Part shown: in pieces, positions 1 through 64,000 of the stretch | Position numbering within the stretch: position 1 is the stretch's first letter | Layout: the number at the start of each line of letters is the position of its first letter | Source of the DNA: Crossaster papposus | Lineage: Eukaryota > Echinodermata > Asteroidea > Velatida > Solasteridae | DNA: 64,000 nt | Assembly (NCBI GenBank): GCA_037893245.1 | Contig: JBAIAA010000877.1 | Location: 310,001-374,000, forward strand | Direction of reading: 5' to 3' | Notes under the pieces: generated by a model | The model's database searches: none | What the model saw: only the letters and a program-made list of their open reading frames with translations | What the model was told of the DNA's origin: nothing | Translations under genes and position numbers: made by a program

Positions 1-147
1 ACCATTTGAAGTCTAGGAACCAGACTAGGCTAGACATTGGAGGAGTGTGTTTACTCATAAAGATGTCAAAATCCAGCTGGATTATCTAATGGCCTGTTCT
101 CTTAATGATTATACATTCATTAGTCACATATACATGGTAATATTTAC

Positions 148-602
148 CGTTTGGGTACGCCGGAATCGGTGGCAAAATGTAGCAGTCTTGTCCCAAGTCC
201 GTTTCTCCCTCATGAACGTCTAAGGAAGGCATGCCCTGGAGCCTGTCCCTGTCATCTTCTATCAACTACAGAAGCACCACGACTTGAGGCTTGGCCGTTA
301 TATCAAGTTGCAACCCAGCGGGTAGTAGGTCTCCCACAGCAGTTGAGGCCCCAGTGCGGAGCAAGACTTTCTTAGCATTGATGGTCCTGTCGGCTTCGGT
401 GGCTAGTGTAAATACGATGTGATAGATCGTCAACGAGGTCGTCCAATATTCTGCATCCTTGGCGCTGAGCCAAGGTCTGCTGGGCAAAAAGGAGCTTCTG
501 CGGGCTCAGATGATGACACTGATTCCTGTCTGGTTGGCACCATCGAGTAGCTTACGGCCGAGGGAACCATCGTGTGCAGTCAGCCACAACACCCCAACGT
601 CC
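148..602 (-). pseudogene. FAD-dependent oxidoreductase pseudogene, middle exon (copy 0)
   Basis: Read on the minus strand this is an exon of a DAO-family FAD-dependent oxidoreductase. The acceptor AG is at 604-603 and the donor GT at 147-146. Recognisable stretches are DVGVLWLTAHDGSLGRKLLD, then KKVLLRTGASTAVGDLLPAG (the second nucleotide-fold strand, normally K-VL-TGAWT), then DCYILPPIPAYPNG, which joins in phase to the KWYLKIGHG exon seen in copies 1 and 2. A reading-frame change after the first segment and an in-frame TAG after KPQVVVLL disable it. The same lesions occur at 11728-12182 and 40115-40569, so the gene died before the segment multiplied. Family assignment rests on remembered motif patterns. 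Confidence 0.7.
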
Positions 603-723
603 CTTTAAAAATGTATCCCTACAGAGAAAATGATAGGTAACCAACTATTTAAGGTGTCGTGTGATTAATGGCTGTTGACCGGTTCCCAGCCATTTTCCAC
701 TCGATAATAATAGCAAGTACTTA

Positions 724-961
724 GTGAAATATTCCAAATACCATCTCAGCTCCCGGGGGAGCATACAGCTCGATGCTGCCATTTCGGCGCAAAGAAGCTA
801 TTCCAATGACCATCTCTGCCCTCACAGGTACCCATTTACGCCTGGGTGGGGAAAAGCAGAGGCACACGCACAACCCCAGGTTGGACTCGAACCCACAACC
901 TGCAGAATTACCAGCAGACCACAAATGAAATGCTCCCAGCCACGATGCCACTCCACAGCCC
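724..961 (-). repeat. tRNA-derived SINE (copy 0)
   Basis: The minus strand carries a tRNA-like head at about 955-872 with a Pol III B box (GGGTTCGAGTCC) and a weaker A box. A body follows that contains the GTAAATGGGTACCTG motif common in invertebrate tRNA SINEs. The same copy recurs at 12304-12541 and 40691-40928, so it predates the duplication. Short ORFs over it are not genes. Confidence 0.7.
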
Positions 962-1197
962 TAAATAAGTGGTCTTCTACAATTGAAAACTTTGATATGA
1001 GAGTTTTTTTTACGGAGCTCTGGAAGTGCCATCCGACTTGTTTACATCCTGACTTATACTTCGACTCAAATAAACCACAAAGGAGACAAGTTATTGAGTG
1101 ATGCCACAGCCTCGAAAATGGCAGTATGTTTTATTCCGGATACCAGTTAAAGGGCATACCGGTAGCAAAAGGAAACAATTCAACAAATAAACAATTT

Positions 1198-1393
1198 GGG
1201 CCACCCAGGCCCCCGGGCAACACCAGGCCCGACCATTAAAATGGGCAACACCAGGCCCGACCGGTCAAGGGGAACACCAATCCCCTATGGGCAACACCAG
1301 GCCCACCAACACAGGGCAACCAAATGCCCATTGCCAAAGAGGCAACCGTCATGCAACCACAAAGTTGCTTCCATCTACCGATGTTAACTTCGG
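1198..1393 (+). repeat. Array of about nine consecutive stem-loops (unit 1 leader)
   Basis: Nine short hairpins stand almost end to end. Stems/partners: GGGCC/GGCCC (1198-1212), CGGGC/GCCCG (1214-1231), GGGC/GCCC (1243-1258), AGGGG/CCCCT (1268-1286), TGGGC/GCCCA (1288-1305), GGGC/GCCC (1314-1329), TTGCC/GGCAA (1331-1345), GCAAC/GTTGC (1353-1368), CCGA/TCGG (1378-1393). Several loops read AACACCA. The stem sequences change in a base-pair-compatible way. The array repeats at 2596-2791 in unit 2. A 63-codon ORF over it is incidental. Confidence 0.65.
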
Positions 1394-1726
1394 TCAGGAA
1401 AATCTAGCCTCGGGAAATTCGCGAGCGCTATGACAACAGAGCAATTTGCATAAAATATAATTTACTGCCGGATTTGATTATTAGGCCGCTAAATGTGAGG
1501 ACTTGCGTTACTGGCTGTCTGAATCCGTAATAAATTGCCAGGCAGGGGAAAACATAATATTTAATGCCAAAGATAAATTCATTATTACAGCCTATGAAAA
1601 TAGTTTCATGATACCTGCAAACACTGTAGTGAATTCCATGAGTAAAAAGGGGACCTTTACATTTGTAAGTGCTATATTAGAAGCAGAGATGTTTATGCTG
1701 AGTACAGCAATATTGGGAACATATTA

Positions 1727-2031
1727 TAGCCTCATGATACGTTCGAGCGCTATTTAGGATTATAAACTATAAAAAGCCAACCAAGGACATCTATGAGTAC
1801 AGTATAAATCATATATTAGCCTCGGGAAACTTTCGAGCGCTACAGTGTATATTGGAATGTCACCATAAACCCCAGAATTGATGAAATCTGTGAGTACCCT
1901 GAACATAGCCTCATGACACATGCGAGCGCTATATTGTGAACAAAAGATAAAATTGCTAGAATCTAATTATGAATATGTACATCATAATGCAACATCAACA
2001 TGACCGCATGACACCTATGCGAATGCTATAA
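1727..2031 (+). repeat. About 92 bp tandem repeat with an imperfect palindrome in each unit
   Basis: Palindromes of the form TAGCCTC-N-CGAGCGCTA occur at about 1727, 1817 and 1907, with a degenerate one near 2003 and a first member at 1405. The spacing of the last four is about 91-95 bp. Only unit 1 has the series, since unit 2 diverges after 2938 and keeps only the first palindrome. Confidence 0.55.
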
Positions 2032-2417
2032 TGGGAACCAACTCAAAAATTGGTGGAGACATTGGGGTGGTGGTGGGATAAAATTTGCTGAACAAAAATT
2101 GAGATGTTGACTCTGGAATCGGCTGTGACAGAGTGGCTATAAAACTCTAACCCGCCAAAAGCCCAGCTTACCCACGCGGAACCCATGATTCTCATTGGCC
2201 AAAAGTTAACTGTACAAATTTGCATACTGCTGACCTTTTTACCTTTTGCATAATTAACCCTTTTATGGGGATAGCATGACATGAACTAAAATTCAATTTC
2301 TACCGCCGGCCCAGGCAAGAGTTTGTTGACCTTGCACTTAGTGCTAAATTCGATGAGGGTGTAAATGTCAAAGAAATGCCATGAGAGGGTAAGGAGGCCG
2401 CATGAGCTTTCGCTGTG

Positions 2418-2451
2418 TATAAAACCTTTTACCGTGTAACGGTAAAAGGAG
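2418..2451 (+). promoter_or_regulatory. TATA box and terminal hairpin at the unit 1/unit 2 joint
   Basis: TATAAAA at 2418-2424 is followed directly by the hairpin at 2425-2449 and the unit end AG. In the tandem arrangement a transcript started here would begin close to the start of unit 2 and carry its stem-loop array. The same block lies at 8269-8302. Confidence 0.4.
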
Positions 2452-3754
2452 TTATACTTCGACTCAAATAAACCACAAAGGAGACAAGTTATTGAGTGAT
2501 GCCACAGCCTCGAAAATGGCAGTATGTTTTATTCCGGATACCAGTTAAAGGGCATACCGGTAGCAAAAGGAAACAATTCAACAAATAAACAATTTGGGCC
2601 ACCCAGGCCCCCGGGCAACACCAGGCCCGACCATTAAAATGGGCAACACCAGGCCCGACCGGTCAAGGGGAACACCAATCCCCTATGGGCAACACCAGGC
2701 CCACCAACACAGGGCAACCAAATGCCCATTGCCAAAGAGGCAACCGTCATGCAACCACAAAGTTGCTTCCATCTACCGATGTTAACTTCGGTCAGGAAAA
2801 TCTAGCCTCGGGAAATTCGCGAGCGCTATGACAACAGAGCAATTTGCATAAAATATAATTTACTGCCGGATTTGATTATTAGGCCGCTAAATGTGAGGAC
2901 TTGTGTTACTGGTTGTCTGAATCCGTAATAAATTGCCACACGCGCCTGCGCGCCCACCAGGAGAAGACGGACAGGGACCCTCCATAAAAACAAAACAGGA
3001 GTGAGAGAGAGTGAGCCCCAGCATAAACAAAAACGCGCGGGAGAATGTCGGACCAGTCATAGTCGGACACCATTGTAAACAATAATCATGTAAGCCGGAT
3101 AATCATATCGGTCTCGACCCAACTCATACCGAAGGTCACAAGCGTCCCCCACGCCGGCCCCACCCTTGCCTTTCCAGTGGACATTAGTGCCGACAAATCG
3201 TTAGTGCCCAAATGAATAATTATTAATTAGCATGGCCGATGGAGGCCATGGGGCGCGAAATTCAGATCCTATCAACAGTTAAGTTGTCCCAATGGCCTGG
3301 ACCCCATCAGAGCCCTGTTTCGGCCCTCTTAAACCAAACGACCCCAGGGGTAATACATTTATTGAAGCCGCATGGGCATGAAATGATTTAACATTTCTTT
3401 CCCTTTGGAAACAAGAACAATGAAATGCCCGAGGCCCGTAATAAACCCAAAGGAAAGTCCCATAGCGTTTTTAGGAGCACTATATATTGCTGTGCAGTGT
3501 TATGTACACAAATAATAAAATTGAGGCTTATTGCCGCGTTTATACATGTAATTAACTTCCACCAAGCTGATATTCAATTATGGGAAGGGCGAAAAACTCC
3601 TGACAAAACCTCATTTTAAGCTCTGACTTAATCATAAAATTTGAGGAGAAAAAACAGGAGGAAATTCCCTTCCGGCTCCAATTGGCAGCCGAGTATGCAT
3701 ACTCCAGAATTGATACCAGGCAAAAACGACAAACAACGTCTCATCTGACCGACC

Positions 3755-4241
3755 TTAAAGGTAACATACCCCATTGGTAATTGCTTGAATTATCATGAAT
3801 GGGTCGATTTGGGGGGGGGGGGGGGGGGTTGTATTCCATAGTAAATATCGTTTAACCTCAACTCCCTACACAACAAAGGAAGTTGGAGGATTTTGAAGGA
3901 ATTGTATGGTGTTTAATAACAATGGTGAGGGAGTCAGGGTTAACTGACTTAACCGAAGTTTTACAATCATGGATGTCGAGAAAAACACGAAAAACAGCAT
4001 TTGCCTCCAACCGGGGTCGAGCCGCTATTCTTATGTTATCTTTGTCTTTTCGCGATCGTCGTCCGGCGATCGCAAATTTTTCTTTATAAAATTCAATTTT
4101 TTGGAATAATTACAGGATATCTAGCGCAATCCCCTTGCCGAATGCCCAGAATCATTATTCACTTTCAACTGAGTAAGATACTTCTTAATAATTCGGTATT
4201 AATCATTTTCGATTTCTGCAAATGGTGTATACTACCTTTAA
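3755..4241 (+). mobile_element. TTAA-flanked MITE with a nested smaller element
   Basis: The ends are TTAAAGGT and the inverted ACCTTTAA with TTAA at both limits, which fits the TTAA target of piggyBac- or Kolobok-type transposases. The family shares CATTGGTAATTGCTTGAATT near the left end and GCAAATGGTGTAT near the right. Other copies are at 15431-15786, 44125-44483 and, reversed and truncated, 37260-37692. A run of 18 G lies at 3811-3828. Confidence 0.65.
3852..3943. mobile_element. Nested miniature element of about 90 bp with TTAA ends
   Basis: Inverted ends TTAACCTCAACTCCCT and AGGGAGTCAGGGTTAA enclose about 60 bp. It interrupts the MITE at 3755-4241. A second copy at 37443-37532 interrupts another member of the same host family, so the two may travel together. 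Confidence 0.5.
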
Positions 4242-4550
4242 CAGGAGGCACTGGCAAAATGCTCATACAAGAGTGAGCGCTCAAGTCTTGCGGACTTGAC
4301 TATACCATACACAAACTTGCTGTCACTCAACAGTTGTCCAAATGACCTGGACCCAACGAGAGCCCTAGCTGTTTCGGCCCTATTTAACCAAACGACCCTA
4401 TAGGGGTAATACATCATATGAACCGGCATGGGCCTCAAATTATTTAACACGGAATTTAACGGTACCCTTTCCCTTTGGAAACGAGAACGAATGCCCGAGG
4501 CCCGTTATCAACCCAAATAAAAGTCCCACAATGCAAAAGGAGCACAATGT

Positions 4551-7500
4551 ATTGTTATGCATTATCCGCATATTAAAGGCTGTGACACAGCTATTGATAT
4601 CATAATGATATTACACGTACATGTTCCACAAGAAGACAATGCTTCGTAACTGTGCACTGCTCCAAGGAAAGGCAAATAACAAAAACCTGCAGGAAAACCG
4701 CATATGGATTGAAAAACAAATGGCTAAACGTATTTCCAGTCCTTAGTGGCGGCGACTCAGTATCATGAAACTCCCATGTGAACCAAATAAGTTGGTATAA
4801 CTATAGGCAAACGGTAGCCGTGCAATAAAATTAAAAATCCTTAAACACAACCCTCTAAAGTACATTGTACACCAATAAAAACAATGTAATAACAGGAGAT
4901 TCGTGCAACTCTGTAACCCGAATGAACTCGAAACAAAAATCAAACTTATATGTGTCGCATTGAAATATATTCACATAAGTGTTACTGTTATTACAGATAT
5001 ATGCACATGTACATCTACATGCATCAACGTAGGCTAGGATTAAACGACAAACCATGTCAAAAAGGATACATTGTAACAAACAAGATACATTTAGCCTACA
5101 TGCAGGTCATACACGCCGCTATGAACGGCCCATGCATGCCATACACGCTGCGCGTGTAACTTGCTACATTTCAAGGTCAAATGGCGGGAGAAGCAATGAC
5201 GTCGCGCTCCGTTCACATGCGCGCCCCTCTATGAGTCTGTCTTTACGTCGTCTGGCGTCTCGACTTCCCTCCCATAGAAAAACGTACATGTAAACAAACT
5301 AGCGATGACGCCACTATAGCTCAGGTAGTAATGGTGGGCTATACATTACTGCATGTTTTGCCACGATAGCTTACTCTACCTGTTAAGAACCAATTAACTA
5401 TTATAACTAAAATCATACAAAGGATACTTATACATTTGTCGACATATTTCCATCAAATTCCAGTAGTAGTTAGAGATAAATTGTCCCCGCACTTGACGAC
5501 GGTTATCCACCGATTTCAACTTGAAATCGAAATCCAAATCAATCCATCAAGCAATCAGACAAACTTCTGTCCAAACAGGTCGGACTTGAGGGCGAGAAAT
5601 GTCCACACTGCGACCGATGTTTATGTCCTGTGTCCGGGTGAATGTTTGAGATCGTGGAACGTTGACTTTAGCCTGCCCTTTAGTCCCTGTTCTTGATGAA
5701 CTTTTTGGAACCGCGTGGTCTGGCCATCCTGCAAACAAAAAAGAAAACTCAACGCAGCAGTTGTCTGTTGCCAAGTACATAGGCTGTGTTGCTCAAGTTC
5801 TGTTACTGGAAAAATGCAGGCTATGGGTTTCACAGTTTTTCTTTGTAATTGTTAATGATAAGCATGAGGACTTCTTGGCCCGGATTTCAGGTTAATCCTG
5901 ACATTTTGTTTTTATTTATTTTTTATTTCTTAATTAAGATTAAACATCGAAACACAGGGCAGAGATCTGCCACAAATACGTTTCAAACAGTAGATTCGTA
6001 GAATTAAACAATTAATGCTGTCGCCTGCGTACAAAATTGCCACAAAATTAGCAAATGTAAATATGTGACTAGGAAGTGAATAGCGAACTTCGGAACAATT
6101 GTCACATGATTGTAGACAAAAGCAAGCCCAAGTGCTATAATTATATAAGAGAAAAATTACAACTGTCAAATACAAGGCGCTCAAATATTTAGTAGACACA
6201 AAATGTTACAAGCCATGACCACCCTAAGAACCTGTGACCAGATAGCTCACCATGGAGCTAATAAGACCGACCGAAATCAATACGAGTAAGCAGAAGAAAC
6301 CACAAGCAGCTAAATGGAGGTCTGCCTCAACCTTAGAAGCAGTTTATACAATTCTGCAATAATTATATACTGTATATGAATGGGGAATACTTTCCTACCT
6401 ACCTACCCCTTTTTAAATGGCATGTAATCGCAAAGAGACCATTTATTTATTTTTGTTATTTATTTATTTATTTATCTATTTTTATTTTATTTATTTTATA
6501 TTTTTTATTATTATTATTATTTTATTCATGTCTTTTAGGCCTATTTTTAGTCGAAAATCTCATGCCTGTGTGACCAAAATTGCTTTGCTCCTATTTACTA
6601 ATCCAGCAAAGGAAAAGGTGGCCTTACTACTAGTACTAGGCCCTATATCACAAACCAAATGCAGGAATTGTGGTCAACGCTTGCTTATGTTAGCTGTGAA
6701 CTGAATATGCTAATTAAGCCAAGCAATACATGCTATACAAGCACATATGTAGGCCTAGGCATATTGATACAGCCTAGGCATAGCCTGTCATTATTATTTC
6801 AACTAGGGCCCGATGAATGAGTCTACCCAGTCTATGGCCATGCACATTTGTTAGAACTCAAACGTAAAATCAAATAGCCTAGGTAGCCTAGGGCTAGGCC
6901 CATATACTCCTCAGTATTCCGAAAACCTTGTTTAAATTTAGGCTATCCCTTGGAACAATTTTTTAATTCAACTAACTTGTGTAATTCTAACTAACGTTAG
7001 ACGAACAGGCATGTGCAGCTTAACATCATTTTTTGTCATGTTTTCCGGTTCAAAAGCACTAATCACAAGAGACTTATTTGCGCCAGTTAAGCCGTGGCAG
7101 CACAGCCTACATCAAGTCACGTCACTGTCCGACAGTAAACACGGACAATGACGGACGAACTGCAACAACAAAACATTGCCCAGACTGCGGGCTAGACTTA
7201 TGATAATTGGAAAACCCTCACCTCGAATTCCACAAAATTTGACATGCTTGAACTTGAGTTGAAGCTATTCTGTATTCACGCCACGATGAACTCACAAGTG
7301 AGAAAACATCACTGAATAGCCCACCACTCACTAGGGTTGTAAGTTTTTGAAAATGAACCATGCATGCTTGCTCCGAGTGGCTCGAACAAGGTGGGCACTG
7401 GGCGTGCGAACACACGCCGCCCGTCGACCGTCGACTGCAGCTATGAACGGCGGTGCGTAGACCGGGGCTGTGACGCGGAGTATACATCCGCGTTTATTAC

Positions 7501-7927
7501 GGGATCCATCGGTGGTCACAGTTTTGTTTGACTTATCAGGCAGCGACGACCACTAAACAAGAGTAAGCCTATGTGACGGCTTCTTCAGCTGGAGCAGCAT
7601 AATTGGAGCATCCCAGGAATCGAAAAGAAGAGGAATTCAAGTGACAAAACGTGTAGGCTCTTTACGTTTACGGTGTTTTTTACTGCGGCTGTATCGCCCT
7701 ACAACAAGCGGAGCCCAGCTTAGGCCTAACGGTAACCGGCAACTGGGGAGGTCCATACTCGATGCCTTCAAAAGGTCACGAAAGCCACTGATAATATCAT
7801 CAAACCCGATAATATCGTTCCTGGGATGTCTATGAGACACTCTACTCAGTACATTTTTAAAAGAAAACGAAACAACAGTAGAAATCCGACCGGATATTTT
7901 GCTATCTACGGAGAAAATGTTTCTTTT
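4551..7927. other. Gene-free middle of unit 2
   Basis: I see no convincing gene here. A T-rich run built on TTTA lies at 6436-6530. On the minus strand, a good splice acceptor near 5738 (TTTTTTGTTTGCAG) precedes a 15-codon reading frame starting MARPRGSKKF, and a frame near 7800-7640 reads HPRNDIIGFDDIISGFRDL. Both could be captured exon fragments, but I do not recognise either. CpG-rich DNA occurs at about 7100-7520. Confidence 0.35.
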
Positions 7928-8302
7928 GATAAAATTTGCTGAACAAAAATTGAGATGTTGACTCTGGAATCGGCTGTGACAGAGTGGCTATAAAACTCTA
8001 ACCCGCCAAAAGCCCAGCTTACCCACGCGGAACCCATGATTCTCATTGGCCAAAAGTTAACTGTACAAATTTGCATACTGCTGACCTTTTTACCTTTTGC
8101 ATAATTAACCCTTATATGGGGATAGCATGACATGAACTAAAATTCAATTTCTACCGCCGGCCCAGGCAAGAGTTTGTTGACCTTGCACTTAGTGCTAAAT
8201 TCGATGAGGGTGTAAATGTCAAAGAAATGCCATGAGAGGGTAAGGAGGCCGCATGAGCTTTCGCTGTGTATAAAACCTTTTACCGTGTAACGGTAAAAGG
8301 AG

Positions 8303-8688
8303 ATATTTTATCTCAGGATGACGACATAATAGAGGCAAAATGACGACATCCTTTAATATTTGTTCGCGTAATAGCGACATCCTGAGATAATATATCGCGA
8401 GATGACGACATGCTGAAAGTAGGATGACGACATCCCGAGATAACATATCGCGGGATGACGACATGCTAAAAGTAGGATGACGACATCCCGAGATAATATA
8501 TCGCGGGATGACGACATCCTGAGATAATATATCGCGGGATGACGACATGTTGAAAATAGGATGACGACATCCTGAGATAATATATCGCGGGATGACGACA
8601 TGTTGAAAGTAGGATGACGACATCCTGAGATAATATATCGCGGGATGACGACATCCTGAGAGTAGGATGACGACATCCTGAGATAATA
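8303..8688. repeat. Palindromic satellite, left arm of E1 (copy 0)
   Basis: Alternating units of about 31 and 22 bp carry GGATGACGACATCC or GGATGACGACATG with the spacer TGAGATAATATATCGCG. Each core is itself an imperfect palindrome. Several frames stay open on both strands, giving false ORFs of the type SSSRDILSQDVVIL. Confidence 0.85.
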
Positions 8689-9014
8689 GGGACTTTTCGA
8701 TTTGCACGTTTACTAGTAGACTGCGACGTATGCGGTCATTTGTGAAGCAGTGCGCATGCGCATCGACGAACTCGTCGTTCGTAGCAGAATTCTCGAACGG
8801 GTTCAACCTTGTTTTGCCGTCGTTGGAAAACTGTGACGACGTAGTGTGCATAGCGCGCGCCAAACATAAGGCATGACGTCACTGAGTGAGCGTAGTCGTA
8901 GTCGTAGAAATCGAAAAGGTAAGGTACAACATTTAGCGTGCCGCATACGTCGCAGTCTACTTGTGACCGCATACGTCGCAGTCTACTAGTAAACGTGCAA
9001 ATCGAAAAGTCCCT
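8689..9014. mobile_element. Short element with about 50 bp terminal inverted repeats
   Basis: The left end AGGGACTTTTCGATTTGCAC (8689 onward) and the right end are near-perfect inverted repeats of about 50 bp. A further GCATACGTCGCAGTCTAC copy lies just inside the right end. The empty sequence in copies 1 and 2 (GAGATAATATATCGC) shows a target duplication of 3-5 bp (AAT, or TAATA if the terminal A/T is excluded). The insert has no ORF of note and is non-autonomous. It contains a TGACGTCA site near 8874. Confidence 0.75.
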
Positions 9015-9096
9015 AATATATCGCGGGATGACGACATGCTGAGAGTAGGATGACGACATCCTGAGATAATATATCCCGGGATGACAACATGCTGCT

Positions 9097-9845
9097 GAAA
9101 CCATGTAGGATCCTGATTAGATCAGCAATACGAAAGCTTAAAGGGACCATCTGCGTTTCCGCGTTTCAGAATAAAAAACCATGTAAAGACGGAAACTTGG
9201 TGCAATGCTCGCAGTCAGCATACGATAGGCCGGGTAGCAGCGCGGCGAGTCTCTGCCTCGATTTTTGTCATACCCCTTGCGAGGTTTTATGTTAATGAGG
9301 CTTCCCTTTGAGGGGCAGAGTGGTTTGACAACAAATTTCAAAAATTATTTTGTCCCATTTATCACAGAAAATAAACACAACCACACACATAATGTTGTTG
9401 TAAACATTATACTTTATTGATTTAAGCAAACAAAATCCGTATTACATGTGTCCTTTAATCAATCCGTATGGTAGGCTTTGTCTATTTCCGTGACGCTTTT
9501 GCTTTGGCCTTGACGCTTTGACTTTGGTCGTGACAGTTGTGGACCACCGTAGTATTTCGTTAAAAGACGTCTTCTTGAGAGATATGATTTAATATCCTGG
9601 AAAGACGTCTTTCCAAGATACGATTATCATGGAAAGGCGTCTTTTTGTGATACGATTATCATAGAAAGACGTCTTTCTGAGATACGATATTAGGAAAGAT
9701 ATATTTCCGAGATACGACATCACGGAAAGACATATTTTTATATCAGTATTCCGTCTTTTTGAAATAAATTATCTCAGAAACGCGGAAACGCGGATGGTCA
9801 CTTTAAGCTTCCGTATTGCTGATCTAATCAGGATCCTACATAGTT
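9097..9845. repeat. Inner inverted-repeat core of E1 (copy 0)
   Basis: Inner arms running through GTAGGATCCTGATTAGATC and GCGTTTCCGCGTTTC at 9105-9165 are inverted at 9775-9835. The centre holds an AATAAA-rich, gene-free stretch (9340-9560) and the AAAGACGTCTTT array. Confidence 0.7.
9560..9775. repeat. About 31 bp minisatellite with the palindrome AAAGACGTCTTT
   Basis: Six degenerate units begin near 9562, 9600, 9632, 9663, 9694 and 9725, of the form GAAAGACGTCTTTCNGAGATACGAT. The unit length resembles that of the outer satellite, but the palindrome differs. Copies lie at 13505-13720 and, shortened, 41950-42085. Confidence 0.65.
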
Positions 9846-10240
9846 TCAGCAGCATGTCGTCATCCCAGGATATATTATCCCAGGATGTCGTCATCCTACT
9901 TTCAACATGTCGTCATCCCGCGATATATTATCCCAGGATGTTGTCATCCTACTTTTAGCATGTCGTCATCCCGGGATATATTATCCCAGGATGTCGTCAT
10001 CCTACTTTCAACATGTCGTCATCCTGCGATATATTATCTCAGGATGTCGTCATCCTATTTTCAACATGTTGTCATCCCGCGATATATTATCTCAGGATGT
10101 CGTCATCCTACTTTCAGCATGTCGTCATCATGCGATATATTATCTCAGGATGTCGCCATTACGCGAACAAATATCAAAGGATATCAGGATGTCGTCCTGA
10201 GATAAAATATGTCAGGATGTAAACAAGTCGGATGGCACTT
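9845..10240. repeat. Palindromic satellite, right arm of E1 (copy 0)
   Basis: This is the inverted counterpart of the left-arm satellite, with GGATGTCGTCATCC cores, closing on the outer terminal sequence at 10240-10255. Confidence 0.8.
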
Positions 10241-10407
10241 CCATATTTTTCCGTATTTTTCAGATGAATAACATTTTTGACTAACAAATAGTCACTTTTC
10301 TCACTTCCAGAAACTTGTTTTAACCTCAAATTGATTCTGGACTTTTCAATGTTTCCTCTTTATAAAAAAAAAAAGAAGATAATCCTATCCCCATTTTTCC
10401 TCAAAAG

Positions 10408-10853
10408 TACGGAGCTCTGGAAGTGCCATCCGACTTGTTTACATCCTGACATATTTTATCTCAGGATGACGACATAATAAAGGTAAAATGACGACATCCT
10501 TTGATATTTGTTCGCGTAATGGCGACATCCTGAGATAATATATCGCGGGATGACGACATCCTGAAAGTACGATGACGACATCCTGAGATAATATATCGCG
10601 TGATGACGACATGTTGAAAATAGGATGACGACATCCTGATATAAGATATCGCGGGATGACGACATGTTGAAAGTATGATGACGACATCTTGAGATAATAT
10701 ATCGCTGGATGACGACATGCTGAAAGTGGGATGACGACATCCTGAGATAATATCTCAGGATGTCGTCATTACGCGAACAAATATCAAAGGATGTCGTCAT
10801 TTTGCCCTTATTATGTCGTCATCCCGCGATATCTTATATCAAGATGTTATGCC
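10408..10853. mobile_element. Fold-back element E2 (copy 0), cut at the duplication joint
   Basis: It starts TACGGAGCTCTGG at 10408 after the CAAAAG target copy. It matches E2 of copy 2 (42755-43417) until about 10853, where it stops abruptly against copy 1 sequence. The right half is missing. Confidence 0.75.
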
Positions 10854-10882
10854 TTGTTATTACCAGGAATTATGCCTTGTAG
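10848..10882. other. Junction between copy 0 and copy 1
   Basis: Fold-back sequence ends in ATGTT near 10853 and copy 1 sequence begins at about 10860. The string TATGCCTTGT occurs on both sides (about 10849 and 10871), as if a few bases of the exon were copied into the joint. Intact downstream intron sequence is seen only in copy 2 (39250 leftwards). Confidence 0.6.
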
Positions 10883-11007
10883 GCACTGCAGGAGTCTATC
10901 TGACGTTGGTTGATCACCGTGACCAAAGTACCAGGCCTTCATTTGCTCCTTAGTTGTCATATCTTTCTCACCCACTTTACCGTGACCTATTTTCAGGTAC
11001 CACTTAC
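10864..11007 (-). pseudogene. FAD-dependent oxidoreductase pseudogene, penultimate exon (copy 1)
   Basis: The minus strand reads KWYLKIGHGKVGEKD, then AWYFGHGDQP and LQGIIPG, typical of the substrate-domain segment of DAO-family oxidoreductases. The acceptor is TTTTGTAG at 11015-11008. In copy 1 the sequence beyond 10864 has been replaced by the duplication joint, so the exon that should follow (seen at 38139-38383) is not present for this copy. Confidence 0.7.
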
Positions 11008-11154
11008 CTACAAAACATTTGGGGAAAGAAAACAAAATTTAGCTACATGTATTCAATGGGAATAGTATGGTGGTTTCATTGGGACTAACAAATGATCAGC
11101 GCGGACGCCAAGCACAAGTTCTCCTCTCGCTTGGTTGCAGCAAGTGAGTTAGGG

Positions 11155-11292
11155 GAGACTTGGGTTTGAGTCACCAAACATTGAGTCTGAGTCAGAGTCC
11201 CAGTCACCACTGTCGAGTCTTGAGTGCGAGTCCTGAATCAAACAGGTAGAGTCCGAGTCTGAGTCATAAGTCAAATGGTTGGGTCTGAGCAA
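11155..11292. repeat. Degenerate GAGTCT/GAGTCC hexamer repeat
   Basis: Many GAGTC motifs occur at six-base spacing. The repeat is shared with 39546-39665. Confidence 0.7.
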
Positions 11293-11727
11293 TATTTATT
11301 GGTATTTGCCAGAGATTCAGTAAGAATTCAAAATCCAAATTCAGTAAGAATCAAATATCTATATTACTATAATTGGAAATTCATAGCTATTTTCCCATTC
11401 ATAGCTATTTTATAGCTATTCCTATTTTGCAATCTATAGGTTGGTTGCGCACAAACATTACCGTTGTGACTTTGAATTTACAAGGTGGGATTCAGACCTA
11501 TACACGTCATGCATATCATTTGCATATCTCAGGAGGGAATCTCAGGAGGTACGCAAGATTCGCTGCTTGTAATACTGGACACCATTTGAAGTCTAGGAAC
11601 CAGACTAGGCTAGACATTGGAGGAGTGTGTTTACTCATAAAGATGTCAAAATCCAGCTGGATTATCTAATGGCCTGTTCTCTTAATGATTATACATTCAT
11701 TAGTCACATATACATGGTAATATTTAC

Positions 11728-12182
11728 CGTTTGGGTACGCCGGAATCGGTGGCAAAATGTAGCAGTCTTGTCCCAAGTCCGTTTCTCCCTCATGAACGTC
11801 TAAGGAAGGCATGCCCTGGAGCCTGTCCCTGTCATCTTCTATCAACTACAGAAGCACCACGACTTGAGGCTTGGCCGTTATATCAAGTTGCAACCCAGCG
11901 GGTAGTAGGTCTCCCACAGCAGTTGAGGCCCCAGTGCGGAGCAAGACTTTCTTAGCATTGATGGTCCTGTCGGCTTCGGTGGCTAGTGTAAATACGATGT
12001 GATAGATCGTCAACGAGGTCGTCCAATATTCTGCATCCTTGGCGCTGAGCCAAGGTCTGCTGGGCAAAAAGGAGCTTCTGCGGGCTCAGATGATGACACT
12101 GATCCCTGTCTGGTTGGCACCATCGAGTAGCTTACGGCCGAGGGAACCATCGTGTGCAGTCAGCCACAACACCCCAACGTCC
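11728..12182 (-). pseudogene. FAD-dependent oxidoreductase pseudogene, middle exon (copy 1)
   Basis: This is the equivalent of 148-602, with acceptor TTTACAG at 12189-12183 and donor GTAAAT at 11727. It carries the same frame change and the same in-frame TAG, between the segments KPQVVVLL and LIEDDRDRLQGMPSL. Its neighbours in the gene are the exon at 14878-15002 (5' side) and 10864-11007 (3' side). Confidence 0.7.
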
Positions 12183-12303
12183 CTGTAAAAATGTATCCCT
12201 ACAGAGAAAATGATAGGTAACCAACTATTTAAGGTGTCATGTAATTAATGGCTGTTGACCGGTTCCCAGCCATTTTCCACTCGATAATAATAGCAAGTAC
12301 TTA

Positions 12304-12541
12304 GTGAAATATTCCAAATACCATCTCAGCTCCCGGGGGAGCATACAGCTCGATGCTGCCATTTCGGCGCAAAGAAGCTATTCCAATGACCATCTCTGCC
12401 CTCACAGGTACCCATTTACGCCTGGGTGGGGAGAAGCAGAGGCACACGCACAACCCCAGGTTGGACTCGAACCCACAACCTGCAGAATTACCAGCAGACC
12501 ACAAATGAAATGCTCCCGGCCACGATGCCACTCCACAGCCC
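12304..12541 (-). repeat. tRNA-derived SINE (copy 1)
   Basis: Same insertion as 724-961, with B box GGGTTCGAGTCC near 12470 on the minus strand. Confidence 0.7.
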
Positions 12542-12589
12542 TAAATAAGTGGTCTTCTACAATTGAAAACTTTGATATGAGAGTTTTTT

Positions 12590-14041
12590 TACGGAGCTCT
12601 GGAAGTGCCATCCGAATTGTTTACATCCTGACATATTTTATCTCAGGATGACGACATAATAGAGGCAAAATGACGACATCATTTAATATTTGTTCGCGTA
12701 ATAGCGACATCCTGAGATAATATATCGCGAGATGACGACATGCTGAAAGTAGGATGACGACATGCTAAAAGTAGGATGACGACATCCCGAGATAATATAT
12801 CGCGGGATGACGACATCCTGAGATAATATATCGCGGGATGACGACATGTTGAAAATAGGATGACGACATCCTGAGATAATATATCGCGGGATGACGACAT
12901 GTTGAAAGTAGGATGACGACATCCTGAGATAATATATCGCGGGATGACGACATCCTGAGAGTAGGATGACGACATCCTGAGATAATATATCCCGGGATGA
13001 CAACATGCTGAGAGTAGGATGACGACATCCTGAGATAATATATCCCGGGATGACGACATGCTGCTGAAACCATGTAGGATCCTGATTAGATCAGCAATAC
13101 GAAAGCTTAAAGGGACCATCGGCGTTTCCGCGTTTCAGAATGAAAAACCATGTAAAGACGGACACTTGGTGCAATGCTCGCAGTCAGCATACGATAGGCC
13201 GGGTAGCAGCGCGGCGAGTCTCTGCCTCGATTTTTGTCATACCCCTTGCGAGGTTTTATGTTAATGAGGCTTCCCTTAAATTTCAAAAATTATTTTGTCC
13301 CATTTATCACAGAAAATAAACACAACCACACACATAATGTTGTTGTAAACATTATACTTTATTGATTTAAGCAAACAAAATCCGTATTACATGTTTCCTT
13401 TAATCAATCCGTATGGTAGGCTTTGTCTATTTCCGTGATGCTTTTGCTTTGGCCTTGACGCTTTGACTTTGGTCGTGACAGTTGTGGACCACCGTAGTAT
13501 TTCGTTAAAAGACGTCTTCTTGAGAGATATGATTTAATATCCTGAAAAGACGTCTTTCCAAGATACGATTATCATGGAAAGGCGTCTTTTTGTGATACGA
13601 TTATCATAGAAAGACGTCTTTCTGAGATACGATATTAGGAAAGATATATTTCCGAGATACGACATCACGGAAAGACATATTTTTATATCAGTATTCCGTC
13701 TTTTTGAGATAAATTATCTCAGAAACGCGGAAACGCGGATGGTCACTTTAAGCTTCCGTATTGCTGATCTAATCAGGATCCTACATAGTTTCAGCAGCAT
13801 GTCGTCATCCCGGGATATATTATCCCAGGATGTCGTCATCCTACTTTCAACATGTCGTCATCCCGCGATATATTATCCCAGGATGTTGTCATCCTACTTT
13901 CAGCATGTCGTCATCATGCGATATATTATCTCAGGATGTCGCCATTACGCGAACAAATATCAAAGGATATCAGGATGTCGTCCTGAGATAAAATATGTCG
14001 GGATGTAAACAAGTCGGATGGCACTTCCATATTTTTCCGTA
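12590..14041. mobile_element. Fold-back element E1 (copy 1)
   Basis: TACGGAGCTC at 12590 and CCGTA at 14041 bound a 1.45 kb inverted structure flanked by T-runs (TTTTTT on the left, TTTTTC on the right), consistent with a 5-6 bp duplication. The arms are palindromic satellite (12620-13075 and 13795-13995) enclosing the inner GTAGGATCCTG arms. It lacks the two insertions found in copy 0, so it serves as the empty-site reference. Confidence 0.8.
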
Positions 14042-14192
14042 TTTTTCAGATGAATAACATTTTTGACTAACAAATAGTCACTTTTCTCACTTCCAGAAAC
14101 TTGTTTTAACCTCAAATTGATTCTGGACTTTTCAATGTTTCCTCTTTATAAAAAAAAAAGAAGATAATCCTATCCCCATTTTTCCTCAAAAG

Positions 14193-14718
14193 TACGGAGC
14201 TCTGGAAGTGCCATCCGACTTGTTTACATCCTGACATATTTTATCTCAGGATGACGACATAATAAAGGTAAAATGACGACATCCTTTGATATTTGTTCGC
14301 GTAATGGCGACATCCTAAGATAATATATCGCGGGATGACGACATCCTGAAAGTACGATGACGACATCCTGAGATAATATATCGCGTGATGACGACATGTT
14401 GAAAGTAGGATGACGACATCCTGATATAAGATATCGCGGGATGACAACATGTTGAAAGTAGGATGGCGACATCCTGAGATAATATATCTTGGGATGACGA
14501 TATGTTGAAAGTATGATGACGACATCTTGAGATAATATATCGCTGGATGACGACATGCTGAAAGTGGGATGACGACATCCTGAGATAATATCTCAGGATG
14601 TCGTCATTACGCGAACAAATATCAAAGGATGTCGTCATTTTGCCTCTATTCTGTCGTCATCCTGAGATAAAATATGTCAGGATGTAAACAAGTCGGATGG
14701 CACTTCCAGAGCTCCGTA
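14193..14718. mobile_element. Fold-back element E2 (copy 1), complete
   Basis: TACGGAGCTCTGG at 14193 and its inverse ending CCGTA at 14718 are flanked by CAAAAG at 14187-14192 and 14719-14724, a 6 bp target-site duplication. The interior is entirely palindromic satellite. The 152 bp between E1 and E2 is simple sequence with an A-run. Confidence 0.85.
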
Positions 14719-14877
14719 CAAAAGCTCTTGCAGAAAGGGCAAAACAGACTTTCGGCATGCGCAAGTCTACAATCCGTAACCTCTTCCCGCATCTTGTAGA
14801 CGTCAATGGTTCACAGGTTCACAGTACGCGTGAAATATTCGCACATGCATTCACACGTGCGTGCATTTCTCTCTCAC

Positions 14878-15002
14878 CTGTCAATCGTTCGATATCACTG
14901 AACCTTTGAGCTGCTCGTCTGCCAAGTTCTCCTGATTCAAAACTTCTGCTGATTCCACTAAATACTCGTCCCTCATCAAATACAGACCGGCTTTCATAAT
15001 TC
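14878..15002 (-). pseudogene. FAD-dependent oxidoreductase pseudogene, exon 2 (copy 1)
   Basis: The minus strand reads NYESRSVFDEGRVFSGISRS, then FESGELGRRAAQRFSDIERL, matching the part of DAO-family oxidoreductases that follows the dinucleotide fold. The donor is CAG|GTGAGAG at 14878. The expected acceptor reads TTTTTTTAA instead of TTTTTTTAG, so one base change appears to have removed the splice site. Copy 2 shares it. Joining to the next exon leaves the phase off, so a small exon or a few codons may be missing. Confidence 0.55.
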
Positions 15003-15430
15003 TTAAAAAAATAACCAGAAGATAGAATTGCAATTATTCATGATCCAGTGTTGTAGTACTAGAACTTGCACCAAATTATGTAAACATAATAATGACCCTA
15101 TAAACTCTCTGGCATGCTGTCATTTTCAAGAATTTTGAAGTAGTCTAAAGATGTGTCCCAGAGATGCATTTTTTTGAAATTTCTATTAAGCAGTTGGTTC
15201 AATATCAAATCTAAAAATATTATTGGTTCAAATCTAAAAATATTATTTTCTTGGTATATATAGCATCCACAGAACTAAACCTTCGTCAGTTTAGTTTTCA
15301 AGCACCTTTCTTTTAATTAGATTTTTGAGAACTTTTGCGGCTTTCAAACAATACAAATGTACAACTGACAATAAGTAAAACATTTTTGAGGTCTTGGATA
15401 TATTTGGACAATGTGCCCCTCTCAAAGATT

Positions 15431-15786
15431 TTAAAGGTAAACACCATTGGTAATTGCTTGAATTATCATGAATGGGTACATTTTTGGGGGTTGTATTTTG
15501 TAGTAAACATTGTTCAACTGACTTGTCTGGAGTTTTACAATCATGGATGCTGAGAAAAGCAAGAAAAACGACATTTGTTTTCAACCGGCGTCAGGCAGTA
15601 GTTCTTATTATTGTTTCTGTTTTTGTTATTATATAAATATCAATTTTCAGAACAATTGGAGGATATTTAGCGCAATTCTTTTGCTGGATGCCTACAATCA
15701 TTATTTACCTACAAATAAGTCAGATATTTCCTAATAATTTGGTAGTAATATGTTGCGATTTCGCAAATGGTGTATCCTATCTTTAA
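15431..15786 (+). mobile_element. TTAA-flanked MITE (copy 1)
   Basis: The cleanest member of the family: TTAAAGGTAAACACCATT at the left and AATGGTGTATCCTATCTTTAA at the right form inverted ends with TTAA at both limits. It was present before the duplication (partner at 44125-44483). Confidence 0.8.
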
Positions 15787-15813
15787 ATCTCGAGTGGAAA
15801 ACAAAAATCATAC

Positions 15814-15941
15814 CTCTTCGTGACTGGTTCACTGGGTCTGATAAGGCAAACCAAGATACCAGGCCACTCTGAGCAATATTTGGCTGCTGCACTGCCCCAC
15901 AAACCTGCCCCGACGAATACCTCGGTTGTAGTTGCAGACAT
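15814..15941 (-). pseudogene. FAD-dependent oxidoreductase pseudogene, exon 1 (copy 1)
   Basis: ATG at 15941 (minus) opens MSATTTEVFVGAGLWGSAAA, then KYCSEWPGILVCLIRPSEPV. GAGLWGSAAA is the GxGxxG dinucleotide-binding loop of the FAD fold. The donor is AAGAG|GTATG at 15814. Compared with copy 2 the strand before the loop is shorter (12 bases beyond a copy 2 frame change), leaving this exon itself open. Downstream exons carry disabling changes, so the gene is a pseudogene overall. Confidence 0.7.
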
Positions 15942-16988
15942 GACTGACAAACGATGGGGTTATCACGTACAGCTAGTAGTATGACACTAAATTACATGAA
16001 TAGAAAACACAAACAGAAAAGGTCAGGTAAATACAAAATGTAAACGGAAAATTTGTAGGTCGTCCTGATAAGAAAAGTATTAAGTTGATGTACGGGGTGT
16101 TCTGTACATGGGGTCATTTTTGACAATTTTGACAATTAACCATCATATATTTTTTCGGTTGCATGAAAATGCATGAGTATACCCACAGACTCTGTTTCTT
16201 GATTGACCGAGTGCTAGTCACATGGTATTTTCCATTTTTACTATCTTTCTGTGCACGACCAAAAGTACTATACCCGTAGCAACCATGGTACTATACCATT
16301 AGCAACCAAAGTAGTACCCATGGTGCAGTATTTGTGTGTAAATGTATGCTGATGTGCGCGTAGAGCGTAGCGCATTGAGCGTAGCGCGTATTGTTCCAAA
16401 GAGCCAGCGCTACAGAGCTGGAATAAAATTAAAGTTCATTTTAACTGTATTTAGATTATAATTATAAAATATTAAAACCAAGCTGTATCTGTGAGTGAGG
16501 CATGAAGGTAGGAAACCTCCATGGCATGGGTGAGGGGTTATAAACTTATATATTGTAACGGGTGTGAAAATACTGGTACGACTACGAGTACTAAATGACT
16601 AAAGAGACTGGAGAGATCGTGCTGTGGCTTCAAAGAATAATAACAGTTTTCTTATCTGTTCAATGCTTCCAATACTACAAGCACACACTATGCCTAATGC
16701 GCATAAACCGAATGTGTATGTGTGTAACAATGAGACGGAGCGTCAATGTGTATTGCAATCGAACGTCAAGTAAGACGCGCTCCGTGTACTAGGTCTACCG
16801 GGCTAGAACCAGTCACGACCTGAACATCGATCTGAATCTCTGAACCCCGAGCACTGATTTGGCTCATCTTTTATAGCGGTTTGGGCGCGTACATAACGCG
16901 TGGAGCTAGCGTTTCATAACAAAATGTCCTTTGCAATACCCTGATTGGTCATAAACTACTCCTCCATGTATTATTCCAAATCACAATA
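15942..16988. other. Gene-free spacer upstream of the oxidoreductase pseudogene
   Basis: No coding region is seen. The matching sequence in copy 2 is 44653-45696. Repeated TAGCAACCA strings occur near 16285-16315, and GAGCGTAGCGC motifs near 16360-16390. Confidence 0.5.
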
Positions 16989-17892
16989 ATAGTCCAGGGA
17001 AAATAAGTTTTGACCTCACACAAATTGCAATAGAATATTTTTCACCACAGTGCACTTCTATAAGGTCCCTAGAATGACATACTAAAAATCTCAAAAAATC
17101 CAAGTGGTGGAAATAATATGAATAGTTTGCATAAATCGTTTATCCCTGCCGTGTAATATATCTATTCCTATATTTGGGTATAATTATTATTATTTTTTGG
17201 GGGAAAAGTTTATTTTGGTGATTCTACTTGCATTATCTTACTTCAATAACATTTTCTAAAGCATACAAGTGACTGACTACTTATTGTGGGGATTTCCTTG
17301 AACTCGTTCAAGTCTCCTATGTTAGGCAACCCTTTAACTACATTTTCGCCCAATTTATGGACACACCAATTTCCCCAGTTGTCGTTTGCTGGGCTAAATA
17401 TCACAATGTTATCATTGTTCGTATGATTTTCCATAAGGTTTTAATATGTTAACTGTGCCAGTAAGCAACTTGGTGAATTTGAAGCTCACCAATACTGACT
17501 ACTTGATGATATCTGGAGACAGTGTAAATGTGCACATGTTTATGGGTTCATGAAGTTGTCATTTTGGATAATTACTATGTTCACATAATTATTCAGTCAC
17601 TTACAGTGTATATGCTTTAGAAAATGTTATTGAAGTAAGGATATGTAAGTAGAATCACCAAAATAAACTTTTCAAAAAATAAATAAAAATAATCTACCCA
17701 AATATATGAATAAATATATTACGCGGCAGGGATTAACGATTTATGCAAATTAGTCATATTTCCACCACTTGTATTTTTTGATATTTTTAGTATGTTATTC
17801 TAGAGAGCTTAGAAGTGCACTGTGGTGAAAAATATTCTATTGCAATTTGTGTGGGGTCAACAAAAGAAAATTAAGTATTTTCCCTGGACTAT
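16989..17892. mobile_element. Large fold-back MITE (copy 1)
   Basis: ATAGTCCAGGGAAAATA at the left and its inverse at 17892 begin inverted arms of about 440 bp that meet near 17450. The arms are imperfectly complementary, so the element is old. Copy 2 has the left arm at 45697 and a longer centre, with a second element nested in it. Confidence 0.75.
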
Positions 17893-17949
17893 AATCCTAC
17901 TCCTACCGTCTTGACCTAGATGAAATTGCTTAGATGAAATAAACTTGTA

Positions 17950-18437
17950 TAAAGCCCTGTCCGCACTGGACTTAATTTGGGCAAACTAACCGAGCCAATG
18001 GGTAACTTGCCCATTTTAAGTCCAGTGCGGACAGCCTGGGTAACTTTCCTCACAGGTAACTTACCCACGCCGCGCGGGAAGTTTAACCGAGCCAAAGGTG
18101 CCCAGGAAGATTGACCAGGAAGATTTAACCGAGCCAGAAAATCCAGTGCGGACGCGACGTCTCGGTTAAATCTTCCATCACCCATTATGTAAGAAAATAA
18201 TGTTGAGAGCTAGCGTCGGGAACAGACGATCCGGTCGTCAAGTCGCGGTCATAGGTCACGCAGGGCGCCCTCTTTATTGTTTTGGAGCCAGCTTGGTTAG
18301 TTTACCCATCGTCTCGGCAATTCTACCCGCGTCAAATGAATCCAAGTGCGGACAGTGGGAAGATCAACCCATCGGAATGTTACCCGGCGTCATGGTCAAA
18401 TTACCCAAAATGTTTATCCAGTACGAACACGGCTTAA
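17950..18437. mobile_element. MITE with GTCCGCACTGGAC ends
   Basis: AAGCCCTGTCCGCACTGGAC at 17952 and the inverted, diverged GTACGAACACGGCTT at 18435 are the terminal repeats. Internal copies of TCCAGTGCGGAC occur near 18012 and 18141. Copy 2 lacks this segment. Confidence 0.65.
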
Positions 18438-20540
18438 GTCATTTCATTTAACAATAACTCTGCTATTATTTTATCATAGGCTCTATTGTTAATACGTGGC
18501 CAACTGTATTGACATGAATTTTGTCCATAGAAATAGGAAATGTAACTTGATACTTATTTCTTATCTTCCATAAGGCCTATCAATTACGTTTGGTAGAACG
18601 ATTGTGTAAAATGACCTGTGACATCGCATAGCACCCCCGCTTATAGTGGTACGGTCGGCATGCACTATTTTTCAAAATCAAAGTGTCTGATGCAGCTTGC
18701 GGAATACACCTTGAAATTTCACTTTTCATTCAAATCGTATGTAAATCTTAGTACCACAATCTTATTCGTCGATGTGTACTTGCATCTCAGATGGCTTATC
18801 GAGTACTTTTGTGGCCTTTTTGAGGGTGAAATCGGATGTTTTGGGCAAACATTAGTCGGAGTAACTTGAACCCAAAAATCACCTTTTTCAACATGTAGAC
18901 ATGTCGGGTGATATCCAAGCAAGAGCCCTTTGGATCGCTGTACGGAATGTCTGCACATCGATCCCCCATGACCTCCCACACTTATCCCCCAAAAATGTCA
19001 CGGAAAACGGCCACTTACAAAAATGCTGCTTGTCCCCAGTAGGCAAAGGATCAAGGAAGACACTAACAGTATCAGTGTGTTCTTACAACAAGTACCTTTC
19101 AAACAAGTGAGAAAATCAGGCCTCAAAATGTTGAGCAATGTTCGCCGATTCAAATGCACATAATTAATGAATTATAGCCATTGTTGAGCAAAGTCAACGG
19201 CTGTTTACTGTTACCTGTTTCGTGCACTGTGCAGTAGTGGTAGTGGATGGCTAATGACAAAGTGAAATATTACTTTGGTTGTAGCCATCTGAAATGTGTT
19301 TCAAATGAAAGAGCTAGGTGAATGAGGATGATTGGTGTTTGTTTGAGGAAAATCGGTCATACGGTTTGAAAGTTATATCGTTTTTAAACGACACCTGTTG
19401 GTGAATTCCGTTACCTGGCAACCGTATAAACAATCAGTTAAATGAAATTCAATTTTAATTGGTCTGTAATTAATTAATGAAAGTATCAAAATTAGCACAA
19501 CTTCCTTTTTGTCAAAGAAAAATATTGATTAGTAAAGACAATATTGAAATAATGCATGCAAAGTTAATGAATGTTTAATTATGACAGAAGAAAAAGGGTT
19601 TTAAGACAAACACCGTTATTAAAACAAAGGAATTATGGGTAATTATTTTGAATATGGGTTCCAAGCAAAACGTGCAATAATCTTGGTTTTTATAACTCCA
19701 TAAATGACAATCCAAAACTTTAATCCCACTGTTGTTTTCAGAAATATTTAGAAGAAAATGGCGTCTCTAACTCGTTAATCATTTAACAACAATATTTACT
19801 GAATTTAATTAATTATAATATTTTGAATACTGCTAATTAGTGTATTTCTATAATAACAAAATACTGAAGATGGTCTATCAGTGTATATGGTTGATTAATA
19901 AAACACCAATTATGCTAGTGTATGCTCGCTACAAGCTTAATATATTATTGTTTTAAGAAAATGAAGTGTGAATTAATGTTAATTAATATGTTAATTAACT
20001 TAATTAGTATTAAGGTCTTGTTATATTTTCTTTAAAACCTTTTTTAAATTGTTTAATTAACTTAACTGATATTAATATGGTTTTGTTACATTTTATAATT
20101 TTTTTTAAGTGTACCTAAACTACTAGATCAATTAAAAAAGTTAATTACCTCTACCCCCCCCCCCCTTTTTGGGGGGGATAAGTCACGCCCTTTCACTTAG
20201 TTTAGTGTTGCCATTACGAAAGCAAATACAATCACATGTATCTTTTTTAGCAACACAGAATTCAGCGTGGTCCCCATGAAATGCAATGATGTTTCCCCTT
20301 GGATGTTTTGCAAATTATAATACAGGTTATGATATATTAGTAATTATTTTTAGTAATTTACTAGAATGACTTTACGATTGTGAAAGGCAGCATGCACATG
20401 CAAAAGACTACCCACCGTGTGTGTGTGCGTGGTAAACTATGCAGCTGGCTATGTGCATACACACGTACGTACATGTACACACGCAACGTCGCACATACGT
20501 CTGAAACCTTAATCACTCATGTTGCATTAGACTGTCTGGG
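18438..20540. other. AT-rich gene-free spacer
   Basis: The stretch at 18611-18675 resembles the centre of the fold-back at 46638-47454. After about 19250 the DNA belongs to the 7.15 kb block absent from copy 2 and is rich in TTAATTA. A C-run/T5/G-run hairpin lies at 20154-20177. An RFX-type X-box (GTTACCTGGCAAC) lies at 19410-19422. Confidence 0.45.
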
Positions 20541-20548
20541 TACCTGTC

Positions 20549-20557
20549 TATATAAAT
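20549..20557 (+). promoter_or_regulatory. Candidate TATA box of the 2A-led transposase gene
   Basis: TATATAAAT lies about 720 bases before a strong splice donor (AAG|GTAAGC at 21272). A start site near 20580 would give a 5' untranslated exon of about 690 bases. This is inferred from sequence only. Confidence 0.35.
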
Positions 20558-20579
20558 CGTGATAGTCTGGCCCGCGTAC

Positions 20580-21272
20580 AGGCATTCCAACGCATTTCAA
20601 TGCATTTCTCGATTAGAGGAGGCAAAAGCCAGACAAGCTGGTGTTCATACGACTACATTCCAAAGGCATGTGTTAGGAAGTTGGGACCAGCATGTACTTT
20701 GGTATCGATGCCATTGTGTAGCCAATGGATTAAGCTTTCGTTTGATGCGCGACTTTCTGTTGTCCAGTACATTCTGACATCGTGTTTTCGTCGGTGTTAG
20801 TTTTGTTCGATTATTTCAAAGCTTTTACTCTAATCGGATAAAATCTGGACAGTTATCAATGAAATAAGCATTTTAACAGCTTTATGTTGGTATCAAATTC
20901 AGATGTTTAGACCCCGATACGATTTTACTTCGAGCGTTAGAAAACGGATTATTCTGACTCGTGAAACCGACTGTGCGCGGTGTGATACCACGCACAGCCA
21001 CACGCACAAGCGACCGTATATCGCTACTGCGCACCTACCTCTGCGCCGCTTCACTGGCGCTGTACACAATCCTCGTTTCAACGTGAAGAATTGCGACCCC
21101 ACTCATAGCGATTACACAGGGCTATTGCGCGGGCGTTTGGTAGCAGTCTGTGTAAGAGCCTGTGTTTTCGTGTCATTGACATCGAGTGTTGTTTACCAGC
21201 GAAAACAAAAATCAGATTGATCAACGCGTTCTAAAGTTACGATTTTGCCGGAAATCCCACTTTTTTCAGAAG
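20580..21272 (+). other. Inferred 5' untranslated exon of the 2A-led gene
   Basis: The 3' limit is the donor AAG|GTAAGC. The intron runs 21273-22007 and ends TTTTTCATTTCAG directly before the ATG. The 5' limit is a guess from the TATA box. Confidence 0.35.
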
Positions 21273-22007
21273 GTAAGCTCACTTTTATGTTGATTTGAAG
21301 GTATAGGGGGTATAGACGGAAGAAAACGGACCTCGGAAATGGAAAGAACGATGTCTAATTAGTCTAATAAAATCAAATTGTTAATTGAAGATGTGTCGCC
21401 CTAAGTCGCCGTGTAATCAAATACACAGAAAGGTGCTGCGGGGAGTCTCGTACTATGAGTCGTAGTAAATCTTGGGGCGATTTCTGGGTAGACTTTGCAT
21501 GTGATATGGTGGCTTGTTTAACATTCGATTGTCGATATGTTGGTAATCAAGTGTTTAATTTAAAGTTTAACTAACTAATTAAGTATAATTTTATAATTAG
21601 TGAATATATATATATATATTTAAATGTAGTTTTATTTTTATAAAAAACAATAGAATTTATCTTTTTTTTTTTTCAATTTTTTTTTCATTTTTTTTTTTGT
21701 TTTGTTTTGAATGATCAGACATCAAGATGTGGTGACACATCTCTGATGATCTGTGACCTTGCGACCCGCAGGGTAGGGGGAACCCCTGGCCAAATTTTTA
21801 ATTTGAATTAAAACTTTGGTACTAATATCCTAAATTGGTGGCACGGATTTGCGGCTAGGCCCGCAGGCTAGTTTTTTTAAACAAAACTTAGTAGTTCGGT
21901 TTGATTCATTTAAAACTTTTTGGCCTGGTTTGTTGTATGCAGTTTACCATATTTTGCAATACTTCATTGCAACTTGCATCTAATTTTTGACATCTTTTTC
22001 ATTTCAG

Positions 22008-25000
22008 ATGGGTGTCAGCATAGATGTGTGGCGTCAGCGTATTGGGCGATTCAAGATGCCGAGTTCAAAAGCATCAAGATTATCTGCTGGCATTGAAGTT
22101 GTATTTCCTGGTAGCAAAATATCTATCGGCATTGGAATGACAACATATTTGGCAATTATCTTGTCAGTAGCTTTGGCTGTTACTTTCGTACCACCAATAT
22201 TTGACCACTTCACAACATGTGGAGACGTTGAAAGCAATCCTGGTCCAGAAACACCGCTTTTACATGAGGATGTGCTGCAGAAATTGCAACAAGGCGAACC
22301 AGTGGCTGCTATTCCGGACGGCATACTCTTCAAACATGTGTTTCAACTGGACAACCTCCGCAAAGAGAATAGTTCACCTTGGAAAACGGTTATTATTTGG
22401 CTGAAGTGTCTCCTTCCAGATTTTCCATCAGTTGGAGATCATTGGCCAAGAAATATCCAGCACCAGTGGGAAAAAAACATTTTGGAAAAACGACGTAAGC
22501 ACTTGAAAGCGACATCCCACCCAGAGAGATTGAGCGAATGGGAGGAAACTCCTTATACCCTTCCTACCGTTAAAGGACCAAAGGCAAAAACATCAACAAA
22601 GGAGATACCCATGACAAAATATGAAGCAGATTTGTTGACGGAGTCAAATGAACAATTAACTAATGAATGTGATGAACTCAAGCAAGAGGTTGAAGAACTT
22701 AAATTACGTCCCTCTCCACACAAGCAAATAGTTGACAAGCGACGAGAACAAAGTCATAAAAAGACTATTGCCAAAGAACGATCGAAAGCAAAAACTTTGA
22801 GCAAGGCAAAAACAAAATCAGAGAAAAAAATTGAAACCGTGACAACATCCAAAAGAAAACTAAGTACCGACTTCACCAATTTGACCGCCAAACAAAAGAG
22901 ACTGGAGAACAATCAGGAAATAGAAAAGAATGCATATGTTTTTGGATTAGAAAACGAAAATGTCGAACTCGCACAAAAGGTTAAAACTTTGGAAGAAGAA
23001 CTCAAACAGTGTAAAGAGGTGAATTCTGTATTGCTTGACGCTGCTATAGATTGGCGCAAAAAATTAGCGGAAGTAGAAAAAGAAGAACTCACACTAATGA
23101 AAAAAGGTTCTTTTACAAGCAACACACGAAAGTGTGTTTATGAGTTGCTGGGGTCTCATGTGGCCCAGGAAAAAATACCACATGTCATGGAGTCCGTGTT
23201 GAATATGGCACGAAAGAAAGCGGACCATGTTCCAAGTGCATCCTCAGTAAGGAACATGAACAAAGAAATGCTAGTTGTGGCACAAAGTCAATTGGAAAGC
23301 TTGATCGACTCTGGCTCAATTTCACTTCAAAGCGATGAAACACCCAAGTTTGGAGAGTGCTACGAAGCCTTTGTAGCGAATGATGACAATGAGAACTCAT
23401 ACATTTTAGGGATGCGCCATATGGCAGACAAAAGCTCTCAAACTACATTTGACACACTACAAGAAATATTACACGACATTACAGACACATGTACAACAAT
23501 AAGTGACAAAGAAAATGTTGGGTACAAAATTATGACCAAAATAACATCAACCATGACTGACAGAGCCAAGACAGAGACGAAATTCCACAGTCTTCTTGCA
23601 ACATTTAAGGAAGAATGCATGCCACTTTACTATAACAATTGGGATAAAATATCTGAGGCTTCACAAACCCAGCTGTCTAAATTATACCAATTTTTTTGTG
23701 GACTTCATCTCATGGTGGGCATGGCAGACACGGTAAATGCAGCAATGAAAGAATGGGAAGAGTTACAGAACACAAACCAAGAAACATTCACTGAAATTCA
23801 AAATTTGGATACCGATCTGGTACAAAAAGGTACGGAATCAAATATAGTGCGTTGTGTACGCCTAGTTTGTAAAACACTAGCAAAAGGAGCTGATCCCAAA
23901 AGCGGAAAACAGAGAGAATGGCGCACTCATTGTAATTCTATAAATAAACCACAATATATACCGATGCTTCAGGTTTTTAAAGGAAACAGATTTAATATTA
24001 TTTTTCTGCTTGGTGGAAATGCCTTCTTTTTGTATGAGCACATACTGACATGTCTTGACCAGGTTGGAGAACCAAATAAACTTGTCCGTGTTTGCCTCAG
24101 TTTGGTCAAGGATAAATTAAACCGAGCCGGATGCAGAGCACTTGGTATACTTAGGAAATTCATCATGATGCCACTATGGAGATTAACAGAAACTAAAGGA
24201 CACATACTAGAAATGAACAAACATTATACTGATTTAGTGGCATTTCTTACCAAGTGCTCTGCAGAGGACTCGGAATTGATTTTTGAACTTATACGGGGAG
24301 AGGTGACACCGTTTAGCAACAGTCTGGTTGAGGAGGACGAGGTGACGGCAAGTTTAACAAAACCAGACGATAGCGATGTCCTTGTAGTTTCACTACTCAA
24401 AACAATACTTGTCTCACTTAAATTGTATGTTGAAAAAACAATTGCAGAACATATACAGGGAGGTAAATACTGGGATGTAGGTGAACATGTTTGGAAGGCG
24501 ACAGTCAGCGCACCCAGGCACAATAAAAACCCTGAGCGCGTATTTGGGTTGTTGGATTTTCTTGTTCACAATCGTCCTAATTCTTCTGCATTAGTTAATG
24601 AGGCTGTCCTTATGTATGTTTATAACCACACAAGTGACTATTTAAAACAGATGGACCAAGAAAAACTTGACAATCTTATCAAACATGTAAAAATTCGTAC
24701 TAAAGAAATGGTCAAAGTGTATAAAGAGAGGGAAGAGAAGATTCTTACAAAACATTTAGAATTAAAAAGAGAAAGGGCCATGCGTGATGAAAGAAGGAAA
24801 AATGTACAGTTAAAGAAAAAAACTAAATTAACTGACAACATTGTAGATGAAGGACTATGGCAGTCAGAGGAAGAGGTGGACATGAAACTTGCCCAACCAA
24901 ATGTAAATGAGGCAGACAAGAAGCGGGGCCTAGCATGGCAATTGCAATTCAGGCAGAATGTCTTGGGACAATACCACAAAGACAAAACTGTATTCACTTT

Positions 25001-25322
25001 GTCCAAAAAAGGTAAACAAAAAACATCAGATGAACTTAAGGAACAGCTTAAAATATTAATCAGAGCAGCATCTACAGTTAATACCTCAACCACAGTTTCT
25101 CGCTACGATCGAGAAAAAGAACACATTCCTCTTTTGGTCGGCAAACGTGTACTTCATAAATTTGAAAATGGTGATTATACTGGCACTGTAATTGCTCCTG
25201 TCCCTGGCTTCCCATCATGGTACAATATAAAGTATGATAACATGGATGATGATGACTTTATGTATTCATATCGTCTTGTTGATGATTACAAGGCAGGAAA
25301 CCTTCAACTTTTATTTGAGTGA
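22008..25322 (+). CDS. 2A-led DDE transposase-like protein, 1104 aa, superfamily unclear
   Basis: The first ATG (22008) follows a TTTTCATTTCAG acceptor directly, so I start here rather than at the upstream TTG. Residues 1-80 form a leader: MGVSIDVWRQRIGRF, a hydrophobic segment (about 44-65) and the 2A motif GDVESNPGP (72-80), where ribosomes skip between G79 and P80. The remaining 1024 residues would be released separately. Basic coiled coil spans about 205-365. The core carries SDET (D443), MTDRA (D518), CGLH (564-567) and PERVFG (E843), the D-D-[C/D](2)H-E layout of hAT/MULE/P-type RNase H transposases, with a long insertion before the glutamate. Residues 1044-1104 resemble a small Tudor-like module (GKRVLHKF, VPGFPSWYNIKYD). 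I recall uncharacterised marine-invertebrate proteins of this kind. The ORF is uninterrupted and has no counterpart in copy 2. Confidence 0.75.
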   Translation: MGVSIDVWRQRIGRFKMPSSKASRLSAGIEVVFPGSKISIGIGMTTYLAIILSVALAVTFVPPIFDHFTTCGDVESNPGPETPLLHEDVLQKLQQGEPVAAIPDGILFKHVFQLDNLRKENSSPWKTVIIWLKCLLPDFPSVGDHWPRNIQHQWEKNILEKRRKHLKATSHPERLSEWEETPYTLPTVKGPKAKTSTKEIPMTKYEADLLTESNEQLTNECDELKQEVEELKLRPSPHKQIVDKRREQSHKKTIAKERSKAKTLSKAKTKSEKKIETVTTSKRKLSTDFTNLTAKQKRLENNQEIEKNAYVFGLENENVELAQKVKTLEEELKQCKEVNSVLLDAAIDWRKKLAEVEKEELTLMKKGSFTSNTRKCVYELLGSHVAQEKIPHVMESVLNMARKKADHVPSASSVRNMNKEMLVVAQSQLESLIDSGSISLQSDETPKFGECYEAFVANDDNENSYILGMRHMADKSSQTTFDTLQEILHDITDTCTTISDKENVGYKIMTKITSTMTDRAKTETKFHSLLATFKEECMPLYYNNWDKISEASQTQLSKLYQFFCGLHLMVGMADTVNAAMKEWEELQNTNQETFTEIQNLDTDLVQKGTESNIVRCVRLVCKTLAKGADPKSGKQREWRTHCNSINKPQYIPMLQVFKGNRFNIIFLLGGNAFFLYEHILTCLDQVGEPNKLVRVCLSLVKDKLNRAGCRALGILRKFIMMPLWRLTETKGHILEMNKHYTDLVAFLTKCSAEDSELIFELIRGEVTPFSNSLVEEDEVTASLTKPDDSDVLVVSLLKTILVSLKLYVEKTIAEHIQGGKYWDVGEHVWKATVSAPRHNKNPERVFGLLDFLVHNRPNSSALVNEAVLMYVYNHTSDYLKQMDQEKLDNLIKHVKIRTKEMVKVYKEREEKILTKHLELKRERAMRDERRKNVQLKKKTKLTDNIVDEGLWQSEEEVDMKLAQPNVNEADKKRGLAWQLQFRQNVLGQYHKDKTVFTLSKKGKQKTSDELKEQLKILIRAASTVNTSTTVSRYDREKEHIPLLVGKRVLHKFENGDYTGTVIAPVPGFPSWYNIKYDNMDDDDFMYSYRLVDDYKAGNLQLLFE

Positions 25323-25610
25323 TATACTTAATTTACAAACATGTAAATTCGTACATACAAAATTGACCATGCGTTGTTAGGGAAATATCACTATTGTTTA
25401 TTTTTTTGATACTATAATATGTCCATAGCAACCACATAGCAACCTAATTATATTCAGTAATTATTCCTTTTCAAACTGTACAGAAACTTTAAATAGGTAT
25501 ATCAAAATGGTTTGGTTTTGCTTTTGAAAAATATTTTCGGGGAAATAGTGTGTTTCTACAATGGCCGCTATGAAACATTACCTCAAAATATGTAAACAAA
25601 TCAGTATGCT

Positions 25611-25779
25611 GTTGCTATGGTAACCATACATTGTATAATATTTTTAACACTTTCATTTGATAGGCAACATATGGTAACTAAGGTTATAACTTTTTGTTGC
25701 TAAGGAAACATCAATATTTTTCAAGTTATAAACATTTGTTTATTTCATAATTATTGTATTTTTCCGTTGCCATGGTAAC
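25611..25779. promoter_or_regulatory. Cluster of RFX-type X-box motifs
   Basis: GTTGCTATGGTAAC (25611-25624), GTTGCTAAGGAAAC (25696-25709) and the perfect palindrome GTTGCCATGGTAAC (25766-25779) fit the RFX consensus GTTRCC-N-RGYAAC. They lie in the 3' flank of the 2A-led gene, with another at 19410 on its 5' side. Function is not shown. Confidence 0.4.
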
Positions 25780-25846
25780 GAACAGTCGACGACGCAACGT
25801 AACGAAATCAACTTGACTTGAATTGTCTTGACTTGGGATACCTGTG

Positions 25847-25852
25847 AATAAA
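25847..25852 (+). terminator. Polyadenylation signal after the 2A-led gene
   Basis: AATAAA, 525 bases after the stop codon. Confidence 0.4.
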
Positions 25853-27858
25853 ACAGATAACTGATACCATGTTTTGTATAGATTCTACAAGTGTTTGAAG
25901 TTGTTTACTTATTTATGAATATATAATTAGGCACATTTGCTTGTAAACAAGGGTAACATTTGACCAAGTTTCTCCATTTGAAACTAATACGATTTGGCCC
26001 GAAGTTTCTTAAACTTGAAAAATACATATCTCCGCAACCCCTTGACCGATTTTTAAAAAAAAGGTGTCATATGAATCCTACAGCCCTAAGCTACAACATG
26101 GTAATTGAATTGAGCCAATTAAATACATTTGAAAAATTCATGTGCAGTTCTGAAATGCCGTCAATAGGGGACGGGGCATTGTCCGACCGTCTTTCCTCTT
26201 TTGTTTGTACTCTAACGTTTTCGGATGATCGCCATAGGATTTGCACACGAGTCTGAATCGGGGACCTTTGCGGATTAGGGGACCCCATTGTTCCCTTTGT
26301 CATACGTCCCCTATTTCAATCAAAAACAAACGCACGCACACCCATACCCACACATCGCCACGTTGTGTGTTGTGCGCACACACAGGCCGTCGTCCCTATA
26401 TAAGTTGAGTACACACTACACACCGTCCAAAACATGTTTCTTTGACCTATAGTACATACATCATACATACATTTATAAAAACGAACTTTCTCCATACTGA
26501 ACAGGCACCTTTTTACCTTTGACGTTGCCTTTTCAACTCCAAATAAAATAGTGAAAGAAAAAGTTCCTAACCGCAGTTTCATAATCATACACAGGCCAAG
26601 CTTAAGGGCGCCGCCATTACTAAAACTATTCGCGCCTCGACTTTTGAGGGCGCTACACATTATTTTTGTCAAAACATTCGCTTCAGACGCATCGCGTCCA
26701 AAAGCGACAAATCTATTATTGTATTTGTTTTTTCATTTTTTTTTTTCAAGACCCATTTTTACTGTGTTTGTTTTTGTACCAACTTATATCTCACCGAAAT
26801 TTCGCGACGAATTTCTCTCCACTGATGTTCACTCCGAACCGTTAAGGGTGTCTGACCCGAGTGCGCGGGATAGCCGGGCTAGGTAGCCCTTTCGCTGGAC
26901 TCTGTTGCTAGATGGACCTTGCTGTCGGCCAAACTCGGATTCGCAGTTTGCTTACTATTGACGAATATGTTTCAATCAGCGGGTAGACCCAGCCTTGCAT
27001 TTGACACCCCAAGCGACGAGGTGTGGTGGTCGACTTCAGATTACTCTTTAGTCGATGGGACCCTTCCACACAAATTGAAAGGTCCCAGTGATTCAGGTAC
27101 ATCACCCCCCTGCTACACCTGGCTGGGGCAGTAGAGGGAGCTTAACCCCTCACTGGTGCTAGGAATAACACTCCCCTCACCCAAGAAGTATAAATCCTCC
27201 TTATAAGCTAGAAGAGTTAAGTACTCAAATGGTGTTTAAAGCACACAAGAACATTTACATTCATTTCAAAAATAACCTAGCGAATGATTAGGCCATATAA
27301 AAAACAAAACTAGTTTCTAGTCCAGATGATTTTTGGTTATAGGGTCGTATCATATAATGATAATTAGACTCCACTAACTCTACAAAAAAAAATAAGAATT
27401 AGGATTGGTAGAAAAGTGCCGATGTGAATATGACTCAGATTGTTGTCACTTTTAATTTATTTAAAAACTTTTGTTGTAGCAAAAAATTGATCCACACGAG
27501 GATAAGAAACAATATATTCATTATTTGGCCTTATAAAAAGCTTACATGGATTAAAAATGTTACTGGTTCCCCCTTGTTTATTTCATCTGGTTTGTCGTCT
27601 AGAAGAAAACAGAAAAACCAATGTAGGTAATGTTAACGATCATTCAAATGACTGATCGTTGACAATTACTTACATTGTTGTTTTTTCTTATTATTTACAG
27701 TTATGATATTGGGTTTTCCTATAATCACGGCTTTAGCAACTGCTGCATTTTTTGAGAGACACCTTGTAGTTAGAGAAGTTATCAGTAAAGATACCAAACA
27801 TTTTTGTTTTTAAGAGCCAAAGATTGCAAACTGCATGAACTCCTGGCTGGAAGACGTC
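25853..27858. other. Gene-free stretch including the right limit of the copy-1-only block
   Basis: Copy 2 sequence resumes at 26405 (GTTGAGTACACAC). The 2A-gene block therefore spans about 19252-26404, with no clear target duplication. A second copy-1-only insertion of about 490 bp lies at about 26840-27330, where copy 2 joins CCGAACC to GATTTTTGG. I do not recognise it. The empty target of the 48117-52800 element is AAAGTTCCTAACCGCAG near 26560. Confidence 0.5.
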
Positions 27859-28208
27859 CTAATGGCGGTATGCAGCGCTCCGTAGGCCGCCGATGCAGGC
27901 GCCCTCTAACGCCTAACGTGACCACGCCCTTAGCTTCGAATAGAACGTCTTGGCTAACTAACTTAATCGCTCGAAAAAATTCGCATGTGTGTGACGTTGT
28001 GTGTACAATCGCGTGACGTAACATGGTCAAGTTTCTGTTACGTCACGTAATTATGCACGCAACGTCACACGCGCATGCAAATGCGACACAATTATGCTTA
28101 ATAATTTTCCGAGCGATTGTTGGTTAGCCAAGACGTCCTATTCGAAGGTCATGGCGTGGTCTACGTTTAGAGGATGCCCTCATAGGCAGCCTACGATACC
28201 GCGATTAG
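27859..28208. mobile_element. Palindromic MITE A (copy 1)
   Basis: CTAATGGCGGTATGCAGCGC at the left pairs with the inverted, diverged GATACCGCGATTAG at the right. Inner arms AGAACGTCTTGGCTAAC and GTTAGCCAAGACGTCCTA are strongly inverted. No ORF. Confidence 0.7.
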
Positions 28209-28519
28209 AATGCAAAGAATGTGTAATTTTCTTGTTTTTTTAAATGTTTTGTTTACATATAATTGTATTTTATACCTTTATATAACATTGTACTATGGAT
28301 AAGCATTCAGCCATTGAGCTGATTTTTGAATTTGTTTGTGATTGTAAATTAGTGTATACACAAGAAATTTAGACAATTAAATAACTTTTCATGAAACTGA
28401 ATTATTGTGTGTATTTTTTTATTATTAAGTGTGATTGAGGTCTGCAGTTAAAACTTCGTTTTTACAAACCTAATACTACTGGTTGGCACAAGTCCGGTAT
28501 GTTGGAAATAAAGGTAACA

Positions 28520-28760
28520 TTGTAAGGGTTTAGTGTTGCATTTTTGTTTTTAATTGGCTAATATTTGACTTTTTGGAAAACATTGAAATTGTAAGTGGGC
28601 TAGCCTTGCATTTTTATAAAAATGTGCAAACAAATTTGGAATTAATTAAAATAATTGAATTAATGTAAGGTGTTAGCCTTGTATTTTTATTAAAATTAAC
28701 AAAATAATTACTTTTGGGAAAACATTTAAATTGCAAGGGGTTAGTTAATAGCCTTGGATT
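28520..28760. repeat. About 70 bp degenerate tandem repeat
   Basis: GTAAGGGGTTAGCCTTGCAT-type units begin near 28524, 28591, 28663 and 28732, and further ones near 29143, 29217 and 29282. Copy 2 has them at 54270-54510 and 54926-55079. Confidence 0.65.
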
Positions 28761-28776
28761 TTTATTAAAATTACAC

Positions 28777-28849
28777 AAACCACAAGATAAACTGACTATG
28801 TGAATATGCACATTTACAAATAACGCAAACTCAGTTTTACTTGTGGTTT
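28777..28849. repeat. Small inverted repeat
   Basis: AAACCACAAGATAAACTGA is inverted as TCAGTTTTACTTGTGGTTT around about 35 bases. Also at 54535-54607. Confidence 0.6.
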
Positions 28850-29029
28850 ATTTGAGTATTATAAAATAAAACATCGTATCCTTATTGAGTGATCCCCACA
28901 ATGTCGCTTCCCAGGTTGTATCGTACAATTGGGTGTGATCCCTGGCTAAACGGCATTCTGGTGTTTATGACTTCTGACTAATATGCCCTCGAACAAAGAT
29001 ACTGACCATTTGGAAGACCACCAACATAG

Positions 29030-29096
29030 GGCAAGATAGCTCAGTTGGTAGATCGACCGACCGGAATTCTAGAGGTCGCAGGTTCAACGCCTTGCC
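29030..29096 (+). tRNA. tRNA-like sequence (probable pseudogene or SINE head)
   Basis: The A box TAGCTCAGTTGG and B box GGTTCAACGCC both match the Pol III consensus exactly, and GGCAAG/CTTGCC can pair at the ends. The molecule is too short (67 nt), and the acceptor and T stems cannot both form, so a functional tRNA is unlikely. It is kept in copy 2 at 54788-54854. Confidence 0.4.
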
Positions 29097-29297
29097 AATT
29101 TCTTTGTTCACTTTTAATTTTATTTAATTTTAAGAAAAAAAAATGTAAGGGGTTATATCCTTGCATTTTTATAAAATTGGCCTATTTTTTTATTTTTTAG
29201 ATAAATTAAACATTGAAAGAGGTTAGCCTTGCATTTTTATAATTTTTTTTCCAAATTAACAATATAGAACATTTTTAAATTGTAAGGGGTTAGCCTT

Positions 29298-29630
29298 GAC
29301 CTTCGCCATGACCTTTGAATATGTCGTCTTGGCTAACTCGCCTAATCGCTCGGGAAATTACGAGCGGAATTGTGTACATTTGCATGCGCGTGTGATGTTG
29401 CGTGCATAATCGAATGATGCTACATGCATAATCGCTAACTCATTGGTCAAGTTTCTGTTACATCACATAATTATGCAACGTCACACGCGCATGCAAATCG
29501 ACACGATTGTGCTTAGAATTTTCCGAGAGATTATAAGGCCGATGTGAGTTAGGGTGGTCATAGCGCGTGGTCCACGGCGTACATCAGAGGGCGCCCGCAT
29601 TGGCGGCCTACGCGCGCAGCATACAGCGCT
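29298..29630. mobile_element. Palindromic MITE B (copy 1), related to MITE A
   Basis: The arm ATGTCGTCTTGGCTAACTCG and the right end GGCGCCCGCATTGGCGGCCT through CAGCATACAGCGCT match MITE A in inverted order. The left terminal repeat is missing. Confidence 0.6.
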
Positions 29631-32385
29631 GTTTTCTCAGTTGTTTATTTTGAACTCCAAGGAAGTAATCAATATGCAAACATGTCATATCTCCAGAACC
29701 GAAGGGGCCATGGAGCTCTATTATATACTAATTGAAAGCTGACGTTGTGAGCTTTTTTGGCTATATTAATTTTGATTTTTTGAATTTTTATTAAAAAAAA
29801 AAATTTTTTACCAAATAAATAGTCATAAATTACAAATAAAACAATTGACTGCATGTGATATCTAAACTCAATGAGAAATTTATTATTATCAAAAAAACAC
29901 AAGATAAAACAAAATAAGGTCATTTTCTCCCATAGTTTATACCTAAAACGCCCCATTTGTTTCTAGAAGTAATTTGAAAGGTTAAACAAAAAATTGCTGG
30001 TATAATTGCATTGAAGAGCAATGTTCACATGTGGCGTCAGTGATGACAGCTAAAGTAATTTCAACTGTTTCCTACAATGTACAAATAAAGTCCAGTCTGA
30101 AGTCTGGTGTCGAGACAACAGTGGGTAAAACCGACTGTTCTCTCCTGGCACCAGACTACTTCATATTGAAAATTTGCAAAAATAGACTTCTACAAAAATT
30201 TGTTATTCACCTTTTTGTAAATTTAAATGCTTCAGATTTAACCGATGCCTCTTTTTCTTTCGTATGATGAGCAGCTTAACGTGTTACTGCATACATCGGC
30301 TGTTACCACAAAAAACGCACCTCCTATTTTTGTTTTACGCAGTTTCCCATCTTAAAAAGCAATAAAAACATATCAAAATGAATGTTCACAATGATAAAAT
30401 AAAAAGCAATTAATGAAATTGTTAGTTAAATTGCATGTTAATAAAAGGTACTTAATACTGTGACAAATCTACTGATAGATGCGAGGGTGCATATCGGTAC
30501 TCATGATGTTATGATCAATCATGACAACATCATGATAACCAATTCCCTGCAGAAGTATCTACGCCACCCTCACCCCAGTCCATAGCAGCTGGGATGCCAT
30601 TATACCACACATTTGTTATGGGCTCATTAGTGAGGGGTTCTGGCAAAATGATACAGAACTGGGCAGAGGTTGAAATGAGGGTTTTCGTTAAGAAAAGAGA
30701 ATACAATTCTCCTTACAATGTTGTATGTTGTGCTTCAATCGGACATTCCGTGAACAAGTTATGGATGTTTAAAGTTCACATTTATTAATATGTCGCTAAG
30801 GTATAATGTTATGAAAAAGAACTTTGAAATGTTGAGTTTTGTACATGATATATGGGAAAATGTTAATTATTTTCCCTATAAAAACTCTTTCATTCCACTA
30901 TTTCCATACTATTTCTTAATCCAATATAGTTATTAGACATAGCAAGGATTACAAATATCAATAAATCTGAAGAAAAATAAAACACCCATTATGTATTATT
31001 TTGCAGTTTTCTCCACTATGCCCAGTGCCCAGTTCCGCCTCGCACATTAAAGCACATTGAGTTGCAAGTCTGGTTGTTTTCGTTTCCCTTGGGGGAACAA
31101 AAAATCCTCCAAACCACAAATTAATAAAAGAATAAGTTTCCAATGACTTAAAAACTTTATTTTAAGAGAGACAAAAAAAGAAAAATATAATACTTTTTGT
31201 TAACAAAAAATATAAAAAATCCCGAACTACGATGATTGTTGTAAAATCACTCCCCGGACGTAAAACTCTCCAAAATTAGCCCTATTATTAAGATTTCCAA
31301 GGCGCTAAACAAGATTGGGGGATGATAAATTCTCATTGGCACTGGTAGAAAAGAGAATTATTATCTCATCGGAAGTGTGAGATCGCACGGTTATTGGAAA
31401 TGGTGCATGTCTTATGCAAATCAGGGATTAGTGTGCAGTGGTCCACGAAGGGGTGCTGAGGAATGTCCTTTAAGGTGCGGGTATGTTATTTAAATACTAA
31501 GAATTGGAAGTGCTTAGTTTGGATTTATTATTTGATCGGCGAGCTTGTTCGCTTTTTCAAGCGCTCGATCGCCTTCGGGGGTCAGACGGGAAAGTTTTTA
31601 GAGCATCTTTTTTCTGAACCCAAATAAATCCCAGGTTGTGATTTCCGTTTTTCGCAATTAAATATTGATAAAATCCTAATTGTTTCCAATCCTACAACAT
31701 TTTCATGAAATTTATTCAGGGATAGCAGCAAACGCTGTAAAAAGTAAAGATATTTGTTGGGATGATTGCCAATACCGCATCCATTAACGATTCGAAGTGT
31801 TAATTGTAAAGATAGTCAATAGGGCTTACCCATGTATATGTTAAATGTCCCGGTTTAGGAGTTAAAGAAGGAAATTTTCGAGTTTCTTTTACAGTTTATT
31901 TATATGTTCACAGTGATAGAGAAGAAATGCTCACAGAAATGTAAGGTTATAGTATCTTATTATGATGGTTTGTGGGGAATACGCTTCCAATCAAATCGGA
32001 AGTAAAAGTTTATATATTGAAGTGTACATCCCCACGTTATGCAGATTGTAATGTACAAATAACTGAATCGTTGCTATAGTCCAAGAAAATATTTAAGTTT
32101 GTAAAAGCGAATTGAGTTGAATAAAATGTCAAAACATATGATAATATTCAAACATTGTGTAGGTCATAAACATAAAGACAAGCTGAAAGTATAAGAATTG
32201 TATTGTATATAGCTATTTTTCAAGTGGTGAATCCCGGCGTGTGTGAGCGTAAACCAGCAAGAATAAAAACAGGTAAAAATGTAATATGTAAACATATATT
32301 GGTTGTTGCAAGTCTGTTGCAAGTACATGTACATGTATGGTTGGTTATCGTGGCTGAGATGAGATTGGTCAATACGTATAGGCTG
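29631..32385. other. Gene-free AT-rich spacer
   Basis: I see no gene. The sequence is collinear with 55409-59289 of copy 2 except for the LINE inserted there, whose empty site is at 30840/30841 (GTTGAGTTTT|GTACATG). Confidence 0.5.
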
Positions 32386-32545
32386 GGTTCGGGCGGTCTG
32401 TTCTTGACTCGCGAAACTCGATTGTGTAAAACCCCAAATAATAGGTGGTGTGTGATCCTGTTCCGAGTGCAAGATTCTTGGGTCGCGTTTGAGCGCGACA
32501 ACCGAGTTTCAGCGTGTCAAGAACAGACCGCCCGACGCGCGAACC
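32386..32545. mobile_element. Short inverted-repeat element (copy 1)
   Basis: GGTTCGGGCGGTCTGTTCTT at the left is inverted at the right as AAGAACAGACCGCCCGACGC then GCGAACC. Length 160 bp. Copy 2 counterpart at 59290-59453. Confidence 0.6.
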
Positions 32546-33329
32546 AGTCTGAGTCACCGTTGGAGTAAATCGGATGTGCAGGGGCCGCATGTGCAGGGTT
32601 CACCAAGTTCATGTTGTTTTGTCTGGTACGTGACTTCATTTCCGGTCTGTATTTCCTCCAAAGCTCTATGAGCCAATTCCATTGAGCTGCTAAGAACAAT
32701 AAATTGGCTTAGCACAACAATGCCCTGCTCAGTTAAAAAGGTTACAAGTTTAGACTCCATTGTTTTTGTCCGGGGCGCCTCCCAAATAAACCAGTTAAAC
32801 ATTCTACCTGAGTTTAAACCCTTTATAATTGTATGCATGTCTTGAGCTAAATCAATTAAGTAAAATAATGATAATAATGAAGACCCCCCCCCTTAAACAC
32901 ATTAAACACATTATGATAACTTTAGTGTTCAAGCGGCTTTGGCATTAAACCCAGTAAATGCGTTAACATCAAAATCAATTTTAACAAAATTTCGAAATCA
33001 TTCGCAGAACAGTATTTTTAAAACTTGATGTAGAGCGTAGAGATATGGAACTCGACAATTTGTTTTCATTATGTTTTGTATTAATAGGCTCCCTTTAATA
33101 ATAATCGTGGCTAGAGTTGTTTCATAAAGGGAGCTCTACATACAACACGAACTGAACACTAAACAAATCACGACCGGTGTACGTACAAGTCAGTGGTTCG
33201 AGTGGTCTTTCAATAAGGAAGTCACAATAAAATATTGTTCAAGGCACTTATCTGTCTTACCCGGTTTTTCCTTTAGCCTTGCTCTCTGGTTAAGATATTT
33301 CTCAAGAAAATTGGTAAACGTTAACAACA

Positions 33330-33394
33330 GCTGGATTCGAACCAGAGACCTTTCGATTAATAGCCCATCTCTCTATACAAACTAGGCTATTGGC
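33330..33394 (-). tRNA. tRNA-like sequence (tRNA-derived repeat)
   Basis: The minus strand has a perfect B box (GGTTCGAATCC), a near-consensus A box (TAGCCTAGTTTG) and an Asn-like central part (CTATTAATCGAAAGG). The acceptor stem does not pair, so I regard it as a tRNA relic. Also at 60222-60286. Confidence 0.35.
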
Positions 33395-33618
33395 GAGTTA
33401 GTTAAGGACAGGGGTTCTTTAGAGTTTGTTAATAATAGATCAGTTGTCATTGTTCTTTTCATGATTATATGTTTAGCATTACCCAGCTGCCGAGGAAAAA
33501 AAATGCGAACCGCTACACGTAAACGTGGTTTAAGTTCATGTATTGCCTTTTTGCCATGCAAACCTTTGAATCTCATCTGTCTTTCTTTCATTGGTCAGTT
33601 GTGAGTGTCAATCACGAA

Positions 33619-34209
33619 GCACGCGTTTGAACGTGTCATCGACGTCTATAAAACGTCAACTAATAAGATATGTTCATTTCACATTTCAGTGTCGGTGACT
33701 GAAAGCCACATAAACGTAACTTCCGTCTCATGAATATTAAACGAGTCAGTGGTGCGTGATTGACAGCGCACTAGGAGCCACGCGTTTGAACGTGTCATCG
33801 ACGTCTATAAAATGTCAACCAATAAGATATGTTCATTTCACAGTGTCGGTGACTGAAAGTTGCATTTAACATCATGAATATTAAACGAGTCAGTGGTGCG
33901 TGATTGACAGCGCACTAGGAGCCACGCGTTTGAACGTGTCATCGACGTCTATAAAATGTCAACCAATAAGATGTGTTCATTTCACAGTGTCGGTGACTGA
34001 AAGTTGCATTTAACATCATGAATATTAAACGAGTCAGTGGTGCGTGATTGACAGCGCACTAGGGGCCAAGCGTTTGAACGTGTCATCGACGTCTATAAAA
34101 TGTCAACCAATAAGATGTGTTCATTTCACAGTGTCGGTGACTTAAAGTTGCATTTAACATCATGAATATTAAACGAGTCAGTGGTGTGTGATTGACAGTG
34201 CGCTAGGGG
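33619..34209 (+). promoter_or_regulatory. Tandem promoter repeat of the C1q gene (copy 1, four units)
   Basis: Units start at 33619, 33778, 33922 and 34066, the last three exactly 144 bp apart. Each carries CATCGACGTCTATAAAA (TATA box), a CCAAT-type AACCAATAAG (ACTAATAAG in unit 1), and TGATTGACAG, the Pbx-Meis/Prep composite consensus, at 33757, 33901, 34045 and 34189. The array sits directly upstream of the first C1q exon. Copy 2 has five units. Promoter function is inferred from position and motifs. Confidence 0.6.
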
Positions 34210-34373
34210 CCAATTACAAACCGGGCAACGTTCCTCAGTCACTGCTTAGGAAATCACTGGCAAGTTTTTTAAGGCAGGAGCGCACGCTTTATTTCTCACA
34301 ACGATCGCAACTCATCTTCGCCTTCGGCAGGACAGCCAGAGAGAGACCTGAACGCAAGAACGAGATTTACAAG
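34125..34373 (+). other. C1q gene, 5' untranslated exon 1 (copy 1)
   Basis: The exon ends at a strong donor, TTTACAAG|GTAAGG. The start is estimated 30 bases after the last TATA box (34094). A 77-codon ORF across the donor is incidental. Confidence 0.5.
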
Positions 34374-35138
34374 GTAAGGTTCTGTGACAGATGGAAACAG
34401 GCTTTTCAAGTCTTGAGATGAAATTAATGTTTGTATTCCTTCTTGATTAGTGGTTCTTACAAAAGTATGTTTTAAACAAAACTCGTGAATAGAGCAAGTT
34501 GTGTCAGATTATATTTTGACTCTCTGCTCCGCTGTCCATGTAAATGGTTGTAAAAGGCCGTTCATGTACTTGGGGTCCCCTATACATGTATACCCTTGAT
34601 ACTGTGCTTGATGTTCAGGCTGTTCCACCATCCTTCTGACATGCTTTAATGAGCACACACAGCCTACCCCAGCATCCTACCAAGCATCGTTTAGCATCAT
34701 GTCAGAATCTGCCGCGTATCCTGTTCCAGAATCTTCCACCTCATGTCCACTGAACTCGGCACCATCCATAACCCATACTGTTGTTAGCGCAAGCATCCCA
34801 TCCTATTGATTTGTTTCACCACTCCATGCAAACCCTTAGGGCATAAGTCTTATTTAAAAGGGTTGGAGCAAACGTCAAATGTATTGTATTCCTTCTTTGC
34901 ATCCACATACTCCCCTTGCTTTCTCCCCATTTTGTCATCATCTTTGTTACTTTCTTTTTAGGGACAGCTGCTCGCTTTGATAAAACATAATGATATCACA
35001 ACATCAACAACAAACAAACAAACAAATTATAGCCTTTACGCTGACAACAGCCTCAAAGCGCTGTAAAAATACATTAAAATAAACAAATAAAGAGACTTGT
35101 TGTGAGTTAAGGTGTTTGTTTTTTTGTATTATTTTCAG

Positions 35139-35208
35139 GTGACATTCAACTTCAGTCACTAAGATTTCTTCCCGGCGGCTGAGCTCTGATTAAGAACACC
35201 ACGTCAAG
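35139..35208 (+). other. C1q gene, 5' untranslated exon 2 (copy 1)
   Basis: Acceptor TATTATTTTCAG at 35138 and donor GTCAAG|GTAGG at 35208 enclose 70 bases without an ATG. Confidence 0.5.
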
Positions 35209-36128
35209 GTAGGCCTTACTGTATTAAAAACAAATAACGTTATATTTTTTAACAAAACCATTGACGTATCTTGGGAGGAGCTATAGCTAAACAATCAGCG
35301 AGACAAATTCTTAAATATTACCGTATTTACAGAGTTTTTCAGTCAGGATATTATATCTTTCCCAGTTATTTGAACACTAGTATCATACATTCTTATAACG
35401 ACACTTTACTTTCGTCCCCGAACATTGCCTAGCTCAATTCTCAATTTAAAAAATAGTTATCAACGAATTCCATTCTAGATCAAGTATTATTGCAATTTGT
35501 ATACTTTTCTGATTCCTCCTTAAATTGTGAAATTCGTTTCACGGGGCTTTGGAAATTAAATAAAAAAATAACTAATGTTGGTGTTTTTTGGTCGTTTGTT
35601 TTAAGACTCTTGGTCATTTATATACAAAAATTAACCATAACGTTTGATAGTAAACAGAACAAAATGTAACGACAACAGCGTCTAAATCTATTAAAATAAA
35701 AACAAAGCAAAATACCCAAAACCACACATTAATTTACAACGAATCGCAATGCTCTAATTAAAATTATACTGCAACTTTAATCAAATCCCTTTGTAATTTT
35801 TGAAATTGAGAATCAAGAGTTGAGCTCGACGATGTTTGTGGACGAAATTAAAGTGCAAATATAATGAATTTCTGGAGAAGAGGAGTGGTGGGGTTTGGCC
35901 CTACTTTATAGCTTGATTCAAAACCCGTACGACACTCTTCCTCAAAAAAGTTGTTCCGTCAAATTTGTTTTGCCGCTTTATACAAACCGACCAAAACGAA
36001 CATCTGAAGTTATTTTGTATGCGCTCTACCCGAGAACCTTTTAATTCAATTTTTGTTTGCTTCTTTTTCTGTTTAATAATTAGTCCCTTTTGTGATTTAT
36101 ATTGTCTACTTTTGGTATTTTATACAGA

Positions 36129-36968
36129 ATGAAGATCTTGGTGGCAACCGTTCTTTCAATCGCCCTCTTTCTGGGTAACTCTGTCAAGCTCCGAGCTTCC
36201 GTCACTGGGCCGGTTGCCACGGACGGTGATGTTCCAGCGTCTCGGGCGTGTCCGATGTGCTGCCAGGGACCTACTGCCGCACATGGTATACCAGGTTTAA
36301 ATGGGCAGATCGGACCGATGGGACCCTACGGCCAGCCGGGGTCAAAGGGCGACGCAGGTCAGCCGGGTCAAATTGGCGATATCGGGCCAATCGGTCCAAT
36401 GGGTGAGCGGGGAGCACTTGGGAACGCTGGGCCTAAAGGTGACGATGGGATAGGCCAGCCCGGCAAGATAGGTCCGAAAGGTCTGCAGGGTGTCGTTGGA
36501 AGTCCTGGTCAGACTGGTGTCAAAGGTCAGAAGGGTGAGCCAGGGGAGACACCAGACGACTCCAACCAGCGGGTAGCATTCACCGCGGTGAGGACGAGCG
36601 CCTCTGATACCTCTACGAGTCACGACACCCGTTTGCCCTTCCAGCAGACCGAGACGCTTCTGCCGGGTACCAGCTTCGATCTCGGGACCGGCACGTTCAC
36701 GTGTACTGTGCCGGGCACCTACGTGTTTACGTTTTCTGTGAACAAAGATTCTTCCAGCCTCAGCCTGAACGTTCATCTCCGGAAGAACGACGAATATGTT
36801 GTCACTGGCTTTAGCTATGATTCAAGTCACAGTGAGCAGGTGTCTGGGAGCGCGGTGCTGGTTCTGCAGCGAGGAGACACGGTGGGGCTTACCATGAACG
36901 GTAGGGTGTATAGTGAATCCACCTATCACTACACCTCATTCAGTGGCTTCCTCCTTTACCCCGAATAA
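36129..36968 (+). CDS. Secreted collagen/C1q-domain protein, 279 aa (copy 1)
   Basis: The coding exon follows acceptor TTTTATACAG, and ATG at 36129 is its second base. Residues 1-24 are a signal peptide (MKILVATVLSIALFLGNSVK). CPMCC at 41-45 offers cysteines for interchain disulfides. Residues 53-140 are Gly-X-Y collagen repeats with one break at GDDGIGQPG, like the kink in C1q and mannan-binding lectin stems. Residues 148-279 form the C1q head (AFTAVRT, FTCTVPGTYVFTFSV, SGSAVLVLQRGDTV, FSGFLLYPE). Such proteins are secreted trimeric recognition molecules in invertebrate immunity, a family-based inference. AATAAA overlaps the stop codon (36964) and recurs at 36971. Against copy 2 it differs at 19 residues, 18 of them in 147-268. 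Confidence 0.93.
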   Translation: MKILVATVLSIALFLGNSVKLRASVTGPVATDGDVPASRACPMCCQGPTAAHGIPGLNGQIGPMGPYGQPGSKGDAGQPGQIGDIGPIGPMGERGALGNAGPKGDDGIGQPGKIGPKGLQGVVGSPGQTGVKGQKGEPGETPDDSNQRVAFTAVRTSASDTSTSHDTRLPFQQTETLLPGTSFDLGTGTFTCTVPGTYVFTFSVNKDSSSLSLNVHLRKNDEYVVTGFSYDSSHSEQVSGSAVLVLQRGDTVGLTMNGRVYSESTYHYTSFSGFLLYPE

Positions 36969-36974
36969 ATAATA

Positions 36975-37259
36975 AATAATTGCTGAAACAGTAGTCGTAT
37001 TAAAAAGAAATAATATTCAATGTCATAATAATTAATATTTGTTAAGCATCTTAGTCTTCATAAAAAGTTTCAAAACACCTTACCAACCGACATAAAAACT
37101 ACATGAAAAACAATTTAATCAAAAGTAATATTTGTATAGAACTTGTTTTATAGGTTGCGTATGTTTTTATTCCACACTCGACACTTGTCGCAATAGCTGA
37201 GATACATTTGGTGTTTAATTCTAAACCTTGTTTCAATACGATTTAATGCAGTTAATTAG
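36975..37259. other. 3' flank of the C1q gene, no gene
   Basis: AT-rich with nothing recognisable. The equivalent in copy 2 lies beyond the window. Confidence 0.4.
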
Positions 37260-37692
37260 TTGTACAATGTACTATCGACGTACTAATAAATATCTTACTT
37301 ATTTGAAGGAAAACAAATGATTCTAGGCATCCAGCAAAATGAATACGGTAGATATCGTGTAATTGTTCGGAATTGTTTAAACAAATTCACAATCGCCCGC
37401 TGACGAATGCGACAAAACATAATAATAACTGCCCGACTTTGGTTAACCCTAACTCCCTACACAACAAAGAAAGTTGGAGGATTTTGAAGGAATTGTATTG
37501 TTCAATAACAATGGTGAGGGAGTTAGGGTTAAAAAAAGAATGCCGTTTTTCTTGCTTTTCTCGGCATCCATGATTGTAAAACTTCGGACAGGTCAATTAA
37601 ACGATATTTACTATAAAATACAACCGAACCCCCCAAATCCACCCATTCATAATAATTTAAGCAATTACCAATGGTGTATCCTAGTCCTTTAA
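37260..37692 (-). mobile_element. TTAA-type MITE, reversed, truncated and interrupted
   Basis: TTAA at 37689-37692 begins the minus-strand copy (AAGGACTAGGATACACCATT). The distal terminal repeat is not found. It is interrupted at 37443-37532 by the TTAACCCTAACTCCCT miniature element. Confidence 0.55.
37443..37532. mobile_element. Nested miniature element with TTAACCCTAACTCCCT ends
   Basis: Perfect 16 bp inverted ends surround about 58 bp. Second copy at 3852-3943. Confidence 0.55.
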
Positions 37693-38138
37693 ATGTTCAT
37701 ACATGTCCGCCATAATATCGTTACTGAATAAACATATTTACCCATTCTATGTTATTTCCTTTTTTTTTTTTTTTTTAATATACAATTTACTGTTTTTAAT
37801 ATTCATTTTTAATAAAATGTTCAGATATACTGATACCAGTGCAGCGTAACTGGAGGTCCAAGGTTCAAACCCAGCTAAAGTCAATGTATGAATACAAAAT
37901 ATAATATTTTGTTTCAATTCCCAATTTGTAAGCATTTAATAGCATCTGTATCAATAAAAAAGTAAGGTAGAATATTAGCATTTGCTCTATTTGGTATAAA
38001 TTAAATGGCTATACTGTACGTCACATGATAAACTCTATTGTTATAAACCATTCGGCTGTGCAATTAACTGCAAGTATAAAGCGTTTGATACTTTGTTAGT
38101 TAGCAATTCTAGGATTCCTAGGATATTAAGTATGAGCA

Positions 38139-38383
38139 TCATGACCTCTCAGTTTTCGGTTTCCACTTCACTCTAAACTTCTCTCTCGGCATGTCATAGT
38201 CCCACTCTCCCTTCAGTATCATGTTAGCTGCCATGTGGCTGATCTCATCCGAGGACTTGGCCCCGACCTCGTTACCGCCAACGAGCACGCCAAGCCCAGG
38301 GCCGACCATGTCGCAGTAGAGTAGCCGCGTAGGTGTGGTGGTAGTCACGCAAGTATCGGTGTGAATGGAAAGTGGCTTCAGAT
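38139..38383 (-). pseudogene. FAD-dependent oxidoreductase, terminal exon (copy 2 gene)
   Basis: The minus-strand exon follows acceptor TTATTACCGTTGCAG and reads LKPLSIHTDTCVTTTTPTRL, then GPGLGVLVGGNEVGAKSSDE, ending DYDMPREKFRVKWKPKTERS and TGA. The GGNxxxAKSSDE pattern followed by W-x-D-x-P-x-E-x-F closes DAO-family FAD oxidoreductases as I recall them. It joins in phase (G|AT giving Asp) to 39251-39394. This exon is open, but upstream exons of the same gene are disabled, so it belongs to a pseudogene or a recently dead gene. Confidence 0.7.
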
Positions 38384-39250
38384 CTGCAACGGTAATAAAA
38401 AGTGTCGCATCTTTTTCGGTTTAATATCCAGAGACAATCACGGCAACTTGATGAAAGGGCGACGAAAACATAGGACGAACATTTGTGACGCGGTATGTCA
38501 AAATCAGGCATTTTGGGGCAAGAAGTCAATTTTGAGTTTCTGCAATATTAGTAAAATGCACCCCTTGCTCTTTTAAATGCCACCTTGCGTTTTTTGTATT
38601 GAATATTCAAAAGTAAAGATATACAGTTTTGAAATCACATTGTCTGAAATGTAAAAAATGAGAAAGAGACCTTTCAAGTTGGAGTTTTGTATTACACAAA
38701 ATGCTTTGTCAATTAAGTTTTAATTGAAACTTTTACATAACAGTTGAAACATATTAATAGCACCACAAAAAAATGTAAATTCCCCAAATCACTGAAAATC
38801 ACCCCACATTATTTTGTAGCTGTTTCTCCTTTCGTAGCACAGCCCAATTCCGCCTGGTTTTGACATACCATGTCACATTTTTGAATGGATGCTTCGTTCT
38901 ATTTCAATATGCTGCACTTCACTGGATATACTTGTAACAAATTTGTGATCGACTTTTGTTTTATCCCACCGTTTTGTAAAACCTGCCGATAGTAATTATT
39001 GACTAGTTTTGTGAAAAAGCTCACAGGACGTGTCGCAGCTGCCTTGCGGCGAAATGGCTGCATCGAGCTGTATACTCCCCACGGAGCCGAGATGGTATTT
39101 GAAATGTTTCGTGTGCACAATGAGCAGGGGTAATAATATTGTAGTGACACGCGCCAGTATTGTTGGATACGTGCGCTTTACAAATATTTGTATTGTTATC
39201 TATAGTTTTTAAACAGTAATAAGATCGATGGAGTCCCGCGGATCACCTAC
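38384..39250. other. Last intron of the oxidoreductase pseudogene
   Basis: It is bounded by the donor GTAGGT at 39250 and the acceptor at 38385. A plus-strand SINE tail fragment (AAATGGCTGCATCGAGCTGT) lies at about 39048-39108. Otherwise nothing is recognised. Confidence 0.5.
39048..39108 (+). repeat. SINE tail fragment
   Basis: It matches the 3' part of the tRNA-derived SINE at 724-961 in the opposite orientation. Confidence 0.5.
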
Positions 39251-39394
39251 CAGGAATTATGCCTTGTAGGCACTGCAGGAGTCTATCTGACGTTGGTTGA
39301 TCACCGTGACCAAAGTACCAGGCCTTCATTTGCTCCTTAGTTGTCATATCTTTCTCACCCACTTTACCGTGACCTATTTTCAGGTACCACTTAC
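39251..39394 (-). pseudogene. FAD-dependent oxidoreductase pseudogene, penultimate exon (copy 2)
   Basis: KWYLKIGHGKVGEKD to LQGIIPG, 144 bases, with acceptor TTTTGTAG above 39394 and an intact donor CCTG|GTAGGT at 39250, unlike copy 1, where the donor lies at the duplication joint. Confidence 0.7.
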
Positions 39395-39545
39395 CTACAA
39401 AACATTTGGGGAAAGAAAACAAAATTTAGCTACATGTATTCAATAGGAATAGTATGGTGGTTTCATTGGGACTAAACAAATGATCAGCGCAGACGCCAAG
39501 CACAAGTTCTCCTCTCGCTTGGTTGCAGCAAGTGAGTTGGGGGAG

Positions 39546-39665
39546 ACTTGGGTTTGAGTCACCAAACATTGAGTCTGAGTCAGAGTCCCAGTCACCACTG
39601 TCGAGTCTTGAGTGCGAGTCCTGAATCAAACAGGTAGACTTTGAGTCTGAGTCATAAGTCAAATG
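39546..39665. repeat. Degenerate GAGTCT hexamer repeat
   Basis: Counterpart of 11155-11292. Confidence 0.7.
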
Positions 39666-40114
39666 GTTGGGTCTGAGCAATATTTATTGGTATTTGCCAG
39701 AGATTCAGTAAGAATTCAAAATCCAAATTCAGTAAGAATCAAATATCTATATTACTAAAATTGGAAATTCATAGCTATTTTCCCATTCATAGCTATTTTA
39801 TAGCTATTCCTATTTTGCAATCTATAGGTTGGTTGAGCACAAACATTACCGTTGTGACTTTGAATTTACAGGGCGGGATTCAGACCTATACACGTCATGC
39901 ATATCATTTGCATATCTCAGGAGGGAATCTCAGGAGGTACGCAAGATTCGCTGCTCGTAATACTGGACACCATTTGAAGTCTAGGAACCAGACTAGGCTA
40001 GACATTGGAGGAGTGTGTTTACTCATAAAGATGTCAAAATCCAGCTGGATTATCTAATGGCCTGTTATCTTAATGATTATACATTCATTAGTCACATATA
40101 CATGGTAATATTAC

Positions 40115-40569
40115 CGTTTGGGTACGCCGGAATCGGTGGCAAAATGTAGCAGTCTTGTCCCAAGTCCGTTTCTCCCTCATGAACGTCTAAGGAAGGCATG
40201 CCCTGGAGCCTGTCCCTGTCATCTTCTATCAACTACAGAAGCACCACGACTTGAGGCTTGGCCGTTATATCAAGTTGCAACCCAGCGGGTAGTAGGTCTC
40301 CCACAGCAGTTGAGGCCCCAGTGCGGAGCAAGACTTTCTTAGCATTGATGGTCCTGTCGGCTTCGGTGGCTAGTGTAAATACGATGTGATAGATCGTCAA
40401 CGAGGTCGTCCAATATTCTGCATCCTTGGCGCTGAGCCAAGGTCTGCTGGGCAAAAAGGAGCTTCTGTGGGCTCAGATGATGACACTGATCCCTGTCTGG
40501 TTGGCACCATCGAGTAGCTTACGGCCGAGGGAACCATCGTGTGCAGTCAGCCACAACACCCCAACATCC
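40115..40569 (-). pseudogene. FAD-dependent oxidoreductase pseudogene, middle exon (copy 2)
   Basis: Same exon and same disabling changes as at 11728-12182, with a few extra substitutions. Confidence 0.7.
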
Positions 40570-40690
40570 CTGTAAAAATGTATCCCTACAGAGAAAATGA
40601 TAGGTAACCAACTATTTAAGGTGTCATGTGATTAATGGCTGTTGACCGGTTCCCAGCCATTTTCCACTCGATAATAATAGCAAGTACTTA

Positions 40691-40928
40691 GTGAAATATT
40701 CCAAATACCATCTCAGCTCCCGGGGGAGCATACAGCTCGATGCTGCCATTTCGGCGCAAAGAAGCTATTCCAATGACCATCTCTGCCCTCACAGGTACCC
40801 ATTTACGCCTGGGTGGGGAGAAGCAGAGGCACACGCACAACCCCAGGTTGGACTCGAACCCACAACCTGCAGAATTACCAGCAGACCACAAATGAAATGC
40901 TCCCGGCCACGATGCCACTCCACAGCCC
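40691..40928 (-). repeat. tRNA-derived SINE (copy 2)
   Basis: Same insertion as 724-961 and 12304-12541. Confidence 0.7.
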
Positions 40929-40976
40929 TAAATAAGTGGTCTTTTACAATTGAAAACTTTGATATGAGAGTTTTTT

Positions 40977-42601
40977 TACGGAGCTCTGGAAGTGCCATCC
41001 GACTTGTTTACATCCTGACATATTTTATCTCAGGATGACGACATAATAGGGGCAAAATGACGACATCCTTTAATATTTGTTCGCGTAATAGCGACATCCT
41101 GAGATAATATATCGCGAGATGACGACATGCTGAAAGTAGGATGACGACATCCCGAGATAACATATCGCGGGATGACGACATGCTAAAAGTAGGATGACGA
41201 CATCCCGAGATAATATATCGCGGGATGACGACATCCTGAGATAATATATCGCGGGATGACGACATGTTGAAAATAGGATGACGACATCCTGAGATAATAT
41301 ATCGCGGTATGACGACATGTTGAAAGTAGGATGACGACATCCTGAGATAATATATCGCGGGATGACGACATCCTGAAAGTAGGATGACGACATCCTGAGA
41401 TAATATATCGCGGGATGACGACATGCTGAGAGTAGGATGACGACATCCTGAGATAATATATCCCGGGATGACAACATGCTGCTGAAACCATGTAGGATCC
41501 TGATTAGATCAGCAATACGAAAGCTTAAAGGGACCATCTGCGTTTCCGCGTTTCAGAATGAAAAACCATGTAAAGACGGACACTTGGTGCAATGCTCGCA
41601 GTCAGCATACGATAGGCCGGGTAGCAGCGCGGCGAGTCTCTGCCTCGATTTTTGTCATACCCCTTGCGAGGTTTTATGTTAATGAGGTTTCCCTTTGAGG
41701 GGCGGAGTGGTTTGACAACAAATTTCAAAAATTATTTTGTCCCATTTATCACAGAAAATAAACACAACCACACACATAATGTTGTTGTAAACATTATACT
41801 TTATTGATTTAAGCAAACAAAATCCGTATTACATGTTTCCTTTAATCAATCCGTATGGTAGGCTTTGTCTATTTCCGTGACGCTTTTGCTTTGGCCTTGA
41901 CGCTTTGACTTTGGTCGTGACAGTTGTGGACCACCGTAGTATTTCGTTAAAAGACGTCTTCTTGAGAGATATGATTTAATATCGTGGAAAGACGTCTTTT
42001 CAAGATACGATTATCATGGAAAGGCGTCTTTCTGAGATACGATATTAGGAAAGATATATTTTTATATCAGTATTCCGTCTTTTTGAGATAAATTATCTCA
42101 GAAACGCGGAAACGCGGATGGTCACTTTAAGCTTCCGTATTGCTGATCTAATCAGGATCCTACATAGTTTCAGCAGCATGTCGTCATCCCAGGATATATT
42201 ATCCCAGGATGTTGTCATCCTACTTTCAACATGTCGTCATCCCGCGATATATTATCCCAGGATGTTGTCATCCTACTTTTAGCATGTCGTCATCCCGGGA
42301 TATATTATCCCAGGATGTCGTCATCCTACTTTCAACATGTCGTCATCCTGCGATATATTATCTCAGGATGTCGTCATGCTATTTTCAACATGTCGTCATC
42401 CTATTTTCAACATGTCGTCATCCCGCGATATATTATCTCAGGATGTCGTCATCCTACTTTCAGCATGTCGTCATCATGCGATATATTATCTCAGGATGTC
42501 GCCATTACGCGAACAAATATCAAAGGATATCAGGATGTCGTCCTGAGATAAAATATGTCAAGATGTAAACAAGTCGGATGGCACTTCCATATTTTTCCGT
42601 A
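40977..42601. mobile_element. Fold-back element E1 (copy 2)
   Basis: TACGGAGCTC at 40977 to CCGTA at 42601. The satellite arms differ from copy 1 in unit number (41008-41480 and 42170-42570), and the AAAGACGTCTTT array is shorter. Confidence 0.8.
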
Positions 42602-42754
42602 TTTTTCAGATGAATAACATTTTTGACTAACAAATAGTCACTTTTCTCACTTCCAGAAACTTGTTTTAACCTCAAATTGATTCTGGACTTTTCAATGTTT
42701 CCTCTTTATTAAAAAAAAAAAGAAGATAATCCTATCCCCATTTTTCCTCAAAAG

Positions 42755-43417
42755 TACGGAGCTCTGGAAGTGCCGTCCGACTTGTTTACATCCTGACATA
42801 TTTTATCTCAGGATGACGACATAATAAAGGTAAAATGACGACATCCTTTGATATTTGTTCGCGTAATGGCGACATCCTAAGATAATATATCGCGGGATGA
42901 CGACATCCTGAAAGTACGATGACGACATCCTGAGATAATATATCGCGTGATGACGACATGTTGAAAGTAGGATGACGACATCCTGATATAAGATATCGCG
43001 GGATGACGACATGTTGAAAGTAGGATGGCGACATCCTGAGATAATATATCTTGGGATGACGATATGTTGAAAGTATGATGACGACATCCTGAGATAATAT
43101 CTCAGGATGTCGTCATTACGCGAACAAATATCAAAGGATGTCGTCATTTTGCCCTTATTATGTCGTCATCCCGCGATATCTTATATCAAGATGTTGTCAT
43201 CCTACTTTCAAGATGTCGTCATCACGCGATATATTTTCTCAGGATGTCGTCATCGTACTTTCAGGATGTCGTCATCCCGCGATATATTATCTCAGGATGT
43301 CGCCATTACGCGAACAAATATCCAAGGATGTCGTCATTTTGCCTCTATTATGTCGTCATCCTGAGATAAAATATGTCAGGATGTAAACAAGTCGGATGGC
43401 ACTTCCAGAGCTCCGTA
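42755..43417. mobile_element. Fold-back element E2 (copy 2)
   Basis: The ends TACGGAGCTC and GAGCTCCGTA are flanked by CAAAAG on both sides, as in copy 1, but the interior is 137 bp longer, so the satellite has expanded or contracted since duplication. Confidence 0.8.
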
Positions 43418-43576
43418 CAAAAGCTCTTGCAGAAAGGGCAAAACAGACTTTCGGCATGCGCAAGTCTACAATCCGTAACCTCTTCCCGCATCTTGTAGAC
43501 GTCAATGGTTCACAGGTTCACAGTACGCGTGAAATATTCGCACATGCATTCACACGTGCGTGCATTTCTCTCTCAC

Positions 43577-43701
43577 CTGTCAATCGTTCAATATCACTGA
43601 ACCTTTGAGCTGCTCGTCTGCCAAGTTCTCCCGATTCAAAACTTCTGCTGATTCCACTAAATACTCGTCCCTCATCAAATACAGACCGGCTTTCATAATT
43701 C
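43577..43701 (-). pseudogene. FAD-dependent oxidoreductase pseudogene, exon 2 (copy 2)
   Basis: SVFDEGRVFSGISRSFESG is recognisable, with the same damaged acceptor as 14878-15002. Donor CAG|GTGAGAG at 43577. Confidence 0.55.
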
Positions 43702-44124
43702 TTAAAAAAATAACCAGAAGATATAATTGCAATTATTCATCCAGTGTTGTAGTACTAGAAATCGCACCAAATTATGTAAACATAATGACCCTATAAACTC
43801 TCTGGCATGCTGTCATTTTGAAGAATTTTGAAGTAGTCTAATGATGTGTCCCAGAGATGCATTTTTTTTGAAATTTCTATTAAGCAGTTGGTTCAATATC
43901 AAATCTAAAAATATTATTGGTTCAAATCTAAAAATATTATTTTCTTGGTATATATAGCATCCACAGAACTAAACCGTTGTCAGTTTAGTTTTCAAGCACC
44001 TTTCTTTTCATTAGATTTTTGAGAACTTTTGCGGCTTTCAAACAATAAAAATGTACAACTGACAATAAGTAAAACATTTTTGAGGTCTTGGATATATTTG
44101 GACAATGTGCCCCTCCCAAAGATT

Positions 44125-44483
44125 TTAAAGGTAAACACCATTGGTAATTGCTTGAATTATCATGAATGGGTAAATTTTTGGGGGTTGTATTTTGTAGTAA
44201 ACATTGTTCAACTGACTTGTCTGGAGTTTTACAATCATGGATGCTGAGAAAAGCAAGAAAAACGACATTTGTTTTCAACCGTCGTCAGGCAGTAGTTCTT
44301 ATATTGTTCCTGTTTATTTTTATTATATAAAATTCAATTTTTCAGAACAATTAGAGGATATCTAGCGCAATCTATTTGCTAGATGCCTACAATCATTATT
44401 TACCTAAAAATAAGTAAGATATTTCCTAATATAATTCGGTAGTAAAATGTTGCGATTTCGCAAATGGTGTATCCTACCTTTAA
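44125..44483 (+). mobile_element. TTAA-flanked MITE (copy 2)
   Basis: Counterpart of 15431-15786, with TTAA at both ends. Confidence 0.8.
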
Positions 44484-44510
44484 ATCACGAGTGGGAAACA
44501 AAAATCATAC

Positions 44511-44652
44511 CTCTTCGTGACTGGTTCGCTGGGTCCGTTAAAGCAAACTGAGATACCAGGCCGCTCTGAGCAATATTTGTCGGCTGCACTGCCCCATAAA
44601 CCTGCCCCGACGACACAAATACGTCAAATACCTCGGTTGGAGTTGCAGACAT
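44511..44652 (-). pseudogene. FAD-dependent oxidoreductase pseudogene, exon 1 (copy 2)
   Basis: ATG at 44652 (minus) starts MSATPTEVFDVF, but the frame then shifts, so GAGLWGSAADKYCSE lies in another frame. This copy keeps the longer first strand that copy 1 has lost. Confidence 0.6.
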
Positions 44653-45696
44653 GACTGACAAACGATGGGGTTATCACGTACAGCTAGTAGTATGACAATA
44701 AATTACATGAAAGGAATACTGAAAAGGTCAGGTAAACACAAAATGTCAACGGAAAAGTCGTAGATCGTCCTGATAAGGAAAGTATTCAGTTGATACGTAC
44801 GGGGTGTTCTGTACATAGGGTCATTTTTGACAATTTGTCTTGTTTCTGAATACAATTTATTTAACCATCATATATATGAAAATGCATGAGTATACCCACA
44901 GACTCTGTGTCTTGATTGACCGAGAGCTAGTCACATGGTATTTTCTATTTTTACTATCTTTCTGTGCACGACCAAAAGTACTAGACCCGTAGCAACCATG
45001 GTACTATACCATTAGCAACCAAAGTAGTACCCATGGCGCGGTATTTGTGTGTAAATGTATGCTGATGTGCGTGTTGAGCGTATAGCATATTGTTTCAAAG
45101 AGCCAGCACTACAGAGCTGGATTAAAATTAAAGTTCATTTTAACTGTATTTAGATTATAATTATAAAATATTAAAACCAAGCTGTATCTGTGAGTGAGGC
45201 ATGAAGGTAGGAAACCTCCATGACATGGGCGAGGTGTTATAAACTTATATATTGTAACGGGCGTGAAAATACTGGTACGACTACGAGTATTAAATGACTA
45301 AAGAGACTGGAGAGATCGTGCTGTGGCTTCAAAGAATAATAACAGTTTTCTTATCTGTTCGATGCTTCCAATACTACAAGCACACACTATGCCTAATGCG
45401 CATAAACTGAATGTATATGTGTGTAACAATGAGACGGAGCGTCAATGTGTATTGCAATCGAACGTCGAGTAAGACGCGCTCCGTGTACTAGGTCTACCGG
45501 GCTAGAACCAGTCACGACCTGAACATCGATCTGAATCTCTGAACCAGCAGAACCCCGAGCACTGATTTGGCTCGTCTTTTATAGCGGTTTGGGCGCGTAC
45601 ATAAAGCGTGGAGCTAGCACCTCATAACAAAATGTCCTTTGCAATACCCTGATTGGTCATAAACCACTCCTCCATGTATTTTTCAAAATCACAATA
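44653..45696. other. Gene-free spacer (copy 2)
   Basis: Collinear with 15942-16988. Nothing coding is seen. Confidence 0.45.
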
Positions 45697-47515
45697 ATAG
45701 TCCAGGGAAAATAAGTTTTGACCTCACACAAATTGCAATAGAATATTTTTCACCACAGTGCACTTCTATAAGGTCCCTAGAATGACATACTAAAAATCGA
45801 CAAAAATCCAAGTGGTGGAAATATGTCTAATTTGCATAAATCGCTAATCCCTGCCGTGTAATATATTTATTCCCATATTTGGGTATATATTTTATTTTTA
45901 TTTTTTGAAAAGTTTATTTTGGTGATTCTACTTACATATCCTTACTTGAATAACATTTGCTAAAGCATGTAAGTGACTGAATAATTATGAGAACATAGTA
46001 ATTATCCAAAATGACAACTTCGTGACCCTATAAATGTGCGCACATTACACTGTCTCCAGATATCATCATGTAGTCAGTATTGGTGAGCTTCAAATTCACC
46101 AAGTTGCTTACTGGCACAGTTAACATATTAAAACCTTATGAAAAATCATATGAACAATAATAACATTGTGATATTTAGCCCAGAAAACAAAAAATGGGGG
46201 AAAATGGTGCGTCTATAAATTGGGCTAAAAAGTAGTTAAAGGGTTGTCTAACATGGAATACTTGAACAAGTTCAAGGAAATTACCAAAACATTTTAACGT
46301 AGATATGATTATTGTAAGCAACAAAAATCTTAAATTTGGGGGGTTCCCTTGAACTTGTTCAAGTCTCTCACCTTAGTCAACCCTTCACCTACTTGTTAGT
46401 CTAATTTAGGGACACATCATTTTTTCCAAGTTTTTGTTTGCTGGGCTATTAAATATCACAATGTTATAATTGTCCATATGATTTTACATAAGTTTTTAAT
46501 ATGATAACTGTGCCAGTAAGCAACTTGGTGAATTTGAAGCTCACCAATACTGACTACATGATGATATCTGGATACAGTGTAATGTGCGCACATTTATAGG
46601 GTCACAAAGTTGTCATTTTGGATAATTACTATGTTCTTAGACCGAGTTACTGGCCTCTAGTTATCGCTTTTTTAACATTTGGGCATTATCTTGCGCTACT
46701 AGAGGCCGAGCCAGAAGATATTTGAAATCCTATAAATTCTAGAAAGTGGTTCAAAATGTCGCCATAATCCACACAAATACGTAACAAAATACCTCTTAAT
46801 CGTCTAAATAACCTTCCATATGTGTCCAAGCTGAGTTAACGAACTTCTAAGGTATTCACGATCAATTCTTGACCTGCAAATCAAGGAAATTCGACGCCAG
46901 TTTTCCAGCGCGTACTGAACTTTTGCATGGCCGCCATTTTTATGATTGCCTGTGACGTCACTGCCAAAGTGCATGCCGACCGTACCACTATACGCGGGGG
47001 TGCTCTCCAATGTCACAGGTCGGAGTATCGCGTTGCAGGGGCGATACAATGACCTGTGACATCGCAGAGCACCCCGCGTATATAGTGGTACGGTCGGCAC
47101 GCACTTTGGCACTTTGGCAGAATACCCACAATGCTCGTTTTGCTCATCATAAAAATGGCGGCCATGCAAAAGTTCAGTACGCGCTGGAAAACTGGCGTCG
47201 AATTTCCTTGATTTGCAGGTCAAGAATTGATCGTGAATACCTTAGAAGTTCGTTAACTCAGCTTGGACACATATGGAAGGTTATTTAGACGATTAAGAGG
47301 TATTTTGTTACGTATTTGTGTGGATTATGGCGACATTTTGAACCACTTTCTAGAGCTTATAGGATTTCAAATATCTTCTGGCTCGGCCTCTAGTAGCGCA
47401 AGATAATGCCCAAATGTTAAAAAAGCGATAACTAGAGGCCAGTAACTCGGTCTACTATGTTCTCATGATTATTCAGTCACTTTGCTTTAGCAAATGTTAT
47501 TCAAGTAAGTACATT
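45697..47515. mobile_element. Large fold-back MITE (copy 2), with a nested element
   Basis: The left arm begins ATAGTCCAGGG at 45697. A longer centre than in copy 1 contains a second inverted pair (46020-46135 against 46496-46605). The right arm is cut off near 47515 and is interrupted by the element at 46638-47454. Confidence 0.6.
46638..47454. mobile_element. Mutator-type fold-back element with 9 bp target duplication
   Basis: TAGACCGAGTTACTGGCCTC at 46638 and its inverse at 47454 begin near-perfect arms of about 310 bp. The centre (about 46946-47146) is a second, shorter inverted repeat. CTATGTTCT flanks the element on both sides (46629-46637 and 47455-47463), and the empty site is in copy 1 near 17578. 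A 9 bp duplication with long terminal inverted repeats is typical of Mutator-like transposition. The 139- and 92-codon ORFs across the arms mirror each other and are artefacts. Confidence 0.8.
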
Positions 47516-48116
47516 TTGTGGCCGTTTTGAGGGTGTAATCTGATGTTTTGGGCAAACATTGTCATTAGTCCGAGTAACTTGGACCCCAAAAATCACCTTT
47601 TTCAACATGTGGACATGTCGGGTGATATCCAAGCAAGAGCCCTTTGGATCGCTGTACGGAATGTCTGCACATCAATCCCCCATGACCTCCCACACTTATC
47701 CCCCAAAATGTCACGGAAAACGGCCACTTACAAAAATGCTGCTTGTCCCCAGTAGGCACTAAGGTTCGAGGAAGACACTAACACAGTATCAGTGTGTTCT
47801 TACCTTTCAAAAAAGTGAGAAAATCAGGCCTCAAAATGTGGAGCAATGTTCGCCGATTCAAATGCACATAATTATACTAGTTATAGCCATTGTTGAGCAA
47901 AGTCAACGGCTGTTACCTGTTTCGTGCACTGTGCTGTAGTGGATGGCGTTGAGTACACACTACACACCGTCCAAAACATGTTTCTTTGACCTATACATAC
48001 ATCAAAGATACACGTCTTTTATAAAAACGAACTTTCTCCATACTGAACAGGCACCTTTTTACCTTTGACGTTGCCTTTTCAACTCCAAATGAAATAGTGA
48101 AAGAAAAAGTTCCTAA
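47516..48116. other. Gene-free spacer left of the nuclease/transposase element
   Basis: It matches 18806-19250 of copy 1, then from about 47955 matches 26405-26570, so the 2A-gene block is missing here. The 5 bp CCTAA at 48112-48116 is the left target copy of the next element. Confidence 0.55.
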
Positions 48117-48584
48117 GGGTGCATACCACTAAATCTCTGGAAATCACTGCGCGCGAGCTCATTAATATTTTGTGATCCCTCCGGTAATTTTGAATAAGAG
48201 GTCCCTGGGGCCTATACATTGGACTGATTGTAGAAATATCTGTGGAAATCAAGAATTGGTGACCTGTGACTTCCAACTCGGAGGATTGCGTTCACAAAAA
48301 AGACCAATACGTGGGTCTATTTTGCATAGAGGCGGGGGGCTACATTTAGACCTGGGCCCAGAGCTGGGCCACCATTTTAGGGGTGGTTTGTGGAAAGGGG
48401 AGTATAAAAAAAAATTCATTCGGTCAACCCCCCTAAATTTGAAAAGAAAATTATTCTAGGAGTCTTAATCTTTAATTTCCAGCCAAAAAAATATTGCCAC
48501 CCTACTCCTGAGCGTCACGAGGCGGCGCTCTTTCTTTCTATTTTTGCGTTGGTTACAATGAACCCCGTATTTAGTGAGTGGAAC
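48117..48584 (+). repeat. Left direct terminal repeat (468 bp)
   Basis: It starts GGGTGCATACCACTAAATC and ends TTAGTGAGTGGAAC. It contains a possible TATA box (AGTATAAAA near 48401). A 95-codon ORF occurs identically in both repeats but shows no recognisable domain. Confidence 0.85.
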
Positions 48585-49093
48585 CTTTATAGAGCCAAGA
48601 TGGCGCCGCCCGTATGCCGCCCAAGTGTACGGTATACTCGACAAAAATGGTATTTTTGAACTATGAAATCTCACAGAAAACACAGTAATGATTACACACA
48701 GGAGAAAGAACAAAATGGGTTTTTTCTTTCTTTATTTTTTTTCATTGCTGTCTTTTTATTTACATAAATAATAATATACATTTTAGATGCCTATCCGCCA
48801 TGTAATTATCAACATGTTTACAATAGGTTGTGCTGAAGCTCGTAAATTTACACGTGCTTTTTTGTTACTGAAAATCAAAGACTTTTGTTGGACAAGTAAG
48901 TAGTTTGTCTGCATTGTCAGTTTCATCCAATATTTAGACAGATGTATTTTTCTTTATTTGTATTTGTAGCATGCCCAAGCTAGGGCTATCATGACTGCTG
49001 GAGAAAACTTTTGACCAATGGTAGCAAAGGTAAGTTGACCTCACGCACGCGGTCTGTATTGTTTGTTATGCAGATTTCTTAAACCATAGCAAA

Positions 49094-49462
49094 ATGGATT
49101 CAATCTGGAAGGCTTCAATTCAAGGCAAGATTTTAAGAAAAACTGTGCACAGAGGCAGAAAAAAATGCAAAATATGGACAGGATATGTCCAGCAGAAATA
49201 TGGCATCATTAATGTTGTCATGCCTGGCTCAAAATCGAATTCACGCACAAGGATGCGTGTGCACAGGTTGACGTACATTGTTTATTCTGGAGTCCTTGAT
49301 CTTCCCCGGGGGTATGATGTAAGTCACCTGTGCCACAACTCCTTGTGCGTGAATTTTGATCACCTGTCACTTGAGCCACACGCCATCAACACTGCAAGAT
49401 CTCGTTGTAAGAGATGCCGTTGGTGTATCGGCCATGGCTCGTACAAGGATTGTCTTCTTTAA
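49094..49462 (+). CDS. His-Me finger (I-PpoI-like) homing-type endonuclease, 122 aa
   Basis: The C-terminal half reads DVSHLCHNSLCVNFDHLSLE, then PHAINTARSRCKRC and GHGSYKDCLL, the zinc-loop His-Me nuclease pattern (Pfam zf-His_Me_endon). By spacing with I-PpoI, His78 matches the general base His98, Asn99 the metal-binding Asn119, and Cys80, Cys85, His90 with Cys25 the first zinc site. Cys105, Cys111, His114 and Cys120 can form the second. All key residues are present in a single short exon. In I-PpoI this fold cuts DNA at a long target site. Here the gene lies inside a DNA transposon, facing the transposase gene 94 bp away, which suggests a joint role in mobility. That role is inference. No other copy is in the window. 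Confidence 0.85.
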   Translation: MDSIWKASIQGKILRKTVHRGRKKCKIWTGYVQQKYGIINVVMPGSKSNSRTRMRVHRLTYIVYSGVLDLPRGYDVSHLCHNSLCVNFDHLSLEPHAINTARSRCKRCRWCIGHGSYKDCLL

Positions 49463-49556
49463 AATGTAAATATAAGGAGAATTTTTTGCTCACCAATAAG
49501 TTTGATAACTGAAATTGCTGACAATTTTTTCATGATACACTTGTTGCTTTTATAAT

Positions 49557-51488
49557 TCATTTTGGACTGAAACGTATGCTGTAATTGTGCTCACTCTGAA
49601 TTCTTTGCCAATTCACGTCTGGAGGGATTGCTGACTTGGGTTCCAGTTGCCCTTTCTTGTACAATGACTTGGAACAGTTGTACAAGTTATATCGTTGTGC
49701 CCTACACTTTGCCCTTCGTATTTTATAATGTGTGCTCCTAGCCCGTTGGGAATGATATTTTTCTTTTCTGTCCATTTGAGCCAGACTTTTGGCAGCTGGA
49801 GATCCTGGCAAAACAGGACAACCTGCAGCTTCGCACTTGAGGATGATTGAGTTGGCATGGCCATTGTTCACAAGGTGAATTGAGCTGTGGTCTCTTGAGA
49901 GAGCATTTCTGGAAAAGGTTAGTGTCCCTTTTGGATTAGTACTAGAAAAAGCATGGTTCATGGACTCTGCTTTTTGTGTACTTGTCCCATTTCTAGTTTT
50001 TTGCATTGCCTCGTGACCAATTCTCTTCTGAATTTTCAGTAAAAGTAGTTCCTTGTCAGATTCGAGCATTTTCAGTTTTCCCCTAACATGAACAGGAAGA
50101 TAGGGAAATCTGTAATTGCCATTGCAAACCAAGGACTGCTTTTTGCAAAGGTTGTGGCGACCTTGGTAACATTCGGGAATGGTTGAGGCAGCCTTTTCAG
50201 CCATGTCATACATTTGGGCAAAGTTTCTTTCACATTTCTTGAGGATTGCCCCTGCTTCTGCTTGTACCCTGTGACTTACATCGTCACCTAACCGATCTTG
50301 TATCTTTTTCTTTTCTTTTTTAGTTCTACCAGGCATCATGTCAACACTGAATTTGGCCTGACTGATGGCTGAACTGAGTGATCGATTTAAGTGAGGTGGG
50401 TCAAGAAAGTGTTCTGGCTCGATACCTGCTTTAATTCTCATCTGAGACATAAAACCTTCTGCCATACACCCGTCCGCATCGCTTGTTACTCTGTCTGCCA
50501 ACAAGGGTTCCTTACACTCTAGAAGTTTCTTGGCACATTGAATTCCCCCTTCTCTTTCATCTCCCATGTTGTAATTTGCTGGGCGTGTAGCACTACAAGA
50601 ATCTGTGTGCTCGGAACACTTGTTACTGCTGTGTTTGCCTTGATTTGCACATTTACAGAGTTTATTCTCGTGGTGGTACATTACTACCATTTTTTTGGTG
50701 GTTACATTCTCACATACTACGTCCCTAGTTTGGGTTGCCGGCACAAATGGTGTTTTTTTCCGACAGTTTCTCAAGGGGTTGTTATATTGTCTATCTAATT
50801 CGACCGCAATCGGTTTTTCTCTATCATAGCCCTGTAATTCTTGAATACCTTTGACCAATTTTCTCTTTTCAGCCATACTTCTAACATTTTCATTGATAAT
50901 AATGTCCCCACATTTGCTTGCTATTTTCTGCAGCCCACTGATTGAAGGAACAGTTGTACCCAGTGCTGTCAAAAGTCGTCTTGCTCCTGTGGCTGCAATA
51001 CCCGTGTTGAGTAGACCAACTTGGAAGGCCATGTTTGGAGTTGCAGTGCGTCGGCCTCTGCTGACCTGAGGTATCTCTGAGTACAGCTTCTTCCTTCCTG
51101 TTGAGAAGTGGCACTTGTTGCACGACAGCACCTCTGAAACAGCAAGGCCCCGGTGTGTTTCTTGCTCTGCCTGTAGCTGAGGCCAGCCATCACAGTCAGG
51201 ATTCGCATGCTGATGGTCCAGGGTAGCTCGAACACTCGTCTCAACTGTAGTGTTGACATGAACAATTCTGTAGCCGCCTGGGTTCAAGTTGTCCGCTCCT
51301 TCCCTCTGGAGTCTGCTTATCGGCGTAATTTCCTCAATTTTCGGTCGCAGCACCATCACAGTTTTATTAGTTCTGGCACATGGTGGGTTGTAGAAAGAAC
51401 CTCGCTCATCTCTGGGAAAGGCCAGTTGCAATTGTTCATTTGTGGGCCTGATATAGGAAGATGAAACATCAACCTTTTTTCTTATCAA
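49557..51488 (-). CDS. Mutator-like DDE transposase, 643-codon exon
   Basis: The minus-strand frame is open from 51488 to TGA at 49557. The track start codon is TTG and is preceded by CATGTCAG, a usable splice acceptor, so an upstream exon probably supplies the ATG. The sequence has a CNKC zinc pair (123-126), the family block AFQVGLLNTGIAATGARRLL (154-173), and a catalytic set Asp232 (VELDRQYN), Asp337 (VTSDADG), DPPH (363-366, the D(2)H motif) and Glu508 (KAESMNHAF). This is the layout of the animal Mutator-like transposase domain. The C-terminal 90 residues are very basic. It ends 94 bp from the convergent nuclease ORF. The exon shows no stop or frame change and may be active. Confidence 0.8.
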   Translation of the reverse strand: MIRKKVDVSSSYIRPTNEQLQLAFPRDERGSFYNPPCARTNKTVMVLRPKIEEITPISRLQREGADNLNPGGYRIVHVNTTVETSVRATLDHQHANPDCDGWPQLQAEQETHRGLAVSEVLSCNKCHFSTGRKKLYSEIPQVSRGRRTATPNMAFQVGLLNTGIAATGARRLLTALGTTVPSISGLQKIASKCGDIIINENVRSMAEKRKLVKGIQELQGYDREKPIAVELDRQYNNPLRNCRKKTPFVPATQTRDVVCENVTTKKMVVMYHHENKLCKCANQGKHSSNKCSEHTDSCSATRPANYNMGDEREGGIQCAKKLLECKEPLLADRVTSDADGCMAEGFMSQMRIKAGIEPEHFLDPPHLNRSLSSAISQAKFSVDMMPGRTKKEKKKIQDRLGDDVSHRVQAEAGAILKKCERNFAQMYDMAEKAASTIPECYQGRHNLCKKQSLVCNGNYRFPYLPVHVRGKLKMLESDKELLLLKIQKRIGHEAMQKTRNGTSTQKAESMNHAFSSTNPKGTLTFSRNALSRDHSSIHLVNNGHANSIILKCEAAGCPVLPGSPAAKSLAQMDRKEKYHSQRARSTHYKIRRAKCRAQRYNLYNCSKSLYKKGQLEPKSAIPPDVNWQRIQSEHNYSIRFSPK

Positions 51489-52332
51489 CTGACATGTCAG
51501 ACCATTGCCTTTTTAAAAAAAGGTTTTTCCTCTCTTAAACATGCCCTTTCTGTAGCGAACCATGGTGGACCTTTCAGTTGGTGAGTATTTATGGTTCTGA
51601 AGAGTTTTGTTTATTTATGTCACTATGAACATCTAACAAAAGAATAATGGTGCACTAACAATGAACATCCATTGTTACGCACGCCGAGCGTGCCGCGTAC
51701 GTGGTCACACTATTTATTAGACTTGCAAAGCTATTGCATTTTATTCAGTGCATGCTTAAGTTACTGCTTCCCTGTTGTGCTAATAACCAAAGGCAATTTC
51801 TAAATATGAACTAGTTGGTGAAATGAAAATTATTAAATTCATAAAGCAAGTCAAAACGAATTCGATTTGTGACATTTCTCTTTTCTTCATAGTTTTGGCT
51901 TTAATATCTTGCCTAATAGTTTGAACAAATTTCTGAAATTCCCCAACCCACCAATCTGACCATACTCCACCCCCCCCCCCCCCCCCCCCCATCTGAAGAC
52001 AATTTGTTTTTAGAAAAACATTGTATGAAATAAAGAGGGCTAATGAATTTAGTGTTACTAGTGCTTGGTTTGTTTTAGTTTATCTTCAGTGTGTCGTGCA
52101 TTTTTGTGAAGGAAGAGCTTGATCCCCTTTTGACTTGACTTTGCATTGACAATACATGCACCTTTGAATAACGTGGCAAAAATCTGAGTTTGCGGACTAA
52201 ACGATAGCGCCCCATTTTAGAACCGCAAGTCTATCGCATTTCATTTTTTGAAGCGGTAACTGTATTTTAGGTAAATTTTTACTGTTTTGAGTCCCATTTT
52301 TCTCACCAAAGGCCCCAGTTAGTGCTATTAAA
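51489..52332. other. Element interior right of the transposase exon
   Basis: It should hold the promoter and first exon(s) of the minus-strand transposase gene, but I cannot place them. A 21-base C-run lies at 51970-51990. Confidence 0.4.
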
Positions 52333-52800
52333 GGGTGCATACCACTAAATCTCTGGAAATCACTGCGCGCGAGCTCATTAATATTTTGTGATCCCTCCGG
52401 TAATTTTGAATAAGAGGTCCCTGGGGCCTATACATTGGACTGATTGTAGAAATATCTGTGGAAATCAAGAATTGGTGACCTGTGACTTCCAACTCGGAGG
52501 ATTGCGTTCACAAAAAAGACCAATACGTGGGTCTATTTTGCATAGAGGCGGGGGGCTACATTTAGACCTGGGCCCAGAGCTGGGCCACCATTTTAGGGGT
52601 GGTTTGTGGAAAGGGGAGTATAAAAAAAAATTCATTCGGTCAACCCCCCTAAATTTGAAAAGAAAATTATTCTAGGAGTCTTAATCTTTAATTTCCAGCC
52701 AAAAAAATATTGCCACCCTACTCCTGAGCGTCACGAGGCGGCGCTCTTTCTTTCTATTTTTGCGTTGGTTACAATGAACCCCGTATTTAGTGAGTGGAAC
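52333..52800 (+). repeat. Right direct terminal repeat (468 bp)
   Basis: Reads the same as 48117-48584 at an offset of 4216, and I found no difference by eye. Confidence 0.85.
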
Positions 52801-52805
52801 CCTAA

Positions 52806-53609
52806 CCGCAGATTCATAATCATATACACAGGCCAAACTTAAGGGCGCCGCCATTACTAAAACTATTCGCGCCTCGACTTTTGAGGGCGCTACACATTAT
52901 TTTTGTCAAAACATTGGCTTCAGACGCATCGCGTCCAAAAGCGACAAATCTATTAATATATTTTGTTTTTCTATTTTTTTTTCAAGACCCATTTTTACTG
53001 TGTTTGTTTTTGTACCAACTTGTATCTCATCGAAATTTCGCGACGATTTTCTCTCCACTGATGTTCACTCCGAACCGATTTTTGGTTATAGGGTCGTATC
53101 ATATAATAATAATTAGACTCCACTAACTCTACAAAAAAAATAAGAATTAAGATTGGTAGAAAAGTGCCCATGTGAATATGACTCAGATTTTTGTCACTTT
53201 TAATTTATTAACAAACTTTTGTTGTAGCAACAAATTGATCCACACGAGGATAAGAAACAATATATTCATGATTTGGCCTTATAAAAAGCTTACATGGATT
53301 AAAGATTGTACTGGTCCCCCCTTGTTTATTTCATCTGGTTTGTCGTCTAGAAGAAAACAGAAAAACCAATGTAGGTAATTTTAACGATCATTCAAAATGA
53401 CTGATCGTTGAAAATTACTTACATTGTTGTTTTTTTCTTATTATGTACGGTTATGATATTGGGTGTTCCTATAATCACGGCTTTAGCAACTGCTGCGTTT
53501 TTTGAGAGACACCTTGTAGTTAGAGAAGTAATCAGTAAAGAAACCAAACATTTTTGTTTTTTATGAGCCAAAGATTGCAAATTGCATGAAGTTCTGGCTG
53601 CAAGACGTC
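52806..53609. other. Gene-free spacer (copy 2)
   Basis: Collinear with 26561-27858 but lacking the 490 bp copy-1 insertion. Confidence 0.5.
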
Positions 53610-53960
53610 CTAATGGCGGTATGCAGCGCTCCGTAGGCCGCCGATGCAGGCGCCCTCTAACGCCTAACGTGACCATGCCCTTGGCTTCGAATAGAACGTC
53701 TTGGCTAACTAACTTAATCGCTCGCAAAAATCGCATGTGTGTGTGACGTTGTGTGTACAATCTCGTGACGTAACATGGTCAAGTTTCTGTTACGTCACGT
53801 AATTATGCACGCAACGTCACACGCGCATGCAATTGCGACACAATTATGCTTAATAATTTTCCGAGCGATTGTTGGTTAGCCAAGACGTCCTATTCGAAGG
53901 TCATGGCGTGGTCTACGTTTAGAGGATGCCCTCATAGGCAGCCTACGATACCGCGATTAG
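53610..53960. mobile_element. Palindromic MITE A (copy 2)
   Basis: Counterpart of 27859-28208. Confidence 0.7.
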
Positions 53961-54269
53961 AATGCAAAGAATGTGTAATTGTTTTTTTTTTTTTTATATT
54001 TTTTTTTACATATAATTGTATGTTATACCTTTATATAACATTGTACTATGGATAAGCATTCAGCCATTGAGCTGATTTTTTAATTTGTTTGTGATTGTAA
54101 ATTAGTGTATACACAAGAAATGAGACAATTAAAGAACCTTTAATGAAACTGAATTATTGTGTGTATCTTTTTATTATTAGGTGTGGTTGAGGTCTGCAGT
54201 TAAAACTCCGTTTTTACAAACCTAATACTACCGGTTGGCACAAGTCCGGTATATTGGAAATAGAGGCAA

Positions 54270-54510
54270 TGTTAACATTATAAGGGTGTAGTGTTGCATT
54301 TTTGTTTTTAATTGGCTAATATTTGACTTTTTGGAAAACATTTAGCTAGCCTTGCATTTTTATTAAAATGCGCAAAAATGCGATTTTTTTTTAAATTAAT
54401 TGAATTAATTGAATTAATGTAAGGTGTTAGCCTTGTATTTTTATTAAAATTAACAAAATAATTACTTTTGGGAAAACATTTAAATTGCAAGGGGTTAGTT
54501 AATAGCCTTG
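54270..54510. repeat. About 70 bp degenerate tandem repeat (copy 2)
   Basis: Counterpart of 28520-28760, with one unit shortened. More units at 54926-55079. The small inverted repeat follows at 54535-54607. Confidence 0.6.
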
Positions 54511-54787
54511 GATTTTTATTAAAATTACACAAATAAACCACAAGAGAAACTGACTATGTGAATATGCACATTTACAAATAATGCAAACTCAGTTTTACTT
54601 GTGGTTTATTTGAGTATTATAAAATAAAACGTCGTATCCTTATTGAGTGATCCCCACAATGTCGCTTCCCAGGTTGTATCGTAAAATTGGGTGTGATCCC
54701 TGGCTAAACGGCATTCTGGTGTTTATGACTTCTGACTAATATGCCCTCGAACAAAGATACTGACCATTTGGAAAACCACCAACATAG

Positions 54788-54854
54788 GGCAAGATAGCTT
54801 AGTTGGTAGATCGCCCGACCGGAATTCTAGAGATCGCAGGTTCAACGCCTTGCC
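54788..54854 (+). tRNA. tRNA-like sequence (copy 2)
   Basis: Counterpart of 29030-29096. Both Pol III boxes are kept (TAGCTTAGTTGG, GGTTCAACGCC) while the middle has changed. Confidence 0.35.
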
Positions 54855-55079
54855 AATTTCTTTGTTCACTTTTAATTGTATTTAAATTGACCACAAATGT
54901 CGTGACTTGTCTTTAAGAAAAAAAATGTAAGGGGTTATAGCCTTGCATTTTTATAAAATTGGCCTATTTTTTTATTTTTTAGATAAATTAAACATTGAAA
55001 GGGGTTAGCCTTGCATTTTTATTAAATTGTTTCCAAATTAACAATATAGAACATTTTTAAATTGTGAGTGGTCAGCCTT

Positions 55080-55408
55080 GACCTTCGCCATGACCTTTGA
55101 ATATGTCGTCTTGGCTAACTCGCATAATCGCTCGGGAAATTACGAGCGGAATTTGCATGCGCGTGCATGTGATGTTGCGTGCATAATCGAATGATGCTAC
55201 ATGCATAATCGCTAACTCATTGGTCAAGTTTCTGTTGCATCACATAATTATGCAACGTCACATGCACATGCAAATCGACACGATTGTGCTCAGAATTTTT
55301 CGAGAGATTATAAGGCCGATGTGAGTGAGGGTGGTCATAGCGCGTGGTCCACGGTGTGCATCAGAGGGCGCCCGCATTGGCGGCCTACGCGCGCAGCATA
55401 CAGCGCTG
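55080..55408. mobile_element. Palindromic MITE B (copy 2)
   Basis: Counterpart of 29298-29630. Confidence 0.6.
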
Positions 55409-56638
55409 TTTTCTCAGTTGTTTATTTTGAACTCCAAGGAAGTAATCAATATGCAAACATGTCATATCTCCAGAACCAAAGGGGCCATGGAGCTCTATTA
55501 TATACTAATTGAAAGCTGACGTTGTGAGCTTTGCATTCATGTATATAACTATTTTTGGCGACATAATATTAATTTTTATAAAAATTGACTATATTAATTT
55601 TGACTTTTTGAATTTTTATTAAAAAAATTGTTTTATTTTGTTTACCAAATAAATGGTCATAAATTATAAATAAAACAATGTGATATCTAAAATCAATGAG
55701 AAATTTATTATTATCAGAAAAACACAAGATAAAACAAAATAAGGTCATTTTCTCCCAGAGGTTATAACGCCCCTTTTGTTTCTAGAAGTAATTTGAAAGG
55801 TTAAACAACAAATTGCTGGTAAAATTGCATTTTAGAGCAATGTTCACATGTGGCGTCAGTGATGACAGCTAAAGTAATTTTAACTGTTTCCTATAATGTA
55901 CAAATAAAGTCCAGCATGAAGTCTGGTGTCCAGACAACAGTGGGTAATACCGACTGCTCTCTCCTGGCACCAGACTACTTCATATTGAAAATTTGCAAAA
56001 ATAGACTTCTATCTTTTGTAAATTTGAATGCTTCAGATTTAACCGATGCCTCTTCTTCTTTCGTATGATGAGCAGCTTAACGTGTTACTGCATACATCGG
56101 CTGTTACCACAAAAAACGCACCTCCTATTTTTTTTCACCCAGTTTCCCATCTTTAAAAGCAATAAAAACATATCAAAATGAATGTTCACAATGATAAAAT
56201 AAAAAAACAATTAATGAAATTGTTAGTTAAATTGCATGTTAATAAAAGGTACTAGATACTGTGACAAATCTACTGATAGATGCGAAGGTGCATATCGGTA
56301 CTCATGATGTTATGATCAATCATGACAACATCATGATAACCAATTCCCTGCAGAAGTATCTACCCCATCCTCACCCCCAGTCCATAGCAGCTGGGATGCC
56401 ATTATACCACACATTTGTTATGGGCTCATTAGTGAGGGGTTCTGGCAAAATAAGACAGAACTGGGCAGAGGTTGAAATGAGGGTTTTCGTTAAGAAAGAG
56501 AATACAATTCTCCTTAAAATGCTGTATGTTGTGCTTCAATCGGACAATCGAACAAGTTATGGATGTTTAAAGTTCACATTTATCAATATGTCGCTAAGGT
56601 ACAATGTTAAGAAAAAGAACTTTGAAATGTTGAGTTTT
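55409..56638. other. Gene-free spacer (copy 2)
   Basis: Collinear with 29631-30840. The 141-codon frame near 56261 is not supported by any recognisable domain and its equivalent is broken in copy 1. Confidence 0.45.
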
Positions 56639-57744
56639 AATAATAATAATAATAATATATACATTTATATAGCGCTAATTTTGTAAACACATTCAAAAGC
56701 GCTGCACAAAAACAAGGTAAGCATACGAAACAAGAAAATCAGACAGGATATGCCTGTCTGAACAAATGAGCTTTGAGTTTCCCTTTAAAGACATCTACAG
56801 AGAAACATTCCACCAAAGTCAGCTCAGCCGGGAGGCGATTCCACAGCCATGGGCCCTTATACACGAATGCCCTCTCACCAAGAGTCTTGTGATGAATACG
56901 AGGGACATGTAGAACAATACGAGTCTGTGAACGAAGATTGTAAACACTAGATCTCACAGTAATCATATCTATCAAATAATTAGGGGCAAGACCCTTTAAA
57001 CACTTAAACACCTGAAGTATGAGCTTGAACTCGATTCTTTCTTTCACTGGCAGCCAGTGAAGAGACCTGAGAGTGTCACTGATATGGCAGAATTTGGGCA
57101 GACAGAAAATGAGACGGGCTGCACCGTTCATAATTCTCTGGACCCTGGCCAACTGGTAGTCAGGCAGACCAACCAAGAGAGAGTTACAATAATCGATATG
57201 GCTAATTACAAATGCATTAATGAGGGTCTTAGTGGTGTCAACATCTAAATATTTCCGAATTTGGCGGATGTTGTAGAGGCCATAATAGGCTTTCGAACAA
57301 AGTTTACCAATATGAATGTCCATGGACATGTTACAATCCAAATACACCCCTAAATTCCTAGCATTGACACATGGCTCAATGTCTACATTGCCAACTCTAA
57401 TGGCTTGAACCCTAGCTTTTGTAAGTTGTTGACGAGTGCCTATGATGAGGAATTCGGTTTTGGAATCATTTATCATTAGGTTATACCTAATCATCCATGA
57501 TCTGATGTCCAAGATGAGTGACTGCATGGCACTGACGGCTCGCTCCTCTGACGAGGAAGAACCAGCAGTGAAAGATAGATAGAGCTGAGTATCGTCGGCA
57601 TAGCTGTGGGCAATAGGTGAATGCTTAGAGACGATGGTAAACAGATGTGATATGTAGCAAGTGAACAATATAGGCCCCAAGCAACTACCCTGAGGAACAC
57701 CACATTCCAAGGGCCGATCTTCAGATGAGGTGGCATCAATTCGC
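56639..57744 (-). mobile_element. 5'-truncated CR1/L2-like LINE (copy 2 only)
   Basis: Inserted after GTTGAGTTTT, with the empty site in copy 1 at 30840. The 3' end on the minus strand is GCGCTATATAAATG followed by an ATT-repeat tail, usual for CR1/L2-group LINEs. The 5' end is cut within the reverse transcriptase, as expected from incomplete target-primed reverse transcription. Confidence 0.85.
56739..57744 (-). pseudogene. LINE reverse transcriptase fragment, about 335 codons
   Basis: Reads GVPQGSCLGPILFTCYISHL, then SYADDTQLYLSF (YADD catalytic box), thumb and connection regions, and the C-terminal WNRLPAEL and FKGKLKAHLFRQAY typical of CR1-group polymerases. The frame is open to its natural end at 56739, but endonuclease and the first part of the polymerase are absent, so it cannot be autonomous. 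The apparent start is a GTG created by truncation. Confidence 0.85.
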
Positions 57745-59289
57745 ACATGATATATGGGAAAATGTTAATTGTTTTCCCTATAAAAACTTTTTCAGTCCAC
57801 TATTTCCATACTATTTCTTAATCAAATGTAGTTATTAGACATAGCAAGGATTACAAATATCAATAAATCTGAAGAAAAATAAAACACCCATTATTTATTA
57901 TTTTGCAATTTTCTCCACTATGCCCTGTGCCCAGTTCTGCCTCGCACAATAAAGCACATTGAGTTGCAAGTCTGGTTGTTTTTGTTTTTCTTTGGGGAAC
58001 AAAACAATCCTCCAAACCACAAATTAATAAAAGAAAAAGTTTCCCATGACTTAAAAACTTTATTTTAAGAGAGACAAAGAAAGAAAAATATAATACTTTT
58101 TGTTAAAAAAAAAATTAAAAAAATCCCGAACTACGATGATTGTTGTAAAATCACTCCCCGGACGTAAAACTCTCCAAAATTAGCCCTATTATTAAGATTT
58201 CCAAGGCGCTAAACAAGATTGGGGGATGATACATTCTCATTGGCACTGGTAGAAAAGAGAATTATTATCTCATCGGAAGTGTGAGATCGCACGGTTATTG
58301 GAAATGGTGAGTGTCTTATGCAAATCAGGGATTAGTGTGCCGTGGTCCACGAAGGGTGCTGAGGAATATCCTTTAAGGTGCGTGTATGTTATTTAAATAC
58401 TAAGAATTGAAAGTGCTTAGTTTGAATTTATTATTTGATCTTGGAGCTTGTTCGCTTTTTCAAGCGCTCGATCGCCTTCGGGGGGTCAGACGGGAAATTT
58501 TTTGGGCATCTTTTTTCTGAACCCAAATCCCAGGTTTTGATCTCCGTTTTTTGCCTGTCTCAATTAAATATTGAGAAATTCCTAATTGTTTCCAACCCTA
58601 CAACATTTTCATGACATTTATTCAGGGATAGCAGCAAACGCTGTAAAAAGAAAAGATATTTGTTGGGATGATTGCCAATACCGCATCCGTTAACGATTCG
58701 AAGTGTTCATTGTAAAGATAGTCAATAGGGCTTACCCATGTTTATGTTAAATGTCCCGGTTTAGGAGTTAAAGAAGGAAATTTCCGAGTTTCTTTTACAG
58801 TTTATTTATTATGTTCACACTGATAGAGAAAAAATGCTCACAGTAATGTAAGGTTATAGTATCTTATCATGATGGTTTGTGGTGAATACGCTTCCAATCA
58901 AATCGGAAGTAAAAGTTTATATATTGAAGTGTACATCCCCACGTTATGCAGATTGTAATGTACAAATAACTGAATCGTTGCTAGTCAAAGAAAATATTTA
59001 AGTTTGTAAAAGCGAATTGAGTTGAATAAAATGTCAAAACATGTGATAATATTCAAACATTGTGTAGATCATACACATATAGACAAGCTGAAAGTATAAG
59101 AATTGTATTGTATATAGCTATTTTCCAAGTGGTGAATCCCAGCGTTTGTGACCGTAAACCAGCAAGAATAAAACATGTAAAAATGTAATATGTAAACATA
59201 TTTTGGTTGTTGCAAGTCTGTTGCAAGTACATGTACATGTATGGTTGGTTATCGTGGCTGAGATGAGATTGGTCAATATGTATAGGCTG
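57745..59289. other. Gene-free spacer (copy 2)
   Basis: Collinear with 30841-32385. Nothing coding is seen. Confidence 0.5.
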
Positions 59290-59453
59290 GGTTCGGGAGG
59301 TCGATCTGTTCTTGACTCGCGAAACTCGATTGTGTAAAACCCCGAATAATAGGTGGTGTGTGATCCTGTTCCGAGTGCAAGATTCTTGGGTCGCGTTTGA
59401 GCGCGACAACCGAGTTTTGCGTGTCAAGAACAGACCGCCCGACGCGACGAACC
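59290..59453. mobile_element. Short inverted-repeat element (copy 2)
   Basis: Counterpart of 32386-32545. Confidence 0.55.
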
Positions 59454-60221
59454 AGTCTGAGTCACCGTTGGAGTAAATCGGATGTGCAGGGGCCGCATGT
59501 GCAGGGTTCACCAAGTTCATGTTGTTTTGTCAGGTACGTGACTTCATTTCCGGTCTGTATTTCCTCCAAAGCTCTAGGAGCCATTTCCATTGAGCTGCTA
59601 AGAACAATAAATTGGCTTAGCACAACAATGCCCTGCTCAGTTAAAAAGTTTAGACTCCATTGTTTTTTTTCCGGGGCGCCTCCCAAATAAACCAGTTAAA
59701 CATTCTACCTGAGTTTAAACCATTTATAATTGTATGCATGTCTTGAGCTAAATCAATTAAGTAAAATAATAATAGTAATGAAGACCCCCCCCCCCTTAAA
59801 CACATTAAACACATTATGATAACTTTAGTGTTCAAGCGGCTTTGGCATTAAACCCAGTACATGCGTTAACATCAAAATCAATTTCAAAACATTCGCAGAA
59901 CAGTATTTTTAAAACTTGATGTAGAGCGTAGAGATATGGAACTCGACAATTTGTTTTCATGATGTTTTGTATTAATAGGTTCCCTTTAATAATAATCGTG
60001 GCTAGAGTTGTTTCATAAAGGGAGCTCTACATACAACACGAACTGAACACTGAACAAATAACGACCGGTATACGTACAAGTCAGTGGTTCGAGTGGTCTT
60101 TCAATAAGGAAGTCACAATAAAATAATGTTCAAGGCACTTATCTATCTTACCCGGTTTTTCCTTTAGCCTTGCTCTCTGGTTAAGATATTTCTCAAGAAA
60201 ATTGGTAAACGTTAACAACAG

Positions 60222-60286
60222 CTGGATTCGAACCAGAGACCTTTCGATTAATAGCCCATCTCTCTATACAAACTAAGCTATTGGCG
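60222..60286 (-). tRNA. tRNA-like sequence (copy 2)
   Basis: Counterpart of 33330-33394, B box intact. Confidence 0.35.
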
Positions 60287-60510
60287 AGTTAGTTAAGGAC
60301 AGGGGTTCTTTAGAGTTTGTTAATAATAGATCAGTTGTCATTGTTCTTTTCATGATTACATGTTTACGCATTACCCAGCTGCCGAGGAAAAAAATTGCGA
60401 ACCGCTACACGTAAACGTGGTTTAAGTTCATGTATTGCCTTTTTGCCATGCAAACCTTTGAATCTCATCTGTCTTCCTTTCATTGTTCAGTTGTGAGTGT
60501 CAATCACGAA

Positions 60511-61245
60511 GCACGCGTTTGAACGTGTCATCAACATCTATAAAACGTCAACTAATAAGATGTGTTCATTTCACATTTCAGTGTCGGTGACTGAAAGCCA
60601 CATAAACCTAACTTCCGTCTCATGAATATTAAACGAGTCAGTGGTGCGTGATTGACAGCGCACTAGGGGCCACGCGTTTGAACGTGTCATCGACGTCTAT
60701 AAAATGTCAACCAATAAGATGTGTTCATTTCACAGTGTCGGTGACTGAAAGTTGCATTTAACATCATGAATATTAAACGAGTCAGTGGTGCGTGATTGAC
60801 AGCGCACTAGGGGCCACGCGTTTCAACGTGTCATCGACGTCTATAAAATGTCAACCAATAAGATGTGTTCATTTCACAGTGTCGGTGACTGAAAGTTGCA
60901 TTTAACATCATGAATATTAAACGAGTCAGTGGTGCGTGATTGACAGCGCACTAGGGGCCACGCGTTTGAACGTGTCATCGACGTCTATAAAATGTCAAAC
61001 AATAAGATGTGTTCATTTCACAGTGTCGGTGACTGAAAGTTGCATTTAACATCATGAATATTAAACGAGTCAGTGGTGCGTGATTGACAGCGCACTAGGG
61101 GCCACGCGTTTGAACGTGTCATCGACGTCTATAAAATGTCAACCAATAAGATGTGTTCATTTCACAGTGTCGGTGACTTAAAGTTGCATTTAACATCATG
61201 AATATTAAACGAGTCAGTGGTGTGTGATTGACAGTGCGCTAGGGG
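60511..61245 (+). promoter_or_regulatory. Tandem promoter repeat of the C1q gene (copy 2, five units)
   Basis: Units start at 60511, 60670, 60814, 60958 and 61102, the last four 144 bp apart. Each has CTATAAAA and TGATTGACAG. There is one unit more than in copy 1. In both copies the last unit carries the same variant (TGTGTGATTGACAGTGCGC), so the change in number occurred among the inner units. Confidence 0.6.
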
Positions 61246-61409
61246 CCAATTACAAACCGGGCAACGTTCCTCAGTCACTGCTTAGGAAATCACTGGCAAG
61301 TTTTTTAAGGCAGGAGCGCACGCTTTATTTCTCACAACGATCGCAACTCATCTTCGCCTTCGGCAGGACAGCCAGAGAGAGACCTGAACGCAAGAACGAG
61401 ATTTACAAG
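61161..61409 (+). other. C1q gene, 5' untranslated exon 1 (copy 2)
   Basis: Donor TTTACAAG|GTAAGG. Start estimated from the last TATA box at 61130. Confidence 0.5.
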
Positions 61410-62172
61410 GTAAGGTTCTGTGACAGATGGAAACAGGCTTTTCAAGTCTTGAGATGAAATTAATGTTTGTATTCCTTCTTGATTAGTGGTTCTTACAAAA
61501 GTATGTTTTAACAAAACTCGTGAATAGAGTAAGTTGTGTCAGATTATATTTTGACTCTCTACTCCGCTGTCCATGTAAATGGTTGTAAAAGGCCGTTCAT
61601 GTACTTGGGGTCCCCTTACATGTATACCCTTGATACTGTGCTTGATGTTCAGGCTGTTCCACCATCCTTCTGACATGCTTTAATGAGCACACACAGCCTA
61701 CCCCAGCATCCTACCAAGCATCGTTTAGCATCATGTCAGAATCTGCCGCGTATCCTGTTCCAGAATCTTCCACCTCATGTCCACTGAACTCGGCACCATC
61801 CATAACCCATACTGTTGTTAGCGCAAGCATCCCATCCTATTGATTTGTTTCACCACTCCATGCAAACCCTTAGGGCATAAGTCTTATTTAAAAGGGTTGG
61901 AGCAAACGTCAAATGTATTGTATTCCTTCTTTGCATCCACAGACTCCCCTTGCTATCTCCCCATTTTGTCATCATCTTTGTTACTTTCTTTTTAGGGACA
62001 GCTGCTCGCTTTGATAAAACATAATGATATCACAACATCAACAACAAACAAACAAACAAATTATAGCCTTTACGCTGACAACAGCCTCAAAGCGCTGTAA
62101 AAATACATTAAAATAAACAAATAAAGAGACTTGTTGTGAGTTAAGGTGTTTGTTTTTTTGTATTATTTTCAG

Positions 62173-62242
62173 GTGACATTCAACTTCAGTCACTAAGATT
62201 TCTTCCCGGCGGCTGAGCTCTGATTAAGAACACCACGTCAAG
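62173..62242 (+). other. C1q gene, 5' untranslated exon 2 (copy 2)
   Basis: Same 70-base exon as 35139-35208, with intact splice signals. Confidence 0.5.
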
Positions 62243-63162
62243 GTAGGCCTTACTGTATTAAAAACAAATAACGTTATATTTTTTAACAAAACCATTGACG
62301 TATCTTGGGAGGAGCTATAGCTAAACAATCAGCGAGACAAATTCTTAAATATTACCGTATTTACAGAGTTTTTCAGTCAGGATATTATATCTTTCCCAGT
62401 TATTTGAACACTAGTATCATACATTCTTATAACGACACTTTACTTTCGTCCCCGAACATTGCCTAGCTCAATTCTCAATTTAAAAAATAGTTATCAACGA
62501 ATTCCATTCTAGATCAAGTATAATTGCAATTTGTATACTTTTCTGATTCCTCCTAAAATTGTGAAATTCGTTTCACGGGGCTTTGGAAATTAAATAAAAA
62601 AATAACTAATGTTGGTGTTTTTTTGTCGTTTGTTTTAAGACTCTTGGTCATTTATATACAAAAATTAACCATAACGTTTGATAGTAAACAGAACAAAATG
62701 TAACGACAACAGCGTCTAAATCTATTAAAATAAAAACAAAGCAAAATACCCAAAACCACACATTAATTTACAACGAATCGCAATGCTCTAATTAAAATTA
62801 TACTGCAACTTTAATCAAATCCCTTTGTAATTTTTGAAATTGAGAATCAAGAGTTGAGCTCGACGATGTTTGCGGACGAAATTAAAGTGCAAATATAATG
62901 AATTTCTGGAGAAGAGGAGTGGTGGGGTTTGGCCCTACTTTATAGCTTGATTCAAAACCCGTACGACACTCTTCCTCAAAAAAGTTGTTCCGTCAAATTT
63001 GTTTTGCCGCTTTATACAAACCGACCAAAACGAACATCTGAAGTTATTTTGTATGCGCTCTACCCGAGAACCTTTTAATTCAATTTTTGTTTGCTTCTTT
63101 TTCTGTTTAATAATTAGTCCCTTTTGTGATTTATATTGTCTACTTTTGGTATTTTATACAGA

Positions 63163-64000
63163 ATGAAGATCTTGGTGGCAACCGTTCTTTCAATCGCCCT
63201 CCTTCTGGGTAACTCTGTCAAGCTCCGAGCTTCCGTCACTGGGCCGGTTGCCACAGACGGTGATGTTCCAGCGTCTCGGGCGTGTCCGATGTGCTGCCAG
63301 GGACCTACTGCCGCACATGGTATACCAGGTTTAAATGGGCAGATCGGACCGATGGGACCCTACGGCCAGCCGGGGTCAAAGGGCGACGCAGGTCAGCCGG
63401 GTCAAATTGGCGATATCGGGCCAATCGGTCCAATGGGTGAGCGGGGAGCACTTGGGAACGCTGGGCCTAAAGGTGACGATGGGATAGGTCAGCCCGGCAA
63501 GATAGGTCCGAAAGGTCTGCAGGGTGTAGTCGGAAGTCCTGGTCAGACTGGTGTCAAAGGTCAGAAGGGTGAGCCAGGGGAGACACCAGACGACTCCAAC
63601 CTGCGGGTAGCATTCACCGCGGTGAGGACGAGCGACTCTGATACCTCTAGGAGTCACGACACCCGTTTGCCCTTCCAGCAGACCGAGACGCTTCTGCCGG
63701 GTACCAGCTTCGATCTCGGGACCGGCACGTTCACGTGTACTGTGCCGGGCACCTACGTGTTTACGTTTTCTGTGAACAAATATCCTTCCAGCAGCAGCCT
63801 GAACGTTCATCTCCGGAAGAACGACGACTATGTTGTCACTGGCCTTAGCACTGATCCAAGTTACTATGAGCAGGTGTCTGGGAGCGCGGTGCTGGTTCTG
63901 CAGCGAGGAGACACGGTGGGGCTTACCATGTACGGTAGGGCGCATAGTGCTTCCCCCTATCACCGCACCTCATTCAGTGGCTTCCTCCTTTACCCCGAAT
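63163..64000 (+). CDS. Secreted collagen/C1q-domain protein (copy 2), stop codon cut by window end
   Basis: ATG at 63163 follows acceptor TTTTATACAG. All 279 codons are present and the final T is the first base of the expected TAA. The layout matches copy 1: signal peptide, CPMCC, collagen stem with the same break, and C1q head. Differences from copy 1 are F14L plus Q147L, A158D, T163R, D207Y, S208P, L211S, E222D, F228L, Y230T, S232P, H234Y, S235Y, N257Y, V260A, Y261H, E263A, T265P and Y268R. Silent differences (four) all lie before codon 124. Both copies look functional. Confidence 0.92.
   Translation, partial: MKILVATVLSIALLLGNSVKLRASVTGPVATDGDVPASRACPMCCQGPTAAHGIPGLNGQIGPMGPYGQPGSKGDAGQPGQIGDIGPIGPMGERGALGNAGPKGDDGIGQPGKIGPKGLQGVVGSPGQTGVKGQKGEPGETPDDSNLRVAFTAVRTSDSDTSRSHDTRLPFQQTETLLPGTSFDLGTGTFTCTVPGTYVFTFSVNKYPSSSSLNVHLRKNDDYVVTGLSTDPSYYEQVSGSAVLVLQRGDTVGLTMYGRAHSASPYHRTSFSGFLLYPE

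Follow-up and report, generated by a model that had tools for sequence, protein, structure and literature searches.

A young DDD/E transposon with long terminal direct repeats, and its tandem arrays, in the genome of Crossaster papposus

Results and Discussion

Structure of the element

The window analysed here is a stretch of 64,000 nucleotides from contig JBAIAA010000877.1 of Crossaster papposus (C877 below, other contigs being named in the same way). It contains an element of 4,685 bp in which two long terminal direct repeats (LTDRs) enclose an internal region (INT) encoding a transposase and a nuclease. The features are as follows.

26404-26841, plus strand: empty site, the homologous segment without the element; single CTAA at about 26567-26570
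48113-48116, no strand: left target-site duplication, CTAA
48117-52801: whole element, termini GG...CC, ends fixed by other copies
48117-48585, plus strand: left LTDR, 469 bp, identical to the right LTDR
48117-48134, plus strand: 5' inverted tip of the left LTDR; partner at 48569-48585, imperfect
48586-52332, minus strand: INT, 3,747 bp
49094-49462, plus strand: His-Me (His-Cys box, I-PpoI-like) nuclease frame, 122 aa
49557-51563, minus strand: DDD/E transposase gene (PF20700), nonsense codon at 51513-51515
51971-51990 (limits approximate), plus strand: poly-C tract, of different length among copies
52333-52801, plus strand: right LTDR, 469 bp
52333-52350 and 52785-52801: inverted tips of the right LTDR, as in the left
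52802-52805, no strand: right target-site duplication, CTAA

Taken alone, the window locus leaves nine choices of ends, starting at 48115-48117 and ending at 52800-52802, and the duplication could then measure anything from 1 to 5 bp; the identical direct run is 471 bp long (48115-48585 and 52331-52801). An earlier note on this DNA had chosen repeats of 468 bp and a duplication of CCTAA. The repeats are indeed identical and direct, but other copies give them a different length. At all 30 LTDR loci read in the same genome, a C directly follows the 468-bp unit on its 3' side, adjoined by host DNA at 6 loci and by INT at 24; moreover, a solo LTDR on C364 shows its CTAG/CTAG duplication only when this terminal C is counted inside the LTDR. 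We therefore set the LTDR at 469 bp, ending in CC, the element at 48117-52801 and the duplication at CTAA. The 5-bp duplication is rejected, its first C being part of the LTDR in every other context read.

The ends had also been described as direct and not inverted, yet each LTDR carries imperfect inverted tips, with 13 matching bases in a 17/18-bp alignment. Random pairs did as well in 6 of 20,000 cases drawn from the LTDR and in 8 of 20,000 from the window; the 8-bp tip core alone, with gaps disallowed, is unremarkable (151/5000).

The empty site that the note had placed in a duplicate segment is borne out: when the insert is left out, the joined flanks align to 26404-26841 with one CTAA and no gap at the insertion point. 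Near the insertion the empty and occupied segments are 93.6% and 95.0% identical, whereas the two LTDRs do not differ at all, and the segmental duplication is probably far older than the insertion, unless conversion evened out the LTDRs.

Genes of the internal region

A Pfam scan of the eight open reading frames of at least 82 aa inside the element matched PF20700, PF05551 and PF13392 only; six of the eight, of 82-98 aa, matched no family. As the note had stated, no reverse transcriptase was seen among these eight frames, on which ground a retroelement or LTR retrotransposon is rejected; its reading of a DDE transposase likewise holds, the minus-strand frame matching PF20700 ("Mutator-like transposase") with an E value of 2.7e-45.

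A protein search with this transposase returned 21 relatives, the best 78% identical over the full query. When the window sequence was aligned with 16 of these 21 (17 sequences), D232, D337, D339, H366, E508, C278, C298, C440, C448 and C455 were invariant and D363 and H445 nearly so. A C/DxxH motif (D363-P-P-H366) lies between the second D and the E. Residues C440, H445, C448 and C455 fit zinc finger 1; in the CCHC finger, C278 and C298 are invariant and the two middle positions vary. In the predicted structure (mean pLDDT 71.5), strands at 227-236, 253-260, 268-275, 331-336 and 359-362 are arranged about D232 and D337 in the same order as in an RNase-H-like core.

The window transposase is interrupted by a nonsense codon near its N terminus and is open from 51512 down, its longest ATG-started frame being 599 aa. 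A 668-aa frame is open in all 10 units of C616, all 8 of C293 and 8 of the 12 of C887. Because of the nonsense codon, the window copy probably moved in trans. The same codon is found in the copy on C783. That two loci hold a broken copy points to movement in trans, provided that a downstream start (599 aa) does not suffice.

The plus-strand frame at 49094-49462 matches PF05551 (His-Me nuclease, E 3.8e-11) and PF13392. It is encoded downstream of the transposase gene, on the opposite strand. It has 37 relatives in a protein search, the best at 69% identity. A profile built from the window protein and 16 of these matches I-PpoI, a His-Cys box homing endonuclease from a group I intron, with an E value of 5.3e-06. 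Residues S77, H78, H90, E94 and N99 correspond, each numbered 20 lower, to I-PpoI S97, H98, H110, E114 and N119, the key residues named by Kojima and Bao (2022, Mob DNA 13:24, PMC9587614), so that their spacing is the same. The gene differs from that of I-PpoI in lying within a transposon, not an intron.

Copies in the genome

The genome (1.02 Gb, 1,841 contigs) was searched by LTDR sequence. The best 40 of 3225 first-look candidates were all 100% identical to the LTDR. The 30-base 5' tip occurs 178 times at up to two mismatches, and a reversed-pattern control gave 0. Among the matches listed, 49 tips are exact, on 13 contigs. Five are single (C19, C67, C364, C545 and C993), four contigs have a pair at monomer spacing (C143, C145, C783 and the window on C877), and four have arrays, with four tips on C237, nine on C293, eleven on C616 and twelve on C887.

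As assembled, the fetched stretches hold ten complete units on C616 and eight on C293, while C887 has twelve and a partial one at the contig end, hence at least 12; C783 has one complete unit. The LTDRs on C364 and C993 are identical to that of the window and have host DNA on both sides. At 456 bp on C67 and 458 bp on C545 the LTDR is shorter, and the one on C19 differs from the window at 50 of 469 positions.

The units on C237 are rearranged. Two complete ones were fetched and are identical, and the spacing of the four tips implies three. Each measures 4.9 kb and includes about 2 kb of other sequence; INT positions from about 356 to 1758 are missing, so that the nuclease gene (INT 509-877) is lost along with part of the transposase gene. 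Within the stretch 1347684-1362807 of C237, this 2-kb sequence has no similarity to the window. Short repeats in its outer parts are related and inverted in order, so that it may represent an element inserted in its own right.

The note had proposed asking whether full copies always have two direct repeats. They do in the window and on C616, C293, C887, C783 and C237, fetched wholly or in part, where INT lies between direct LTDRs; for C143 and C145 the same arrangement is inferred from tips and spacing. The case that the note had named as refuting, a transposase bounded by inverted repeats, did not turn up in this search by LTDR sequence, which copies without this LTDR would escape.

A second LTDR variant, with one tip base different, forms regular arrays at a spacing of about 2.9-3.0 kb on C486 (ten tips), C187, C250 and C760, and is probably a shorter, non-autonomous relative. 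On C158 (1528323-1586995), at least 12 two-mismatch LTDR tips stand at irregular, partly short spacings, unlike the regular arrays.

Target sites

Both flanks were read at 12 tip-exact insertions, and one flank only at C887. Exact 4-bp duplications flank nine of the 12: CTAA in the window, ATAG at C616, CTAT at C293, CTAG at C364, GTAG at C143, GTAC at C145, TGCA at C237, and ATAC at both C67 and C545, whose flanks are nearly the same. The constant duplication length raised in the note thus holds at these nine but not at C783 (GTAT/TTTA), C993 (ATCT/TTCT) or C19, where an exact duplication is absent. Solo repeats with a duplication of their own, which it had also raised, do exist, at C364. In three of the four multimers a single matching duplication brackets the whole array (C616, C293 and C237).

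Flanks were also read at ten places hand-picked from the listing with one or two mismatches. Duplications were present at three (C130 CTAT, C779 TGGA and C1408 ATAG) and absent at C185 and at two places on C79; the C79 places share flanks, and the left flank of C185 is the same as that of C130. C96 has an INT end on its left, C42 is without a right tip, and at C216 and C499 the left flank ends in TAAA with no match shown.

With C67 and C545 counted once, 9 of 11 duplications have a central TA, whereas the frequency of TA over the window is 7.3% (binomial about 3e-9, from a small sample that only sites with a duplication enter). Most read NTAN, and none of the 11 is TTAA.

Formation of the arrays

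We aligned INT from 32 copies: one from the window, ten from C616, eight from C293, twelve from C887 and one from C783. Substitutions are few, and the differences lie mostly in the length of the poly-C tract and in small indels, which may partly be assembly noise. At window position 49289 all ten C616 units carry a variant, whereas 21 of the 22 other copies have the window base; the remaining one, a C887 unit, is deleted there, and the two C237 units are without the region. The variant alters nuclease residue 66 and leaves the frame open. Because this variant is shared and one duplication brackets the array, the simplest reading is that the C616 10-mer is one insertion multiplied in place, and this is what the data suggest.

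By homology, the DDD/E transposase would recognise the short inverted LTDR tips and insert LTDR-INT-LTDR, leaving a 4-bp duplication of the kind observed here as CTAA. Recombination between the direct LTDRs could then yield solo LTDRs or tandem multimers, (LTDR-INT)n-LTDR, in which the original duplication is retained, since both ends are the same direct repeat; both products are present in the genome, and LTDR recombination is the route we infer for them. In the published model (PMC9587614), the His-Me nuclease may promote such recombination by cutting the LTDRs or a circular form. Amplification in place is compatible with each of three routes: unequal LTDR exchange, repair of a break made by the nuclease, and recapture of LTDR-INT circles.

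We tentatively propose two stages, a proposal that we regard as possible though doubtful: a single transposition with a 4-bp, mostly NTAN, duplication, followed by amplification in place to at least ten units, driven in trans by the I-PpoI-like nuclease. The action in trans is suggested by the array on C237, which was amplified too although its fetched units are without a nuclease gene, so that there the nuclease either acts in trans or is unneeded. If true, a transposon would here be building satellite-like arrays through homing-type breaks.

Monomers and multimers may instead come mainly from LTDR-INT circles captured by solo LTDRs, rather than from unequal exchange or nuclease-induced repair in situ; we give this, too, limited credence. 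The note had suggested recombination of a circle with a solo repeat, and it remains one live model among the routes above, found also in PMC9587614. Solo LTDRs are present as targets, and in the published model capture would likewise keep the outer duplication (PMC9587614). The array-specific variant in all ten C616 units, however, would need circles derived from that very array or several copying rounds within it.

A miscount of units by the assembly, which would make the long arrays (at least eight units) in part artefactual, is unlikely. The units are almost identical over 4.2 kb, and C887 runs off the contig end with units differing mainly by small indels, as such an artefact might; but the arrays on C616 and C293 end in host DNA at either side, each with its matching duplication, and multimers have been reported independently in molluscs and a clam (PMC9587614). 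Long arrays of near-identical units within one duplication make good material for asking whether, as the published model would have it, a homing-type nuclease multiplies a DNA transposon in place.

Relation to known elements

The element is real, young and of a described kind. The note had allowed for an uncharacterised mode of transposition, but the same anatomy was described in 2022, from animals, for the KolobokP lineage in PMC9587614, the sole paper found in a literature search on KolobokP and long terminal direct repeats. According to the text of that paper, KolobokP elements are built as LTDR-INT-LTDR, with LTDRs of about 450 or 660 bp bearing short inverted tips, termini 5'-RR and YY-3', and target duplications of 3-5 bp. 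They encode a DDD/E transposase with C/DxxH and, downstream on the opposite strand, an I-PpoI-like His-Me nuclease; the transposase has two zinc fingers, of which the CCHC one after the first D is almost invariant. Their genomes carry solo LTDRs and (LTDR-INT)n-LTDR multimers. No strong target preference is reported for KolobokP there, TTAA being the target of the superfamily.

The window element agrees in its 469-bp LTDRs with inverted tips, its GG...CC ends, its 4-bp duplication, its two genes on opposite strands and its solo and multimer forms. It is very probably a monomer of a young family in the KolobokP lineage of the Kolobok superfamily, a placement judged by anatomy, gene pair and motifs. 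It departs from the account in PMC9587614 in its TA-centred duplications, in arrays of 10 or at least 12 units (none so long appears in the text consulted), and perhaps in the second zinc finger, where two of the four residues vary among our 17 transposases. The tip-exact insertions at C783, C993 and C19, with no exact duplication, also speak against the placement. Beyond the text consulted go the array lengths, which depend on the assembly, the central-TA bias, from 11 sites, and an array with two fetched units that have no nuclease gene. The locus and its empty site place this unusual design, described only in 2022, as a recent arrival in the Crossaster papposus genome too.

Other Kolobok lineages share the DDD/E core with C/DxxH, the RR..YY ends (PMC9587614) and a 4-bp duplication, but theirs is TTAA where ours is mostly NTAN, and the text of that paper does not describe long direct repeats or a His-Me nuclease for them. 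Bacterial composite transposons and LTR retrotransposons also have long repeats at both ends and can form solo repeats; here, in contrast, the transposase lies in INT and not in the end repeats, and the eight frames include no reverse transcriptase.

Mutator/MuDR elements make duplications of 8-11 bp. Membership in that group, with which the note had compared the element, is rejected, the duplication being 4 bp; the label is Pfam's, and PMC9587614 places such elements in Kolobok, which removes the conflict. The Pfam name would also favour a rival reading, in which some other DDE lineage, whether or not related to Kolobok, came by this design independently of KolobokP. We consider this very improbable, for LTDR length, GG..CC ends, gene pair and strands, and solo and multimer forms all agree with KolobokP as described in that paper. 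A chance composite, in which a 469-bp non-autonomous element inserted twice, separately, on either side of a host segment with a transposase gene, has next to no probability left: solo LTDRs with their own duplication (C364) suggest that LTDRs may move alone, but the whole unit has one duplication and one empty site, and the recurring LTDR-INT-LTDR unit, with the same INT in the window and on C616, C293, C887 and C783 and a rearranged one on C237, refutes it.

Surroundings in the window

Just left of the transposon, nested inverted repeats occupy 45936-47514, with arms of 309 nt (99% complementary) and 188 nt (96%) and matching outer ends of 30-32 nt, and look like a foldback element. To the right, outside the element, a reverse transcriptase fragment lies at 56745-57764 on the minus strand (PF00078, E 3.1e-12). 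An open frame of 1,111 aa at 21984-25319 (plus strand) has GDVESNPGP in its N-terminal part, which resembles a 2A peptide, and a Pfam Spin/Ssty match near its end (E 2.4e-08), with no reverse transcriptase match. The large tandem duplication of the window includes two copies of a collagen-C1q gene (PF01391, PF00386) at 36132-36965 and 63166-63999 on the plus strand, and both of its halves contain arrays of a 53-bp repeat with unit variants (8375-14591 and 41092-43306).
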